The notes under the pieces were generated by a model, which saw nothing but the letters and a program-made list of their open reading frames with translations, was not told the origin of the DNA and did not search any database. 55,767 bases of DNA, from IMG/VR virus record IMGVR_UViG_3300031973_001744, positions 1 through 55,767 of that record; one strand, written 5' to 3'. The DNA is from a virus. The translations under genes and the position numbers were made by a program. This document shows positions 1 through 55,767 of this stretch, piece after piece; position 1 is the first letter of the stretch, and every line of letters starts with the position of its first letter.

Positions 1-1589
1 GCTCTTAATGCTCTATTATCTTCCATTTCTTTACTATAAACAACATTATATCCTCTTTGAGATAAATGTTCTATTTCGTGTCTAACTACATCTTTAAGAT
101 CCATTGAAATAGTAGACCACATATTAGGTAAATCTCTTGGATCTACTTGGAATATTACAGTGAGCTCTCCTTGAATGTCTTCATCTCCTTCTTCTGCTCC
201 TCCATCTACACTATAAATACCTTCTTCTGTTTCTTTAAATACAATTTTTGCTTGAAGATCAAATTCCATATCGCGACCTTTCTTATCTTGTAGTTCGTAA
301 TTTTTTTGATAAATAAATTCCTCCTGGTCAGGGTATTTATCATGAAATTCTTTCCAAGCATTAAATATATCGCTAGAAACTTCAGTAGTAATAGAATCAT
401 AAACTCCTTCATTAAGAAGATTTACCATTTTATCTACTTCTTCTTTAATAGTTTTATATTGAGAAGGGTATTTTGTACGTAAATGTGTACGATATTTATT
501 AAATGCATCTTTAACTTTGTCTACTAACTCAGGAAATTTCTGGTCGTTTGCTACTTGTTTGGTAGTTTGTAGTTGTTTTATTGAAGCGAATGCTGATTTT
601 AGTTTATCAAATGAATCTTTAAAGGATGGAAGATTAATAACATCGTGAGTAATTCCTCCTGTTTCTTTATTTATATCAGTTGTTTTATAATATCGTGTTA
701 ATTCATCATTAAAATAGTCATTTTCTAAATCAACTTCACCATAATTTTTTTCAATATCTTTTATAAAGAGGGGATCCATTTCAGATGCTTTTTTAGCTTC
801 CATAATCTCTCTAGAATATTGAGAAATGCCATATGGGTCTTTTCCTAGCTTAGGATCAAAGCCTTCTTTAGCACTATGCATATTAATAAACCAATTAGCT
901 TGTGATTTATCATGAGCAGTAGCTCCTTTTCTATTTTTAAACTTTTTTGCTTTAGCTATAGTAACCGGCCCTCCATATGCTTTTGTAATTTTTGCTTTAA
1001 ATGTACCAGGGGCTCCTTTTTTAGTAGTACGAGTTGTATCTTCGTTAACTCCTAGAACTATATTTGTTACTATTTCTAAATCTTCATCTGATAATTCATC
1101 CGGAAAAAAGGTAGCTAATTGATCAGGATTAGTTTTTCTTAATTGAGTTGCAGAAATACCTCCTTCATCTCTAACTACATCTAACTGGAGGTTATCATAC
1201 TTATGATATGAGCTTAATCTCCTTAATAGTTCTTTATCATCTTCTTCCCCTCTTGATCCGGCTGCAAAAATAACGTTCTTATCAGGATTTTCTTTAGCTG
1301 TACCATAAACATCAGTAATTGGTATTTGAGATTGTCTTACTGATACTTTAGGGCTTAAATATTTTTTATATATTTTCCAAATATCTAATGCATTTTGTTG
1401 TGAAATACCACCTCTATCTTTACTACCAACAAAGACATTGTATACTTCTGCATCAGGATATTTTTCAATCATCCTTTTGATTACATTAAAATGTCCTTTA
1501 TGAGGTGGTTTAAATCCTCCACCATAAGAAACTATCGTTCCTTTTTCATCCATAATGGACTCTACTAAAAATTGAGAAAGACTATTCAC
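1..1589 (-). CDS. Nucleotidyltransferase fused to a HEXXH metallopeptidase-like region (C-terminus cut by window edge)
   Basis: The frame is open from a GTG at 1589, overlapping the stop of the upstream nuclease gene, to the left edge (about 529 residues). An ATG at 1553 is an alternative start. Residues 23-33 read GGGFKPPHKGH, the HxGH loop of the cytidylyltransferase/NMN-adenylyltransferase superfamily, and ISATQLR (145-151) matches its ISxTxxR motif. This domain transfers a nucleotide to a phosphorylated substrate; the substrate cannot be told. After a charged middle section, residues 504-508 read HEIEH, a zinc-peptidase-type HEXXH motif, just before the edge. With the GTG start the N-terminus is MNSLSQFLVES, with L-V-E before S, like a T4 prohead-protease site, so the protein may be packaged in the head. 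The nucleotidyltransferase fold is secure; the peptidase and head targeting are inferences. Confidence 0.8.
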   Translation of the reverse strand, partial: MNSLSQFLVESIMDEKGTIVSYGGGFKPPHKGHFNVIKRMIEKYPDAEVYNVFVGSKDRGGISQQNALDIWKIYKKYLSPKVSVRQSQIPITDVYGTAKENPDKNVIFAAGSRGEEDDKELLRRLSSYHKYDNLQLDVVRDEGGISATQLRKTNPDQLATFFPDELSDEDLEIVTNIVLGVNEDTTRTTKKGAPGTFKAKITKAYGGPVTIAKAKKFKNRKGATAHDKSQANWFINMHSAKEGFDPKLGKDPYGISQYSREIMEAKKASEMDPLFIKDIEKNYGEVDLENDYFNDELTRYYKTTDINKETGGITHDVINLPSFKDSFDKLKSAFASIKQLQTTKQVANDQKFPELVDKVKDAFNKYRTHLRTKYPSQYKTIKEEVDKMVNLLNEGVYDSITTEVSSDIFNAWKEFHDKYPDQEEFIYQKNYELQDKKGRDMEFDLQAKIVFKETEEGIYSVDGGAEEGDEDIQGELTVIFQVDPRDLPNMWSTISMDLKDVVRHEIEHLSQRGYNVVYSKEMEDNRALR

Positions 1590-2349
1590 TTTGTTTTATT
1601 ACAGTATTTAATTTTTTCATTAATGGTTCAGGTTTAGGATTTTCTATATCAAAAAGCTTCTTAACACATTTGTAGATTTCTATATTATCTTCAAATGAGC
1701 GTTTACTTTCAATAATCTCCCATCCTTTCCCTTGAAACTTATCTTTCCTAGGACCTCTCTTACTGGATTTTAACCATAAGATACCAGTTCTATGAATTTC
1801 TTTACCATAACACTCTTCATACATTTCTTTATAAATAGCTGTTTGTAGTTCGTAAGTAGATGCAATCGTATTAGATGTCTTAATATCAAGTATCCATCTT
1901 TCACCATTAATTTCTACTACTAAATCACAAGTTCCTGCTACTTTCATCTTATCAGTAAATAAAAATACCTCTGTTTCTATAAGAGTAGGTTTAAAAGTTT
2001 CCCAAAATTCTACGAATCTTAAGAACATTTCCCATACTAATGGTTCATATAATGGTGTTGAAAACTCAGCAAAGTATTTAATTTCTTCTCCTTTTAAGTA
2101 TCTTTCACATAAATCGTGAACTTGAGTACCTTGCTCTCCTGCTTTTTTAACAATATAATCGGCAGAGTATCCAACTCTTTTTAACCAATCTTCAAAATGC
2201 TTTCCTTTTGGATAACATCCTAAAACATAAGTAACTGATGGATAATATTCACCATTTCTTTGATAAAACCGAGAATCTTTTAAAGTAATTTGTTTGTGAT
2301 CGTCGGAAATTTCTAATAATCTATTATAAGATTTTTTTAAAATACTCAT
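1582..2349 (-). CDS. PD-(D/E)XK exonuclease, RecB/Cas4-like
   Basis: 255 residues with the core of RecB-family nucleases in order: H78 in VHDLCERYL, E127 on a beta strand, G139-T-C-D142, D155-I-K157 (the D/E-x-K element) and Q169-x3-Y173, the RecB-type QxxxY motif. Such enzymes cut DNA ends with Mg2+ and in phages serve recombination, replication or host DNA breakdown. No Cas4-type cysteine cluster is visible, so an iron-sulphur Cas4 is unlikely. The start overlaps the end of the primase gene by 4 bases and the end overlaps the next gene, so the three are translationally coupled in a replication/recombination block. Confidence 0.85.
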   Translation of the reverse strand: MSILKKSYNRLLEISDDHKQITLKDSRFYQRNGEYYPSVTYVLGCYPKGKHFEDWLKRVGYSADYIVKKAGEQGTQVHDLCERYLKGEEIKYFAEFSTPLYEPLVWEMFLRFVEFWETFKPTLIETEVFLFTDKMKVAGTCDLVVEINGERWILDIKTSNTIASTYELQTAIYKEMYEECYGKEIHRTGILWLKSSKRGPRKDKFQGKGWEIIESKRSFEDNIEIYKCVKKLFDIENPKPEPLMKKLNTVIKQSE

Positions 2350-3275
2350 ATGAGTTGTAGTTTGTAAGACATAAACGAATATTCGTCTATTGGCTGTGTT
2401 TGTTGTAGAATTTCTACAAATTTATCGAATCCTAAATCTGAAGGATCGTTTTCTGTTGTATCAACAATATAGACTTCTTTACCTTGCTTAAGTAAGTATT
2501 CGCTATATTTTAAAGTTTTTTTAATCGCATCATTATCTAATGCTAAATATATTTTATCTACTTGAGAAGAGATAAGTTTTTTCATTAATGCATTATTAAT
2601 TGATTTACCTAATAATGGTATTGCATTTCTTTTTATTGCCATCATATCAAATGCTCCTTCACACAATATAATTGGAATATTCCAGTTAATATAGTATTCA
2701 AAAGGTATAATATCTCTTGTAACTGTTGGATTTTTATATTTTAATGATGACCATTCTTCAAAGCTTCTACCTATAAAATAATTTAAATTACCATCTTTAT
2801 CATAAGAAGGAATAATTATTCTATTTTGAAATTTACCTGTAGTACAATATCCAATATTATATCTTTCAATATCTTTTTCGGTTATTCCCCTTTGTTTCAA
2901 GTAAGATAAAGCACGTCTTGATTCAAAAGAACTATCAAATTTTTTAAACTCTTTAGGTAACTCTATTTTATTTTCTATATCATTGTTAATCTTTGTTGTC
3001 CGTACCTTAACATACTTTGATAATTCAATAACTTGTTCTTGGGATGCTTTTAATCTACGAAAGAGTTTCAAAAGAGATTTACCACTAAAGTCATCTCCAC
3101 ATACCCAGCATTGATAACTCTGAAAATGTTTAGATTCTTGATCTAAATTTACTTCTAGTTTATTCTTACGATGGTTACATTTAGGACATTTATAAGAATA
3201 ATTACCTCCAGATGTATTTCGTGATGGACCTAATACTGAATTCAGTAGATTAACTAATAATTGATTTACTCTCAT
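2346..3275 (-). CDS. DNA primase, DnaG type (zinc finger plus TOPRIM)
   Basis: 309 residues. A zinc finger is formed by C30-x2-C33 and C56-x2-C59. A TOPRIM domain follows: CEGAFD with the catalytic glutamate E206, then ALDND with D247 and D249 as metal ligands. The order zinc finger, RNA-polymerase-like core, TOPRIM is that of bacterial and phage DnaG primases, which lay RNA primers for lagging-strand synthesis. It is shorter than bacterial DnaG (about 600 residues), because no helicase-binding C-terminus is present, and is close to T4 gp61 in length. It overlaps the nuclease gene by 4 bases and starts inside the GIY-YIG gene. Confidence 0.85.
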   Translation of the reverse strand: MRVNQLLVNLLNSVLGPSRNTSGGNYSYKCPKCNHRKNKLEVNLDQESKHFQSYQCWVCGDDFSGKSLLKLFRRLKASQEQVIELSKYVKVRTTKINNDIENKIELPKEFKKFDSSFESRRALSYLKQRGITEKDIERYNIGYCTTGKFQNRIIIPSYDKDGNLNYFIGRSFEEWSSLKYKNPTVTRDIIPFEYYINWNIPIILCEGAFDMMAIKRNAIPLLGKSINNALMKKLISSQVDKIYLALDNDAIKKTLKYSEYLLKQGKEVYIVDTTENDPSDLGFDKFVEILQQTQPIDEYSFMSYKLQLI

Positions 3276-3690
3276 TTTCTCTTATAAAATCTTTTCGGTA
3301 GAATTTACCTAGAAGATTATCATTAAGATACGAACTTTCTTCCAGAACTTCAAACATCATTTGATATTTTAGTTCATTATATGTTAAAATTTTCTTAGTA
3401 AAACAAATTAAAAGTATTTCTCTTCGTAATTCATCATATCTATTTTCCTTTCTTATCTCTTTTAAAAAAGTATGAGAACCTGTATATTTTAACCAATCAG
3501 ATTCTTTTTCTACTTTTCTCCATCTTTTTTGACCTTTCAATGGAGGAAGTTTTCTTGTAAAATGCAACTGTTTTTTTCCTATATATTTTTTACCTGATGG
3601 GATATGTTCAATTTCATAAATAAAACCAAAAGCACCTTCAGGAAAATCGTTTAAGGATTCGATTTTTCCTTTTTTGTAAATCCAAAACAT
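3250..3690 (-). CDS. GIY-YIG-like endonuclease domain protein
   Basis: 146 residues. Residues 22-40 (GFIYEIEHIP followed by SGKKYIGKK) form the GIY-YIG signature in the divergent form common in T4-like phages, and a later W-x2-YTGSH segment fits the same family. GIY-YIG domains cut one DNA strand; family members act as homing endonucleases, repair nucleases or phage nucleases of unknown target. The gene ends 26 bases inside the primase gene, and its upstream neighbour is a tail structural gene. The length suggests the catalytic domain with little extra. Whether it is mobile or a resident repair nuclease cannot be told. Confidence 0.65.
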   Translation of the reverse strand: MFWIYKKGKIESLNDFPEGAFGFIYEIEHIPSGKKYIGKKQLHFTRKLPPLKGQKRWRKVEKESDWLKYTGSHTFLKEIRKENRYDELRREILLICFTKKILTYNELKYQMMFEVLEESSYLNDNLLGKFYRKDFIRENESKSIIS

Positions 3691-3691
3691 T

Positions 3692-4636
3692 TTAATTCAT
3701 ATCTAAATTTATAATAATATTTGTATCGTTTATATCTGATTTTAAGATAGGTTGTGCTAGTTTACCTACAGCAATTAAATCATATTTGTTATTATATAGT
3801 CCAACTGCTGTAATATATGGATTAAAAAATGATTCAGTAACATAACCATAGGGAGTACCGTTTGAACCAGATATTAATGTTGGATTAGTAGAAAAGTTAA
3901 ATTCATTTTCTCTTATCTTACACATAAATTGTGCTTCATTTATTGTTCTAGTGCTACTAAATGAACATGATAAGTTTTCTCTTGAAAAGGATGTTCTAAT
4001 AGCTTGGGTATTTGGTAAAGAAGATCCTGTAGCTATTAATTTATATGTAAAAATTGCTAAACCGTGCTCGTATATTATATTACCTACATGAGTTTTTCCT
4101 ATATTAGTTGTAGTAAAAATATTACCTTGTTTATCATCCGTAAATCTATATACACCGTCATCAAATAAAAATGTACCAGGTTGTATAGTTTCTCCGAATA
4201 ATCTTCTTGGTATAGATAGTACACCTATAGCATTACCTCCTCCAGGAAGAAGAGCACGAGATTGTGTTAAGGTATTAGATAAAAAATTATAATTATTAGT
4301 AGTTGCTCTTTTACCACTTATAGTCCCGTCTATATTAAAAGATGCAGTAGCTGCAGGGTCTCCAAATGTTTGAGTTAAATAATTACTATAATAAAGTTGC
4401 CTTATAGATCTAAATACTAATTCAGTATATTGATTATCTCTTAGTCCGGTTGATTCAAAGCTTGCACTATCAAAACTAGAACTTAATGATTGTGATGGAG
4501 CTGCTCCTATAAATAAATCAATATTTATATTTGAACTACTAAAGTTAGTTTTACCTTCAAAATTAAAACTTTTATTAACTGTAAAAGGAGTTACTACAGT
4601 ATCAGCAGTTGTAAGTTGTTTGTATGTAAAGCTCAT
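3692..4636 (-). CDS. Virion structural protein, paralogue of the upstream gene
   Basis: 314 residues rich in Ser, Asn, Thr and Phe with no charged helices, as usual for phage beta-structured tail or fibre proteins. The C-terminal third matches the neighbouring 337-residue protein in order: an R-x-N-E-F-N-x-x-x-N-P segment, ISGS/NG, then AVGLYNNKYDLIAVGKLAQP near the end. This C-terminal pattern recurs in structural proteins of marine T4-like phages, but the exact role (fibre, neck or baseplate accessory) is not known to me. It is the last structural gene of the minus-strand block before the nuclease/primase genes. Confidence 0.65.
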   Translation of the reverse strand: MSFTYKQLTTADTVVTPFTVNKSFNFEGKTNFSSSNINIDLFIGAAPSQSLSSSFDSASFESTGLRDNQYTELVFRSIRQLYYSNYLTQTFGDPAATASFNIDGTISGKRATTNNYNFLSNTLTQSRALLPGGGNAIGVLSIPRRLFGETIQPGTFLFDDGVYRFTDDKQGNIFTTTNIGKTHVGNIIYEHGLAIFTYKLIATGSSLPNTQAIRTSFSRENLSCSFSSTRTINEAQFMCKIRENEFNFSTNPTLISGSNGTPYGYVTESFFNPYITAVGLYNNKYDLIAVGKLAQPILKSDINDTNIIINLDMN

Positions 4637-4641
4637 TCACC

Positions 4642-5655
4642 TTAAAAATCTAATTTAACTCTAATTAAAGCTTCTTTAGTAAAATCTTTTAAGAGTGGTC
4701 TTGATAATTTAGCTACCGCTAATAATTCATTTGCATCATTATACATACCTACTGTAGTTAAAAATACTTGAGGTTGATTAATAAAATCGGTATAGATTAC
4801 TTCTCCAGTTGAGCCTGAAATAAAGGAAGGATTTTCTGTATAATTAAATTCTGAATTTCTTAGTCTTACAAATACAAAATCTGATGATACGGTTTCTTGT
4901 GAGTTAACTTGAAAGTTTCCTCCTAATCTAATAGCATCATAAATAGCATCGTTATTTAAACCAGGTGAATCATAGCTTTGAGAAGCCTCCAGGTTTATAG
5001 ACTGCGATGTAGCAAGTGGATTAATTAAAATAGTTCCTATATCTGGTAAAAATAATCCATAGGATCCACTTCCAGCTACATAGCCATTAGATGTATCATA
5101 TGATTCACCATTACTTCCTGAGATTAATTGGAATGCTCTTTGAGCTCCTATAAATGTATTAACTAATACTTCTTTAGAATCATCAGTAAGTTTAATTTTT
5201 CCTCCGGATGCACTAAGATGTAAATTTAAAGTTCCAGGTAATAATTTTTCTTTATATCTAGATCTTTCGACTGAGATAGCCCAAAAATTAGATCCTGTAA
5301 CAATATTAGTTTCACTACCGAATTTAAAGCTTGAATTTTCATCTTCTAAAACTAATGTTCTATATTGACCAAAATTAGTTCTTGTTGGTGATAAAAAAGG
5401 TACTAAATCGTTAAAAAATTCACTACCACTACCAAGGTTATCACAATAAGCTACTTCAAATTGAACAGATGCAGAGGTTGATGTAACAGGGTTCCCGTTA
5501 TAAACACTCATATAATATTTCCCTGAGGATCCGTTCTTTTGAATAGATGATGTAAAAAAGCTTGTTAAAGTAGGAACATTATCCGACCAAGCTGCGGAAG
5601 TTATAGAATCACTACTTACTACTATATCTTCAGTATCAAATCTTTTGTAACTCAT
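4642..5655 (-). CDS. Virion structural protein, paralogue of the downstream gene
   Basis: 337 residues, beta-rich and Ser/Asn-rich. It shares with its neighbour the segment R-N-S-E-F-N-Y-T-E-N-P, ISGSTGE, and a C-terminal TVGMYNDANELLAVAKLSRP block, showing an old tandem duplication. The N-terminal halves differ, which suggests a conserved C-terminal attachment module carrying different outer parts. It lies 5 bases from the next gene in a tightly packed structural operon. A tail, fibre or baseplate-peripheral part is likely; the exact position in the virion cannot be read from the sequence. Confidence 0.65.
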   Translation of the reverse strand: MSYKRFDTEDIVVSSDSITSAAWSDNVPTLTSFFTSSIQKNGSSGKYYMSVYNGNPVTSTSASVQFEVAYCDNLGSGSEFFNDLVPFLSPTRTNFGQYRTLVLEDENSSFKFGSETNIVTGSNFWAISVERSRYKEKLLPGTLNLHLSASGGKIKLTDDSKEVLVNTFIGAQRAFQLISGSNGESYDTSNGYVAGSGSYGLFLPDIGTILINPLATSQSINLEASQSYDSPGLNNDAIYDAIRLGGNFQVNSQETVSSDFVFVRLRNSEFNYTENPSFISGSTGEVIYTDFINQPQVFLTTVGMYNDANELLAVAKLSRPLLKDFTKEALIRVKLDF

Positions 5656-5658
5656 TTA

Positions 5659-6330
5659 TTATACTTTTTCAATTGTTAATGGGATAGTTAATCTAGCTCC
5701 TGAATCAATACCAGTAAAGGTTAGAGTTGTTCTGATTAAAGCTCCAGGAAGAGCATTATTACCAAATAAAGTATTGATTGTTGTACCTTTTAGGTTAATT
5801 TGTGTACCTATTCTAGTGGCAGATATATTAGTACCAAGTGTTTGATTTATTGGTACATTTTGACCTGTTGCTGCTTGTGAATTTATTCCTGTCCCAGTAA
5901 AGGTACTTAGTAACCTTACATCCGCTACAGTGCAGGTATATCCAGCAGTTTCATTTATTTGTTGGTTACCTAAATAATTTAATGTTTGCGGTGTAATAGC
6001 AAGAGAAGCTCCTTGCTTTAATGATATTGCAGAGTAACCTAAATCGAGTACTGGTAGTTTTGCAGTACCTCGTGGTAGGGTTACAAGCTTATATTTCATA
6101 ATTTGATTTTCATCAGGAAAAGCTTCTAGTAGAGGCATATTTTCTAATGCTTCTCCGTAAAATGTTGATCCTGAAGGGTGAGTTGGATTATATAAAGTAT
6201 AATCAATTTCATCATCTGCTACTGCAAATTGTGTAATTCTAAAGGAGCCATCATTTCTTGCTAAAAGCTCTCTTCCTTTTTTAGTTAAAATCGCGTCTAC
6301 TGTTACGACTTGATTATTTAAGTAACCCAT
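5659..6330 (-). CDS. Virion structural protein of the tail/fibre cluster
   Basis: 223 residues starting MGYLNNQVVTVDAILTKKGR. The opening (a short strand, then AILTKKGRELLARNDGSFRITQFAVADDEIDY) is a pattern I associate with phage structural proteins encoded next to large fibre genes. The C-terminal half is Thr/Asn-rich and likely beta-structured. Two copies of an AT-rich late-type motif (6332-6365) lie just upstream, so this gene may start its own late transcript even though the 2093-residue gene is only 42 bases away. No enzymatic motif is visible. Confidence 0.6.
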   Translation of the reverse strand: MGYLNNQVVTVDAILTKKGRELLARNDGSFRITQFAVADDEIDYTLYNPTHPSGSTFYGEALENMPLLEAFPDENQIMKYKLVTLPRGTAKLPVLDLGYSAISLKQGASLAITPQTLNYLGNQQINETAGYTCTVADVRLLSTFTGTGINSQAATGQNVPINQTLGTNISATRIGTQINLKGTTINTLFGNNALPGALIRTTLTFTGIDSGARLTIPLTIEKV

Positions 6331-6331
6331 A

Positions 6332-6365
6332 ATTATAAATATTCTCTTTTTATTATTATAAATAT
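6332..6365 (-). promoter_or_regulatory. Candidate late-promoter motif, two copies
   Basis: Read on the minus strand, AATATTTATAAT (6332-6343) and ATATTTATAAT (6355-6365) lie in the 42-base gap before the gene starting at 6330. The same ATATTTATWA core recurs before other structural and head-targeted genes in this window. Its complement contains TATAAATA, the T4 late-promoter core, but in the opposite orientation. The promoter role is an inference from recurrence. Confidence 0.4.
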
Positions 6366-6372
6366 ATTAATT

Positions 6373-9300
6373 TTAATTTATAGTACCATCCTTAACTAAA
6401 TCTGATAGTATAACATTAATATTACTTTCTACTTCTTCATTTACTGTAACATTTTTTACTACTCCACTTGTTGTACCAAATCCTGAGTTAGGAGGATTAA
6501 GATCTAATATTACTGACGTACCATCTTTATTAAATCTTCTAATTAAAAATTTATCTAAATTTAATCCATTACCAATAGGTGGTTGAATATCAACTAATAT
6601 TTTACCTGTTTCAGCACCTTGATTAATTATTGATACATTACTTACTGTATGTACATTATTTTCTGATCCTAAAAATCTAAATTGATCTCCTGATTTAATA
6701 GTAAATATTTCATTAATAGGTTTAAATGTTGATTCTGGATACTGTACTTGAGTTGATGTATTATAATATTGAGCTAAATCTCTAGAGGATGTAAGTTGTG
6801 TACTGTTAGGAAACGCGCTTCCTGTTTCCCAGAAACTTCCTGTAAGTGCCACTACTGGAAGTTGTTCAGGTTCTCCGTAAAAATTAGTATTTTGTAAATT
6901 AACAACTCCTAAACTAGTAAATTCTAGTCTAACTCTAACCTGATCCCCTGCTGCAGGAAAAATATATGGAGTTACTAAATCAGGTACTGCTAAAGGATCT
7001 CCAGCTGCAACACTACCATCATTAAATATTAAAGAAGTATTTGCAGGTATATTAGTTAATCCAAAAAATACATTTGGTACGCCGGTTCTTATCCATTCAA
7101 TAGATATATTAGATGTTGCTGTTGTACTGTTTAGTACTGCACCTTGAAACCTAAAGCGTATTGGTGTTAGATTAAATCTATCTCCAGTAGTATTTTCCCA
7201 TATACTATTTGGGTGGTCGTATAGTCCTGCTGGATCGTATCCCTCATTAGAGCAGCTTACTGTTAAGATCCCTGTGCTTGGGTTGGATGTTGGATTGTAA
7301 GTTGTATCAGCAAATTTTCCACCTTGAAAGCTAAAGTTGGTATCTAATCCTGATGGATTAGTAAAGTTAATAGATCCTGTAAATTCTTCACCAACACTTC
7401 CATCAAATATAGATGCAAATTGAGTAGTTAGGATTGGATCTACTCTTCTAGCTCCTCTTATAACTCTAGCTTGAGTATTAAAATTATCTAAATTTATACC
7501 AGCTGCTGCATTAGTTGGAAAGTTTCCTCCATCAGTTTGAAAACTATCATTAAGAGCTATATCTACTAAATTATTAGTTTCATATGTTCCTTCCACATCA
7601 AAGAATGATGGAGAATTTAATAATGGTTTAAATGCTTGACCTTGTTTATTTATTAAATATTGTAATTTAACTTGAGTTCCTTTTTCTAATTCAGGAGAGG
7701 TTGGGACTAATAATTTAAAAAACCCAAAATTCGGTTTAGTTTGTTCTATCACAGGTTCTTTACCAAACGATATATCTCCTTTCCATATTGTACCATCAGG
7801 AAGTACAAGAGTATTGGCAGCGGTATATTCATTTAATATAGCACTAGTTAATTTTACTCCATTATATCTTATATTAGACCAAGATTTAGAGAAATAATTA
7901 GAATCTTGTACTTGAGCTTTTACAGCAGTTCTGTTTAAAATTTGTAAAAAGTTTACTGGTAAAACTGTTCCTGATGAATAATCTATATCAAAAAATATTC
8001 CTGAAGTTGTATTTTCTGAAACATTATTTAGTAGTGGTTGACAATCAAAATGATTAAAGAAGTGTGTGTTATCAGATAAGTATCCTGGTTGAATAGAAGT
8101 TATAGTTGATACTGGACCATTACTTGTTACTCCATTTTGATTAATAGCAAATAATGAAGAGGAGATTGATAAAGAGCTTGATCCAAATAAATCAAACATA
8201 TTATTATCAAAATCCGTTTCTACTACTACTGCAACTTGATCTCCTGTAACTAATGCTTGTTGTGGAAAAAGTTCCTCTTTAAAATCAAAATCAAATGATT
8301 GTGTAAAGGTATTTCCTGCAGTTAATCCTACTGTAAATCCGTTACTTTTTAATATTTCGTTTCTTGTTATATTTTTTAACCCTACTTTTACACCATACTG
8401 TATATTTGCGGTAGTATTGTTAGTAAATGCATAAGAGCCTGAGATAGAACAGGTAAAATTAAGTCTTCTATTATTAGTTAATGGTGATGTATATATACCA
8501 CTTTGACTATTTAAAAGTCCGCTTGGATCATTTTCAATATCAAAATTATCAATAATAATAGTTTCAGTAAATGAGGATGGTACTGTTCCTTGATCTGCAA
8601 TTTTTACTAAATGAAATGAAGATGTTTTTTCAACTGAAGCTGAATAATTTAAAAAATTAGATGTAAAGTTGGATATATCGTAAGTACTAAATGGTGATAC
8701 TACTTCATATTCAGTAAATCCTTGACCACTTTGTACAAAATCTACAGCTATACTTTGATTTATACCAGAAAAATCAAAAGCTAGTGTAGTTATTTGCGTT
8801 AATACGTTTGAAATATCTATACCAGCTTTAGTTGTATTAGATATCTTAATATTAGTAAATTTATTTTGACCGAATTTTTTAAAGAAAAATATTTCCCCAG
8901 TACGAGGAGCTGTATTAGGATTTTCAAATCTATCTAATGAACAGCTTTGTTGTCTATATACAAATCTATCATATTCATGCTCAACTTCAACACCTTCGGT
9001 ATTTATATTAGAAAACTGTAAGCAACCTGGATTTAAGGATTGAGTTGTTACTATTATATTAGTTCCAGGGAAAATACCATCATAAAATTCATCTTGATTA
9101 GTATAAATTCTTTCAGTACTTCCTGATTGGAATATAATAGATTCAGATAGTGATTGAGTTATATCAAATCTATTATCGGGCCCTGTTCCGTTAGGACCGT
9201 ATGGATGAAAGGCAGTACTATTAAATACCTCAAATGATCCTCCAGTACCTCCGCTAAATTTATATATAGAGGATCCAGAGGTTGAATATTGTGGAAAGTC

Positions 9301-12300
9301 GCTAGATCCCGTTATAAAATTTTTAGATGATGGTAATATCGATCCTGTTTTACTTACATTCGTAAATGTCATTACAGGTTCAGGATATTTTTGTCTTTCT
9401 AGAAGGTGTTGTTTTATTATTACACCAGTAGCGGAAGAGTTTCTTATAGGAGTAAAATCTTTTATCATTTTAAATAAAGAATTATCAAAATTCTTAATTA
9501 ATCTAATAAAATCTAAAACTTCATAATTTTTTAAATATTTTTCGAAAAATTTATCTCTTAAATCATTTAAAGCAGGATAATAATTTAAGCTAGAAGAGGC
9601 TAATCTAGGATCACCTATATAATCTTCAATATTAAATCCACCTAGCTCTGATATAATATCATCATTTATTTGATTTGAGGGAGAAAATCCTACTTCAATA
9701 TAATTTATTCCTTCAGTGAATGATCTTGAGGAATAATTGTTTTGTTCAATTCTACGATAGGGTGATAGTGCATTTCCTTGAGGAAATTCTAAATTTTCTA
9801 CTCTAATTCTATCCGTAACTCTATTTTTTATACCTACTACTGGTTGATTTAAAAATTGAGTTTCTGAATTTGATTTATATAATCCGGTAGTATTGTAAAA
9901 GCTATTTTTATTACCTCCACTTATAAAGGATGCAGTAGTTATTAATGATCCTGTTACTTTTGGGTGTATAGAGCTTCCAGATATAGTATTTGTAAGTGTA
10001 CCTTTTATTGAATAATCTTCACCCTCTCTAGTTCTAAATGCTAGCGATTCTCTAGCAGATTCTGATCCTGTTAAAACACCATTTTCAATTGATAGCGGGT
10101 TCATAATATGATTATGCCATACACTTTCTGATAGAGTGTTTATCCAATATCGGACTTCTTGAACTGATCCTGATAGTTCACTTGATCCTGTTATTCCGGG
10201 AGCAAAGTTATAGGAATTTTTGCTAGCTCCTATTCGGGCTAAGCTTCCGCTTCTCCAGCATAAAGTATCATCTGCTCCTGGTACTGTAATGGTTGTGCTA
10301 CCAGTAAAGCCTAGTTTAGTGCCGTTGCCTCCATTGTATATTTTATTACCTGAGTAAAGTTCAAAGGTATTGGATGAGCTATGATATTGTAACATTACAC
10401 TCCACCAATCTTTATTTAAAAACGGTAAATTAATCGAGGAGGAATAATATTGACTTGATCCACTTACATAAAGGGTAAGGTCTGCGTAATTGTTTCTTGG
10501 ATCCATAATACTACCTGAATAGGAGCCAGTATATGATCCTGATCCGTTATATTCTAAAACTACTGATACTGATGATGATGTTGAACTAATATTACTATCT
10601 AATATAGTAAAGGTAGATTGTCTTATATTAGATTGTGATGGTAGGGTGTTTGGATCAAGAGTAGATTTAAATCTATATTCAACAGTGCGTGGTACTAAGG
10701 GTGATATACCCCAGTCAGGGTTTAATCCATTATCATTATCATGATTAGCCCATTGGGTATTAATCATATTATCAGGTGAGCTACTTCCTGAAATGAATAA
10801 AGCTTTGTTATAAATTTTTCTATAAAAATCCCAATCATTACCTGATACTTTATCTTTAGCACCAAATTCATTTACTTGTAGTATGGTTTCCGGAATACCA
10901 TACAAGCTAATTAAACTTTTTAAACCTGTTTTAGTTCCTTTAGATCTTAAAAGATAAGGAACATTGTGATATATTTTCTTATATGTTCTTTTATTAATAT
11001 CATCAATAGGTATAATATCATTAGAAGCTGTTACTAGGTTAGTTACTAATTGAGTACCTAAAGGTAGTGGTCCATATAATCCACTACCAAAGGAAGAAAA
11101 TCCATAAATTAGTGGTGGAAAATCTGATAATCCTGTTACTCCTAGTGAGCTACTATCTTGTGGGAACCCTGTAAATGCACTATATAGATCGTAAGTTGAA
11201 AAATTATTTTCATATATTTTTAAACTAAAATCTTTTATAGCGTCAGCTACTAAGTCTTTTGATATACCAAAATTTATTCTATTATCAGCATCAAATTTTT
11301 TCGTTATATCTTTTGTATAGGTCCAGATATTATCATAATGTTGACCTATCATTGAAATAAATACTTCGTATTGTTTATTATTAGGATCTAGTCTAATAAA
11401 TTCAGGGATAGAGTATAATAAATTATTTCTATTTAAATTATCATACAATGATGCACTTAATAATATTCCACCATAATTTGATGATTGTTCATCTAGAGAT
11501 CCATACCATTGTAATACCTCAGTACTACTTGTAACATGAAGTTGAAATGGTGGTGTATCATTTACTTTTGGCCAGCTATTTGATCCGCTTTCATAATATA
11601 GAAATTTTTCATAGTTATCAAAATTTGATACTAATTGATTAATTTTATCTCTAAATATATGAGATGTTGTAGATGTATTATTGGCTGTGGAGTTTGCTGT
11701 ATTTAAAGAGCTAGAATAATCTTGTAATAGACTAATTTTATAAAAAAAGTTTTTTAGTCTTTCTGTAGCAGAAGAAAAGAAAACAAATTCTTCAAATTTA
11801 TTATAATCTAAATTAATGTTAATACCTGAAGAAGATATTACACTATTTAACTGATATATAGAGGAGCTTGGAAGATTAGTAGTCTCAAGGGATTCTAGAG
11901 TAGCTGTAAAGGTTTCCTTACTTGTTAGATCTCTATCAATTAAATTTAAATTAGGTCCTGATAGTGGAATACCTACAGTTAATGGTTCTCTAATATCTGG
12001 AGAAAACTCTATAAGATAATTAGGATTAGCACCTATCTGCTCAACTATCCAGAATTGACTATTAATATCAAAATCGTTAGGAAGAGGATTTTTTAATTTT
12101 ATTAATATTTGAGTATTATCACTTGTAGTATCTAAAGCAATATTTACACCAGCAATAAGATTATTATTTCCAAAATTTAATAAAAATTCCTTAAAATAAG
12201 TTGATTGTTCACGTTCATTTAAAAATTGAAGAGTTTTATCAGCTAAAACAAAATCATCTATAACGCTAGAATCAGCTCTTATTTCAGTTCTTGATGGTGA

Positions 12301-12654
12301 TATTTCATTAATAAAAAAGTTTTTTTCAGAAGAGGATCCACATTTTTTATTATATACATTATATTCAACAATATATTCTCCTGAAAGAACATTAAAATAT
12401 GTTAATATATCATTTTCCAGATTAACTGTAAGTGTTTCACCATCGCTGTCTATAAAATAGTTATTATAATAATCAACTACACTTATAGTATTATTTTCAG
12501 GATCACTTAAAACGTATTCTACGTAAGTTTCTTCACTAACTTGTGCTTTTATATTTTGAGTGGCATTATATTGTAGATCATCATTACCGGAAAAACTAAA
12601 TGATCCTGATACACCAGATAAATCTTTAAGAAGTTCAATTGATATTCTTGACAT
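6373..12654 (-). CDS. Giant virion structural protein (2093 aa) with a LamG/concanavalin-like region
   Basis: By far the largest gene. The product is rich in Ser, Gly, Thr and Asn with many SGS/GSS turns, typical of beta-structured tail-fibre or fibre-connector proteins. Around residues 655-840 the pattern (VEYRFKSTLDP, later WWSVMLQYHSSSNTFELYSG, then a strand ending RYWINTLSES) resembles LamG/concanavalin A-like glycan-binding domains, so this part may bind host surface sugar. The N-terminal 600 residues are more charged and contain SLISLYGIPETILQV-like segments that could be the attachment part. It is 2 bases from the upstream gene. A tail or fibre adhesin is the best reading; a tape measure is unlikely because long helices are missing. 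Confidence 0.7.
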   Translation of the reverse strand: MSRISIELLKDLSGVSGSFSFSGNDDLQYNATQNIKAQVSEETYVEYVLSDPENNTISVVDYYNNYFIDSDGETLTVNLENDILTYFNVLSGEYIVEYNVYNKKCGSSSEKNFFINEISPSRTEIRADSSVIDDFVLADKTLQFLNEREQSTYFKEFLLNFGNNNLIAGVNIALDTTSDNTQILIKLKNPLPNDFDINSQFWIVEQIGANPNYLIEFSPDIREPLTVGIPLSGPNLNLIDRDLTSKETFTATLESLETTNLPSSSIYQLNSVISSSGININLDYNKFEEFVFFSSATERLKNFFYKISLLQDYSSSLNTANSTANNTSTTSHIFRDKINQLVSNFDNYEKFLYYESGSNSWPKVNDTPPFQLHVTSSTEVLQWYGSLDEQSSNYGGILLSASLYDNLNRNNLLYSIPEFIRLDPNNKQYEVFISMIGQHYDNIWTYTKDITKKFDADNRINFGISKDLVADAIKDFSLKIYENNFSTYDLYSAFTGFPQDSSSLGVTGLSDFPPLIYGFSSFGSGLYGPLPLGTQLVTNLVTASNDIIPIDDINKRTYKKIYHNVPYLLRSKGTKTGLKSLISLYGIPETILQVNEFGAKDKVSGNDWDFYRKIYNKALFISGSSSPDNMINTQWANHDNDNGLNPDWGISPLVPRTVEYRFKSTLDPNTLPSQSNIRQSTFTILDSNISSTSSSVSVVLEYNGSGSYTGSYSGSIMDPRNNYADLTLYVSGSSQYYSSSINLPFLNKDWWSVMLQYHSSSNTFELYSGNKIYNGGNGTKLGFTGSTTITVPGADDTLCWRSGSLARIGASKNSYNFAPGITGSSELSGSVQEVRYWINTLSESVWHNHIMNPLSIENGVLTGSESARESLAFRTREGEDYSIKGTLTNTISGSSIHPKVTGSLITTASFISGGNKNSFYNTTGLYKSNSETQFLNQPVVGIKNRVTDRIRVENLEFPQGNALSPYRRIEQNNYSSRSFTEGINYIEVGFSPSNQINDDIISELGGFNIEDYIGDPRLASSSLNYYPALNDLRDKFFEKYLKNYEVLDFIRLIKNFDNSLFKMIKDFTPIRNSSATGVIIKQHLLERQKYPEPVMTFTNVSKTGSILPSSKNFITGSSDFPQYSTSGSSIYKFSGGTGGSFEVFNSTAFHPYGPNGTGPDNRFDITQSLSESIIFQSGSTERIYTNQDEFYDGIFPGTNIIVTTQSLNPGCLQFSNINTEGVEVEHEYDRFVYRQQSCSLDRFENPNTAPRTGEIFFFKKFGQNKFTNIKISNTTKAGIDISNVLTQITTLAFDFSGINQSIAVDFVQSGQGFTEYEVVSPFSTYDISNFTSNFLNYSASVEKTSSFHLVKIADQGTVPSSFTETIIIDNFDIENDPSGLLNSQSGIYTSPLTNNRRLNFTCSISGSYAFTNNTTANIQYGVKVGLKNITRNEILKSNGFTVGLTAGNTFTQSFDFDFKEELFPQQALVTGDQVAVVVETDFDNNMFDLFGSSSLSISSSLFAINQNGVTSNGPVSTITSIQPGYLSDNTHFFNHFDCQPLLNNVSENTTSGIFFDIDYSSGTVLPVNFLQILNRTAVKAQVQDSNYFSKSWSNIRYNGVKLTSAILNEYTAANTLVLPDGTIWKGDISFGKEPVIEQTKPNFGFFKLLVPTSPELEKGTQVKLQYLINKQGQAFKPLLNSPSFFDVEGTYETNNLVDIALNDSFQTDGGNFPTNAAAGINLDNFNTQARVIRGARRVDPILTTQFASIFDGSVGEEFTGSINFTNPSGLDTNFSFQGGKFADTTYNPTSNPSTGILTVSCSNEGYDPAGLYDHPNSIWENTTGDRFNLTPIRFRFQGAVLNSTTATSNISIEWIRTGVPNVFFGLTNIPANTSLIFNDGSVAAGDPLAVPDLVTPYIFPAAGDQVRVRLEFTSLGVVNLQNTNFYGEPEQLPVVALTGSFWETGSAFPNSTQLTSSRDLAQYYNTSTQVQYPESTFKPINEIFTIKSGDQFRFLGSENNVHTVSNVSIINQGAETGKILVDIQPPIGNGLNLDKFLIRRFNKDGTSVILDLNPPNSGFGTTSGVVKNVTVNEEVESNINVILSDLVKDGTIN

Positions 12655-12656
12655 TT

Positions 12657-13181
12657 TTAATTATTTAAAGAGTTTAGAAGATCAGCATTTTTTTGTTGCT
12701 CTTCAAGCAACTCTTCTCTTAAAGAAGTAATTTCATCTTGTAATGAATTAATTAAATCTTCATTAGGGTTAAAATCTATATACTCTGTACTTTGTTTAAT
12801 TAATGTTTCATGTGAATTAATTTGACCTGTTTTTGGTATATCATAAAAAAATTTATTATAAAGATCAAAAAATGTAGTAATATTTAATGTACTTTCTTCT
12901 GCTAATGCATTAAAAATATTATTTTCTTCAGTAGTGTTTATTAACTCTGTAAACTCGGTATTAATTCTTTTTTTATACTGCTCTTTTCCTATTTTAGTAG
13001 TTTCAAGATTAATTATACCTGTCTCTATACCTACTCCTTCTATTGCTATTAATCTTTCACTCATTGTTGAGTGTTGGATTCCAGTCATATACCTTCCTGA
13101 GTCCATTAAATGGTAGTACCCTATGTATATCTCTCCGTTCTCTAGTGTAAATTCACCTCCATTAGTATAAAAACTTGCCAT
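12657..13181 (-). CDS. Structural-operon protein with C-terminal coiled coil
   Basis: 174 residues. The N-terminal half begins MASFYTNGGEFTLENGEIYI and reads like a small beta fold. The last 30 residues (LINSLQDEITSLREELLEEQ onward) are a clear heptad-type coiled coil, suited to trimer formation or to docking on a fibre. It sits 2 bases from both neighbours inside the late structural operon. I do not recognise the family. A connector or chaperone for the 2093-residue protein would fit the context, but this is only inference. Confidence 0.6.
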   Translation of the reverse strand: MASFYTNGGEFTLENGEIYIGYYHLMDSGRYMTGIQHSTMSERLIAIEGVGIETGIINLETTKIGKEQYKKRINTEFTELINTTEENNIFNALAEESTLNITTFFDLYNKFFYDIPKTGQINSHETLIKQSTEYIDFNPNEDLINSLQDEITSLREELLEEQQKNADLLNSLNN

Positions 13182-13183
13182 AC

Positions 13184-14341
13184 TTAACCGTTAGTTACTT
13201 TAAAATACATTTCATTATCAATAATATCAGTTCTATTACCATAAATTGATTTAATTAATATTTTATAATATCTTTCAGGCTCGAGACCATTCATATGGAT
13301 ATCAAAGTAGTTTAAAGTATTGTTTCTTGAAATTTTAGTATATATAGTATCAAAATTTATAATAAATTCATCTGTATCTAAATCTTTAATAGCATAAAAA
13401 GATTCATCCGGTAAATAATAATTAATTACTTGATTAGATGTAGTAATATATGTTCTAATAGGATATTTGGGTCTTACATAAATAAAGAATCTGGTTACTG
13501 AATCTTGCTGATATTCCTCTTTATTCTCTCTTAATGATGCTACCCAATTGTTTGTACTGCCTGTTATATTGGTGGTAGATGATCCTGTAGAATTATTAAG
13601 ATAATCATCCCATTTAAATTCTAGTATAGGTGGGTATATTGTATTGGTATCTACGGAGAAGTATCTGCTTATAGGTTGTTGTGATTGTGATAGACTAAAT
13701 TCAATAGAGTTATCTAATTTAACTAAGAATCCATTGTTAGGAATATCAGTATCTGATCCAATAGAGTTTGAACTGCTATACCATGCTAGTCCAATATCAG
13801 TTACATCTATATTTAGATCTTTATCACTTCTTAATGAAAAGGATTGCGATACTTCTATACGCTTACCTTGTGCAGATCCTGTATACCATACTCCTCCACC
13901 TTCGGGTGAATATGTAGTATTAAAGGATTGTGTACTATATGGTACCCCTGCAAAATTCCAATTAGTTCCTAAATCTTTAGAATCTCTAAATAACCAGCTT
14001 ACACCATTAGTGGTTTCTGGGTTATCAGCAAACTTTCCTGTGCCATTTTCCCATGATCCTGATACTGGATATACATATAGTTCTGTATCAAGATTAAATC
14101 CTTGAGCATAAGCTATAAAATTTTTAAGAGAGAAATTAATAGATTCAGTGGCACTGTTATTTGATATAAAGCTATCAATAGATTCTTGATCAAATTTTAT
14201 TACGTATCTTGATACTTGTGGAGATACTGTAATATTATTTTGATTATAGACTTCTAGCATTTCATCTATTCCAGCAGATCTTGATGGAAAATATGAATAT
14301 AAAGATGCATCTTTGGTTGGGAAAAATTTATATACAGCCAC
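13184..14341 (-). CDS. Virion structural protein with DNRLRE-like fold
   Basis: 385 residues from a GTG start at 14341, preceded by TAATAAAAG. The opening (YKFFPTKDASLYSYFPSR, then a GIDEMLEV segment) and later YPVSGSWENGTGKFAD look like the DNRLRE/CBM96-type beta-sandwich seen in surface and phage structural proteins. It is the first gene of the minus-strand tail operon, behind a candidate late motif (14347-14359) and a terminator of the upstream unit. An ATG start is not available close by, so GTG is the likely start. Confidence 0.65.
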   Translation of the reverse strand: MAVYKFFPTKDASLYSYFPSRSAGIDEMLEVYNQNNITVSPQVSRYVIKFDQESIDSFISNNSATESINFSLKNFIAYAQGFNLDTELYVYPVSGSWENGTGKFADNPETTNGVSWLFRDSKDLGTNWNFAGVPYSTQSFNTTYSPEGGGVWYTGSAQGKRIEVSQSFSLRSDKDLNIDVTDIGLAWYSSSNSIGSDTDIPNNGFLVKLDNSIEFSLSQSQQPISRYFSVDTNTIYPPILEFKWDDYLNNSTGSSTTNITGSTNNWVASLRENKEEYQQDSVTRFFIYVRPKYPIRTYITTSNQVINYYLPDESFYAIKDLDTDEFIINFDTIYTKISRNNTLNYFDIHMNGLEPERYYKILIKSIYGNRTDIIDNEMYFKVTNG

Positions 14342-14346
14342 CTTTT

Positions 14347-14359
14347 ATTAATAAATATC
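14347..14359 (-). promoter_or_regulatory. Candidate late-promoter motif before the tail operon
   Basis: Minus-strand GATATTTATTAAT, the same core as found before other late-type genes in the window, lies 5 bases before the GTG start at 14341 and just downstream of a terminator. This is where a new late transcript for the 13184-3692 operon would be expected to begin. Confidence 0.4.
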
Positions 14360-14365
14360 ATAAAT

Positions 14366-14388
14366 AAAAAAAGCGAGCCTATGCTCGC
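14366..14388 (-). terminator. Rho-independent terminator
   Basis: On the minus strand the perfect 6-bp stem GCGAGC/GCTCGC (14373-14378 with 14383-14388, 4-base loop) is followed by a run of seven T. It would end the transcript of the gene at 14417-14746. The flank on the plus strand is less T-rich, so minus is the favoured direction. Confidence 0.8.
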
Positions 14389-14416
14389 CTTTATTACTTT
14401 ATATAATAAATATTAT

Positions 14417-14746
14417 TTAATAACCAACTAGGTTTCGCATATCATTCATAATGCTATCAAACTTTTCAATGTATTCATTAATGGTAGAGTAATGTTTACC
14501 TTCTTGAAGAGTTTTTCTATGTATAATAGATCTTAGAGCGTTATTAAAAGTACTTGGATAAGAATGAACTTTTACAACTGTTTTATCTTCTCCGTTTGAT
14601 AGGTGATGATCAGAGGAAGTAGTTGTTTCTTCACACACTAAATATTCTCCACTATTTCCTTTAACTATAAAAAAAGGTTCGATTCTTTCATCAAAGATAG
14701 ATGTTTGACCTTCGCAAAACTCTTCTCTTGTACTATATCTAATCAT
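14417..14746 (-). CDS. Hypothetical protein, single-gene early unit
   Basis: 109 residues, not recognised. The product is soluble and charged, with no membrane segment or clear motif. It has its own promoter of the window-wide family (14759-14790) and its own terminator (14366-14388), so it is a monocistronic early-type gene. A small host-takeover factor would fit, without direct evidence. Confidence 0.6.
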   Translation of the reverse strand: MIRYSTREEFCEGQTSIFDERIEPFFIVKGNSGEYLVCEETTTSSDHHLSNGEDKTVVKVHSYPSTFNNALRSIIHRKTLQEGKHYSTINEYIEKFDSIMNDMRNLVGY

Positions 14747-14758
14747 ATTAATTTTTTA

Positions 14759-14790
14759 TAAAAATACGAAAAAATATAATTTATTCCAAC
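14759..14790 (-). promoter_or_regulatory. Promoter of the Bacteroidota-like family (GTTGG-N19-TATTTTTA)
   Basis: Minus strand: GTTGG at 14786-14790, 19 bases ending TTTTTTCG, then TATTTTTA at 14759-14766, 13 bases before the ATG at 14746. Spacing is identical to the eleven other members found here. Confidence 0.75.
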
Positions 14791-15089
14791 TATTTTTTCT
14801 TTTTCTTTTTATACCCTTTATGCCAGTGTTCAGTCATTGTAATAATTTTTAACTCACTAACTGGAATATCTTCTACTTTTTTTCCATTTTCAAATAAAAC
14901 ATCATAATGTGTTACAACATGTTTATTTCCTTCCTTAACTAAGGTATGTTTTTCAGGAATAGTATTTCCTTTTCCATATTTACTATGAACTACTTTTGCA
15001 GCACAATCATGTTTGAATCCAGGAGCTGCTTCTTTAAGCATAGATTTTATCTCCTCTCTAATTATTTTTTTAATTATATTAATTTTCAT
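14790..15089 (-). CDS. Small protein with capsid-targeting-like leader and Tudor/CarD-like core
   Basis: 100 codons from the ATG at 15089; an upstream in-frame GTG at 15104 lies within the late-type motif and is less likely. The leader, MKINIIKKIIREEIKSMLKE followed by AAPG, is an amphipathic basic helix ending L-K-E before A, the T4 prohead-protease consensus. The rest begins GFKHDCAAKVVHSKYGKGNT; the VxHxxYGxGxT pattern and following strands resemble the small barrel of CarD/UvrD-type nucleic-acid-binding modules. It ends in a lysine run. A head-packaged, DNA-associated protein is inferred. Confidence 0.65.
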   Translation of the reverse strand: MKINIIKKIIREEIKSMLKEAAPGFKHDCAAKVVHSKYGKGNTIPEKHTLVKEGNKHVVTHYDVLFENGKKVEDIPVSELKIITMTEHWHKGYKKKKKK

Positions 15090-15102
15090 ATTAATAAATA
15101 TC
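15090..15102 (-). promoter_or_regulatory. Candidate late-promoter motif
   Basis: Minus-strand GATATTTATTAAT directly precedes the ATG at 15089. The closeness would make the transcript nearly leaderless, which weakens a simple promoter reading or points to an unusual leader. Confidence 0.3.
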
Positions 15103-15409
15103 ACTTACGATGTCTATTAAGAGATTGAGTATGAACATAACCAGGCTCCCATCTTATATCACATCTACCATCCGGTTCAACCTCTAGATTCGTATTATAC
15201 ATAAATAGCGGACCATTATACTCCTGAAATTGAGTAGTATCATATTCGTACATATTTGTAGATTCTTTTATTCTTCTAGGACCATCCCAAGATCGAAACA
15301 TTCTACAAGTAGTTCTGTACCATCTTCCTTCTTTATTTTGAACTTCAGTTAACCAACATTCATTAAAGTCATAAATTAACTTTCCAGTATCTCCTCTTTT
15401 TTCACTCAT
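15101..15409 (-). CDS. Hypothetical protein
   Basis: 102 residues, not recognised, rich in Trp, Tyr and Arg with several Cys (no clear zinc pattern). The start overlaps the stop of the 60-residue gene by one base (translational coupling), and the end lies beside the late motif of the next gene. It is the second gene of the early-type unit driven from 15614-15645. Confidence 0.55.
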   Translation of the reverse strand: MSEKRGDTGKLIYDFNECWLTEVQNKEGRWYRTTCRMFRSWDGPRRIKESTNMYEYDTTQFQEYNGPLFMYNTNLEVEPDGRCDIRWEPGYVHTQSLNRHRK

Positions 15410-15591
15410 TATCCTACCTTTATTTTTAAAATTATTGCTTTTTCTGGAATTCCGGGTATTTTTTTCATAGACAAAATTTGATCTATATTTTTATTTTTCC
15501 AGGTCTTAGTTTTTGTTTTTGCATTTTTTCTATTAGATGTTTTAAAGATAATAGAAATTGGAAGATTGCCGTAAGAGTTTGTTCTCGCCAT
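15409..15591 (-). CDS. Small basic hypothetical protein
   Basis: 60 residues, strongly basic in the middle (NRKNAKTKTKTWKNKN), which suggests nucleic-acid contact. It is the first gene behind a promoter of the family and starts after TAACCTTTATT complement, that is an AATAAAGGTT leader shared with other early-type genes here. Not recognised. Confidence 0.55.
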   Translation of the reverse strand: MARTNSYGNLPISIIFKTSNRKNAKTKTKTWKNKNIDQILSMKKIPGIPEKAIILKIKVG

Positions 15592-15613
15592 AACCTTTAT
15601 TTTTAATATTTAT

Positions 15614-15645
15614 TAAATATAAGAAAAATAATTTAATTTTTCAAC
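15614..15645 (-). promoter_or_regulatory. Promoter of the family, leftward (GTTGA-N19-TATATTTA)
   Basis: Minus strand: GTTGA at 15641-15645, 19 bases ending TTTTTCT, TATATTTA at 15614-15621. It drives the genes at 15591-15101. Its -33 box touches that of the rightward promoter at 15645-15676. Confidence 0.75.
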
Positions 15646-15676
15646 TTGTTTATTATATTTATTTTTCGTATCTTAA
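15645..15676 (+). promoter_or_regulatory. Promoter of the family, rightward (CTTGT-N19-TATCTTAA)
   Basis: CTTGT at 15645-15649, 19 bases ending TTTTTCG, TATCTTAA at 15669-15676. The ATG of the next gene follows only 4 bases later, so the transcript would be leaderless or nearly so. It is back to back with the leftward promoter. Confidence 0.7.
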
Positions 15677-15680
15677 TGCT

Positions 15681-16130
15681 ATGGACCTAAACCGTTTTTT
15701 TAAATTTTTTAAAGAAGATAATAATACTGATGGTGAATTATTAAATGAGGATAATATAGAATTGTATCAAGAAGAAACACCAGTTTTTAAAATTGGTATG
15801 TTTATTAGATTATCTGAATTTAAAATAATACACTCATTAAAAAATATTAATAATGTAGATAATCAATCGGATGTATTATTTATGTTACCAGGCATTGATA
15901 TTGATGGTAACAATAAACAAGAATTTGATTTAGTTTTTAATATGTTAAGATATAGACATATTAAGGATCTAGATCTTGATAATGAGATGGTAGTTGATAG
16001 TATAAAACTATGGTCAGAAAAGAATTTAGAAGCTTATATTTTAGATTGTTTAGATTACTATGAATCAGTAGAAGAGTATGAAAAGTGTGGTTTTTTAAAA
16101 AAAATCCAAGATATTATACAAAATAGTTGA
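15681..16130 (+). CDS. Hypothetical acidic protein, first gene of the rightward arm
   Basis: 149 residues, acidic, with alternating helices and no transmembrane segment or recognisable motif. It is expressed from the divergent early-type promoter at 15645-15676, with the ATG almost at the expected transcript start. The gene ends just before another promoter of the same family. The position beside the control region suggests an early regulator or host-takeover protein; the sequence gives no proof. Confidence 0.55.
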   Translation: MDLNRFFKFFKEDNNTDGELLNEDNIELYQEETPVFKIGMFIRLSEFKIIHSLKNINNVDNQSDVLFMLPGIDIDGNNKQEFDLVFNMLRYRHIKDLDLDNEMVVDSIKLWSEKNLEAYILDCLDYYESVEEYEKCGFLKKIQDIIQNS

Positions 16131-16157
16131 TTTTCTGTAAAATTTTTATTATCTTCA
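16126..16157 (+). promoter_or_regulatory. Promoter of the family (GTTGA-N19-TATCTTCA)
   Basis: GTTGA at 16126-16130 (overlapping the stop of the previous gene), 19 bases, TATCTTCA at 16150-16157, 10 bases before the ATG at 16168. Spacing is exact; the TTTCG extension is not conserved here. Confidence 0.6.
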
Positions 16158-16167
16158 AAATTATATT

Positions 16168-16302
16168 ATGATTATAATTAAAATAATATTTAAAATAATT
16201 AAAAAAATATATAATATTATTAATAAAATAATTAAATTTAATAATAAAATATATGATGAGAAGATGAAAGCAATGGAATATTGTGGAAGATTATTCTTTT
16301 GA
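16168..16302 (+). CDS. 44-residue Ile/Lys/Asn-rich small protein
   Basis: The 44 codons are extremely AT-rich and the product begins MIIIKIIFKIIKKIYNIINK, an amphipathic or membrane-attaching helix with Lys spaced among Ile. The tail KMKAMEYCGRLFF is less biased. It has its own promoter (16126-16157) at good distance. The AT-only composition makes chance a real alternative, but promoter, start and length fit a short membrane-active peptide. Confidence 0.4.
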   Translation: MIIIKIIFKIIKKIYNIINKIIKFNNKIYDEKMKAMEYCGRLFF

Positions 16303-16312
16303 TTATTTATAA
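16301..16312 (+). promoter_or_regulatory. Candidate late-promoter motif
   Basis: GATTATTTATAA, 9 bases before the ATG at 16322 of a structural-type gene. It is a weaker match to the ATATTTATWA core. Confidence 0.3.
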
Positions 16313-16321
16313 AGAAATAAT

Positions 16322-16714
16322 ATGCCTACATTTACCCCACAACAATTAAAAGGAGCAGGAACTACTGTTGGGTCACTTAATGGTACTAAAACCTTTACAT
16401 TTACTTATCCATCCTCTACTTTAACTACTACTGATGATTCTCCTGCATATTTTACGTTAGAGCAAGTTCAAGATAGTACAAATAATATTAAAAGGAACTC
16501 TGATGAATCTATGCCTCTGGAGGCAGTTGATTATACTGAGGGGGTTTTTGATGCTTTTGGTGGAATATCTGAATCTAGTATTGTTCAAAATAAATATAAA
16601 TTTAGTATTGTTGTCCCGAGAGGTACAAATACAGTCAGGTTTACACCTGTTGATACTTCAAGAGGGGGTTTAGTAAGATATAGAGGAACTGGCAATTTTA
16701 CATTATCTTTTTAA
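16322..16714 (+). CDS. Putative virion-associated beta-structured protein
   Basis: 130 residues starting MPTFTPQQLKGAGTTVGSLN. The Thr/Ser/Phe-rich sequence with alternating strands and a final RYRGTGNFTLSF strand looks like a small tail, fibre or head-decoration protein. It does not share the early promoter type of its neighbours; a late-type motif lies in front instead. The family is not recognised. Confidence 0.5.
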   Translation: MPTFTPQQLKGAGTTVGSLNGTKTFTFTYPSSTLTTTDDSPAYFTLEQVQDSTNNIKRNSDESMPLEAVDYTEGVFDAFGGISESSIVQNKYKFSIVVPRGTNTVRFTPVDTSRGGLVRYRGTGNFTLSF

Positions 16715-16718
16715 GATA

Positions 16719-16750
16719 GTTGTTTAATTGAGATTTATTTCGTATATTAA
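16719..16750 (+). promoter_or_regulatory. Promoter of the family, before the HD-hydrolase/gp55 operon
   Basis: GTTGT at 16719-16723, 19 bases ending TTATTTCG, TATATTAA at 16743-16750, 15 bases before the ATG at 16766. It drives 16766-18521, including the late sigma gene. Confidence 0.75.
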
Positions 16751-16765
16751 GAAAAATATATTTAA

Positions 16766-17545
16766 ATGAATCTTACCCCTGAACAGTTACAATCTAATTG
16801 GAATACATTTATTGATAATATTAAAAATTATATTACTGGAGATAGACAAGAGCAGTTAATTAATTTTTATCAAGAACGAGAAGAGGATTTAGTTTTATAT
16901 CCAGCATCTCATAAAGATTCCTTTCATAATGCATTCCCAGGAGGATATGTTGATCACGTTAATCGCGTTGTAGAGTGTGCTCTTAAGTTAAATAAAATTT
17001 GGCAAGAGATGGGATGCCGAACTGAAGATTATACTGAAGAGGAGTTAGTATTTTCTGCTATTAATCATGACTTAGGTAAGATAGGTGATAAGGAAAATTT
17101 AATGTATCTTCAACAGACTGATCAATGGAGACGTAAGAATCTTGGAGAACATTATAAGCATAACTCAGAAGTAGATTTTATGTCTATTCCAGATCGCTCA
17201 TTATTTCTATTGCAAGATTATGGAATTAAAGTAACTCAAAATGAATATGTTTGTATTCAAACTCATGATGGGCTTTATGATGATGCAAATAAAAAATACT
17301 TTATTAGCTTTTTACCAGATTCTAAATTTAAGAGCTCTCTTCCAATTATTATTCATCATGCTGATATGATGGCTGCTAGAATTGAATTCGAACAATTTTA
17401 TTATAATAAAGAAGAGCAACCTAAACAAGAAAAAAAGCCTTTTAATCTTAATGTTAAAAAGCAATCAGTACAAAATAAAGCTATTACAGAAACAGCCAAA
17501 AAATCAAAAGATTCGAATTTATTAAATATATTAAACGATTTATAA
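16766..17545 (+). CDS. HD-domain phosphohydrolase
   Basis: 259 residues. Metal-binding HD-superfamily residues appear in order: H64 in GGYVDHVNRV, H101-D102 in AINHDLGKIGD, H167-D168 in QTHDGLYDD, and H197-H198-x-D200. HD proteins hydrolyse phosphate esters of nucleotides or second messengers; a role in nucleotide metabolism or in removing host alarm signals is plausible. The last 40 residues are a Lys/Gln-rich tail. It is the first gene of an operon running one base overlapped into a membrane protein and then the late sigma factor, so it is probably made early. Confidence 0.85.
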   Translation: MNLTPEQLQSNWNTFIDNIKNYITGDRQEQLINFYQEREEDLVLYPASHKDSFHNAFPGGYVDHVNRVVECALKLNKIWQEMGCRTEDYTEEELVFSAINHDLGKIGDKENLMYLQQTDQWRRKNLGEHYKHNSEVDFMSIPDRSLFLLQDYGIKVTQNEYVCIQTHDGLYDDANKKYFISFLPDSKFKSSLPIIIHHADMMAARIEFEQFYYNKEEQPKQEKKPFNLNVKKQSVQNKAITETAKKSKDSNLLNILNDL

Positions 17546-17817
17546 TGGTTTGGATAATTACAACTCTAGTAATACTTTTATTTATTTGTATTTTTATTAT
17601 TTATAATTTATATAAAAAATTAATAGTAGCTGAAACAGTTACGTCTTCATATTTTAATTATCTCGATAGTGTATCAAGAATAATTGAATTTATTAATAAT
17701 AAAGTGGAAGAATTAGATAAAACTGATTCTTTTAAGTCTGATGATGAAATAGGTTTCTTTTTTAATGAAATAAAAAAGCTTAATAGCTTATTATCAGACT
17801 TTACTTTAAAAAAATAA
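17545..17817 (+). CDS. Small membrane-anchored protein
   Basis: 90 residues: one strong N-terminal transmembrane segment (WIITTLVILLFICIFIIYNL, residues 3-22) and then a cytoplasmic charged helical region with coiled-coil tendency. Start and stop overlap those of the HD-hydrolase and sigma genes by one base each (TAATG-type junctions), so the three are translated in a fixed order. Function unknown. Confidence 0.7.
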   Translation: MVWIITTLVILLFICIFIIYNLYKKLIVAETVTSSYFNYLDSVSRIIEFINNKVEELDKTDSFKSDDEIGFFFNEIKKLNSLLSDFTLKK

Positions 17818-18521
17818 TGGGAAGAAAAAAATCAGATAAAAATTATTTTACGCTTGAAACTGAGGCTAAAATTATTGAATATAATAATACTAAAGATAGT
17901 GAAGTAAGAAGTCAAATATATAAAGATCATATACACTATCCTTTTTTTAAATTAACTCAAAATATTATACATAGGTATAAATTTTATAATACTGAAGTTG
18001 ATAATATTGAACATTTGCAGCATGAAGTAATAACTTTTTTATTATCAAAAATCCATCTTTTTGATGAATCTAAAGGTACTAAAGCATATTCATATTTTGG
18101 TACTATAACAAAAAATTACCTTATACAATATAATAGAAAAAATTATAATAAAAAAATTACTCATGTAGATACTTCAGTAATACAATCTAATACTAACTAT
18201 TCCTATGTAATGGATAATGAAGAATTAGATTTACATGACTATATTGATGCTTTCACTATCTATGCAACAGATAATTTATATAAGTTATTTGATGATGAAT
18301 ATAATATTAAAATAGCAGATGCAGTTTTAGAAATATTTAGAAAAAGAGGCTTTATACAAAATTTTAATAAAAAAGCATTGTATATATTTGTTAAGGAAAT
18401 AGTAGATGTACCTACAACACATATAACTCCTGTTGTAAGAGTATTAAAAAAGGTATTTTATTCCGGTTTAGAGAATTATATTCAATTTAAAGAGATATCC
18501 TTTGAACTTGAAAATTCATAA
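17817..18521 (+). CDS. gp55-like sigma factor for late transcription
   Basis: 234 residues. Residues 79-110 (IHLFDESKGTKAYSYFGTIT, then KNYLIQYNRK) match the region-2-like part of T4 gp55, where L-x-x-F-D-E-x-K and then A-Y are followed by a basic helix. T4 gp55 joins host RNA polymerase to recognise TATAAATA-type late promoters with gp33 and the sliding clamp. The gene stands immediately before the baseplate operon and lies in an operon with an early-type promoter. The rest of the protein is too diverged for me to align. Generic sigma-70 regions 3-4 are absent, as in gp55. Confidence 0.75.
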   Translation: MGRKKSDKNYFTLETEAKIIEYNNTKDSEVRSQIYKDHIHYPFFKLTQNIIHRYKFYNTEVDNIEHLQHEVITFLLSKIHLFDESKGTKAYSYFGTITKNYLIQYNRKNYNKKITHVDTSVIQSNTNYSYVMDNEELDLHDYIDAFTIYATDNLYKLFDDEYNIKIADAVLEIFRKRGFIQNFNKKALYIFVKEIVDVPTTHITPVVRVLKKVFYSGLENYIQFKEISFELENS

Positions 18522-18526
18522 TTTTT

Positions 18527-18537
18527 CTATTTATTAG
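18527..18537 (+). promoter_or_regulatory. Candidate late-promoter motif before the baseplate operon
   Basis: CTATTTATTAG, 8 bases before the ATG at 18546, between the sigma gene and the baseplate genes. Confidence 0.35.
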
Positions 18538-18545
18538 AAAAGATT

Positions 18546-18881
18546 ATGAGTGATTTTGATAAAATAGTCTTTAAGAAGAAAAAGTTTTCTGATATTTTAT
18601 CTGAAATATACGATAACCAAAAGCAGAAACAACAACAAATTTCTGTCTTAATTAGTGAACTTAAACCGTTAATACAAGATATTGGAGATGCAACTTTAAT
18701 AGTTCCTCTCATTAAAGAATATTTAGATTTAGGTATTAAAAATGATGAGCAACTTATAAAAGTAGCTACTATAATACAACGTATGGTTAAATCAACTGAA
18801 AATAATGGTACTGGAGAGTTAATATCCGAAGAAGAAAAAGCTCAACTAATGAAAGAAATTAATAAGTTGAAGGATAATTAA
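18546..18881 (+). CDS. Conserved-type small helical protein before the baseplate hub gene
   Basis: 111 residues, almost entirely helical, with a KIVFKKKKFSDILSEI opening and a Gln-rich coiled-coil part (NQKQKQQQISVLISEL). It starts the late-type baseplate operon, one base from the hub candidate. The placement suggests a baseplate assembly factor or chaperone; no family is recognised. Confidence 0.55.
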   Translation: MSDFDKIVFKKKKFSDILSEIYDNQKQKQQQISVLISELKPLIQDIGDATLIVPLIKEYLDLGIKNDEQLIKVATIIQRMVKSTENNGTGELISEEEKAQLMKEINKLKDN

Positions 18882-18882
18882 T

Positions 18883-20130
18883 ATGAGTGCTTTATCAGGT
18901 GGAAATAGAACTCTTAATCCAACTAGAAGATCCTTTAATTCACAGGATATTTTAAGTGGTATAGTTACATCAGTTATATTAAATGATAATAGTACAGGCT
19001 TCCCTGACGCTAAAGATGGCTATAACAGTATGGGAACTATTAATTTTGAAGTAATAGATAATGATAATCCCGGTACTCCAAAAGATAATTTAAAAGCAAA
19101 ACCACTATTTCCCTATATTACCTGCTATCCATTAATAGGAGAAGTAGTTATAATTATAAAATCTCTTTCACAAAATCCAGTTAAGACAAACGAAGGTACA
19201 CAAGTATACTATTACCTACCTAATGTTAATTTATTTAACACCCCCTCTTATAATCCATCTAACTTTACCAACGAATTACTTGTATTAAGAGATCCAGTTA
19301 GAACAAATAGTAAAAGCGTTATACTCCCTATAACACCAAAATCAGCAGATGCTGGATCATATGAACCAACTCCAAGTGGTAACTCAACATTTATTGATAG
19401 TGGAAGAGTTAGACAAACAAAAATATTTACAGGAGACATAGTATTTCAAGGTAGATTTGGAAGTAATTTAAGATTTTCCTCTACTAGACCTGGATCAGGA
19501 AACTCATGGTCAAATCCATCTCCCGGTACTGCAAACGGTGATCCTATTACAATACTAAATAATGGTATTCATGATAGCGGGGTAGCATCTTTCATACCTT
19601 TTTCCGAAAACCCTACAGATGATAAAAGTAGTATTTACTTAACCTCAACACAAGTTTTACCTATAAATAGACCTGAAATAAACTTTAATTCTAGTACTGA
19701 GCCGCCCGAATCTCTACTCTCCTATAGCAATCCTCAAATATTAATTAATTCAGATAGATTAGTATTAGCTGCAAAAAAAGATAGTATAATAATAGGAGCT
19801 GGAAAGAATATTAATTTATCAGGTAAAAATATCGGAATAGATGCAAGGAATGAATTTTCAGTTAATAGTAATAATATTAGACTGGGGAATGTAAATGCAA
19901 CTGAACCAGTAATGCTTGGTAATAAAACAAATGATCTTCTTATAAAAGCTCTTACAAGTATTAACGAGCTTATAGAAACATTAGAAGATAGTAAAATATT
20001 TCCTGGAGGTCAACCAGCTCCTAACGAACCAGTTATTATGCAGGCTATATCTACACAGAATAGGATAAATGAAGTATTAAGCGTCCTCAGCGGAGAGTCT
20101 CACCTTTCAAAAACTACATTTACAACATAA
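18883..20130 (+). CDS. Baseplate hub / gp5-like OB-fold protein
   Basis: 415 residues. The N-terminal 110 residues (GIVTSVILNDN, then FPYITCYPLIGEVVIII) have the shape of the OB fold of gp5/VgrG-type hub proteins, in which a chamber opens around PLIGE. Later come LRFSSTRPGS and a strand-repeat region (INSDRLVLAAKKDSIIIGAG, then KNINLSGKNIGIDARNEF) resembling the start of a triple-stranded beta-helix spike. No lysozyme domain is present, unlike T4 gp5. The C-terminus is helical. Genes for a large baseplate protein, gp25 and gp6 follow directly, supporting a central baseplate/spike role. Confidence 0.65.
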   Translation: MSALSGGNRTLNPTRRSFNSQDILSGIVTSVILNDNSTGFPDAKDGYNSMGTINFEVIDNDNPGTPKDNLKAKPLFPYITCYPLIGEVVIIIKSLSQNPVKTNEGTQVYYYLPNVNLFNTPSYNPSNFTNELLVLRDPVRTNSKSVILPITPKSADAGSYEPTPSGNSTFIDSGRVRQTKIFTGDIVFQGRFGSNLRFSSTRPGSGNSWSNPSPGTANGDPITILNNGIHDSGVASFIPFSENPTDDKSSIYLTSTQVLPINRPEINFNSSTEPPESLLSYSNPQILINSDRLVLAAKKDSIIIGAGKNINLSGKNIGIDARNEFSVNSNNIRLGNVNATEPVMLGNKTNDLLIKALTSINELIETLEDSKIFPGGQPAPNEPVIMQAISTQNRINEVLSVLSGESHLSKTTFTT

Positions 20131-22964
20131 TGGCTATTCAAGGTGCTATATATCATGATTATAAAGTTAGTGTATCTAATCTAGTATTTTATTCTTTTAA
20201 TGAATTATTAATAGTAGAAAATGAAAACGATACAGATGATGCATTATTAATAGGATTTTCAATAATTATAGTACCTAACGATAGTAGACTGCCAATACAA
20301 ACTCTTGAATATGGTGAAGATCCATCTAATTCAGCCTTTATAAATAATATCAATAAAGATGCAATCCGTAAGGAGATGGATAGAAGATTAGCGCGTGAAT
20401 ATACTAATAATTTTTTAGAAAAATTTGGCAATTCTCAAGTTATAGGAGTAGAAGAGGTATATAAAAAAGTATTAAATATATTAATAGAGAGACTATCTAC
20501 AGTAGGTATATCTTTTACAACAGCTGGAGAGGGTGATGTGTGGTATCCTCCTACTACATTTCCAATACTTGGAATGACTATGCCTGGAGATGAAAAACTA
20601 AATTATCAATACGAACTACAGTATCTTAATGGAAGTAGTATTACACTTGATACTATAGCTCAAAGTTATTATAATGATGGAGATTTTTACGGATTTTATG
20701 ATACCACTATTCCAACTCCTATTCAATATAATAATATTATTAGATCCGACTTTTCTAATAAACCAAATATAATTCAACCACAAATTAATAAAGTTGAATC
20801 GCCAACTGAATTAGATAATGAATTGCAAGTACAGCAAAACCAAGCTGCTGTATTTGAAGGTGAATTAAATACTACAGGAATAGATATAATTAACAATCCT
20901 ATACCTGATAATGTTGAATATACTGAAAATATAGTTAATATACCTAGTCAAATAACTACTGGTAATAATATAACTGAAACACTAGATAACAGTAAAAAAA
21001 TAAAAAGAAGAAAACCAAAAAATAAAAAAAGAAGACAAAGAGCCGAACCTAACAATGAAATAGCAGAAAATAATTTATTAGAGGTTCAAGAAGAAAATAC
21101 ACGTAAAAGTGAGGTAAATATAATAAAGAAAAAAGTTAAAGGAAGAGTTATTGACTCTGTAAGCTTAAAACCTATTTCAGCTGAGATTATTTATTCATTA
21201 CAAACTATTAATGAAGTACAAGTAAGTTCAGAGGTAAATAACGAACCTATTATTGAAGAAAATACTTTTAACTTTCGTCTTCAAGTAAATTTAGTAAGAC
21301 CAAATACTAATGAAACTGAAAGCGGGTTAACTCTTGAAGAAGAAGCTATATTAAGACAGACAAACGTATTTTCAGGTAGAAGAAGAACAGGTATACCAGG
21401 CGGGACAGTTTATATAATAGACGAAAATAATAAAATAGTTAAATCCATTAAAGCTAATCTAGAAGGTAAAATAAATACAGTAATTAATCTTCCGATAAGA
21501 ATGTTTAGCGATGAATCTAATTTTACTAAATTTAGATTATTATTTAGAGGAATAGGAACTCAGACTATTTTTGAACATATTAAATATATTAATCCTAACG
21601 ATTTAGGTCAAGCTGGGAAATCAATTAATGATAAAATATACGGTGACTTAGCACTATATCCTATATCGTCAAATTCAAATTCCTTTACAAGAGATACACC
21701 TAATGGAGAGAGAGTATCAAGAATAATAGATTTTCTCTCCCTACCTGAGGTATCCGGAACAATTGATAGGCTTAGTATACAAACCGATACACCAATACTA
21801 GATGGATCTCCTAATTTTATCGAAACCAGTGTACCTAATCCCGATGAAAATCCAAATTTTAATGATATTCCAGGTATACAAATTGGAGATAAAAAAATAA
21901 TTGCTTTTACAGCAAAAACTGATAAAAAAGGTAGATTTTCTTTAAAATTTGGTACTTCATACAATACTATACCTAATACTATTATTATATCAAAAGAAGG
22001 TTATAGTAGAAAAACAATTAACGTTGTATTAAAAGATGGAACTAAAAAAACTAATTTAGGGGATATTAAACTTATTAATGAAACTCTTAATTTAGAAAAA
22101 GATATTGAAAATGCTAAACTAGAATTATCACCTAATAAAATACGTAAAAAAGTACCTAAATTTGATAAACAAACAAGAGAAATAAATCAAAGTAAAAAAA
22201 GAGCTCAATTTTTAGAATCTTTAATACAAAGATTAGTTCCAACTGCTTTAAGATTAGGTGCAAAGTTTGGGATATCTAAATTAGAAGATATGTCAAAAGA
22301 TAATATTGTAAATGATAATACTAAATGTCCTACACCGAATGAATTAGATGATATTATACGGAGAAGAAATAATTTAGCTGATAAAATTAATAGTACTTAT
22401 AAAATAATTAATACCACAACAATTGCTTTAGGTATTTCACAAACATTAATCTCAACTATTAATATACTATTAAATACTTTACAAGGTATACCTATACCGT
22501 TAGGAGCTCCTTTAGGAGTAGGAGTCCCTGCTAATGTAGTTACTACTATATCATCTAGAATAGAAGATAAAAAAAGAACTTTAGATAAATTAAGTGGTAT
22601 AAATACTGGTATATTATTATTTTTAGCTATTTTAGGTAATATATTACAAATAATTCTTAAATTATTATCAAATGTAGATAAATTAGTAGATAAATGTGCT
22701 AAAGATCAACAATTAACTCCTATTAATCCTGATCTATTAAGATTATTAGAAACTCCAGAAGAAACGGATGAAGAATTTCAAAATTTTACATTTGAAATAG
22801 AAACCGAAAAAACTACTAATGAATATAAAAGGAGAAGAGCTATTGCAAAAGATATTAATAATGTAGTAGTATTAAAGGGAGAATTTTCATTTGCAGCGGA
22901 TACTAAAATATTAATAGATGAATTAAAATTCTTTATTAGAGAAAATAATTTAAAATCACAATAA
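20130..22964 (+). CDS. Large baseplate-operon protein with carboxypeptidase-regulatory-like parts
   Basis: 944 residues, start overlapping the hub gene stop by one base. The first 230 residues look like an assembly domain. Residues about 288-310 are a strongly basic stretch (KKIKRRKPKNKKRRQR). Around 335-360 (KGRVIDSVSLKPISAEI) and 595-640 (TDKKGRFSLKF, later TIIISKEGYSRKTINV) the sequence has the look of a carboxypeptidase regulatory-like (CarboxypepD_reg) beta-sandwich split by a long insertion. About 750-850 is hydrophobic (LGISQTLISTINILLNTLQG and a second such stretch), possibly membrane-penetrating. A baseplate or tail-tip component delivered with DNA would fit. Confidence 0.6.
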   Translation: MAIQGAIYHDYKVSVSNLVFYSFNELLIVENENDTDDALLIGFSIIIVPNDSRLPIQTLEYGEDPSNSAFINNINKDAIRKEMDRRLAREYTNNFLEKFGNSQVIGVEEVYKKVLNILIERLSTVGISFTTAGEGDVWYPPTTFPILGMTMPGDEKLNYQYELQYLNGSSITLDTIAQSYYNDGDFYGFYDTTIPTPIQYNNIIRSDFSNKPNIIQPQINKVESPTELDNELQVQQNQAAVFEGELNTTGIDIINNPIPDNVEYTENIVNIPSQITTGNNITETLDNSKKIKRRKPKNKKRRQRAEPNNEIAENNLLEVQEENTRKSEVNIIKKKVKGRVIDSVSLKPISAEIIYSLQTINEVQVSSEVNNEPIIEENTFNFRLQVNLVRPNTNETESGLTLEEEAILRQTNVFSGRRRTGIPGGTVYIIDENNKIVKSIKANLEGKINTVINLPIRMFSDESNFTKFRLLFRGIGTQTIFEHIKYINPNDLGQAGKSINDKIYGDLALYPISSNSNSFTRDTPNGERVSRIIDFLSLPEVSGTIDRLSIQTDTPILDGSPNFIETSVPNPDENPNFNDIPGIQIGDKKIIAFTAKTDKKGRFSLKFGTSYNTIPNTIIISKEGYSRKTINVVLKDGTKKTNLGDIKLINETLNLEKDIENAKLELSPNKIRKKVPKFDKQTREINQSKKRAQFLESLIQRLVPTALRLGAKFGISKLEDMSKDNIVNDNTKCPTPNELDDIIRRRNNLADKINSTYKIINTTTIALGISQTLISTINILLNTLQGIPIPLGAPLGVGVPANVVTTISSRIEDKKRTLDKLSGINTGILLFLAILGNILQIILKLLSNVDKLVDKCAKDQQLTPINPDLLRLLETPEETDEEFQNFTFEIETEKTTNEYKRRRAIAKDINNVVVLKGEFSFAADTKILIDELKFFIRENNLKSQ

Positions 22965-22965
22965 C

Positions 22966-22977
22966 AATATTTATAAT
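22966..22977 (+). promoter_or_regulatory. Candidate late-promoter motif
   Basis: AATATTTATAAT, 10 bases before the ATG at 22988, in the short gap after the 944-residue protein gene. One of the best matches to the recurring core. Confidence 0.4.
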
Positions 22978-22987
22978 AATAAGATTT

Positions 22988-23329
22988 ATGAAAAGTACAA
23001 CATTTAAAAAAATAATTAAAGAGTGTGTAAGAGAAGTATTTAGGGATGAATTGAAAGATATTCTTTTGGAATCTTTAAAAAACAATAACTCTAACCCTAC
23101 TATAACTGAATCAGTAACTATACCTCAACCTACTTTAACATCAAAACCTAATCCTAAATCTTTAATAAATAAAAGACAAGCATATATGGATGTTATAGGT
23201 GAGACAGCAATGTCTTTTAATTCAAATGATGTACAAAAATTTAATCCTCAAGGAGTTGATCCTATTAGCGGTAATATGCCTGAAGGTGAGGTTTCTTTAG
23301 ATCAAATCACTAACTTAATTAGTAAGTAA
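22988..23329 (+). CDS. Small protein with capsid-targeting-like leader, in the baseplate operon
   Basis: 113 residues. The N-terminus (MKSTTFKKIIKECVREVFRD, then ELKDILLES) is a basic amphipathic helix ending L-L-E before S, similar in design to leaders found at 14790 and 26882-29756. The C-terminal part (YMDVIGETAMSFNSNDVQKF) is not recognised. The stop overlaps the gp25-like start by one base. The mismatch between baseplate neighbours and a head-type leader is notable; the leader could also be a simple assembly helix. Confidence 0.6.
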   Translation: MKSTTFKKIIKECVREVFRDELKDILLESLKNNNSNPTITESVTIPQPTLTSKPNPKSLINKRQAYMDVIGETAMSFNSNDVQKFNPQGVDPISGNMPEGEVSLDQITNLISK

Positions 23330-23733
23330 TGGCATACGGTGGAAAAAATATTAATTTTAATGATTTAAATAAAAATTCTTACATTGGATTTGGTTTTCCT
23401 TTTAATGTACCAGGAGTGTTTAGACAGACTGATATGTCAAAAGACTCTATTAAAGCAAACCTACTTAATTTTTTCCTTACTAATCCAGGTGAAAGATATA
23501 TGAATACAGATTTTGGTGGTGGACTAAGACAGTTTATATTTGAACAACTCCAAAATAATACTGTAGATAGTGTTAAAGGTTATATTATTAGTAAGCTGGG
23601 ACAATTTTTTCCCAACATAAAAGTGCGTAAGTTAGAAGCTATTCCTGACTTTAATCGAAATCAAATTACAATAAAATTTTCTTATTTTATATCTAATACT
23701 GGTGAAAGTGATAGAGTTTTTATAACATTATAA
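23329..23733 (+). CDS. Baseplate wedge protein, gp25-like
   Basis: 134 residues. GERYMNTDFGGGLRQFIFE (54-72) is the signature of the gp25/GPW family, which forms the inner ring of contractile-tail baseplates and starts sheath assembly. The small alpha/beta fold, the length (T4 gp25 has 132 residues) and the gp6-like gene right after it agree. The start overlaps the preceding gene by one base and the next gene follows after one base. Confidence 0.92.
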   Translation: MAYGGKNINFNDLNKNSYIGFGFPFNVPGVFRQTDMSKDSIKANLLNFFLTNPGERYMNTDFGGGLRQFIFEQLQNNTVDSVKGYIISKLGQFFPNIKVRKLEAIPDFNRNQITIKFSYFISNTGESDRVFITL

Positions 23734-23734
23734 T

Positions 23735-25621
23735 ATGCCAACATATAATTCAAATAATAATAGTAGTAAAATCATTAGATACCTAAATAAAGATTTTGGT
23801 AGCTTTTTAAATGATCTAACTACATTTTCTCGAACGTATTTTCCTAATACATTTACTGATTTTAGTCCAGCCTCTCCAGCTAGAATATTTATGGAGATGT
23901 CTGCCTATGTTGGTGATGTTTTAGCTTTTTATCTTGATAATCAAATACAAGAAAACTTTTTATTATTAGCAAGACAATCCGATAACATATATCAAGCTGC
24001 ATATATGTATGGTTATAAACCTAAATTAAGCAACGCAGCTAGCGGTGATTTAAATATATTTCAACAAATACCAGCTATTTTTGATGGTACACAATATGTT
24101 CCAGATTATAGCTATACAATTAAAGTTCCTCAATATACTAGCGTTAGAACAGGAGCAGGAAACGAAGCATATAGATTTTATACTTTAAATGATTTAGATT
24201 TTTCAGTTTCATCATCAATAGATCCAACTGAACTAACAGTATACGAGATAGACGGATCAGGTAATCCAATATTTTTCTTATTAAAGAAAACAACAAAAAT
24301 TACCTCAGGTAATATAGTTACTAGAACACTTCAATTTAATGAATATGAAGAATTTCCAAGTAGAGATATATCTGCTCCTACATTTCTTAATATGATAGAT
24401 GTTATTGATTCGGATGGTAATGTTTATTATGAAGTTGATTATTTAGGACAGGAAACTATTTTTAGAAAAGAACCAAATAAAAATTATTTAGATCCTAATA
24501 AAACACAAAATATAGATGATGCACCATATGTATTATCAGCTATAAAAAGTGAAAGAAGATATATTTTAAGAGTGATTGATAGTAATACTATTAGATTACA
24601 ATTTGGTTCAGGAAGATATAGCTCTGGAGATGATGAAGACATAATTCCTAATCAAAATAATGTAGGTTTAGGATTACCATATGAGCAAAATAGATTAACT
24701 ACTGCATATTCTCCGCAAAATTTTATATTTACTAACAGTTACGGTATTGCACCATCTAATACAACTATACAAATAAGAATGTTTGCTGGTGGAGGTATAC
24801 AGACTAATTCACCTGCAAATTCTATAAATATTATTGATGCAACATTAGTTAGATTTAATAATGTACCTCCTGTTTCAACTACAGCTAATTATGTTATTAA
24901 TAGTTTATCATGCAATAATCCAGATGCATTAACAGGTGGAAGAGGAGGTGATACACTTGCAGAAATTAAAGAAAATAGTTTATCAAGTTACGGTTCACAA
25001 CTACGAACAGTTACATTAGATGATTATATTATACGAGCTTTATCTTTACCATCAATATATGGACGAATCGGTAAAGTATATGCGCAAAAACCTCAACTAT
25101 CTGATCAACAAACATCTACGATTGAAACTGTTAATCTATATGTTTTAGGAGAAAATGCGGAAGGAAGACTTACTTATTTAACTAATACAGTTAAAGAAAA
25201 TATCAGAACCTATCTAAATGAATATAAAATGGTAGGTGATACAGTCGAGATACGAGATGCATATATTATTAATATTGGAGTAGATTTCGAAATTATTACT
25301 CAACCAAATTATAATGCTAATATTGTATTAAGTCAATGTATTATTAGAATTAATGAATATTTTGATTTAGATAAATGGAATATTAATCAACCTATAGAAA
25401 TACGTAATTTATATAATTTATTAGATAGAGTAGAAGGAGTTCAAACAGTTAATAATATAGAAATAACTAATAAAGTTGGAGAGGATTTAGGATATAGTCA
25501 ATATAGCTATGATATACATGGTGCTACTATTAATAGAGTAGTATATCCAGCATTAGATCCGTGTATTTTTGAAGTAAGATTCCCTAGAAATGATATTAGA
25601 GGAAAGGTAGTAAGTTTTTAA
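23735..25621 (+). CDS. Baseplate wedge protein, gp6/J-like
   Basis: 628 residues, close to T4 gp6 (660). The N-terminus (YLNKDFGSFLNDLTTFSRTY, then FTDFSPASPARIFMEMSAYV and GDVLAFYLDNQIQENFLLLA) is the conserved gp6 start, and the C-terminal half contains the J-like part (GGRGGDTLAEIKENSLSSYG, later EIRDAYIINIGVDFEI). gp6 dimers link the six wedges of the baseplate. The gene ends head to head with the minus-strand gene at 25622, with no spacer. Confidence 0.92.
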   Translation: MPTYNSNNNSSKIIRYLNKDFGSFLNDLTTFSRTYFPNTFTDFSPASPARIFMEMSAYVGDVLAFYLDNQIQENFLLLARQSDNIYQAAYMYGYKPKLSNAASGDLNIFQQIPAIFDGTQYVPDYSYTIKVPQYTSVRTGAGNEAYRFYTLNDLDFSVSSSIDPTELTVYEIDGSGNPIFFLLKKTTKITSGNIVTRTLQFNEYEEFPSRDISAPTFLNMIDVIDSDGNVYYEVDYLGQETIFRKEPNKNYLDPNKTQNIDDAPYVLSAIKSERRYILRVIDSNTIRLQFGSGRYSSGDDEDIIPNQNNVGLGLPYEQNRLTTAYSPQNFIFTNSYGIAPSNTTIQIRMFAGGGIQTNSPANSINIIDATLVRFNNVPPVSTTANYVINSLSCNNPDALTGGRGGDTLAEIKENSLSSYGSQLRTVTLDDYIIRALSLPSIYGRIGKVYAQKPQLSDQQTSTIETVNLYVLGENAEGRLTYLTNTVKENIRTYLNEYKMVGDTVEIRDAYIINIGVDFEIITQPNYNANIVLSQCIIRINEYFDLDKWNINQPIEIRNLYNLLDRVEGVQTVNNIEITNKVGEDLGYSQYSYDIHGATINRVVYPALDPCIFEVRFPRNDIRGKVVSF

Positions 25622-26278
25622 TTAAATACCTATTACTTTTAAATTATCAAAAGCACGTTTAAATCCAAAGATTTGTGCTTTATAATCAGATTGATCGTCA
25701 GAATTAAGCTTAGACCATTGATCTTTAGTATCTATAACTTTATTTATTAATGTTTTCCAATCAGTATCTAGCAATAGAGACTCTGCTCTCTCCTTATATT
25801 CTATAGCTTGATCGATATCAAAGAAATCTGCTTCATAATGTAGTAACTCAAAACAGTGATCGTCATCAATGTAATCTAAAGATATATCTAAACCATATTT
25901 AGGTCGTATTTCTAGTAGTTTTCTATAGGTTTTATCAATATCTTTACCCACCGACGACTCTCCTCTTACATATCTTTCTATTTGATCTTTAGCATATCCA
26001 TCATAAGCCATGCGTTGAACTAGCATACAATGATCGGTATATATGCCAAAACCCTCTAAATCCATGGAAAACCACTCAATTTGACAGGCTTTATGGTATT
26101 GTTGGTCTAATCCTATGTTAATTCCATTGATTTTATAGAATTCCTGCTCTAATTTGTTTAATTCATACCCATCTTTATCAAAATACGCGTTAGAAGTAGT
26201 TTGAAATGTGATATAATCAAGTGGTTTAGTAATATAGGGTCTCCTATAGAATGTATTGTCAAGAACTTGTATTTTCAT
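25622..26278 (-). CDS. Hypothetical protein
   Basis: 218 residues, not recognised. Soluble, acidic, rich in Tyr and Asp, predicted mostly helical, with no membrane segment or leader helix. It is the last gene of the leftward head-protein block and converges with the gp6-like gene with zero spacing, so neither gene has room for its own terminator. A 14-base gap separates it from the next gene upstream. Confidence 0.55.
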   Translation of the reverse strand: MKIQVLDNTFYRRPYITKPLDYITFQTTSNAYFDKDGYELNKLEQEFYKINGINIGLDQQYHKACQIEWFSMDLEGFGIYTDHCMLVQRMAYDGYAKDQIERYVRGESSVGKDIDKTYRKLLEIRPKYGLDISLDYIDDDHCFELLHYEADFFDIDQAIEYKERAESLLLDTDWKTLINKVIDTKDQWSKLNSDDQSDYKAQIFGFKRAFDNLKVIGI

Positions 26279-26292
26279 TAAATTTAGTGTTT

Positions 26293-26619
26293 TTACCTTT
26301 GTTTTAAGCGTACTTCTAGGTGAGAAGGTATAAGACTATCATATTCCTTAAATTCTTCATTAGAGAAAGGGATAAATTCATTATTCTGTACTTTTCCCAC
26401 AATAGTTGATATAACAGCTTTACCGGTTAATAAGAAAACCATTTCATATACTGTATAATCATCTATTTTTCTTTCTATAATAGATACTTTATCAGCTACC
26501 ATAGGAAGATAGGTCATATCTTCTACATCAAGATTATTAATTTTAATATCTAGATTATCAGTAGGTTGAAACTCTAGATCGGTCCCGTAATACTGGTTAA
26601 ATATTTCTACAGGCTCCAT
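26293..26619 (-). CDS. Hypothetical protein (start moved to 26619)
   Basis: 108 residues from the ATG at 26619. An in-frame ATG further up (26667) would overlap the previous gene by 47 bases, whereas 26619 sits one base after its stop (TAATATG), a junction used elsewhere here. The product is acidic with alternating strands and helices (NQYYGTDLEFQ, later DDYTVYEMVFLLTGKAVIST). No function recognised; it lies within the leader-bearing head-protein block but has no leader itself. Confidence 0.55.
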   Translation of the reverse strand: MEPVEIFNQYYGTDLEFQPTDNLDIKINNLDVEDMTYLPMVADKVSIIERKIDDYTVYEMVFLLTGKAVISTIVGKVQNNEFIPFSNEEFKEYDSLIPSHLEVRLKQR

Positions 26620-26620
26620 A

Positions 26621-26854
26621 TTAATATTCAAATTTAGCTCCTTTACCTTTATATTCATATCCTCCATCAGGATATTCAGCAGCTATTTTTTCATCTGCTT
26701 CTTCTCTATCTTTTGCTTTAATGACCATTCTAGTCATTCCGAATTCATTTTTTGGAATAGTATAATGGAATAATCTTTTACCTTCTTTTATAGAATCCTC
26801 CTCAGATAAAAGTGGGTTATTTTTTAAATATTTTTTATAGTTAAAATTATCCAT
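26621..26854 (-). CDS. Small protein with NYKKYL..NNPLL leader (head-targeted candidate)
   Basis: 77 residues. The N-terminus MDNFNYKKYLKNNPLLSEED matches that of the 217-residue protein at 27912 (FNYKKYVSNNPLLAEAD) and ends L-S-E, a prohead-protease-like site. The remaining 55 residues (KRLFHYTIPKNEFGMTRMVI, then a helix with KAKDREEADEKIAAEYPDG) could be a small strand-helix fold. A candidate late motif precedes it. Confidence 0.6.
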   Translation of the reverse strand: MDNFNYKKYLKNNPLLSEEDSIKEGKRLFHYTIPKNEFGMTRMVIKAKDREEADEKIAAEYPDGGYEYKGKGAKFEY

Positions 26855-26863
26855 AATCTTATT

Positions 26864-26874
26864 ATTATAAATAT
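26864..26874 (-). promoter_or_regulatory. Candidate late-promoter motif
   Basis: Minus-strand ATATTTATAAT, 9 bases before the ATG at 26854, with the same downstream AATAAGATTATG leader as before 22988. Confidence 0.4.
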
Positions 26875-26881
26875 ATTTTTT

Positions 26882-27397
26882 TTATTTTAAAAATGCTACC
26901 ATTAATTTACCATCATAGGTAACATCACTAACAGGTAATTGCTTTTTAATATATGCTGAATAAAGGTTAGCCCGTCTATCATCACCAAAATCAGATTTAG
27001 CAGGAAATACTAACATTTTTTTAATACCTTTTTCCTTATAATCAATATCATTTAGGAATTCTTTGGTAGCTTTTACAATAGTAGCCATAATTCTAAATAA
27101 TCTACCCTTATTTACAACACGATCAGCTCTATCTTCGTATCCATATTCATCTACTGTAGTAAAGTCAACTTTAAAATATGGTCCTCTTCCTTCTGCATTT
27201 GAATGATTTCCATAATACGCAGCAAAGCTTACTATATAATCATCTCCATCTTCTGTTGTGAAGGTAACATCTCTACCTGCCACATTTTTAGAGCTGCCTC
27301 TGAAGACATTATCATTTACACTATAAGAATACGGATTAGCAGATCCTTCTCCAACTTCAGATATAATTTCTTTTAATATGTTGGTAAGTTTAATCAT
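26882..27397 (-). CDS. Head-targeted candidate, tandem paralogue copy 2
   Basis: 171 residues. The N-terminus MIKLTNILKEIISEVGEGSA has I-S-E before V as a possible prohead-protease site. The body (YSYSVNDNVFRGSS, TFTTEDGDDYIVSFAAYYGN, VVNKGRLFRIMATIVKATKE, DDRRANLYSAYIKKQLPVSD) matches the upstream 171-residue gene along its whole length. The two genes overlap by 4 bases, so this is a tandem duplication kept in frame. Fold and function are unknown; the KGRLFRIMATIV helix and DRRANLY segment are the most conserved parts. Confidence 0.6.
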   Translation of the reverse strand: MIKLTNILKEIISEVGEGSANPYSYSVNDNVFRGSSKNVAGRDVTFTTEDGDDYIVSFAAYYGNHSNAEGRGPYFKVDFTTVDEYGYEDRADRVVNKGRLFRIMATIVKATKEFLNDIDYKEKGIKKMLVFPAKSDFGDDRRANLYSAYIKKQLPVSDVTYDGKLMVAFLK

Positions 27398-27909
27398 TTT
27401 AATATTGCTATAATTTCATCACCATCATAATTGATTCTTTTAATAGGTAAATGCTTCTTTATATATGCCATATAAAGATTAGCACGTCTATCATCATAAT
27501 AGCCTTCTGTTTTCGTTGGTGATATTATTAATTGATCAATATAATTTTCCTTATAATCGACTAGATCCATGAATTCTTTAGCTATCTGTACAATAGTAGC
27601 CATTACTCTGAATAATCGTCCTTTATTTACAACAGTCTCTGCATCATTAAATCCTGAAAGTTCATCTGTAAGATAAAAGTCTATTGTAAAGTGATTACCT
27701 ACCTCTTTTGCCCAATAATTATCACCCCAATATGCATTTAACTGTACTTCATATCTATCACCATCCTCTGTTGTAAAGGAAGCAGTATCATATGCTGCAT
27801 TACCCTGCTGACCTCTTTGTATACCATGTCTAGAAGTATAGCTGTAAGGTTTAGCTGTACCTTCTCCAACTTCAGAGATAATTTCTTTTATAAGAGGAAA
27901 TAGTTTCAT
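27394..27909 (-). CDS. Head-targeted candidate, tandem paralogue copy 1
   Basis: 171 residues, same length as its tandem partner. The leader MKLFPLIKEIISEVGEGTAK ends I-S-E before V. Conserved body segments are TTEDGDRYEVQLNAYWGDN, VVNKGRLFRVMATIVQIAKE and DDRRANLYMAYIKKHLPIKR. Divergence is spread evenly, which indicates an old duplication under continued selection. Two residues of gap separate it from the upstream leader-bearing gene. An internal head protein is the inferred role. Confidence 0.6.
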   Translation of the reverse strand: MKLFPLIKEIISEVGEGTAKPYSYTSRHGIQRGQQGNAAYDTASFTTEDGDRYEVQLNAYWGDNYWAKEVGNHFTIDFYLTDELSGFNDAETVVNKGRLFRVMATIVQIAKEFMDLVDYKENYIDQLIISPTKTEGYYDDRRANLYMAYIKKHLPIKRINYDGDEIIAILK

Positions 27910-27911
27910 GA

Positions 27912-28565
27912 TTAATCAACGTCAACACCGCGCTCAAGACCATCAATAATATTTTCTAAAGTAACATCATATCTATTAGATGATGTTCCAAAATCAAGAG
28001 CACCATATGCTTCCGCACGAGAATGAGCAGTTGGAAAATAACTACTTAGTAATTCATTGGCTTCTCTAGACATATATTTTAGATCCTCAAGAATATCTCT
28101 AAGTTTATCTAAGGCTTCAGTTCTATCTTCAACCTCATTTACTTTTTTCTTCCCTTTTTTATCAGTATCATAAATATGGTCTGGGGCCATACCTAATTTA
28201 ATAGCCGCTGATCTTACACCGGGTCTTACTTCTTTTCTTTCTTCCTCATCTAAAGCTCCTTCTTCAAAAACAACAGCTCCTCCAAGATCATAAGTATAAA
28301 CAGCGTAACCGGTGTTCGGATCCTCAACAGCAATCGCTTCAGTATCAGGATCGATATCCTTAGTTACCTTTTCAACATCATATTTTTTAAGATCTCCAAG
28401 AGTACCGGTAGTAATTACAGTAAACTCCTTATCATCAAATCTAGTTGCAATATCTCCAGCAGCTACATTTCCAATTGGAGTAACTTTTCTAGGTGTAGTA
28501 TCCGCCTCAGCTAATAAAGGGTTATTACTTACATATTTTTTATAGTTAAAATTCGTGTCGCTCAT
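27912..28565 (-). CDS. Head-targeted candidate with NYKKYV..NNPLL leader
   Basis: 217 residues. The N-terminus (FNYKKYVSNNPLLAEAD) ends L-A-E before A, an excellent match to the T4 prohead-protease consensus (L/I-x-E then a small residue). It is followed by an acidic body, with further L-x-E sites (ALDEEERKE) and a helical C-terminus (LDKLRDILEDLKYMSREANE). The shared leader with the 77-residue gene argues that the leader is a mobile, reusable module. Enzymatic motifs were not seen. Confidence 0.6.
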   Translation of the reverse strand: MSDTNFNYKKYVSNNPLLAEADTTPRKVTPIGNVAAGDIATRFDDKEFTVITTGTLGDLKKYDVEKVTKDIDPDTEAIAVEDPNTGYAVYTYDLGGAVVFEEGALDEEERKEVRPGVRSAAIKLGMAPDHIYDTDKKGKKKVNEVEDRTEALDKLRDILEDLKYMSREANELLSSYFPTAHSRAEAYGALDFGTSSNRYDVTLENIIDGLERGVDVD

Positions 28566-28598
28566 AATTTTTTTAATTCGTTAGTTATATATATTCCT

Positions 28599-29756
28599 TT
28601 ACCCTAATTTACTAATTATCTCGTAAATATTTCCTTTATGGGCATCTTGCAAAGCTATAATAGCTCTTTTGATAGCCTCTTTCTTACCTATCTCTTCTTT
28701 GTCGGCGATTTTATGAATGAGTTTCATTAAATCATCTTGAACCCTTTTTAATCGACCGGCGCTGAATTCTTCTGTCACTGGGTTAGAGTGGTTGTTGGTT
28801 AAAGATTCGGTTTTACCTTCATCTAGTGCACCTTCTCTTTTTTCAAGTTCATCTTCTAATGTACTCATTAATTTATACATTCCACCGGTACCATGAATTT
28901 TATCGGCTAACATTTGTTGTTTATCGGTTCCGTAATATAGAAAATCATTAACAAGAGTAGCGGCATCTTTTAATGTTTTATGCATTCTTTTAATCTCTTG
29001 AGGAGATTTTTGATCTAAAAGACCTTCATCAATAGTTTCTTCTTTAATTACCGGATTACCTTTAATTGCTTGTCTAAATATAGTAATAAAGTTATGAATT
29101 CTCTGACTAATCTCTGATGCTCCTTTACTTAACTGTTCACTACCATCATATCTAATGTCTCTAAGAGTATCAAACATTTCTACAAATTGTTTTTCAAAGT
29201 TTACTAATTCTTCTCTACCTATATCTTGTAGTAAATATTTCATGGTATCCTCATCTGCGGTACCCATTGACTCTAATGCTTCTTTGATATCCATCTTTTT
29301 AATCATATCGATAGCTAAATCTTTGGCTCCTTCTGGGTATAAATGATCGTTTTGATCTTTAAGCTTCTGAACTAAATCTTTAATTGCTTGTTTAATATCT
29401 GCTGTTGACTCTTTAGCTTCTTCAATATCCTCTTTATTAAGTCTTTCTCTTACTTTTTGAGCAATCTTTTCTGCAATAGGTGAAGCTGCACTTGCTTTAG
29501 TTAAATCATCGGCATGCTTTTTAGTAGTCTCTAATTCCTTATTAAGATCTTGTGCTCTCTTAATATCATCTGCATCCGCTTCTGTTTGTAGCTTATCTCT
29601 AAGTTCTTTAGTTTTTTCTAACTCTTGATTCATTTTTTTCTGATTTTCAATATCTTCATCTGAAGCTTCTGGTACAATTAGTTCATGCATCTCTTTGTCT
29701 AATTTCTCTTTCATTTTGCTATAAACTTCTTTCATGATGATTTTTTTGTAGTTCAT
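28599..29756 (-). CDS. Coiled-coil internal head/core protein candidate
   Basis: 385 residues, highly charged and almost all helical with long coiled coils (NQELEKTKELRDKLQTEADA and similar). It begins MNYKKIIMKEVYSKMKEKLD, and further in are several sites of the prohead-protease type: TIDE before G, ALDE before G. T4 core proteins such as gp22 and the internal proteins are also helical, charged and cut many times by gp21. A scaffold or core role in the prohead is the best inference. It opens the leader-bearing block; a candidate late motif lies at 29777-29789. Confidence 0.6.
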   Translation of the reverse strand: MNYKKIIMKEVYSKMKEKLDKEMHELIVPEASDEDIENQKKMNQELEKTKELRDKLQTEADADDIKRAQDLNKELETTKKHADDLTKASAASPIAEKIAQKVRERLNKEDIEEAKESTADIKQAIKDLVQKLKDQNDHLYPEGAKDLAIDMIKKMDIKEALESMGTADEDTMKYLLQDIGREELVNFEKQFVEMFDTLRDIRYDGSEQLSKGASEISQRIHNFITIFRQAIKGNPVIKEETIDEGLLDQKSPQEIKRMHKTLKDAATLVNDFLYYGTDKQQMLADKIHGTGGMYKLMSTLEDELEKREGALDEGKTESLTNNHSNPVTEEFSAGRLKRVQDDLMKLIHKIADKEEIGKKEAIKRAIIALQDAHKGNIYEIISKLG

Positions 29757-29776
29757 TGGAATGCTTTGTTCTTAAT

Positions 29777-29789
29777 ATTAATAAATATC
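29777..29789 (-). promoter_or_regulatory. Candidate late-promoter motif before the head-protein block
   Basis: Minus-strand GATATTTATTAAT, 20 bases before the ATG at 29756, the longest and most promoter-like spacing among the copies. Confidence 0.45.
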
Positions 29790-29827
29790 TTTTTACTAAG
29801 CTTATTGTTTTATATATTCAATATTTA

Positions 29828-29860
29828 AATATATACCCTATATAACAAGAATATATACCC
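29828..29860. repeat. Two direct 11-bp repeats AATATATACCC, period 22
   Basis: Copies at 29828-29838 and 29850-29860, start to start 22 bases, about two helical turns apart. They lie upstream of the late motif for the head-protein block and could bind a regulator on one DNA face. Confidence 0.55.
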
Positions 29861-29957
29861 GTTTCTATCTCAAAAATCTATCATTTCTATATCCACCACT
29901 CTGGGAAGATTTTTTACGGTTTTACCTCTATATGGAAAAAAACTACATTTTTTGCTT

Positions 29958-30025
29958 TTTCCTAATTTTCCAAGATTTCCGCGTTTTCCTATTTTTCCGA
30001 AATAACCGAGAAAACCAAGATATCC
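29958..30025 (-). repeat. 9-bp periodic tract, reads Gly-X-Y on the minus strand
   Basis: Eight CC dinucleotides occur at exact 9-base spacing (29961, 29970, 29979, 29988, 29997, 30006, 30015, 30024). On the minus strand each gives GG of a glycine codon, and the frame reads GYLGFLGYFGKIGKRGNLG and continues GKLGKS, a collagen-like Gly-X-Y pattern. No start codon follows the in-frame stop just upstream, so it is either a gene relic or a non-coding tandem repeat. Confidence 0.6.
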
Positions 30026-30041
30026 AATATTTCAGGATATC
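30019..30041 (-). terminator. Weak hairpin, possible terminator of the peptidase-like gene
   Basis: Perfect 7-bp stem GATATCC/GGATATC with a 9-base loop, 22 bases after the stop at 30063 on the minus strand, followed by TTGGTTTTC. The T-tract is poor. Confidence 0.3.
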
Positions 30042-30062
30042 CTAGTTCTACTCGATCTACAG

Positions 30063-30557
30063 TTAAAATAAGGTTAATTGTTTTTGATAAGATCCCTTAA
30101 GAGTAACGTTATATGCAGCCTTAACCTTTCTAGTAGGCTTAAACTCTAATCCAGGGTGATCTATCAATATACCATCTTTTACTACTAGAGCATGGTTTGC
30201 TACTAGTACTATATATGTTCCTTTAGGATGAGACTGGATAAATGACTTTAATGTCTTCTGTCTATCTATTGTCTCTCCTTTGACTACGTATCGGTTTTTA
30301 ATTTGAAGTCCTAGCATTTGAGTAAAGGTAGCTTCTCTATCTCCGACTTTAATATTTCCTTTTCCGAACTCACTATGAATGTTTACGGTTTGAACCCCTC
30401 TACCATCTCTACGGTTTAATTGACGACGAGCATAAGTATGAGCAGTATCATAATCTACTCCCATTGCATTAGCGATAGCTAACACCACACAATCATTACC
30501 TTCACCTTTAGCGAACTTTGAACCTTTCTTAACCTTTGAACTACTTTGTAAAATCAT
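30063..30557 (-). CDS. Papain/C39-like cysteine peptidase candidate
   Basis: 164 residues. GEGNDCVVLAIANAMGVDYD places C23 at the start of a helix, and GTYIVLVANHALVVKDGILI brings H122 with D133 after it. This Cys helix, then His strand, then Asp layout is that of papain-like/C39 folds, seen in many phage proteins with a DCVVxAIANA opening. It could cut a peptide or act as a deamidase or transglutaminase-type enzyme on a host target. The early-type promoter at 30587-30618 drives it. Activity not proven. Confidence 0.6.
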   Translation of the reverse strand: MILQSSSKVKKGSKFAKGEGNDCVVLAIANAMGVDYDTAHTYARRQLNRRDGRGVQTVNIHSEFGKGNIKVGDREATFTQMLGLQIKNRYVVKGETIDRQKTLKSFIQSHPKGTYIVLVANHALVVKDGILIDHPGLEFKPTRKVKAAYNVTLKGSYQKQLTLF

Positions 30558-30586
30558 AACCTATTATTTATCTTTTTAACTTATAT

Positions 30587-30618
30587 TAAATATACGAATT
30601 ATCTTTCGTACTTCCAAC
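30587..30618 (-). promoter_or_regulatory. Promoter of the family (GTTGG-N19-TATATTTA)
   Basis: GTTGG at 30614-30618, 19 bases ending AATTCG, TATATTTA at 30587-30594, 29 bases before the ATG at 30557. Its leader AAAAAGATAAATAATAGGTT is nearly identical to that before 36223 and 37008. Confidence 0.85.
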
Positions 30619-30642
30619 TGTTTTGTGAATTATCTTTGCCAG

Positions 30643-30984
30643 TTACGCAACAATTCCTTTATTACGATAAGCCTCTTCATTGAAGGTGTAGCCTAGTACC
30701 TCAATCTTAGATAGATCAAACTGGTAAGAAGTCTTTTGACCCATCATATTAAAGTCATATACTTTCATGATACCATCTCTAATATACTCTACATTCATAG
30801 ACTGTCCCAGACGCTCTACTGTATAGAATGTTTCACCTTTAGTTTTAGCCTCATGGCCTACAAAAGTAAATAAAGCTCTCTTATCCTCTAGTACTGGATG
30901 CTTGTATTCAAACTTAATAAACTCCCCCTCACCAATTGCTTGAAGGGCTTCCTGATTCATTTTGCTGATGTTGATATTACTCAT
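30643..30984 (-). CDS. Hypothetical protein
   Basis: 113 residues, not recognised. The beta-strand-rich sequence (EFIKFEYKHPVLEDKRALFT, YTVERLGQSMNVEYIRDGI) would suit a small barrel, but I cannot name a family. It has its own family promoter at 31013-31044 and shares the conserved early leader ending AAAGGTTATG. The 85-base gap to the next gene holds that gene's promoter. Confidence 0.6.
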   Translation of the reverse strand: MSNINISKMNQEALQAIGEGEFIKFEYKHPVLEDKRALFTFVGHEAKTKGETFYTVERLGQSMNVEYIRDGIMKVYDFNMMGQKTSYQFDLSKIEVLGYTFNEEAYRNKGIVA

Positions 30985-31012
30985 AACCTTTATTATCTTT
31001 TTAACTATATCT

Positions 31013-31044
31013 TAAATATAAGAAATATATCTCAGGCCTCCAAC
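31013..31044 (-). promoter_or_regulatory. Promoter of the family (GTTGG-N19-TATATTTA)
   Basis: GTTGG at 31040-31044, 19 bases ending ATTTCT, TATATTTA at 31013-31020. A mirror GTTGG on the plus strand at 31060-31064 makes a CCAAC...GTTGG inverted pair. Confidence 0.85.
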
Positions 31045-31190
31045 TATCTTTACTACTTTGTTGGCCTTCCTATCGAATCGATCGATATCGAATATATAAA
31101 TTTTGCTAGAAAAAAAAGTTGTTTAATTGGGATGGATACCCCTGATATATTTTTTTTATGATAAATCAACGTGCCTATCTAACCTACACA

Positions 31191-31286
31191 CTAGTATCTT
31201 CTTTTATCAATATAGTCTTTATACTCTTCTCTTACCACTTTTAATACATACAATATTACTAAGATATTAATTATTGTTATCATCAT
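31191..31286 (-). CDS. Micro-protein with membrane helix (31 aa)
   Basis: From ATGATG at 31286 the product begins MMITIINILVILYVLKVVRE and ends EYKDYIDKRRY. One short transmembrane helix with a basic tail. It overlaps the end of the upstream small membrane gene by 20 bases. Such pairs are common in early regions of phages; the reading is uncertain because of length. Confidence 0.4.
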   Translation of the reverse strand: MMITIINILVILYVLKVVREEYKDYIDKRRY

Positions 31287-31428
31287 TATGAATTTTATTA
31301 ACGTAGTTAATAACTTTATCAATTATGATATAACTTCCAAATATAAATGCTACTAACGCTAATACCACTACATCAGAACTATCTCTCATGAAGTTAATAT
31401 ATTCTTTGTATTGGTTTAATAGATTCAT
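31267..31428 (-). CDS. Small membrane protein (53 aa)
   Basis: Product MNLLNQYKEYINFMRDSSDV followed by a transmembrane helix (VVLALVAFIFGSYIIIDKVI) and an Asn/Asp-rich end. It starts 6 bases after the stop of the 64-residue gene, in an unbroken leftward series of small genes. Function unknown. Confidence 0.5.
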   Translation of the reverse strand: MNLLNQYKEYINFMRDSSDVVVLALVAFIFGSYIIIDKVINYVNKIHNDDNNN

Positions 31429-31434
31429 ATTCTT

Positions 31435-31629
31435 TTATTCTACACTTTGATTATTTTTATACACTTCCTCTTTCACATAGTTAAATGCCTTCTTATAAGC
31501 TTTTTCTCTAGATAACGACATATCATCATATTGATACTTAGTAGCCATATGTTCTAGTAATACTCTATTCTCTTCACCTAACTCTTCTATCATTTGTTCT
31601 ATTAGGTCTAATTCAAACTTATACATCAT
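31435..31629 (-). CDS. Small helical hypothetical protein
   Basis: 64 residues, helical. Its C-terminal half (SREKAYKKAFNYVKEEVYKN) resembles that of the 95-residue upstream neighbour (SRIEAYTMAYNEIIDNN), so the two probably share a short helical module, S-R-x-x-A-Y-x-x-A-Y/F-N. It overlaps that gene by 11 bases. Not recognised. Confidence 0.5.
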   Translation of the reverse strand: MMYKFELDLIEQMIEELGEENRVLLEHMATKYQYDDMSLSREKAYKKAFNYVKEEVYKNNQSVE

Positions 31630-31906
31630 TATTATCTATTATCTCATTATAAGCCATTGTATAAGCCTCTATTCTACTTATTACTCTATTCTTATTCTCT
31701 AGTATAATATCCATAGCTCTATCTCTTACTTCATTAAACTTATTATTATTATAGGCTTTATAAAGTATTTCTTCTATTGTATCCATCTCTACTATACCTC
31801 TTGATATAACTGGATTACTCCTCTCACCTCTTACTCTTGTTCTTTGTCCGTTATAGTTTTTGTTTACCATATGTCTATCATAGCTATTCTGTCCCATCTT
31901 CATCAT
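31619..31906 (-). CDS. Small helical hypothetical protein
   Basis: 95 residues. The N-terminal 35 residues are basic (GQRTRVRGERSNPVISRGIV); the rest is helical and ends with the SRIEAYTMAYNEI module also seen in the next gene. It overlaps the upstream 37-residue membrane gene by 23 bases, in a different frame. An alternative start at the second Met is possible. Function unknown. Confidence 0.5.
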   Translation of the reverse strand: MMKMGQNSYDRHMVNKNYNGQRTRVRGERSNPVISRGIVEMDTIEEILYKAYNNNKFNEVRDRAMDIILENKNRVISRIEAYTMAYNEIIDNNDV

Positions 31907-31997
31907 CTTCTAAATTATCAAACATTGTTTCTCCTACATAATAAAATATACCAAATATGAATGTTAAACATCCAATAATAATTAATGCATCTACCAT
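31884..31997 (-). CDS. Small membrane protein (37 aa)
   Basis: Product begins MVDALIIIGCLTFIFGIFYY, one transmembrane helix, then a very acidic tail (NLEDDEDGTE). It lies between the 104-residue membrane gene and the 95-residue gene with short overlaps. An acidic cytoplasmic or periplasmic tail on a single helix is typical of small phage envelope proteins. Confidence 0.45.
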   Translation of the reverse strand: MVDALIIIGCLTFIFGIFYYVGETMFDNLEDDEDGTE

Positions 31998-32003
31998 ATC
32001 AAT

Positions 32004-32318
32004 TTATTTATTTGTTCTTTTCCATTCTTTATCCCATGCCTCTTTATCTCTAGCATTAGGATCAATTATCCATTTACCTACCTCTTCTTCAAATCCATCA
32101 TACCCATCTAACCCTTCATCTATAATTTTATTCACATCAGTTATCCACATCTCAAGTACCCAAAATAAGGACTCAATAAAATAACTAATACCAATCAGAA
32201 GCGTACCATAATGAGTATACGTTCCACTAAATCCTTCCCTAATATCTGTTACTACAGAAGGGATACTTGCAATAATAATTGCTATCGAAAATATAACTTT
32301 AAACCAAGGCTTTCTCAT
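32004..32318 (-). CDS. Membrane protein with two transmembrane helices
   Basis: 104 residues: helix one about 8-24 (VIFSIAIIIASIPSVVT), helix two about 38-56 (LLIGISYFIESLFWVLEMWI), then an acidic C-terminal tail ending KEWKRTNK. The start overlaps the stop of the T9SS-like gene by 4 bases, so it is coupled to it. A joint action of the secreted and membrane proteins at the host envelope is possible. Confidence 0.6.
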   Translation of the reverse strand: MRKPWFKVIFSIAIIIASIPSVVTDIREGFSGTYTHYGTLLIGISYFIESLFWVLEMWITDVNKIIDEGLDGYDGFEEEVGKWIIDPNARDKEAWDKEWKRTNK

Positions 32319-33013
32319 TCTTTTACTATTATTAATTCAGGTTCTCTAATACCTACTACTCGTATACAAATACTTCTAGGCTCGTCTATCTGCTCTCCAG
32401 ATAAATTATAATATCTAACTGGATAGTTTATATCTAATATATTATTAACTTGTATACCATCCTGCTCTAGATCTAATACCAATAATGTATCTCTATGAAA
32501 ATGTAATACAAATCTATCATCTACTTTCTCATTCCATCCTAAGCTATCCACTATAAAGGAATATGTGCTTCCGGAATCAATAGGAGTAAATGTATTTAAT
32601 AATTTATCATGCAAGGTGGCTGATGTAATATTACCTCCAGTATAAAAAGTAAACATAGCGCTATCTCTATAACTTACTGCTCCTAGTTTTATAGAATCCA
32701 TTCCTAAGTTAGGGAAGCATTGAACTGCTAAACCGTTAAAGTTAGATAAAGAAATAAAATCATCTCCAGGCAGCATAGTAAATAATGTAGGAGTAGGCTC
32801 TTGTGATGGAAGATTATAACCATCATACAAAGCATCAAACCCTAAAGTTGCATCCGCATCTTCATATACAATATTAAAATCACCACATGCAGTACAAGAA
32901 GAGTCTTCAGTTTGGAGTGTCATAGTTAACCAACCTCCATTAGTATTAAGAGCACTATAATATGGAGTTATAGGAGTAAAGAACTGTAAAGAGAGTAAAA
33001 ATATTTTAATCAT
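32315..33013 (-). CDS. Secreted protein with T9SS-sorting-like C-terminus
   Basis: 232 residues. The N-terminus MIKIFLLSLQFFTPITPYYS is a short signal-peptide-like segment. The middle is a beta-rich domain (TMTLQTEDSSCTACGDFNIV, SYRDSAMFTFYTGGNITSAT). The last 35 residues (INYPVRYYNLSGEQIDEPRS, then a strand ending LIIVKE) have the YYxLxGxx...P...I-I-K pattern of type A T9SS C-terminal domains, which in Bacteroidota direct proteins across the outer membrane and onto the surface. If real, the phage shows its protein on the host cell. The start overlaps the 23-residue gene stop (TAAATG). Confidence 0.65.
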   Translation of the reverse strand: MIKIFLLSLQFFTPITPYYSALNTNGGWLTMTLQTEDSSCTACGDFNIVYEDADATLGFDALYDGYNLPSQEPTPTLFTMLPGDDFISLSNFNGLAVQCFPNLGMDSIKLGAVSYRDSAMFTFYTGGNITSATLHDKLLNTFTPIDSGSTYSFIVDSLGWNEKVDDRFVLHFHRDTLLVLDLEQDGIQVNNILDINYPVRYYNLSGEQIDEPRSICIRVVGIREPELIIVKE

Positions 33014-33085
33014 TTAATCATTTAAGGTTGTTGCTAAAGCTATTAAAGTACATACTAATAAAAATAAAAGGCTTACTGTTTCCAT
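33014..33085 (-). CDS. Micro-protein with membrane helix (23 aa)
   Basis: Product METVSLLFLLVCTLIALATT then LND. The ATG overlaps the preceding stop by one base (TGATGG) and the stop runs into the next ATG (TAAATG), so a ribosome could move through three genes. Length is minimal; the junctions are the main support. Confidence 0.4.
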   Translation of the reverse strand: METVSLLFLLVCTLIALATTLND

Positions 33086-33291
33086 CAAACATATTTTTGT
33101 ACTCTGTATAATGGATTATAAGTTTTAATTTTACCATTATCAAAATACAGAGTTATACTATGCTTAGGATATTCTTTTCTAGCTTTATCAATAATATCAT
33201 ATAAATTATCATCAGTATATCCTCTACCCCATGATATATCTTCAAGATCTATTTTCCATGGATTGTATGCCATAATTTGTAATCGCTTCAT
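33085..33291 (-). CDS. Small hypothetical protein
   Basis: 68 residues starting MKRLQIMAYNPWKIDLEDIS, Tyr/Asp-rich and soluble, with no recognised motif. A second Met at residue 7 (AYNPWK) is an alternative start. The gene overlaps both neighbours by one to four bases in the chain of small genes. Confidence 0.5.
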   Translation of the reverse strand: MKRLQIMAYNPWKIDLEDISWGRGYTDDNLYDIIDKARKEYPKHSITLYFDNGKIKTYNPLYRVQKYV

Positions 33292-33461
33292 ACCATCTCC
33301 TCTATAATACCTAACAATTCAGCTCCAGCTAATAAAACAGCTGCTGTTAGTAAGTTAAAAGGTATGAATCCATATCCTACTAATCGAACTGACGATTTAA
33401 GAAAACTTATATACGCATGCCATTTAGGATCCGGCACCCAACCATTTTTAATTTCAGTCAT
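33288..33461 (-). CDS. Small membrane protein (start moved to 33461)
   Basis: 57 residues from the ATG at 33461: MTEIKNGWVPDPKWHAYISF, then one or two hydrophobic helices (SVRLVGYGFIPFNLLTAAVL, LLAGAELLGIIEEMV). A longer frame from 33503 would overlap the 42-residue gene, which ends in TAATATG exactly at this ATG. Membrane role unknown. Confidence 0.5.
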   Translation of the reverse strand: MTEIKNGWVPDPKWHAYISFLKSSVRLVGYGFIPFNLLTAAVLLAGAELLGIIEEMV

Positions 33462-33462
33462 A

Positions 33463-33591
33463 TTATTCAATTTCGTAACTATCGTCACCATCAAAAAATT
33501 CACCCTCCGGGGTAAGATTTATATCCCATACTGAAGGTCTTTTACGTCTAAATTTATCTAATAATTTTTTAACCAATAAAAATATTTTCAT
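33463..33591 (-). CDS. Small hypothetical protein (42 aa)
   Basis: Begins MKIFLLVKKLLDKFRRKRPS, a basic amphipathic helix, and ends DGDDSYEIE, strongly acidic. The next gene starts one base after its stop. The ATG overlaps the stop of the 27-residue gene (ATGA). Not recognised. Confidence 0.45.
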   Translation of the reverse strand: MKIFLLVKKLLDKFRRKRPSVWDINLTPEGEFFDGDDSYEIE

Positions 33592-33671
33592 TTCTTTCTT
33601 AAAAGTAAATATGTAATCAGTCCAGTCGTTATAACTATTCCTCCTACGATTAATAATGCTTGTTGTATCAT
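33588..33671 (-). CDS. Micro-protein with membrane helix (27 aa)
   Basis: Product MIQQALLIVGGIVITTGLIT then YLLLRKK: one transmembrane helix with a basic end. It overlaps the 42-residue gene by 4 bases (ATGA). Confidence 0.4.
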   Translation of the reverse strand: MIQQALLIVGGIVITTGLITYLLLRKK

Positions 33672-33673
33672 CA

Positions 33674-33684
33674 CTATAAATATC
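33674..33684 (-). promoter_or_regulatory. Weak copy of the AT-rich late-type motif
   Basis: Minus-strand GATATTTATAG, 2 bases before the ATG at 33671 in a region of early-type genes. The position argues that not every copy is a late promoter. Confidence 0.2.
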
Positions 33685-33938
33685 TACTCTTCTGTGTAAT
33701 TAATCCAAGCGGGCATGTTCATATCTGGAACGTATCCAACTCTAATTATTATATCATCTTTCTTAAGATAGTAAATAATATTCATAGTTTCACCTACCAT
33801 TTTCATTTCAGTAGAAACTCTATAACCATCCTTCTTTGCTACCTTCTCAATATCATCTTTTGAAGTATGAAAATAAGCCGATTGAGCATTAGCTTGTAAT
33901 GCAAAGTTAAGTATAAAAGTTATTATTAAATATTTCAT
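33684..33938 (-). CDS. Secreted protein with cleavable signal peptide
   Basis: 84 residues. MKYLIITFILNFALQANAQS is a textbook signal peptide with an ANA site before Q19. The mature 66 residues (SAYFHTSKDDIEKVAKKDGY, YVPDMNMPAWINYTEE) form a small strand-helix protein without cysteines. It overlaps the lipoprotein gene by 4 bases, so a secreted protein and a lipoprotein are made together. A periplasmic effect on host envelope or superinfecting phage is plausible. Confidence 0.7.
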   Translation of the reverse strand: MKYLIITFILNFALQANAQSAYFHTSKDDIEKVAKKDGYRVSTEMKMVGETMNIIYYLKKDDIIIRVGYVPDMNMPAWINYTEE

Positions 33939-34189
33939 TCTGCTATATAAAAAGTATCAATTCTACAAACTGCATCACAAGTTAAACACAACCAATAATC
34001 ATAATTTTCTAAGTAAAAATTCTCATGATAATGATCGATACAAAGCTCTTCCACCTCTATGCTTATCTCTTTTTTGGTAGTACATGAACCAAGAACATTT
34101 ACGCATATAAATAATAACAGAGTGAAAAGGATAGCAATTAAAGCCCTAAAGAATCTATTCAAGTTTCGCATTGCTCTTCCCCAACTCAT
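33935..34189 (-). CDS. Phage lipoprotein
   Basis: 84 residues. A hydrophobic segment (ALIAILFTLLLFICVNVLGS) ends in the lipobox LGSC with C36 as the lipidated residue. The start could also be Met7 (MRNLNRFFR), which gives a more typical signal length. The mature part contains CxxxxC-type cysteines (LCLTCDAVCRI), suggesting disulphides in the periplasm. The start overlaps the upstream gene by one base. Phage lipoproteins in other systems block receptors, which would suit the neighbours. Confidence 0.7.
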   Translation of the reverse strand: MSWGRAMRNLNRFFRALIAILFTLLLFICVNVLGSCTTKKEISIEVEELCIDHYHENFYLENYDYWLCLTCDAVCRIDTFYIAE

Positions 34190-34524
34190 TAGTTAAAATT
34201 TATGTTACCAAAATCGTTAAGATTCATGAAGTAGTTATAACCTTCTTCAGTCACAGTCATGTTTCTTTCTTCATCTAATTCCACCAATCCTTTCTCTTTC
34301 AAACTCAATGCAGTTGCATAAACAACAACCTCCTGAAGTATCTCTCCGAACTGCTTTTCATTAGGAGTTGGATCATCATAAAGAAGATCATTCATACTAC
34401 AAACCTCTGTTGCAATCTCATAGAAAGCTTTCGTACCAAACGCCTCATCGATTTCTTCTTGCTTAAAGAAGTTCATTTCAATAAGATTATCGTACCACTG
34501 ATTTATATGTTCTTCTACACTCAT
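34189..34524 (-). CDS. Hypothetical helical protein, winged-helix-like end
   Basis: 111 residues. The C-terminal half (YATALSLKEKGLVELDEERN, then MTVTEEGYNYF) reads like the last helix and wing of a winged-helix DNA-binding domain, with the LxxKGLVxL...T.EG pattern. The N-terminal half is a helical extension. A small transcription regulator is possible; the first half of a winged helix is not clear, so I keep this tentative. Confidence 0.5.
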   Translation of the reverse strand: MSVEEHINQWYDNLIEMNFFKQEEIDEAFGTKAFYEIATEVCSMNDLLYDDPTPNEKQFGEILQEVVVYATALSLKEKGLVELDEERNMTVTEEGYNYFMNLNDFGNINFN

Positions 34525-34533
34525 AATTTAAAT

Positions 34534-34755
34534 TTAATCTTTCCAAGGTCTCCAACCTTCTTCCTTTTTTACTATCTTAATTATTTTAGTATCGCAAGCA
34601 TACTCATGTCCATGCCATCTATCCTTCACAGACTTTTTAGCTTCTCTTTTACTTCCGGCAAAGACATAAAACTTAGACGGAAATAAACTAGGCTTATGTC
34701 CATATTGGATCTCCCAGAATGTATTATCCTTCGACACTGAATTCTGTTTCTTCAT
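34534..34755 (-). CDS. Small hypothetical protein
   Basis: 73 residues. FWEIQYGHKPSLFPSKFYVF then AGSKREAKKSVKDRWHGHEY suggests a strand-helix fold of the type used in small phage early proteins. It overlaps the upstream gene by 32 bases. Not recognised. Confidence 0.5.
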   Translation of the reverse strand: MKKQNSVSKDNTFWEIQYGHKPSLFPSKFYVFAGSKREAKKSVKDRWHGHEYACDTKIIKIVKKEEGWRPWKD

Positions 34756-34924
34756 TTACAATCTTATCTCTTTGTAATTCCATTACCCCATCAATATCAT
34801 CATAATGGAGCTCATAAAACTTATCTTGATCGTTCTCAAATAACTCAGCTTGCTCGTCAGTAATCTCAGCTTCATACCAACAGATGGTTGTATACGATTC
34901 CATTTTTATTAATTTTTTTGCCAT
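34724..34924 (-). CDS. Small acidic hypothetical protein
   Basis: 66 residues, acidic and helical after an N-terminal strand (YTTICWYEAEITDEQAELFE). The design, strand followed by an acidic helix, is shared by many small early phage proteins. A Met8 start is an alternative. It overlaps the following gene by 32 bases. Confidence 0.5.
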   Translation of the reverse strand: MAKKLIKMESYTTICWYEAEITDEQAELFENDQDKFYELHYDDIDGVMELQRDKIVNEETEFSVEG

Positions 34925-34928
34925 AATT

Positions 34929-35246
34929 CTAATTTAAAACATTCCATATTCCTCCTGCTTCCATCCCATCATTAAACTTGTAATTAATCTCAACTACTTT
35001 CTCTATTACTGATTTAGGACAACCAGGTAACCCTCCTCCACAATTAACCTCCAAAGGACTAGCATTCCATAAATTCTCTCGTCTATAATATAACCATGGA
35101 ATTCTTCTACCATACTGATTATAAATACTAACGTAATTTAAACCGCTGCTATCTTCTTGCACTTCTGCTTCTCGAAAATACCCTATAATCAATTCCTTCA
35201 AATAGCTATTAGCTCTTCCGCTTGCTTCTTTTCTAGTCATATCCAT
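34929..35246 (-). CDS. Hypothetical protein
   Basis: 105 residues, soluble, with several aromatic residues (IPWLYYRRENLWNASPLEVN) and a GGGLPG turn. No motif or family recognised. It directly follows the RadA-like gene (4-base gap), so it is probably cotranscribed from the promoter at 36018-36049. Confidence 0.5.
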   Translation of the reverse strand: MDMTRKEASGRANSYLKELIIGYFREAEVQEDSSGLNYVSIYNQYGRRIPWLYYRRENLWNASPLEVNCGGGLPGCPKSVIEKVVEINYKFNDGMEAGGIWNVLN

Positions 35247-35250
35247 AATC

Positions 35251-35988
35251 TTATGCTTCAGTAGTTACAGAATCAGGATGTATCCAAGTAACAGATCCAC
35301 CAGCACCTAAATCAAAGTATAGTCGACGAGTTTTACTTCCTCGGCGATTCTTACTAAAGAACATCAATCGCTGATCTTCAGATTCGAATATCATATGACA
35401 CATTCCAGTTAGCATATGCTTAAAGCGATTACTACCAGCAAAGTTTCCAGTCTTAGTAACCTGCTGTATTATCATAAACGTCGTATGAGTATTAGTATCG
35501 TTGTTAGCTAAGTTATGCTTCTCATAAAGATTTAAGATCATAGTCTCAGCTTGCTTATTAGTACAACGATGGTAATCACTAACAACAGTTACGATCTCAG
35601 CCATACTATCGATAAGTACAGTATCGAATCCTTTCTTAAAAGTACTCTCTAATACTTGCAGAGGATCGCTATCTAAATGATCACCCATAAATAAGATCGG
35701 AAGATTACCGAACTTCGGGAAACGCTTAACGTAACCATACATATCGATAGCATTCATCTCTCCAGAAACAAATAATACATTACTACCATTCTTCTGAAGG
35801 TCAGCTAAGATATCTAACAATACAGTAGACTTACCAACACCAGGATCTCCAACAAAAGCGAAGTTACATCCTTTCATTAATCCTCCAGTACCACTTAATA
35901 AATTATCAACGACTTTACCAGTCTCCATAGGGATAAATAAACTCTCATCGAAGTTTATATCCTTCATTTTTACAATCTTGCTATTCAT
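35251..35988 (-). CDS. RecA-superfamily ATPase, RadA/KaiC-like
   Basis: 245 residues. Walker A is GDPGVGKST (47-55), Walker B is TVLIDS (123-128), and a later QVTKTGNFAGSNRFKHMLTG segment matches the RadA motif (xVTKxGxxAGxxxLxHM). RadA/Sms helps branch migration and recombination; here the zinc finger and the Lon-like C-terminus of bacterial RadA are absent, so only the ATPase core is kept. A T4 UvsX equivalent is possible, but the KTGNFAG motif favours RadA. It has its own strong early-type promoter. Confidence 0.75.
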   Translation of the reverse strand: MNSKIVKMKDINFDESLFIPMETGKVVDNLLSGTGGLMKGCNFAFVGDPGVGKSTVLLDILADLQKNGSNVLFVSGEMNAIDMYGYVKRFPKFGNLPILFMGDHLDSDPLQVLESTFKKGFDTVLIDSMAEIVTVVSDYHRCTNKQAETMILNLYEKHNLANNDTNTHTTFMIIQQVTKTGNFAGSNRFKHMLTGMCHMIFESEDQRLMFFSKNRRGSKTRRLYFDLGAGGSVTWIHPDSVTTEA

Positions 35989-36017
35989 AACCTTTATTTT
36001 AACTTTTTAACTATACT

Positions 36018-36049
36018 TAAAGATAAGAAATTATCTTCAGACTTCCTAC
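36018..36049 (-). promoter_or_regulatory. Promoter of the family (GTAGG-N19-TATCTTTA)
   Basis: GTAGG at 36045-36049, 19 bases (AAGTCTGAAGATAATTTCT), TATCTTTA at 36018-36025, 29 bases before the ATG at 35988. The AAGTCTGA block is shared with 37039-37070 and 40004-40035. Confidence 0.85.
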
Positions 36050-36055
36050 TACTAA

Positions 36056-36223
36056 TTAAAGTATTTCAGGATTAGCATCCTGAGTAATAAGAAGAGCAAA
36101 CCATACAAGGAATACTACCATAGCAATTCCTACTAACTTTGCATTATCAGATATCTCATCATAAGATTCTTGACCAGTAATAAATCGAAATGCACTAATG
36201 ATTGTATTAATAATTGAACTCAT
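36056..36223 (-). CDS. Small membrane protein (55 aa)
   Basis: Product starts MSSIINTIISAFRFITGQES and has one transmembrane helix (LVGIAMVVFLVWFALLI), ending DANPEIL. It stands alone behind its own family promoter at 36253-36284, with the shared leader ATAAATAATAGGTTATG. That independent promoter makes it a more credible gene than its length suggests. Function unknown. Confidence 0.65.
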   Translation of the reverse strand: MSSIINTIISAFRFITGQESYDEISDNAKLVGIAMVVFLVWFALLITQDANPEIL

Positions 36224-36252
36224 AACCTATTATTTATCTTTTTAACTATACT

Positions 36253-36284
36253 TAAATATAAGAATTATATTTCAATTCTCCTAC
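36253..36284 (-). promoter_or_regulatory. Promoter of the family (GTAGG-N19-TATATTTA)
   Basis: GTAGG at 36280-36284, 19 bases ending AATTCT, TATATTTA at 36253-36260, 29 bases before the ATG at 36223. Confidence 0.85.
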
Positions 36285-36305
36285 TAAACATAAAATTATT
36301 TTATG

Positions 36306-36611
36306 CTATAGTTTTAAAATAAGATGATTGATATCATCTCGACTAAGCCAGCCACGTACTCCATTGTCATGATCATCATCAAAGAACTTATCAGTTATAT
36401 AAGCACCATCTTGATCCACGACAGCAATCTCGAATGCGCTGTAATCATCAGCAGTTTGAAAAAAGGGATCAACATCACTATTAGAAGTACTGTAGAATCC
36501 TTTTCCGGCAATAACACTCAGAGTTAAACCATTTATGTTTATTGTACCAAGGATTCCAGTTCCTACTGGATGAGGACCAAATTTAATATCGTTAAAAGTT
36601 TTCTTTTGCAT
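36306..36611 (-). CDS. Hypothetical protein (start moved to 36611)
   Basis: 101 residues from the ATG at 36611, which follows AAAGGT and lies 7 bases after the upstream stop; a longer frame would overlap that gene. The sequence is beta-rich with acidic loops (SNSDVDPFFQTADDYSAFEI, FFDDDHDNGVRGWLS). Such a DDDHDNG turn could bind metal, but no family is recognised. Confidence 0.55.
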   Translation of the reverse strand: MQKKTFNDIKFGPHPVGTGILGTININGLTLSVIAGKGFYSTSNSDVDPFFQTADDYSAFEIAVVDQDGAYITDKFFDDDHDNGVRGWLSRDDINHLILKL

Positions 36612-36618
36612 ACCTTTA

Positions 36619-37008
36619 TTATTTAACTGTTTCAAGTTCGTTTTTACCATAAGCTAAGTCAGCCCATGTCTTAGCTCCATTTAACTTATACTGATCTTGA
36701 TTGTATAGTTCAGTATTCTGATATAATTCATTAATAGTTCCAACAGTAAGAACATTTAATAATTGTTTATCAATGAAGATCTTCTTACCTTTACGTTGAA
36801 AGATAGGCATCCAAGCTCCTTTACCTTCAGGATTAAACTCAACTGTCTGAACAACTCCTTTTTTACCCATAGATAGAGTCAACTCTAAATGCGTATTGAA
36901 AGTAGCATTCATAGTTGGTGAAGCGTGACTAATACTGAATCCATTTCTTCCTTTAAGAACAAATCTAAATTCACCTTCTCTACCTTTCATAAAATCTACA
37001 ACTGTCAT
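36619..37008 (-). CDS. Hypothetical early protein
   Basis: 129 residues, not recognised. Mixed strands and turns in the first half (GEFRFVLKGRNGFSISHASP), helical near the end. It is the first gene of the two-gene unit behind the promoter at 37039-37070. Confidence 0.55.
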   Translation of the reverse strand: MTVVDFMKGREGEFRFVLKGRNGFSISHASPTMNATFNTHLELTLSMGKKGVVQTVEFNPEGKGAWMPIFQRKGKKIFIDKQLLNVLTVGTINELYQNTELYNQDQYKLNGAKTWADLAYGKNELETVK

Positions 37009-37038
37009 AACCTATTATTTTATCTTTTTAACTATACT

Positions 37039-37070
37039 TAAATATACGAAATATCTTTCAGACTTTCTAC
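37039..37070 (-). promoter_or_regulatory. Promoter of the family (GTAGA-N19-TATATTTA)
   Basis: GTAGA at 37066-37070, 19 bases (AAGTCTGAAAGATATTTCG), TATATTTA at 37039-37046, 31 bases before the ATG at 37008. The -33 box lies inside the end of the upstream gene. Confidence 0.8.
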
Positions 37071-37555
37071 TTTTCGTCGATATATTTTTTTAGTTCAACG
37101 AACATTCTTCTATCGATTAATCTTTCAGTAAAGTCTTCATTAATTATCCTTAGGCTTCTCTTTTTAGCCTTTTCAATATCATGAGAGAAAATAATATCGA
37201 AGTACTTATCTATCTTTCCTTTAACAAGCTTATAAGCATTAGGATCTACTCTAGTATTAGCAGCCGGAATATAATCTCTCTTAATTAATTTTACATCAGT
37301 AAACTCCTTACTACCCTTACCTCCTTTATAGAGCATACTACCAAACCCTCTTCTACCTCTTCCAGTAATACGATCTAACTCCTTCTTAGTCTCTTTATTC
37401 TTAATAATCTCAACCTCCGAATAAGTATTCTTTCCAGAGATAATAGTCTGCACAGCTACCTTTTCTTCAGTAGAGCAGTTAACACATACTTTAGTTCCAG
37501 GAACAGCTTTCAATCTAGCTTCCGGAATAATAACACCACAGCATATACAATTCAT
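37067..37555 (-). CDS. DksA/TraR-type C4 zinc-finger protein
   Basis: 162 residues. C3-x2-C6 and C24-x2-C27 with the CGxxIxxxRLKAxPGTxxCxxC layout of DksA/TraR zinc fingers, which reach into the RNA polymerase secondary channel. The remaining 130 residues are basic (DRITGRGRRGFGSMLYKGGK) and end in a helical part, unlike TraR or DksA. A 59-residue paralogue with the same finger lies at 42501. A modulator of host transcription is the likely role, with the basic tail of unknown use. Confidence 0.7.
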   Translation of the reverse strand: MNCICCGVIIPEARLKAVPGTKVCVNCSTEEKVAVQTIISGKNTYSEVEIIKNKETKKELDRITGRGRRGFGSMLYKGGKGSKEFTDVKLIKRDYIPAANTRVDPNAYKLVKGKIDKYFDIIFSHDIEKAKKRSLRIINEDFTERLIDRRMFVELKKYIDEK

Positions 37556-37571
37556 AACCTTTTACTTTACC

Positions 37572-37603
37572 TTAATATACGAAAAATATTTCTATTCTCC
37601 TAC
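37572..37603 (-). promoter_or_regulatory. Promoter of the family (GTAGG-N19-TATATTAA)
   Basis: GTAGG at 37599-37603, 19 bases ending TTTTTCG, TATATTAA at 37572-37579, 16 bases before the ATG at 37555. The -33 box overlaps the stop of the upstream gene. Confidence 0.8.
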
Positions 37604-37785
37604 TTAGGTACAGCCAAGATGGAATACTTCCAGCCGGAATCAGTATTGGAGTTTAGTACGCTAATAAATTCCATAGCCTTATCTTCTTCTTCTATAACTA
37701 AAATTTCTCCATAACCATCGTTCATAAGAACATTTAATCTTTGACCTGAACTAGTCTGCATTTCTTTTATAATTCTATAACTCAT
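37600..37785 (-). CDS. Small hypothetical protein after the GMP reductase gene
   Basis: 61 residues with a strand-strand-helix pattern (GQRLNVLMNDGYGEILVIEE). It overlaps the GMP reductase gene by 4 bases and so is translated together with it. Not recognised. Confidence 0.55.
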   Translation of the reverse strand: MSYRIIKEMQTSSGQRLNVLMNDGYGEILVIEEEDKAMEFISVLNSNTDSGWKYSILAVPK

Positions 37786-38783
37786 AATAAATGTGGCTTT
37801 CCCTCAGTTAATCCTGCGTTAGTAACTCTAACATATTCTGGATAGAATTGATCTAAGCTATTAGCTCCAGCATAAGAACAAGCTGATCTAATTCCATCTA
37901 TCAATCCAGATAAAATAAATTTAACTCCACCTTTAAAAGGTATGGTAGTTGACTCTCCTTCTACATTTCTCTCTGCTTGACCATGAGCAGTTTTAGTTTC
38001 TAGAGAAGCGGAGCCGCGATATCGTTTATACAACGATCCATTCTTCTCAATAATCTTACCAGGAGCTTCTTGCGTACCAGCTAATAAAGATCCTAACATC
38101 ACACAATCTGCTCCTACTGCTAGAGCCTTTGCTATATCACCAGAAGTTCTAATCCCACCATCAGCCATAATAGGTACTTCAGCAATACGAGAGATCTCTT
38201 CTAAACACGTCACATTAGGTACTCCAAAGCCAGTCTGTACTCGAGTAGTACAAAGAGACCCTCCACCAATACCAACTCTTAATCCATCTACTCCTGCTGC
38301 TTGAAGATCAGCTGCTGCTTGAGCTGTAGCAATATTTCCGGCAATGATATCAACATGTTCGGGTAAATTTTTCTTACACCATTTAACCATATCGATAACA
38401 TTCTTATGGTGACCATGAGCAACATCAATAACTAAAATATCAGCTGCAGCTTCAACTAAAGCAACTGCACGCTCTTTATCTCTTTCACTTACTCCAATAG
38501 CTCCCATTCCTAAGCTTACTGGATACATTTGATTAAACATACCCATAATTGAAGCTTGTTCTTCAATAGAATTAAATCTATGCAAGCATCCAACTCCTCC
38601 TATCTTAGCCATTGCCATCATCATATCATATCCACAAACAGTATCCATACAAGATGCTACTAAAGGGATAGGCATAGAATAATTTCTACTAACTTGACAA
38701 GTTAAATCAACATCAGTTCTAGATCGTATTACTGAGTAGTTAGGAACTAATTGAATATCATCGTATGTTAATGCTACTTTCAT
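37782..38783 (-). CDS. GMP reductase / IMP dehydrogenase family enzyme, GuaC-like
   Basis: 333 residues. The catalytic loop GIGGGSLCTTRVQTGFGVP has C178; PIMADGGIRTSGDIAKALAV and ADCVMLGSLLAGTQEAPG are the phosphate-binding segments, and VPFKGxV-like IPFKGGVKF and IDGIRSACSYAGA end the domain. There are no CBS domains and the length matches GMP reductase (about 345) rather than IMP dehydrogenase (about 490); TTRVQTG also favours GuaC. The enzyme would turn GMP into IMP with NADPH, feeding adenine nucleotides in an AT-rich phage. A CBS-less IMP dehydrogenase is the alternative. Confidence 0.85.
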   Translation of the reverse strand: MKVALTYDDIQLVPNYSVIRSRTDVDLTCQVSRNYSMPIPLVASCMDTVCGYDMMMAMAKIGGVGCLHRFNSIEEQASIMGMFNQMYPVSLGMGAIGVSERDKERAVALVEAAADILVIDVAHGHHKNVIDMVKWCKKNLPEHVDIIAGNIATAQAAADLQAAGVDGLRVGIGGGSLCTTRVQTGFGVPNVTCLEEISRIAEVPIMADGGIRTSGDIAKALAVGADCVMLGSLLAGTQEAPGKIIEKNGSLYKRYRGSASLETKTAHGQAERNVEGESTTIPFKGGVKFILSGLIDGIRSACSYAGANSLDQFYPEYVRVTNAGLTEGKPHLL

Positions 38784-38785
38784 AT

Positions 38786-39232
38786 CTACTTTATCATAAA
38801 ATTTAATTCCGGCAAGTCGCCACCATTGAGCTCTTTATATTTTTTAATACAAGCTTCTTCTAATTCACGTTGTAAAGATCCTTCTAATTCAAACTCTCCT
38901 ATCTTATAATCAACTTTAGGAGTTTCAACTAAATAAAAAGTTATTTGATTGTACTTATCTTTGATAGCCTCTCTAATTCGATTATTAGTTCGATTAGTAA
39001 TACTTACATACTGTACTCCTAATCTGTGTGCTAAAGATCTACTCTCTCCAAACTTTAAAATCTCTCCATCTGGACTTACAAACATATAAACTCCAGGTTT
39101 CTTCCAATCCTTTTTATTAAGAGTAAAGGTGGTAGCAACTCCTTGCTTATATTTTTCTGATGTATTGATATAACCAGCTTTCTTGAAGCCAACCATGTCA
39201 CAAAAATATCTTACTAATGATGTATCTACCAT
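38786..39232 (-). CDS. GIY-YIG-like protein (divergent)
   Basis: 148 residues. KPGVYMFVSPDGEILKFGES resembles the GIY-x10-YIG pair (GVY and KFGES), followed by RLGVQYVSITNRTNNRIREA with the Arg on the next helix, and a C-terminal E in EEACIKKYKEL. This order fits GIY-YIG nucleases, but the second motif is not canonical. It lies 2 bases from the GMP reductase gene. Confidence 0.5.
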   Translation of the reverse strand: MVDTSLVRYFCDMVGFKKAGYINTSEKYKQGVATTFTLNKKDWKKPGVYMFVSPDGEILKFGESRSLAHRLGVQYVSITNRTNNRIREAIKDKYNQITFYLVETPKVDYKIGEFELEGSLQRELEEACIKKYKELNGGDLPELNFMIK

Positions 39233-39516
39233 TTCTTAATAATGTTTTCTAGCTCCATAGAACCTTGTAAATAAAATACAAAAGTATCAGAATCAAATTC
39301 AAATCGTACACCAGAGATATTCTCATCAGGAACATACTTTAAAAATGGAGAAAGATCTTGAGGTAAGGATACTTCAATCCATAAAGCCATCTGCTCTTTA
39401 GTGCATTGAATATCTAATGATTCATATGATGGAATAAAATGAATTCCATTCTTTCTTGGTACTGGAGTAAATTCCATATTACCTTCTGGGGTTGAGATGT
39501 TAATATAATTTTTCAT
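39226..39516 (-). CDS. Hypothetical protein
   Basis: 96 residues, mostly beta strands (INISTPEGNMEFTPVPRKNG, VRFEFDSDTFVFYLQG). It overlaps the next gene by 7 bases. No family recognised and no membrane segment. Confidence 0.5.
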   Translation of the reverse strand: MKNYINISTPEGNMEFTPVPRKNGIHFIPSYESLDIQCTKEQMALWIEVSLPQDLSPFLKYVPDENISGVRFEFDSDTFVFYLQGSMELENIIKKW

Positions 39517-39520
39517 AACT

Positions 39521-39751
39521 CTAATTTAAATAAACATAATAAAAGGATATAACAGCACTAGCAATAATTATAGGCCAGCTTAGTATATCATATAATATAA
39601 ATTCTAACGTTGGTCCGGCTGCTGGAAATATCATTCCAATAAAAAGAGTAAAAACAGAAATCGGAAAACCAATTATACAAAATATGATAAAAAAGAAAAA
39701 TATAAACGCTAGTATATTACCGAGAAACTTATCTTCATCAAACTGATTCAT
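39521..39751 (-). CDS. Small membrane protein, two helices
   Basis: 76 residues: helices at about 14-36 (AFIFFFFIIFCIIGFPISVF) and 48-75 (LEFILYDILSWPIIIASAVI). A short acidic N-terminus (NQFDEDKF) precedes. It overlaps the upstream gene by 4 bases. Phage-encoded membrane protein of unknown role. Confidence 0.6.
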   Translation of the reverse strand: MNQFDEDKFLGNILAFIFFFFIIFCIIGFPISVFTLFIGMIFPAAGPTLEFILYDILSWPIIIASAVISFYYVYLN

Positions 39752-39981
39752 ATTGCAAAAAATTTAATATTTTCCTTACGAGTACGACCATGCTCAGTCT
39801 TTACATAATTTTCACAATGATCATCATAGACTGATTGTAAACGACTTAGAGTCCAAAACTTAATCTCAGTCCTATTACGATCTGCAAAATTCTCTCCATA
39901 GCCCCAATTCTCTACAAAGGCTTTGATTGCTTCCTCTCGATTATCAAATCGTTGAGGCATAACTGTAGTGTATTTTTTCAT
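39748..39981 (-). CDS. Small hypothetical protein, first gene of the GMP reductase operon
   Basis: 77 residues, soluble: RFDNREEAIKAFVENWGYGE is a helix and the C-terminus is basic (YVKTEHGRTRKENIKFFAI). It is first behind the family promoter at 40004-40035, so the six genes down to 37600 probably form one early-type transcript. Confidence 0.55.
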   Translation of the reverse strand: MKKYTTVMPQRFDNREEAIKAFVENWGYGENFADRNRTEIKFWTLSRLQSVYDDHCENYVKTEHGRTRKENIKFFAI

Positions 39982-40003
39982 AACTTATTTATTTAACTTA
40001 TAT

Positions 40004-40035
40004 TAAAGATACGAAAAATATCTCAGACTTTCTAC
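40004..40035 (-). promoter_or_regulatory. Promoter of the family (GTAGA-N19-TATCTTTA)
   Basis: GTAGA at 40031-40035, 19 bases (AAGTCTGAGATATTTTTCG), TATCTTTA at 40004-40011, 22 bases before the ATG at 39981. It is the last member of the family to the right; the glycan cluster has none. Confidence 0.85.
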
Positions 40036-40361
40036 TATCTTTGTAACTTTTCTAGCTCGGCTTTTAACTTTTTTAGCTCTTTAATCTGATCGCTAGTATG
40101 AAGATTTCTCATAGTCATTCCTACTTTACACATCATAGAGATTACAATAGATAAACCAACACCAATTGCAAACTCTTTTAAGTTATCAGCATATCTATGC
40201 GCTATAAATGTATAAATTCCGGAAGCAACTAAATTAAAGAACATCGCTCCACCTATAAAGATAAACACAGCCTTAGGATCATATCTAAACGACATGAATG
40301 TTAAAGTAATATTAACAGGTAAAAGAATAAAACATAAACCAAGTCCTATAAATAAGTCCAT
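40035..40361 (-). CDS. Membrane protein with three to four helices (start moved to 40361)
   Basis: 108 residues from the ATG at 40361, which overlaps the upstream stop (TAATG); the longer frame from 40412 would overlap that gene by 52 bases. Hydrophobic helices include LFIGLGLCFILLPVNITLTF, VFIFIGGAMFFNLVASGIYT and FAIGVGLSIVISMMCKVGM. The C-terminal 30 residues form a Lys/Leu coiled coil (LKKLKAELEKLQR). Confidence 0.6.
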   Translation of the reverse strand: MDLFIGLGLCFILLPVNITLTFMSFRYDPKAVFIFIGGAMFFNLVASGIYTFIAHRYADNLKEFAIGVGLSIVISMMCKVGMTMRNLHTSDQIKELKKLKAELEKLQR

Positions 40362-40708
40362 TACTTCCACAAAATTTGAATTAAAAGAATAATTAAAGCT
40401 AATGATAAGCAAACTGCATGTTTAGCAGTTAAAGATTGTCCTCCTATCTTCCAGGTTAAAAAAGAAAATACAAATATTCCAATAGCAAAGCCTATCAAGC
40501 GTATCGGCCACAATTGAAAATTAAATGCTATCCCTACGTATTTTGTAGAATAGATATAAAGTATTGAGATAGGAATTCCCAATAAGGACATATAAAATAT
40601 GTTCTTACTAACCCATTCATTATAAAATTGATAATTGGTTTGATACCAAGTTCCTACTTGAGCAAAAATAAAAATTAATACTCCTAATAATAAATAACCT
40701 ATTTTCAT
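40361..40708 (-). CDS. Membrane protein with about four helices
   Basis: 115 residues. Helices at about 3-20 (IGYLLLGVLIFIFAQVG), 35-53, 62-84 (LWPIRLIGFAIGIFVFSFLT) and 95-113 (HAVCLSLALIILLIQILW). It is coupled to both neighbours by overlaps (TAATG to the next gene). The pair of multi-helix proteins in tandem suggests one membrane complex; no transporter motif is visible. Confidence 0.6.
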   Translation of the reverse strand: MKIGYLLLGVLIFIFAQVGTWYQTNYQFYNEWVSKNIFYMSLLGIPISILYIYSTKYVGIAFNFQLWPIRLIGFAIGIFVFSFLTWKIGGQSLTAKHAVCLSLALIILLIQILWK

Positions 40709-41010
40709 TTATCTTGATCTTCAACTAAAAGATTTTGCTTAATTTCTTCAAGCTTATTATTAAAATAATTTTCCCAAAAAATTGCTTTTTTATATTTAGT
40801 GCACATACTTTTACCTTCTAAACTAACTTTTGAAGCTTTTATTTTTAAATGTCTACAATATAGTTTAAATTTTAATTTATCCTCCAGACCTTGAACTGTA
40901 AAACTAAAATGAATTCTATCATTATTATTTCTATCAATTTTAAAATTTGGAAGATTAGATGATAACCAATCTAATAATATTGTATTAATAATTTTTAATT
41001 TATTATTCAT
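40705..41010 (-). CDS. Hypothetical basic protein
   Basis: 101 residues, basic, with strands alternating with short helices (RIHFSFTVQGLEDKLKFKLY). No membrane segment. It overlaps the membrane-protein gene by 4 bases and the upstream gene by 8. Not recognised. Confidence 0.5.
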   Translation of the reverse strand: MNNKLKIINTILLDWLSSNLPNFKIDRNNNDRIHFSFTVQGLEDKLKFKLYCRHLKIKASKVSLEGKSMCTKYKKAIFWENYFNNKLEEIKQNLLVEDQDK

Positions 41011-41311
41011 TATTAGATTTTAATATCTCAAGAGCTTCTTTCACTTTTATACATAGTTCATATTCTTCCTGTTTTTCTAGATCTGGAAGATTACTTTCAA
41101 ATACAGCTTCTAAATCCTCTTTACCCATACTAAACTCAAAAATAACTTCATCTTTAAGAACAGTAGCATATAAAAAATAAATTCTTTCTTCATCAGATTT
41201 CATATGCTCTAAAGCAGTTTCAACCATAGCTATTACTACTTGTGGATCTTTACTTTCAATAGCATGAGCAAGATCTTCGTAATTTTTATATTTAAGCTTA
41301 AGCGGTTTCAT
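41003..41311 (-). CDS. Hypothetical helical protein (start moved to 41311)
   Basis: 102 residues from the ATG at 41311, placed right after the TAA of the GNAT gene (TAATAATG); a start at 41341 would overlap that gene by 28 bases. The product is acidic and helical (NYEDLAHAIESKDPQVVIAM, VETALEHMKSDEERIYFLYA), reminiscent of a small helical-repeat protein. Function unknown. Confidence 0.55.
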   Translation of the reverse strand: MKPLKLKYKNYEDLAHAIESKDPQVVIAMVETALEHMKSDEERIYFLYATVLKDEVIFEFSMGKEDLEAVFESNLPDLEKQEEYELCIKVKEALEILKSNNE

Positions 41312-41313
41312 TA

Positions 41314-41640
41314 TTATATTTCTTTTTCTACATATACACAAGTATTACCTTTTGTGAATTCTTTTTCAATTAATAAAGGTAAACTTTTTGGTAAACACCA
41401 AGCATAAGCTTTATAACCTTTATAATTTTTTTGCGTATACTCCCATCTGGTTTCCCATAACTCTCTATAGATTCCTTGTCTTCTATATCTTTTATCAACC
41501 CAGGCATCTAATAACTTTATCTTTTTATCATTTTGTATTGAAAGAAAAACGTGACCAATAGTATTACCATCCGCATCTACTGCCAGCCAGCCAACCAGAG
41601 GTTGACCATTGGTTTCTACTTTTACTATTTGGTACTTCAC
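41314..41640 (-). CDS. GNAT-family acetyltransferase
   Basis: 108 residues. The acetyl-CoA-binding signature is VDKRYRRQGIYRELWETRWE with R53-R-Q-G-I; before it runs a strand (KIKLLDAWVDK) and after it a strand with YKAYAWCLP then helix and strand, the normal order. It is shorter than usual (about 140-150), so the first strand-helix part is reduced. The substrate, protein or small molecule, is unknown. Confidence 0.75.
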   Translation of the reverse strand: MKYQIVKVETNGQPLVGWLAVDADGNTIGHVFLSIQNDKKIKLLDAWVDKRYRRQGIYRELWETRWEYTQKNYKGYKAYAWCLPKSLPLLIEKEFTKGNTCVYVEKEI

Positions 41641-41707
41641 TCTTTCCTACAATCATAATATTATATATATCAGAACTAAATTTAATAAAAATTTATTTAA
41701 TAAACAA

Positions 41708-41872
41708 CTATTTAGTATCAAAAATTTTAAAGAAATTATTAGAGACTTTTTTTTCTCTAAGTTTTTGATTACGCTCATCATCTTTCAACATCTTAGTAGC
41801 ATTCTTTTCTAACTGTTTTGATTTATTTAAATCATATTTAGAAAATAGCTCTTTGTGTTTAGGTGTCTTCAT
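41708..41872 (-). CDS. Small charged protein (54 aa)
   Basis: Product MKTPKHKELFSKYDLNKSKQ then a helix rich in Lys and Glu (ATKMLKDDERNQKLREKKVS) and an FFKIF end. The start overlaps the end of the HNH-like gene by 14 bases. A 67-base stretch with no gene follows before the GNAT gene. Not recognised. Confidence 0.5.
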   Translation of the reverse strand: MKTPKHKELFSKYDLNKSKQLEKNATKMLKDDERNQKLREKKVSNNFFKIFDTK

Positions 41873-42497
41873 TTCGGCTTATTAATTTATTTATCTCCTT
41901 CTCTTCCTCTCCTTCTAATCCTAACTCTTTTAGTCTCTTATAGTGGTAATCATTCAATTGCCATTTAGGTTCCTTAACCTTAGTTGGTACATAATCCTCT
42001 ACAGCTTTTAACTGTTGTTGAGATAAAGGATCACCAACAAATAAGAAATAGCAATTATAACACATTAAAGAAACATTCTCTAAAGAATAATTTCTTTTAT
42101 TACCATCTTTAAAATTTAGAACCAGAGGGGTCTTATAATCAATTACCCTCCTCTCTTGAAAACCACATTGACTACATTTCTCTTCCAACAACCCTTCTGA
42201 GATCATTTTCTGTTTTATCCTCTCGGGTGTAAACGACGAGGGATCAATATGACCATTTACTATATCAAAGATACCCACCTCCGTCCCAGAGTTTCTCAGT
42301 AACTTAGGTATACCTTGTCCGGCTTGATTTTTATGTTCTTCCCATAAATCAATACCCTTATCATTTCTATACAACTTCGCAAACTTCTTATAATGATTAA
42401 ACGAAACATGTAAGTACCGAGCTGCTGCTCGATTAGAAGAAGTTTTATCCATTGCATTAAGTATATCTTGTTTACTTAATGGTTTTGGTTTTGGCAT
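41859..42497 (-). CDS. HTH plus HNH-like zinc-binding protein
   Basis: 212 residues. The N-terminal 40 residues (LSKQDILNAMDKTSSNRAAA, then RYLHVSFNHYKKFAKLY) form a helix-turn-helix. C-terminal of this, CSQCG, then PLVLNFKDGNKRNYSLENVS and CYNC is the phage HNH layout with two CxxC zinc pairs. In the usual LHHxDGxxxNN motif the catalytic histidine is replaced (LNFKDG), so it may bind DNA without cutting or use another base. A transcription regulator or a decayed homing nuclease are the alternatives. Confidence 0.65.
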   Translation of the reverse strand: MPKPKPLSKQDILNAMDKTSSNRAAARYLHVSFNHYKKFAKLYRNDKGIDLWEEHKNQAGQGIPKLLRNSGTEVGIFDIVNGHIDPSSFTPERIKQKMISEGLLEEKCSQCGFQERRVIDYKTPLVLNFKDGNKRNYSLENVSLMCYNCYFLFVGDPLSQQQLKAVEDYVPTKVKEPKWQLNDYHYKRLKELGLEGEEEKEINKLISRNEDT

Positions 42498-42500
42498 TCT

Positions 42501-42680
42501 CTACTTATTTTTATCTCCTTTAAAGACGACCATCTCTTGACTGACGTCCTCTTTAAAAACATTGGTGTTAATTAAAGCCCTATACGGAGTTACATCCGAA
42601 CAATTTATACAAACCGTTGTTCCAGGCAAAGCCTTTAACCTTAAAGGATTAATCACCACCCCACATACTGTACAATTCAT
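42501..42680 (-). CDS. DksA/TraR-type zinc-finger small protein (59 aa)
   Basis: C3-x2-C6 and C24-x2-C27 in MNCTVCGVVINPLRLKALPG then TTVCINCS, the same finger as the protein at 37067 but with a short, different tail (FKEDVSQEMVVFKGD). At 59 residues it is near the size of TraR (about 73), which acts on RNA polymerase. The start overlaps the upstream stop by 4 bases. Confidence 0.65.
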   Translation of the reverse strand: MNCTVCGVVINPLRLKALPGTTVCINCSDVTPYRALINTNVFKEDVSQEMVVFKGDKNK

Positions 42681-43108
42681 TTTTTCTTACCTTTTATTAT
42701 CTTAAAAAGATCTTGGATAGTATCTATGTCTTTAAATTCATTATTTAGTTCTTCATCTTCTTCATCTAAAAACTCTACCTCAATATCTTTAAGATCATGA
42801 CTCTTATAATATACCCACCACATTATTATCTCAGAATTCTCTCTACCATATAATTGGTCTAATAAAAACTCAATCAAGACAAAGAACTCTTCATCGTGAT
42901 CAAATAAAATAATACCTGTTTGTTGGGCTACTCTATCAGCTTTGCTGACTAATTGTTTTAACTTTTCTATTATCTCAACAAATGCTTTCTCTTCTTCTTT
43001 TAATAAAGTAGTTTCAGATAATTGCACACTAACTTTATTATCTAACAACTTAGTTAATTCTTTGAGCTGTTTTTTAAAATCCATCGTAATAAAGTTTTTC
43101 ATCTTCAT
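42677..43108 (-). CDS. Hypothetical coiled-coil protein
   Basis: 143 residues, helical, acidic at the end (VEFLDEEDEELNNEFKDIDT). The middle (ETTLLKEEEKAFVEIIEKLK) is a coiled coil. The start is MKMKNF at 43108, behind an AT-rich late-type motif copy. Not recognised. Confidence 0.5.
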   Translation of the reverse strand: MKMKNFITMDFKKQLKELTKLLDNKVSVQLSETTLLKEEEKAFVEIIEKLKQLVSKADRVAQQTGIILFDHDEEFFVLIEFLLDQLYGRENSEIIMWWVYYKSHDLKDIEVEFLDEEDEELNNEFKDIDTIQDLFKIIKGKKK

Positions 43109-43119
43109 AAATAAATATC
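43106..43119 (-). promoter_or_regulatory. AT-rich late-type motif copy
   Basis: Minus-strand GATATTTATTTATG overlaps the ATG region of the gene starting at 43108, in the short gap between the glycan cluster and the early genes. Confidence 0.25.
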
Positions 43120-43125
43120 TTGCTT

Positions 43126-43893
43126 TTAAATAGTTTTAAGATTATTATTAGGATTATGCTGAATAAAACTTCCCCACTTATATTTAGCGTAATGATGACC
43201 TCTTTGTTCTGATTGTTGTCTTGATAACTCTTTTTCCTTATCGTTAACCGTCAAAGAAACAAAATGATAAAAAGATAGATTATAATCTCGAATTAATTTA
43301 TAACCTGCAAGGTTGCATTTCAAAAAGAAGTCCCAATCCGCCACCATACCCAATTCATACTTATCATCCCAACCACCAATAGTCAAAAAATCTAATCTAT
43401 TCATATAAATTGGTAATGTTGATCCCGAATCGTCAACCAACGATTTGGCAACCTCTTGTTCGTATTCCCAGTATCTTTCCAGATCAAATGTCTTCGGATC
43501 TCGACCTAAGTCCTGGATTACAAACTGCTTGAACATCGATGGTTGAGGTTCGATCTGATTTGGAGCACAAACTCTACCCTTCATCTCTCCTAACTCCTCT
43601 AATCTTGTATCCCATTTATCTGGAAACACATTATCATCATTTACTATTAGAATGTTATCATTTGACGCATTATAAACCCCTAGATTGGTCGCCGTACTAA
43701 GGCCTTGGTTCTGTTCTAGGTCAAGTATTGAGATATGATCTTCATATTTATCCAATATATATTTATTAAGATTGTAGTATCCATCGGTAATCGCGATCAA
43801 CTCATTTTCTTTTTCTTGACCTTCTATTGCTGATCTTAAACATAAATCTAACGCCTCGGGACTTTTGTAAGTTGGAATAATAACGCTTATCAT
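43126..43893 (-). CDS. Glycosyltransferase family 2 (start moved to 43893)
   Basis: 255 residues from the ATG at 43893, whose ATGA overlaps the previous stop and which follows AAGAGG; a TTG four codons up is less likely. ISVIIPTYKSPEALDLCLRS is the GT-A nucleotide-binding start, ITDG the first acidic motif, and VNDDNVFPDKWDTRL the DxD region that holds the metal and sugar nucleotide. NQGLSTATNLG lies between, as usual in family 2. It adds a sugar to a lipid-linked or surface glycan. Last gene of the glycan cluster. Confidence 0.85.
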   Translation of the reverse strand: MISVIIPTYKSPEALDLCLRSAIEGQEKENELIAITDGYYNLNKYILDKYEDHISILDLEQNQGLSTATNLGVYNASNDNILIVNDDNVFPDKWDTRLEELGEMKGRVCAPNQIEPQPSMFKQFVIQDLGRDPKTFDLERYWEYEQEVAKSLVDDSGSTLPIYMNRLDFLTIGGWDDKYELGMVADWDFFLKCNLAGYKLIRDYNLSFYHFVSLTVNDKEKELSRQQSEQRGHHYAKYKWGSFIQHNPNNNLKTI

Positions 43894-44582
43894 ACCTCTT
43901 CCCAATTAACTATTGGTGAAAGCATTCCTCCTTCAACGTGAGTAGAGTACCCCGGCATACAAGATATTAAATTAGATCCTTGATTCCATAAATCCGTAAA
44001 CTTATCGTGATCCTTAGTCCATTTATCAACTAAGTCACAATATTTTACATGTGTATCAAAATGCTTTTTTAAAGTACCAAATTTACACGCATAAGTATTA
44101 GTAGTTGATGGAACGGTTCTCCAATGTACCGACGGAGTAGCTATAATTTTTGATTGTAAAGATTCATACATCGGTAGGAAATATTTATCCGGATGATCAT
44201 ATAAAGTATAATAATCAGCTCCTATATATTCAAACCCTTCAACTAAAATATCAATCCAACCTTCTCTATGTAAATAATCATCTTCTAAAAAATAAATAAT
44301 ATCATCATCTTTATAATCTTGTTCTATAACATAATTCAAAAGATTTAAAAATGATTGAGCATCATTACCTCCTTTCTTACTTATTTTATTTACTTGTTTA
44401 TTTTTTAAAAAATGCTCTTCTATCGAACCATTACCACTATCATGAAAAGCAGTATATTCTACTCTAGCGTCTAATGTATTAATTAAACTATCAAATATTT
44501 TTTCTCTATCAAACCAATCAGGTCTTGGTTTATTATGTGAATTAGAAGAAAAGTTACAATGTCTTTGAAATATTCTTATCAT
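43890..44582 (-). CDS. Glycosyltransferase-like (GT-A) protein
   Basis: 230 residues. IYFLEDDYLHREGWIDILVE has the EDD (DxD-like) motif and following helix of GT-A enzymes, and SVHWRTVPSTTNTYACKFGT later could be the acceptor side. The usual N-terminal VSVIIP strand is replaced by MIRIFQRHCNFSSNSHNKPR, so this is a different clade from the family 2 neighbours. The glycan context supports a sugar transferase; a non-transferase relative is possible. Confidence 0.6.
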   Translation of the reverse strand: MIRIFQRHCNFSSNSHNKPRPDWFDREKIFDSLINTLDARVEYTAFHDSGNGSIEEHFLKNKQVNKISKKGGNDAQSFLNLLNYVIEQDYKDDDIIYFLEDDYLHREGWIDILVEGFEYIGADYYTLYDHPDKYFLPMYESLQSKIIATPSVHWRTVPSTTNTYACKFGTLKKHFDTHVKYCDLVDKWTKDHDKFTDLWNQGSNLISCMPGYSTHVEGGMLSPIVNWEEV

Positions 44583-44583
44583 T

Positions 44584-45171
44584 TTATTTTTTTAATATTG
44601 CTATAATTTCATTACCATGTTCATTACTTTTAGCTCTAATATCAAAAACATAAAAATCTGTATATTGTTTTGCTAAATGACTTAATTGAGGTAAATAGTC
44701 TTGTGTAATATCTTCACATATAAGTACGCCTCCTGGGTTAAGTAAGTCATAGTAATTATTAAAGAATTTAATTTGACTATCAAACATATGATCTCCATCA
44801 TCTAAAATAATATCAAATTTATATCCTTTTGTTAATAGATTATTAGATACTTTTTCATCATAACCATTTACTCCTTGCATTAATTCTACTTTATTAGAGA
44901 AATTTCTAGTAAGATTATTTTCTTTAAGATATCTAACAAACGATTCATTATCATCAATATCCATTCCTACTATTTTACTAAATTGTGGAGATGAATCCCA
45001 TACTTCTAATGAATCTCCAAATCTTATTCCTATTTCTAAAATACTTAACGGTTCATTCTTTTTAAGATAATGTGTATTAATAATATAATCATAAACTACT
45101 GCATACTTATGAGTATGATTTTTATCAGAAGTAGAATTATTAAATGCTTCTATATAATTAAAATAATTCAT
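44584..45171 (-). CDS. SAM-dependent methyltransferase, class I fold
   Basis: 195 residues. LSILEIGIRFGDSLEVWDSS is motif I, the SAM-binding strand and Gly loop, with VGMDIDDN motif II (acidic residue after strand two) and DIILDDGDHMFDSQIKFF motif III, then NPGGVLICEDI. The layout matches class I methyltransferases of the type used to methylate sugars (Methyltransf_24-like). The G-I-R-F-G loop is slightly divergent. It probably methylates a residue of the phage-directed glycan. Confidence 0.8.
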   Translation of the reverse strand: MNYFNYIEAFNNSTSDKNHTHKYAVVYDYIINTHYLKKNEPLSILEIGIRFGDSLEVWDSSPQFSKIVGMDIDDNESFVRYLKENNLTRNFSNKVELMQGVNGYDEKVSNNLLTKGYKFDIILDDGDHMFDSQIKFFNNYYDLLNPGGVLICEDITQDYLPQLSHLAKQYTDFYVFDIRAKSNEHGNEIIAILKK

Positions 45172-45172
45172 A

Positions 45173-45784
45173 TTATTTTTTTATTCTTTCTATAATAGTT
45201 AATCCACTACAATTAGTAAATCTTTCTTTTAATCTCCAAATGTTTTTATTTTCTTCTAAAAACTCTTCTATAGCTGGCCATATTCCGGTACCTTCTTTAC
45301 CATCTTCACCATTCCATTCAAAGTTAGTAGTATCGTGAAAAACTATATATTTTTTTACTTTATTACTATGAAGTTTTAGTTCTTGTTTTAATTGATCGTA
45401 TACATGCTCAGTATCAATAAATAATAAATCAGTTTCCTCTATATCTACTTTTAAAACATCCGCGCAATGAAATTGAAAATCTATATCGTAATAATTTGCT
45501 ATTTTTTTCACTTCATCTACGCTTGCACCCCATTCTTCAGGATTAATAATATCATAGGAAATTAATTTTTCTGGACAGCATCCTAACCAAACCCAAGTAG
45601 AAACTATCCATCTTACTCCCATTTCAGTAATATGATCACATTCTTGACCATATTTTAAAATAGTAGGAACGTGTTCATTAATATCAGATGGAATAGAATA
45701 TACATTATTAATTATATCACGAAGAATATTTGGATAAGGTTCAGCCTTAATTCTTCTATCTCCATAACCTGCTCTTTTATTCAT
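45173..45784 (-). CDS. Class I methyltransferase/cephalosporin-hydroxylase-like protein
   Basis: 203 residues. ITEMGVRWIVSTWVWLGCCP, ISYDIINPEEWGAS, FHCADVLKVDIEETDLLFID and HVYDQLKQELKLHSNKVKKY follow the Rossmann order of cephalosporin-hydroxylase/methyltransferase proteins, where IDTEH is the end of strand four. Motif I lacks the usual second Gly, so SAM binding is not certain. It stands next to the methyltransferase at 44584 and may modify the same sugar. Confidence 0.65.
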   Translation of the reverse strand: MNKRAGYGDRRIKAEPYPNILRDIINNVYSIPSDINEHVPTILKYGQECDHITEMGVRWIVSTWVWLGCCPEKLISYDIINPEEWGASVDEVKKIANYYDIDFQFHCADVLKVDIEETDLLFIDTEHVYDQLKQELKLHSNKVKKYIVFHDTTNFEWNGEDGKEGTGIWPAIEEFLEENKNIWRLKERFTNCSGLTIIERIKK

Positions 45785-46518
45785 TATTCAAATTTATTTC
45801 TATAAAAATTCTTAGATGGTATCATCTTAGTATTAATTTCATTTCTTATTTTATTCCAATATGTTGGTCTAGTAACTTCCCAATCATACATTTTAGTTAT
45901 ATTTTTATCATGAGAATAATTTATATATAAAACCTCTTTGGATTCTCCTACTCTCCATTCCGGTTTCGTAGTTCCACATAAAGCTTGTGCTCTCCACATA
46001 TAATCAGTATCGCCAGAAAATCGTGTATTATCAAAGTATCCTATTTCATCAAATAATTTTCTACTAATAAACGCTGTTCCTTCACCAGTAAAGATAGATG
46101 GTTTATTATCTTTAAGTACTGGTAAATTATCACTTGCATTATAATTAATTGAAGTTGATTTAATATAAACTAATTCAGGATTAGACTCAAACATATCTAT
46201 AAAATGTTTAAATCTTCTTAAATCTGATATATCATCAGCATCATGAATAGTAAAATATTTCCAATCGTCATTTTTAAAATGATCTAATCCTCTATTTCTA
46301 GTATAATAGCATCCTTTATTCTCTTCGTTTCTAAGAAGAGTTATTTTATCATTATCTTGATACTCTTTCATTATTTCAAATGAATTATCAGTAGAGTAAT
46401 CATCTATTAGAACTAAATGATAATCTTGATATTTTTGTTGTAAAATACTTTCAATAGTATTTCTTATAAACTGTTCTTTATTCCAAACAGGACATATAAC
46501 TAATAATTTATTATTCAT
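45784..46518 (-). CDS. Glycosyltransferase family 2
   Basis: 244 residues. LLVICPVWNKEQFIRNTIES begins the GT-A fold; LVLIDDYSTDNSFEIMKEYQ carries the first acidic motif; NKGCYYTRNRGLDHF and FTIHDADDISDLRRFKHFID give the DxD (DADD) for metal and sugar nucleotide. GDTDYMWRAQALCGTTKPEW is the catalytic-base region (ED-equivalent). A full-length compact family 2 enzyme. It joins its neighbours by 1-base junctions. Confidence 0.9.
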   Translation of the reverse strand: MNNKLLVICPVWNKEQFIRNTIESILQQKYQDYHLVLIDDYSTDNSFEIMKEYQDNDKITLLRNEENKGCYYTRNRGLDHFKNDDWKYFTIHDADDISDLRRFKHFIDMFESNPELVYIKSTSINYNASDNLPVLKDNKPSIFTGEGTAFISRKLFDEIGYFDNTRFSGDTDYMWRAQALCGTTKPEWRVGESKEVLYINYSHDKNITKMYDWEVTRPTYWNKIRNEINTKMIPSKNFYRNKFE

Positions 46519-47208
46519 TTACGATTTTATATAACTTAAAACTTTATTTTGTGGTATATACATTAAAACATCTATAATACTAACATAATCATCATAATAA
46601 TTACCGCTTCTTTTATATTTTAAATATGGACCATAATTTTTCCATTCTAACTCACAACCTATCTTATCAAATTCATTTTCACTCCCAGTTATATAATTCT
46701 TTGCATTTAAGCCAGATAGATATTTAGTAGCCTTTAACTGCTCTAGTAGATATGTTAATCGTTCTAATCTTGTATCTTTTAAAATATAATTTTTAGAGTT
46801 TATAAATTTAGTTGAAATACCAATATATTTACAAATACATTCTACTAAACTTTGATTTAATTCAGATAAAGTATCTGGTGGATTTTCTACTAAAAAAGGA
46901 TGTAATAAATTTAGTATCGAATTTTTATATGGAGCTTTACTATAATTTTGCTGTATTGATTTAAAATGATTATTTAATACTTTTTTATTATTTATAGGGA
47001 CTTCCGATATTTTCCTACTATTATATTTTCTATCTACTGGAATAGTTATCCAAAATAAACCATTGTTTCCAAATATTCTATTTCTATTTCTCCAATTATT
47101 TTTTGTATATTCGACTTCATCATACCAGCAAAAAATATCTACATCATTGATATAATCAAAATAACCTTTCCAAGGTAAATAATTAGATTGCCAGACTCCT
47201 ACTTTCAT
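46519..47208 (-). CDS. WbqC-like protein
   Basis: 229 residues. The start KVGVWQSNYLPWKGYFDYIN and DVDIFCWYDEVEYTKNNWRN RNRI (YTKNxWRNRNxI) are the hallmark of the WbqC family, found in O-antigen and capsule clusters, where NWRNRNRI is the most conserved part. The biochemical step is not settled; it may act in amino-sugar (acyl) transfer or chain attachment. Position between an aminotransferase and a glycosyltransferase is typical. Confidence 0.9.
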   Translation of the reverse strand: MKVGVWQSNYLPWKGYFDYINDVDIFCWYDEVEYTKNNWRNRNRIFGNNGLFWITIPVDRKYNSRKISEVPINNKKVLNNHFKSIQQNYSKAPYKNSILNLLHPFLVENPPDTLSELNQSLVECICKYIGISTKFINSKNYILKDTRLERLTYLLEQLKATKYLSGLNAKNYITGSENEFDKIGCELEWKNYGPYLKYKRSGNYYDDYVSIIDVLMYIPQNKVLSYIKS

Positions 47209-48374
47209 TATATAAATTTACTAAGAGCTAGTTTTACGTTTTTAATTACATATAAACAATCATCATCAGTCATATTGCAATGAATTGGTAAAGTAATTAA
47301 TTTTTTGCTTAATTTATGAGCTACTGGACAAGTGCCATAGCTATCATTATATAATTCATATAATGTATTATCTTTATAATGAACTCCTGGATAGATATTT
47401 TTACTATTTAAAAATTCCATTATTTCATTTCTATAAGGTACTATTATTTGATATAAATGTCTAGAAGATTTACATTCCGGGTTATGTTTAATTAGTTTAA
47501 TTGCTTTTATATTTTTAAGCCCACTATCGTATATCTTCGCTATCTCTCTTCTTCTTTTATTATCATCATCTAAGTATTTTAATCCTACTAATGCCATACC
47601 TGCCATAATTGAATTACCATGATACTTATAGCCGAGAGTAGGTACATCATAATCCCACTTATATTTACCCTTAGAATTAGTTCTACTAAATGTATCTTTA
47701 TCAATACCCAGCCAACTCATTTTGCGTGCTAATTGATCATAATCTTTATTTTTAAAACAAATCATACCTGAATCAGCTGTAGGTAAATTTTTAACTGCTT
47801 GGAAGCTAAATATACTAACATCAGCATCTAATCCTACATGATTTTCCTCAAAACATACTCCATTATGATTATCTATCATTTTAGTTCCAGCACAATGAGC
47901 TGCATCAAATATAAATTTTAAATTATATTTTTCACAAAGATCTTTTATTTGCTTATATTTTCCTATATTACCCCCCATCCCTACAAACATAATAGCTCTT
48001 GTTTTTTTAGTTATTTTTGATTCTACATCTATAGGATCTATACATAAACTATCATCAATATCAGCAAATACAGGTTTTAAATTTTCATACTTAATTGCAT
48101 GATTAGTAGAAACAAAAGTAAGAGGAGTAGTTATAATTTCATCTTTATCTTTCCACTGATTGACATATTTAAGAATTTTTACAGCTAAATGTAATCCTAC
48201 TGTATTAGAATTTAAAAAATGAGCATTTTTAAATCCAGTATATTCTTTCCATTTATTTTCTATCTCAACTGTCTTAAAACCTATACCTGTCCATCCTTTA
48301 TCTAAACATTGTTCTATTTCAGCTAGCACTTCTTCTTTCCTAAATTTAGGAACAAAAACTTGTATATTTTTCAT
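47208..48374 (-). CDS. DegT/DnrJ/EryC1-family aminotransferase
   Basis: 388 residues. PLP-binding elements: NSNTVGLHLAV, DAAHCAGT with D157 and H160, and SIFSFQAVKNLPTADSGMI with the Schiff-base lysine K195. YHGNSIMAGMALVGL and C-terminal YxxxH..PL segments complete a full family member. It transfers an amino group to a keto-sugar nucleotide, giving an amino sugar. The catalytic lysine is present, in contrast to the DegT-like gene at the right edge. It overlaps the next gene by 4 bases. Confidence 0.9.
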   Translation of the reverse strand: MKNIQVFVPKFRKEEVLAEIEQCLDKGWTGIGFKTVEIENKWKEYTGFKNAHFLNSNTVGLHLAVKILKYVNQWKDKDEIITTPLTFVSTNHAIKYENLKPVFADIDDSLCIDPIDVESKITKKTRAIMFVGMGGNIGKYKQIKDLCEKYNLKFIFDAAHCAGTKMIDNHNGVCFEENHVGLDADVSIFSFQAVKNLPTADSGMICFKNKDYDQLARKMSWLGIDKDTFSRTNSKGKYKWDYDVPTLGYKYHGNSIMAGMALVGLKYLDDDNKRRREIAKIYDSGLKNIKAIKLIKHNPECKSSRHLYQIIVPYRNEIMEFLNSKNIYPGVHYKDNTLYELYNDSYGTCPVAHKLSKKLITLPIHCNMTDDDCLYVIKNVKLALSKFI

Positions 48375-49114
48375 ATTTTATTATAACCAAAATTTGTTTT
48401 TAAATAATTATCGTCAGGATTATCAATTAAAGTACCTGGCATTTTTTCTAAACTATTCCATACATTATCACCATGTATTAATTGTATCCATAATGGTTCA
48501 TCGGTTTGTATAGGAACTCCGCCAGCTTTAGATATTAATTCATGATGTGAATATTCTCTTAATTCTCCTTTAAAATTAGATAGGTTTGATTTAACCATTA
48601 CAAATGGTCCGGTTGGAAAAACTGAATATATAAATTTATTAACATTAATATCCCAGTAAAGACCAGTTGCTATTGATGCTATAGAATTATTTTCAGCTAT
48701 TTGTTTTATAACCTGATTATATCTTGCTTCTATTAAATCATCGGTACCTATTTTAGAGCATATTACTTCTTCACTATTATTTTTTCTATATTTTAAGTAT
48801 GTTTCTTTAATATTTTTATAAAAGGTAGGAATATCACCACCTAATCCTGTAAAGTGGGTTTGATCCCATATTAAATGTAAATAATTATTTTCTTTTTCTA
48901 ATTCTAATAGTTTAGTTTTAAATATTTCAGGTGTATTACTATTACAAAACATTACCAAATGAAAATCAAGATCAGTTTGATTATTCAAAGATGGTATAGT
49001 ATAATTAGTAAAAAGATTTAATCTATAATTAAGCCAATCAATATCATGATAGGCATTAGGATATTCTTTAATACCCTGTAAGTTGAAATGTGTTGTTAAT
49101 ATATGATTATCCAT
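48371..49114 (-). CDS. Rhamnosyltransferase-like glycosyltransferase (start moved to 49114)
   Basis: 247 residues from the ATG at 49114, 8 bases after the stop of the upstream gene; the longer frame to 49174 overlaps that gene by 52 bases. HILTTHFNLQG, then YRLNLFTNYTIPSLNNQTDL and DFHLVMFCNSNTPEIF, followed by IGTDDLIEARYN (DD motif) is the layout of the putative rhamnosyltransferase family (PF11316-type). It would add a deoxysugar to a glycan. The sugar is not certain. Confidence 0.75.
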   Translation of the reverse strand: MDNHILTTHFNLQGIKEYPNAYHDIDWLNYRLNLFTNYTIPSLNNQTDLDFHLVMFCNSNTPEIFKTKLLELEKENNYLHLIWDQTHFTGLGGDIPTFYKNIKETYLKYRKNNSEEVICSKIGTDDLIEARYNQVIKQIAENNSIASIATGLYWDINVNKFIYSVFPTGPFVMVKSNLSNFKGELREYSHHELISKAGGVPIQTDEPLWIQLIHGDNVWNSLEKMPGTLIDNPDDNYLKTNFGYNKI

Positions 49115-49122
49115 TCTACTAT

Positions 49123-49764
49123 TTAACCTATTCCTTTCCAAGTTGCTCCATTGGAAGTATAATAATGATTGCAAGTTATTTCAGGAGTATATAAATACTT
49201 ATCTCCTCTATCTACTGTATCGATAGCCCAATAGCGGTCTTCTTTACCAGGCCAATTTTCCGGCATAGGATTATTCAAATAATATTCTTTATTATAAAAA
49301 CAAAAAGCATTATGTAAAAACTGTCTATTTTCTATTTTCGAAAACATATTATCACACGACTTATCTTTAAAATGACTCCAAATATATCTAGGAGTTATTT
49401 TTTTACCTCTATAAATAGGTACCTGTTTACCAAAAACTGCTTTATATTCTTTTAAATAATTATTAATTAAACTTAAATTACATTGTGTAATTTGAGAATG
49501 GGCTGATAAAACTAATATAGTATCTCTTGTTGATTTTGTAACTCCTAAATTTAATGATTTACCAGGAGTGTATTCATTTATATTCTCAATTTTAATAGAC
49601 GTTCTATCAGAAAATAAATTTACTATTTCTAATGAATCGTCAGTAGAATTATTATCTACTATAATTATTTCAGGCTTATTAAAAAACTCAATACAACTTT
49701 GTAAAGCAAATCCTATAAATTCACTTTCATTACGATTTCTAATTATGATCGATATATTATCCAT
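49123..49764 (-). CDS. Glycosyltransferase family 2 (start moved to 49764)
   Basis: 213 residues from the ATG at 49764, which overlaps the NeuB stop. NISIIIRNRNESEFIGFALQ starts the GT-A fold, IIIVDNNSTDDSLEIV gives the first acidic motif, and YTPGKSLNLGVTKSTRDTIL the Gly-rich acceptor loop. The expected DxD after ILVLSAHSQI is weak (SAHSQ instead of DxD), which may indicate an altered donor or metal use. The C-terminus has GKEDRYWAIDTVDRG, the usual ED base region. Confidence 0.8.
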   Translation of the reverse strand: MDNISIIIRNRNESEFIGFALQSCIEFFNKPEIIIVDNNSTDDSLEIVNLFSDRTSIKIENINEYTPGKSLNLGVTKSTRDTILVLSAHSQITQCNLSLINNYLKEYKAVFGKQVPIYRGKKITPRYIWSHFKDKSCDNMFSKIENRQFLHNAFCFYNKEYYLNNPMPENWPGKEDRYWAIDTVDRGDKYLYTPEITCNHYYTSNGATWKGIG

Positions 49765-50557
49765 TAAATCTTCCTGTATAATTATTTCTTGAATCAAGTT
49801 CACATTCTTGAAAGTCTAATCCCTTGTCTATTAGCATTTCCTCTCTTAGTTTAATATATGATGTAAGATTAGCTAGTTCTTCAGGTAATATTGCAAATTT
49901 ATTATCTCTTCCAGGTAGATTATTATCTACAGTAAAATGTTTTTCTATAACTTCAGCTCCAAATTCGATTGCTACTTTAGCTGATTCTACTCCTTGAATA
50001 TGATCAGAATATCCTATACTTAATCCTAATTGTTTAAATTCTATCATTCTAGGGATATTAGCAATAGAAGGTAAACAAGGATAAGATGATACACAATGCA
50101 GTAAATATAATTTAGCTTTTTCAAAAAATAATGTACTGTATTTTATTTCACTATACTTTGAAGTGCCAGTAGACATAAATACTACATCAAAATTTTCATC
50201 ACAGTATTTTATTAATTCTATATTACGTGATTCGAAGCTTGGTATCTTTACTTCTTTACAACCAAGCTTAACTAATAGTTGTGCATCTGCTAAACTAAAT
50301 ACAGAGGATAAAAATTTAATACCTATAGTATTGCAATAATTAATTAAATCTATATGATCTTGTTCAGATAGTTGAGCTTTTTCATAAATTTGACGTCTAC
50401 CATCCTCATCCCAGCTTCCTGATTTAAGCCTATCAACAGACCATGTTTGATATTTAGCATAAGTAGCACCGCTCTCTTGAGCTGCTTTAGCCATTTGTTT
50501 AGCTAAATTTAAATCTCCACAATGATTCCATCCTATTTCAGCTATTATTTTAATCAT
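49757..50557 (-). CDS. NeuB-family sialic/nonulosonic acid synthase without SAF domain
   Basis: 266 residues. NeuB motifs in order: IAEIGWNHCGDLNLAKQM, YAKYQTWSVDRL, VKIPSFESRN, FMSTGTSKYSE, LLHCVSSYPCLPS, SIGYSDHIQGV and IEKHFTVDNNLPGRDNK. NeuB joins PEP with a (mannosamine-like) sugar to give a nine-carbon acid. Usual members have 340-350 residues with a C-terminal SAF (antifreeze-like) domain, which is entirely missing here with a clean stop. Thus the barrel alone is used, perhaps with another substrate. The next genes are a dehydrogenase, an enolase-superfamily enzyme and NeuA. Confidence 0.9.
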   Translation of the reverse strand: MIKIIAEIGWNHCGDLNLAKQMAKAAQESGATYAKYQTWSVDRLKSGSWDEDGRRQIYEKAQLSEQDHIDLINYCNTIGIKFLSSVFSLADAQLLVKLGCKEVKIPSFESRNIELIKYCDENFDVVFMSTGTSKYSEIKYSTLFFEKAKLYLLHCVSSYPCLPSIANIPRMIEFKQLGLSIGYSDHIQGVESAKVAIEFGAEVIEKHFTVDNNLPGRDNKFAILPEELANLTSYIKLREEMLIDKGLDFQECELDSRNNYTGRFNG

Positions 50558-51422
50558 AAACTATATTGTTTAATTTTTCTTTATTTAAATATTTTTCTAA
50601 ATTAGATTTAAATACTTGTATTTGTGTATTTAAACTATCTTTCATTGCATTGGCAATATGAGGAGTTAAAAATACATTATTTAATTTTTTAAACCTATGA
50701 TTTTTATCTATTGGCTCATTTTTTAAAACATCTAAAAAAGCTCCTCTAATATTTTTATTTTTTAAAGTATCATATAGAGCATCTTCATCTACTGTCTCAC
50801 CTCTACCTACATTAATAAAATACGAATATTTTTCCATATTACCAAATATTTTATTATTAAAACAATCTTTAGTAGATTCATTTAATGGTAGAGTATTAAT
50901 AATAAAATTTTTATCTTTTACTAAATTATCTAATTTATTAAAGTTTTTTCTATCAATTACTGATACATTAAATCCTAGTACAGTTAGTTTTAATAATATT
51001 TCTTTTCCTATATTTCCAAAACCAACTACTAAAACATTTACTTTATCAAAAGGTAAAATATAATCCAAGTTATTATCGAAACTTTGTCTATCAATAGTCA
51101 TTCTATCTAAACCTCTTAATAACATTAATAAACCTGATATAGCAAATTCAGCTACTCCATTAGAGCTATCAGGAGTATTCGTAACTGTTACTCTTTCCGG
51201 AAAATTAAATTTACCATAACCTGTTTTAGATAAATGAATCCATTTTAAATTAGGCATAGATTTAAATTTTTGTGAATTAAATCTATCTCCCCAATATACC
51301 TCGCATTCTAATTTAGGTTCTGTAGTTATAGTAACGTTATATTTATCTTCAATTTTTTTAATATCTAATATAGATAAACTAAAATTTTTAGTTCTATTAT
51401 TTAAGTCAGTATAAATAATCAT
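50550..51422 (-). CDS. D-2-hydroxyacid dehydrogenase (NAD-dependent)
   Basis: 290 residues. The dinucleotide loop is GFGNIG (134-139); the catalytic triad residues are R207 in INVGRGETVDE, E236 in KNEPI and H255 in LTPHIANA, as in phosphoglycerate, glycerate and other D-2-hydroxyacid dehydrogenases. Shorter than 3-phosphoglycerate dehydrogenase, with no regulatory domain. In this operon it may oxidise or reduce an intermediate of an unusual sugar acid. It overlaps NeuB by 8 and the enolase-superfamily gene by 4 bases. Confidence 0.9.
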   Translation of the reverse strand: MIIYTDLNNRTKNFSLSILDIKKIEDKYNVTITTEPKLECEVYWGDRFNSQKFKSMPNLKWIHLSKTGYGKFNFPERVTVTNTPDSSNGVAEFAISGLLMLLRGLDRMTIDRQSFDNNLDYILPFDKVNVLVVGFGNIGKEILLKLTVLGFNVSVIDRKNFNKLDNLVKDKNFIINTLPLNESTKDCFNNKIFGNMEKYSYFINVGRGETVDEDALYDTLKNKNIRGAFLDVLKNEPIDKNHRFKKLNNVFLTPHIANAMKDSLNTQIQVFKSNLEKYLNKEKLNNIVYD

Positions 51423-52495
51423 ATCTTAAAATTTTCTTCAATTCTTAATTTATACTTTTGTTTAATATCTTCAGTAACTTCAACCCCAATACCATAATCC
51501 GTCTTTTTTAATTCATCATTTATTTGTAATTCCATCATTGGTATTTCTAAGTAGCTAACTTGTTTAGATTTTGCTACATGATAGTTTGAATTAATAGCTA
51601 TTTTACTTCCCCATACATGCAGTGCTGTATTTTGTGGTTTAAATAAATCTATTACTTTTATAACATCTTTTATACCTCCACTATTAGTTACATCTGGTTG
51701 TATTATATCAACAGCTTTTGTATGGTAGTAATCTTCAAAATTCCATAATTGATTTAATGCTTCTCCTCCTGCTATACTTATTTTAGTATCTTTATTTAAC
51801 TCTTGATACAGTCTTATTTTTTCTGGTCTAAAAGGCTCTTCTAACCATTTAACATTAAATTGTAATAAATCTTTAGACCACTTTAAAGCTTGATCGTAAT
51901 TCCAGCTAATAGGATTAGTGCCCATAATAGCATCAACCATTAAATTATTATCTCCTAAATACTTGCGAGCAGTTTCTAAACGTTTTAAATCTTCCGATAT
52001 AGATTGAACTCCTATTCTCATTTTGTATGAAGTAAATCCTATATCTAATATTTGTTTTACATCTTCTTCTATTTCCTTTGGAGTAAATTTAGCTGAGCCA
52101 TTGCTGGCATATAGTCTAGGTTCGATATCTTCTCCTCCTAAATATTCCCATAAAGGCTTTTTTGCTGCTTTACTAAGTGCATCATAAATAGCAATTTCAA
52201 CTCCACTATAAATACTTTTTACTAGTCCTCCCTTTCCAATATAAGGTATGTTATCAATTATATTTGTACTCTGAACTGGTTGACCTATTAAATATCTTTC
52301 TATAAGCTTTACTGAATGTTCTATTAGCTCTGCACAATAAACTCCAGCATATGTCTCTCCATATCCTATTATTCCGGAATCAGTATGAACTTCGATCACG
52401 CCTATATTTTTAGCATTACTATTATAGCCATAATAAACAAAATCACTTTTTAATGGTGATGTAAGACCATATCCTATTACTTTAGTTATCTTCAT
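51419..52495 (-). CDS. Enolase-superfamily enzyme (mandelate racemase/MLE-like)
   Basis: 358 residues. N-terminal capping domain (MKITKVIGYGLTSPLKSDFV) followed by the barrel: K158-M-R160 (KxR-type base on strand two), D188 in MVDAIMG, E219/E220 in EEPF, and E245 in GGEA as Mg2+ ligands; D268 in IIQPDV and H293 in HVWGS form the second base dyad. The fold is full length. It abstracts a proton next to a carboxylate, giving epimerisation or dehydration of a sugar acid. KxR with HxW resembles sugar-acid dehydratases or epimerases. Such an enzyme in a surface-sugar operon is unusual. Confidence 0.9.
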   Translation of the reverse strand: MKITKVIGYGLTSPLKSDFVYYGYNSNAKNIGVIEVHTDSGIIGYGETYAGVYCAELIEHSVKLIERYLIGQPVQSTNIIDNIPYIGKGGLVKSIYSGVEIAIYDALSKAAKKPLWEYLGGEDIEPRLYASNGSAKFTPKEIEEDVKQILDIGFTSYKMRIGVQSISEDLKRLETARKYLGDNNLMVDAIMGTNPISWNYDQALKWSKDLLQFNVKWLEEPFRPEKIRLYQELNKDTKISIAGGEALNQLWNFEDYYHTKAVDIIQPDVTNSGGIKDVIKVIDLFKPQNTALHVWGSKIAINSNYHVAKSKQVSYLEIPMMELQINDELKKTDYGIGVEVTEDIKQKYKLRIEENFKI

Positions 52496-53177
52496 TTAAT
52501 AATTGTTTTGCTACTAATAAGTCGATTGGTTCATCTATATTTATTGTTCTACTTTCATCCATTATATAAGGTATAATATTATCATTATCTAATCTCATTT
52601 TTTTATTAGTAATTTGTTCGTATGTCATACCATAAATTGATCCATTCCTTATATAAGCTATAGGTGCTAAATCTTGTCTTCTATAACCAGGTTTGTCAGG
52701 ATTTTCATCTTTATCAAAACCTATTAATTTACCTTCCTTAATATATTTTAATCTTTTAGGATGATAATCATATACTCTGCAAACGGATACTACTGAAGAT
52801 GGATTATTTTGATCTAATAGTTCGATTACTTTATCTATATCAAAAACTTTTTTTAATGGATTAGTGCACATTATTTCTACAACATAATCATATCTTTTTA
52901 ATTTTGATAATACATCTAATAATCCTTCAGCAGTTGTTTGTGTATCAGAAACTTTTTCTCTGTCTATTACATTTATATTATTATCTAAACAAATATTTTT
53001 TATATCTAGATCATCAGTACCTACTACATAGTCATCTATATATTTACTTTTTACAACTTCATCATTAGTATATAATAATAAGGGTTTATCATTAATTAAA
53101 GTAATGTTCTTTTTTAGTATCCCTTTAGAACCACCTCGAGCTAATGTTATGCCTAATACACTTTTATTATTTATCAT
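52482..53177 (-). CDS. CMP-sugar acid synthetase, NeuA/KdsB-like (start moved to 53177)
   Basis: 231 residues from the ATG at 53177; a TTG two codons earlier is less likely. Cytidylyltransferase motifs: ITLARGGSKGILKKNITLIN (nucleotide-binding), DYVVGTDD, TTAEGLLDVL, MCTNPLKKVFD and RRQDLAPIAYIRNGSIYGM. NeuA activates nonulosonic acids with CMP before transfer. It partners NeuB; the genes between the two are unexpected. The C-terminal domain of NeuA in some bacteria (acetylesterase) is missing. Confidence 0.92.
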   Translation of the reverse strand: MINNKSVLGITLARGGSKGILKKNITLINDKPLLLYTNDEVVKSKYIDDYVVGTDDLDIKNICLDNNINVIDREKVSDTQTTAEGLLDVLSKLKRYDYVVEIMCTNPLKKVFDIDKVIELLDQNNPSSVVSVCRVYDYHPKRLKYIKEGKLIGFDKDENPDKPGYRRQDLAPIAYIRNGSIYGMTYEQITNKKMRLDNDNIIPYIMDESRTINIDEPIDLLVAKQLLNEDN

Positions 53178-54072
53178 ATTCAAAAGTTTTCAAAGGTCCA
53201 TTATTAACATTATTATTATAAAAATCATTTATTAAAGTACCTTGATAGTAACCTTTTACCTCCTCATATGTTTGATTATTATCATATTCAAATCCCCATC
53301 TCTTACTCCATACTTCATGATGACCCCACTTACCATAAAAATGTTCTCTAATCTCAGTTTCTTGTTTTGTTTTAGCTAAAGGTGATTTAACTGGCATGTT
53401 AAAATCTTTTTTAACTATCTGTTCATGAGATAAATTTAAAAAAGGAATACAAACATTATGAATATTTTTATATAAAAATTGATATGCTATATCATCCCAT
53501 GCATGAAAGAATTGATAGTCACCTGTTGGTTTTATATGTTTTTCATATTGATTTATATTAACTGCTGCGCTCATCCATGATACTGATTCTACTGAATGTA
53601 TTTTTTCATAGCCGTTTGAAAGAGATTGATTAATATTATATCTTACCCACATATCTTGATTAGGTTGCTGTAATGGTGATCGTGATAACATTTGATAAAC
53701 ACCATCATGATATACATTAAAACCTACAACTCCAAATTCATTAAAATTATTTTTTTCTAATAAATTATTAAACCTTTCAAAAAAGTTTTCTTCTATAGGA
53801 AAGCAATCATGTTGAAACCATAGGATCCATTCCAAGTTATTATTTTTAAAAATAGAACAAGCTGAGGTAATATTATTTTGCATACCTCTTTCTTCTCTAT
53901 CCATGTATGTGACATTATGTTTTTCACATATGATTCTACCTTTATCTTTATTTTCTATAGTAGAATCTTCATCTATATTTAAAATAAAAATATTATTTGT
54001 ATTTACTTTAGTTAACCAGTAATCTAAAAGATCATAATTATTTCTACTTGTAAATAAAATACCTAATTTCAT
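53167..54072 (-). CDS. Glycosyltransferase-like protein
   Basis: 301 residues. MKLGILFTSRNNYDLLDYWL and IFILNIDEDST give a GT-A-like start with an acidic motif; EWILWFQHDCFPIEENFFER carries a HDC in place of DxD. Later GDYQFFHAWDDIAYQFLYKN could be the base region. It starts the CMP-sugar-related gene group and overlaps the NeuA gene by 11 bases. Probably transfers a sugar in the same glycan; assignment is by fold only. Confidence 0.7.
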   Translation of the reverse strand: MKLGILFTSRNNYDLLDYWLTKVNTNNIFILNIDEDSTIENKDKGRIICEKHNVTYMDREERGMQNNITSACSIFKNNNLEWILWFQHDCFPIEENFFERFNNLLEKNNFNEFGVVGFNVYHDGVYQMLSRSPLQQPNQDMWVRYNINQSLSNGYEKIHSVESVSWMSAAVNINQYEKHIKPTGDYQFFHAWDDIAYQFLYKNIHNVCIPFLNLSHEQIVKKDFNMPVKSPLAKTKQETEIREHFYGKWGHHEVWSKRWGFEYDNNQTYEEVKGYYQGTLINDFYNNNVNNGPLKTFEYDK

Positions 54073-55043
54073 AAGCTATATTTTTTTAACCAATAATCTA
54101 TCATTTCATCTAACATAGTTTGAAAACTATATTCATGCTTCCATCCTAAAACTTTTTTAGCTTTTGAGCAATCTCCTTTTAAAAATTCTAATTCCTCTGA
54201 TCTATAATATTTAGGATCTACTGTTACATATTGTTCCCAATCTAATTCTAATTTATTAAATACATAATGTACTAAATCTTTTACTGAGTGAGATATTCCG
54301 GTTGAACAAACATAGTCATCTGGTTTATCATGCTGTAGCATTAACCACATTGCATTAACGTAATCTTTTGCATGTCCCCAGTCTCTATGAGCATCTAAAT
54401 TTCCTAATGCTAATTTATCAGTTAATCCTAATTTAATTTTTACAGCTTCCTTAACTACTTTATTAGTAACAAAGTTAGTACCTCTACGCGGTGATTCATG
54501 ATTAAATAATATACCATTACATATAAATAAATCGTATGCATTGCGATAATTTTTACATATGTTATATGCAAATACTTTTGCACATCCATATGGGGATACT
54601 GGACTCATAGGGGTGCTCTCTCTTTGATATCCATCATCATCTACATTATTACCAAACATCTCTGAAGATGAAGCTTGATATAATTTTGCTCTCGGACATG
54701 TTAACCTCATAGCTTCTAAAAGTTTTAATGTACCATTAGCTACAGATTCAGTAGTATAAAGAGGTTGATCAAAAGATATTCTAACATGAGACTGTGCTGC
54801 TAAATTATATATTTCATCAGGCATAGAAAGCTGTAATACTCTAACTAGAGATGACATATCAGTCATATCTGCATATTCTAGTTTTAATTTTTTAAATATA
54901 CTATCTGGTATTCGAGCAGTCTGGTTTTCTGCTATCGAATTTCGTTTAAGAATACCCCATACTTCGTATCCTTTCTCTAATAGTAATTCGGCAAGATATG
55001 ATCCATCTTGTCCATTTATACCTGTGATTAATGCTCTTTTCAT
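54069..55043 (-). CDS. gmd: GDP-mannose 4,6-dehydratase
   Basis: 324 residues. NAD(P)-binding TGINGQDGSYLAELLLEKG (7-25) with the GMD-specific GQDGSYL; SSSEMFG (125-131); Y152-x3-K156 in PYGCAK; NHESPRRGTNFVTNKV and GNLDAHRDWGHAKDYVNAMW are typical of GMD. It makes GDP-4-keto-6-deoxymannose from GDP-mannose, precursor of fucose, rhamnose, perosamine and colitose. Full length and with all residues. The next gene upstream is a ColD-like dehydratase, so the pathway to a 3,6-dideoxy sugar is favoured. Confidence 0.95.
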   Translation of the reverse strand: MKRALITGINGQDGSYLAELLLEKGYEVWGILKRNSIAENQTARIPDSIFKKLKLEYADMTDMSSLVRVLQLSMPDEIYNLAAQSHVRISFDQPLYTTESVANGTLKLLEAMRLTCPRAKLYQASSSEMFGNNVDDDGYQRESTPMSPVSPYGCAKVFAYNICKNYRNAYDLFICNGILFNHESPRRGTNFVTNKVVKEAVKIKLGLTDKLALGNLDAHRDWGHAKDYVNAMWLMLQHDKPDDYVCSTGISHSVKDLVHYVFNKLELDWEQYVTVDPKYYRSEELEFLKGDCSKAKKVLGWKHEYSFQTMLDEMIDYWLKKYSL

Positions 55044-55767
55044 ATTGAATTAATAATATCAATTATTTTATCTATTTCTTGAAATGTAAGATCTTGATGA
55101 TTAGGAATATAAAAACCTTTTGATTCTATTATATTACAGTTATTTAGTTCCCTATAATAATCTTTACTCATTGGTTTATTACTCATATTTCCTGCTATTA
55201 AAGGTCTTACCTCTATATTATTTTCTATTAATTTTTCTACTATTTTATTTCTATTTTCGCTTACTACTGGTATAGCAAAACTTGATATGAAATTTTCTTT
55301 ATCTATAGTTAGATTAAGATTATTATTTAATTTTTCAATATAGTATTTAAAGTTTTTATTTCTTATCTTACTATATTTTTCTAGCTTATCAATAGCTCTT
55401 AAACCTAAAAAAGCTTGCAAATCTGTAGATCTTAAATTAAATCCAGGTACATAGAAATTATATAGAGAATCGAAATCTGTTGTATGATACTTAGTTCTTA
55501 ATTCTTTTTGTTTCCATTCGGGAAGATCCCTATCCCATCCGTGACTTCTCATCATTAACAACATATGATACAATTCTTCATCATTTGTATTAATAAATCC
55601 TCCTTCGATAGTTGATAGGTGATGTCCAAAATACATTGAGAAAAAAGATGCTATGCCAAACGTTCCTAAGTATTGTTCTTTATATTTTGAACCCATACTC
55701 TCACAAACATCTTCTAGAAGTATCACATCATATTGCTGACATAATTCAATTACTTTATCCATTTCTG
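55040..55767 (-). CDS. ColD-like GDP-4-keto-6-deoxymannose 3-dehydratase (N-terminus beyond window)
   Basis: The frame is open from the right edge to 55040; at least 241 C-terminal residues of a DegT-type PLP enzyme are present. ILLEDVCESMGSKYKEQYLG carries the PLP aspartate. The Schiff-base segment reads FSMYFGHHLSTIEGGFI: the lysine is replaced by a His pair, the hallmark of GDP-4-keto-6-deoxymannose 3-dehydratase (ColD), which removes the 3-hydroxyl instead of aminating. LLMMRSHGWDRDL and YNFYVPGFNLRSTDLQAFLG follow. It would use the product of the GMD next door and lead to GDP-colitose-type sugars. The first step of that path ends at the window edge. Confidence 0.8.
   Translation of the reverse strand, partial: EMDKVIELCQQYDVILLEDVCESMGSKYKEQYLGTFGIASFFSMYFGHHLSTIEGGFINTNDEELYHMLLMMRSHGWDRDLPEWKQKELRTKYHTTDFDSLYNFYVPGFNLRSTDLQAFLGLRAIDKLEKYSKIRNKNFKYYIEKLNNNLNLTIDKENFISSFAIPVVSENRNKIVEKLIENNIEVRPLIAGNMSNKPMSKDYYRELNNCNIIESKGFYIPNHQDLTFQEIDKIIDIINSI

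Follow-up and report, generated by a model that had tools for sequence, protein, structure and literature searches.

The window analysed here, the full 55,767 nucleotides of a viral DNA stretch (IMG/VR record IMGVR_UViG_3300031973_001744), encodes a series of proteins with short N-terminal leaders ending in L/I-x-E or a similar motif. Seven such leaders had been named in a preliminary description, and reading of the ORF starts confirmed all of them. The first belongs to a multi-domain protein of which the window holds the N-terminal 529 of 1,614 residues (1-1589, minus strand); its leader, MNSLSQFLVE-S (1560-1589), starts from a GTG codon (1587-1589) and is followed by a cytidylyltransferase-like domain. 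The gene runs off the window edge and is whole in an overlapping contig, G006 (35627-40471). A small protein at 14790-15104 (minus strand) carries the leader MKINIIKKIIREEIKSMLKE-A (15030-15089), its real start likely being Met 6 of the ORF (at 15089) rather than the first Met, and its body matches portions of the longer phage families phrog_22379, phrog_11470 and phrog_764. At 22988-23329 (plus strand), a leader ending in KDILLE-S (22988-23071) begins a protein encoded next to baseplate wedge genes, with a positional counterpart in Flavobacterium phage immuto 2-6A (immuto) at 81525.

The remaining four named genes are clustered on the minus strand. They encode a 77-residue protein (26621-26854; leader MDNFNYKKYLKNNPLLSE-E, 26801-26854), two proteins at 26882-27397 (leader MIKLTNILKEIISE-V, 27356-27397) and 27394-27909 (leader MKLFPLIKEIISE-V, 27871-27909), and a 217-residue protein (27912-28565; leader MSDTNFNYKKYVSNNPLLAE-A, 28506-28565) whose body gave no family match above the cut-off. 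Next to them, a charged protein of 385 residues (28599-29756, minus strand) has a weaker candidate leader ending in HELIVPE-A (29667-29756). An extra candidate, absent from the preliminary description, lies at 15681-16130 (plus strand) with the leader MDLNRFFKFFKE. The tagged set exceeds the original seven, and it also takes in the enzyme chains described below.

The proteins at 26882 and 27394 are paralogues along their full length (51% identical) and were therefore counted as a single body family. A relative of this body matches PF22028 (DUF6934); together with the longer PHROGs matched by the 14790 protein, this was the only informative result of the PHROG and Pfam scans of window bodies. 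In the predicted model of the 27394 protein the leader helix has low confidence, while the body is confident and has a weakly GNAT-like fold. Fold comparison gave VIA Z scores of up to 8.3, a commonly reached level close to noise, with GNATs frequent among the matches; no solved structure resembled the fold at E<=0.001, and tblastn of the protein against named phages gave no match. The observation that one leader, FNYKKY..NNPLL, precedes two unrelated bodies also held: the leaders are identical at 13 of 18 positions and the bodies lack a convincing relation, BLAST of one sequence against the other giving only short matches, the best spanning 20 residues (E 0.009).

The prohead protease and its probable sites

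Contig G006 is 99.87% identical to positions 1-37215 of the window and extends beyond it into the head operon, where it encodes an S77 (T4 gp21-type) prohead protease (52326-52916) and a gp23-type capsid protein. The protease matches PF03420 (peptidase S77) above the curated cut-off (E 4.5e-32) and, among solved structures, the prohead core protein protease 5jbl (E 1.4e-14). Capsid protein and protease both bear T4-like hydrophobic-x-E sites: V-x-E precedes the conserved fold in 7/7 capsid proteins, and [LI]xE occupies one fixed place in the protease propeptide in 16/17. The portal family PF07230 had no match in the window, in a search that gave no signal anywhere.

Leaders and protease tend to occur together. 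S77 was found in 9 of 11 leader-bearing contigs of at least 45 kb versus 2 of 12 random contigs (Fisher p 0.003); the leader contigs in which no S77 was seen, G017 (75 kb) and G021 (46 kb), may both be fragments. Contig G034 has five T4-like leader starts, yet neither S77 nor Gp23 was detectable among the ORFs of its first 200 of 348 kb, and given these starts the contrast between S77-positive and S77-negative genomes is only a partly clean test. Pectobacterium phage CBB combines an S77 protease with a leaderless cytidyltransferase.

Leader registers and families

In the capsid-targeting sequence of T4, residues 4, 7, 8 and 10 are functional according to the consulted portion of PMC9026906. 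The corresponding register (hydrophobic 4, 7 and 8; Glu10) was found in 44 of 1,650 proteins of 11 related genomes versus 3.5 expected, and the same spacing shifted to end at E12 occurred 43 times; these genomes are non-independent samples, G011 and G013 sharing identical leaders. Within the window, the exact T4 register is confined to the 1-1589 and 26882 proteins, and the remaining leaders are longer than, or shifted from, the 10-residue form; those at 22988 and 15681 are in the E12 register.

The putative cut-site motif alone is a poor guide. Of 80 ORFs, 29 have a bare [LI]xE among residues 1-32, which makes it too common to count as evidence, and its enrichment is only mild (34 observed vs 21.9 expected, p=0.01). 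With its Glu restricted to residues 11-30, the pattern [FLIM][LIVM]xE[ASGVED] was observed 12 times versus 2.17 expected (5.5-fold, Poisson p=3e-6). The abundance of the bare motif would suit an explanation in which the amphipathic helices serve membrane binding, oligomerisation or expression and [LI]xE follows from helix composition, as would the leader-like starts in one S77-negative control genome. Helix composition, however, fails to explain the E10 and E12 peaks, which are absent from the S77-negative set, the drop in conservation past E with a variable P2, the linker sites in fused copies and the link to cyanophage virion proteomes, and we regard it as very improbable.

The drop in conservation is seen in the class A leaders of viral contigs. 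Their pattern lies 2-5 residues past a start codon (154 ATG, 4 GTG/TTG) in 158 of 159 matches, a count that takes in all 137 loci; the one exception lies inside a longer chain. Residues outside the search pattern are conserved up to E21 (64%), after which conservation falls, and P2 of the putative cut site is variable. Of 103 class A1 bodies with <40% ungapped identity to one another, 95 have an [LIVMA]xE whose last residue falls at positions 20-24, against a background of 10%. Two proposals of the preliminary description are supported here: that the leader is a reusable tag, by its N-terminal position on so many mutually dissimilar bodies, and that it ends in a prohead-protease site, by conservation that stops at L-x-E in a virus encoding both an S77 protease and a V-x-E capsid protein. 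When 74 class A representatives were scanned, two Pfam families and five PHROGs were matched, by one member each (E<=0.001). The class B pattern occurs in nine contigs and lies 1-3 residues past ATG in seven; in L276 it stands five residues after the nearest ATG, in a longer ORF, and L278 has no in-frame ATG. A literature search with four leader strings did not find the class A sequence.

For the majority of class A bodies no family was matched, leaving common ancestry possible pair by pair, and true paralogues do exist (26882/27394; tandem copies in L284 and L286). A leader inherited by fast-diverging relatives is nevertheless the least probable of the alternatives to tag re-use that we considered: one 10-residue register precedes kinase, deoxyribonucleotidase, cytidylyltransferase-like, SOD and 27394-type bodies, and the same kinds of module occur leader-tagged, leaderless or inside chains.

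Probable head loading and cyanophage virion enzymes

These results are best read as an aquatic T4-like phage having greatly enlarged a capsid-targeting and prohead-protease system of the T4 type. We put the probability that the leaders are T4-type capsid-targeting sequences, acting through scaffold docking, S77 cleavage after [L/I]-x-E and exit of the body with the DNA, at roughly 0.87. The amphipathic leader would dock its protein into the scaffold core as the head assembles, the virus's own S77 protease would cut after [L/I]-x-E and release the body within the head, and the freed body would leave together with the DNA upon infection. The tag is re-used, standing on numerous unrelated bodies. 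The tagged proteins are probably packed in the head and delivered into the next bacterium.

Head loading is supported by analogy, in that enzymes from purified virions of two T4-like cyanophages, S-CREM2 and S-SCSM1, bear T4-like leaders. The virion lists are those of the published proteomes and the leaders were identified in this analysis. Once structural and lytic proteins are set aside, all four annotated enzymes of the S-CREM2 virion carry [FL]xx[FL][LIMFV]xE. Among the non-structural or unknown virion proteins of this phage, 7 of 25 have the pattern versus 4 of 150 ORFs whose products were undetected (p 1.2e-4, for a pattern picked after inspecting the data); 18 lack it, and one of the seven, gp129, has the motif solely at residues 34-40. 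The virion NMNAT of S-SCSM1 begins MKSFLQFLKE-A, and four neighbouring virion proteins and a virion-flagged RegA have no plain leader. The cyanophages resemble the present virus in joining leaders, MKNFSSFLTE-A for example, to a nucleotidyltransferase and other enzymes, in their case found in virions, and differ in the other bodies; the consulted parts of the original reports describe virion association with no mention of a targeting signal, and leave incomplete removal from the virion preparation possible (PMC10665884, PMC9602691). The leader would offer a concrete reason for the recurrence of these enzymes in cyanophage virions. Literature searches for 'capsid targeting sequence' together with cyanophage returned only a T4 review, and no virion proteomics of immuto was found among the matches listed.

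A different role for the same docking step is conceivable, in which the leaders bring assembly factors or minor capsid parts to the scaffold or capsid and the bodies, whether they remain in the head or exit it, are not injected effectors. The 22988 gene and its immuto counterpart both adjoin baseplate wedge genes, and the protease and capsid protein bear similar sites themselves, in line with this role. The SOD, deoxyribonucleotidase, kinase and nucleotidyltransferase-like bodies, on the other hand, have no evident role in assembly, and the great diversity of bodies, with so few Pfam families among the representatives, also speaks against it; we consider this role unlikely, if worth keeping in mind.

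Enzyme chains and known systems

The complete 1,614-residue protein of G006 is a chain of cytidylyltransferase-like, superoxide dismutase, kinase and deoxyribonucleotidase domains, with domain matches to SOD, Zeta_toxin and deoxyribonucleotidase. Related modules were found leader-tagged, leaderless or within chains, and [LI]xE lies at most 18 residues upstream of where the module begins in 51 of 53 copies that stand alone and in 31 of 40 that are fused, compared with 16% at random places. Seven of the nine fused boundaries without it belong to the peptidase module, and most of these have V/M-x-E. In one chain, a second leader without its own start codon immediately follows L-Q-E.

Since the motif is mostly kept between fused modules, individual enzymes are probably also cut out of polyproteins by the prohead protease. 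We lean slightly towards a model in which leader-loaded multi-enzyme chains are processed in the head into a ready takeover and protective enzyme set. A chain of nucleotidyltransferase-like, peptidase-like, Fe/Mn superoxide dismutase, zeta-like kinase, deoxyribonucleotidase and GNAT-like modules would be loaded whole via one leader and cut inside the head at the [L/I]-x-E sites between modules, and host-takeover and protective enzymes, superoxide dismutase among them, would be delivered ready-made at infection. A cut site common to tag and linker may let modules pass from stand-alone tagged genes into chains and back.

Several enzyme domains in one phage polypeptide also characterize the polyvalent proteins, which, in the available sections of PMC5512222, are multi-domain, contain peptidase, GNAT and other effector domains and are predicted to be packaged and injected. 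Compared with that account, the present chain has a T4-type leader, most of its module boundaries bear sites of the prohead-protease type, and its modules double as separate tagged genes. In the giant phages phiKZ, SPN3US and 201phi2-1, a gp21-like protease cuts many head propeptides after glutamate, as outlined in part of PMC9026906.

The closest parallel is T4 itself. In the excerpts consulted (PMC9026906, PMC3012670), the leader of IPI, IPII, IPIII and Alt is conserved on divergent bodies and cut by gp21; we confirmed the IPII N-terminal start from sequence. Shared features are the 10-residue N-terminal leader, the L/I-x-E site, divergent bodies and a gp21-family protease. Unlike T4, the present virus belongs to a distant aquatic lineage in which many bodies lack known relatives, sites also stand between chain modules, and the leaders include longer classes that have a second site (FDLKKFLxENKLTxNSKLLxE, and FNYKKY..NNPLLxE with Asn in place of the first Glu) and the class MKKSxLRxIIKE-A. 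The tagging principle is already known from T4, and the tag families and chained enzymes reported here seem not to have been described before. The leader is a sequence handle on head-carried phage proteins that are otherwise hard to recognise. As the T4 internal proteins are described, in the consulted part of PMC12373910, as injected anti-restriction factors, the many bodies tagged in aquatic phages are candidates for a part in counter-defence or takeover.

Leader families in the window and beyond

The preliminary description had listed seven proteins whose N-terminal leaders end in L/I-x-E, and all seven were found as described when the ORFs were re-read; two of them, the 26882 and 27394 proteins, are paralogues. 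A bare L/I-x-E, present within the first 32 residues of 29 of the 80 window ORFs, is in itself not much evidence. For the fuller pattern [FLIM][LIVM]xE[ASGVED] at residues 11-30, protein interiors predict 2.17 occurrences and 12 were seen (p = 3e-6).

Two DNA patterns, F[DN]LKK[FY]LxENKLT (A1) and F[DN][YF]KK[YF]..NNPL (A2), were scanned over IMG/VR; at least 120 stretches matched A1, and the 137 listed A1 and A2 loci were all analysed. These hold 159 class A matches, of which 154 start 2-5 residues behind an in-frame ATG and four lie 3-4 residues behind GTG or TTG, while one (locus L225) has no nearby start codon and sits within a longer chain. Outside the pattern, 103 dissimilar A1 sequences favor N15 (83%), S16 (91%) and K/R17 (87%), followed by a hydrophobic residue, then L (57%), a variable residue and E21 (64%); from residue 23 onward conservation is approximately at background, except for some Glu at 24. 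In 95 of the 103, a [LIVMA]xE has its Glu at residues 20-24, versus 10% in interiors; of ten dissimilar A2 sequences, 80% have E at residue 15, behind a variable residue 14. The leader thus closes with a site whose P2 is free, the pattern to be expected of T4 gp21, which cleaves behind L/I-x-E (PMC9026906). A third class, MKKSxLRxIIKE-A, occurs at nine loci, plainly N-terminal in seven. In named phages, the A1 leader turned up in the four records of Flavobacterium phage immuto alone, at four places per record. Another leader variant, MDNF[DN]L[KR]KYLAEG, begins six proteins of a single genome (G002).

Residues 4 and 7 of T4 IPIII control targeting, and residues 8 and 10 processing (PMC9026906); the T4 IPII start MKTYQEFIAE is a 100% match to the annotated T4 ipII. 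Hydrophobic residues at 4, 7 and 8 with Glu10 were found in 44 of 1,650 proteins (3.5 expected) from 11 genomes bearing the T4 gp21-type prohead protease (S77), which are not independent of each other because the leaders of contigs G011 and G013 are identical and those of G003 and G004 are similar. With Glu12 closing the same spacing, the count in this set was 43; seven other registers gave 1-16. In five genomes without detectable S77 the Glu10 count was 7 of 977 versus 2.6 expected, five of the 7 being in contig G034 (ORFs at 5062, 21966, 80745, 87977 and 189021) and 2 of 729 in the remaining S77-negative genomes. G034, with no detectable S77 or Gp23, thus spoils a clean contrast between S77-positive and S77-negative genomes; it may encode a diverged head protease. 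A looser motif was enriched 3.43-fold in the S77-positive versus 1.33-fold in the S77-negative set.

The head protease, the capsid and their own sites

The window is an entire IMG/VR record of 55,767 bases from an AT-rich (29% GC), T4-like phage, and is probably a fragment. PHROG matches place baseplate wedge genes, which we take to be gp25 and gp6, at 23329-25621, and the larger wedge protein is 40-43% identical to its counterparts in immuto and Microcystis phage Mel-JY01. A long minus-strand block at 43126-55762 reads, from its sequence, as putative glycosyltransferase and sugar-modification genes.

A profile search of the window itself found no S77 protease. The overlapping contig G006 (IMGVR_UViG_3300031972_003003, 60,295 bases), when reversed, shares 99.87% identity with window 1-37215, and beyond the window's left end it runs on into a head operon with an S77 protease at 52326-52916 (PF03420, E 4.5e-32; solved prohead core protein protease 5jbl, E 1.4e-14) and a Gp23 capsid protein at 54177-55889. 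From sequence and position, their neighbors can be read as terminase, portal and scaffold genes. Near the protease gene region, an 82-residue protein (G006 51293-51541) has GSSAFTANAGTGAQ in common with the capsid stretch behind V-V-E (GGSAFTSNAGTGAN) and is a possible capsid mimic.

The preliminary description proposed comparing the leaders with the phage's own capsid and protease cleavage sites; the virus's protease carries [LI]xE and its capsid protein V-x-E. In all seven capsid proteins, ENQAKQ[LI] is followed by V-x-E, right ahead of a variable segment and then the conserved fold, the position where T4 gp23 is cut. The N-terminal region of the protease has [LI]xE at one place, with P2 variable, in 16 of 17 distinct relatives, the sole exception being the second protease of contig G014. 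G014, a leader contig of 268 kb, encodes S77 proteases at 31291 and 233494, the second without the propeptide L-x-E. T4 gp21 itself has an N-terminal site of the [LI]xE kind (PMC9026906).

With G006 set aside, S77 was detected in 9 of the 11 listed leader contigs of at least 45 kb (5/5 of those of at least 100 kb), one of the nine, G016, being a relative nearly identical to the window virus, as judged from its protease. Among 80 listed rows of an arbitrary 14-base pattern, 12 control contigs of at least 45 kb had S77 in 2 (1/5 of at least 100 kb; Fisher p 0.003 for 9/11 versus 2/12). Twelve smaller leader contigs had it in three.

Fused chains and cargo bodies

The protein of 1,614 residues whose beginning is window 1-1589 is complete at G006 35627-40471 and carries the leader MNSLSQFLVE-S. 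The chain contains an Fe/Mn superoxide dismutase at residues 617-813 (E 1e-28 to Pfam and 1e-47 to solved SODs), a zeta-toxin/kinase domain at 1198-1336 and a 5'-3' deoxyribonucleotidase at 1451-1613; a cytidylyltransferase-like domain is suggested by the motif GGGFKPPHKGHF together with BLAST matches to related chains, and the 'peptidase' and 'zincin' modules are putative, named by us from HE..H-like motifs. In relatives, several modules, the kinase and nucleotidase among them, stand as genes of their own, each with its own leader. SOD occurs in phage both as this chain module and as a stand-alone gene (L169:3140-3787; MIKMSDILLE-A), leader-bearing in each case.

For nine modules, [LI]xE was scored in the stretch from 18 residues before to 3 residues after each module start, leaving out copies that aligned only from query residue 21 on, started before residue 6 or had an identical boundary. 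Of the stand-alone copies 51 of 53 had it, and of the fused ones 31 of 40, versus 727 of 4,450 random places (16%), with a binomial p of 2e-17 for the fused set that ignores relatedness among copies. The fused counts were CyT 8/8, peptidase 4/11, SOD 1/1, LWAN 2/2, GTGKK 8/8, zincin 1/2, kinase 2/2 and nucleotidase 5/6. A 27394-type body also lies within a chain in contig G001 (two-sequence BLAST E 4e-14), with RINE-VGEA just ahead. Class A leaders themselves occur within a longer ORF in eight contigs (L153, L156, L161, L163, L225 and L227; partial in L187 and L210), seven of which have L-x-E closely ahead of the inner leader (up to ~20 residues). The inner leader of L225, with no start codon of its own, stands directly behind L-Q-E-G. 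In immuto, a leader gene and a gene resembling the upstream one are separate neighbors.

Scanning 74 class A representatives, drawn from 97 of the 137 loci, against Pfam and PHROGs gave two Pfam families and five PHROGs at E<=0.001, with one member each, and additional weak Pfam matches up to E 0.1. Eight loci are related to the 26882/27394 body, two of which belong to other copies of the window virus; [IL]xE closes the leader in all eight, and one relative matches DUF6934. Genes of this type stand in tandem in L284 (three, one fused to a kinase-like domain) and L286 (four). In an AlphaFold2 model of the 27394 protein the body is predicted confidently, and residues 1-6 and 13-17 with low confidence. 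At E<=0.001, Foldseek matched it to 16 viral models, several being domains in proteins of 500-1,300 residues, and to nothing in the PDB; the VIA matches include many acetyltransferases of the GNAT type at Z 7-8, scores that this tool rates as common.

Cyanophage virions and the T-even precedent

Virion proteins of the T4-like cyanophage S-CREM2 were taken from Table 3 of PMC10665884 and compared with ORFs called in the first 150,000 bases of its genome, where the ORF caller overlooked two virion proteins. The motif [FL]xx[FL][LIMFV]xE lies in the first 40 residues of 7 of 25 non-structural or unknown virion proteins (in gp129 only at residues 34-40), versus 1 of 16 structural virion proteins and 4 of 150 undetected ORFs, with a p of 1.2e-4 that is optimistic because the pattern was chosen after viewing these N-termini; a widened form of the earlier motif gave 6/25 versus 13/150 (p 0.03). 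All four annotated virion enzymes in that table that are neither structural nor lytic carry the motif: a SAM hydrolase, an APH/ChoK-like kinase, a cytidylyltransferase and a Cas9-like nuclease. The nuclease (gp12; L480 7704-10313) has RFASFMAE-A near its start, and its annotated start may be too far upstream.

In cyanophage S-SCSM1 the NMNAT, an annotated virion protein, begins MKSFLQFLKE-A; four neighboring virion proteins and RegA in the 38 kb examined have no plain leader. In five more cyanophages the cytidyltransferase starts MK[KR]F[SL][AQ]FL[TS]E-A (four phages) or has RTILE-G (one). S77 is present in S-CREM2, S-SCSM1, S-CAM9 and S-SSM5 (4/4). The cytidyltransferase of Pectobacterium phage CBB, a phage with S77, has no leader.

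For the window virus, we infer that the leader proteins would be carried in the virion, cleaved and injected. In the portion of the open-access literature searched, nothing was found that describes these leader classes, the leader carried by virion enzymes of cyanophages, or sites for the prohead protease between modules. Polyvalent proteins have already been described (PMC5512222, PMC9503650). According to PMC3012670, PMC12373910 and PMC9026906, the T-even internal proteins are diverse bodies behind a conserved capsid-targeting sequence, and the three internal proteins of T4 block restriction enzymes.
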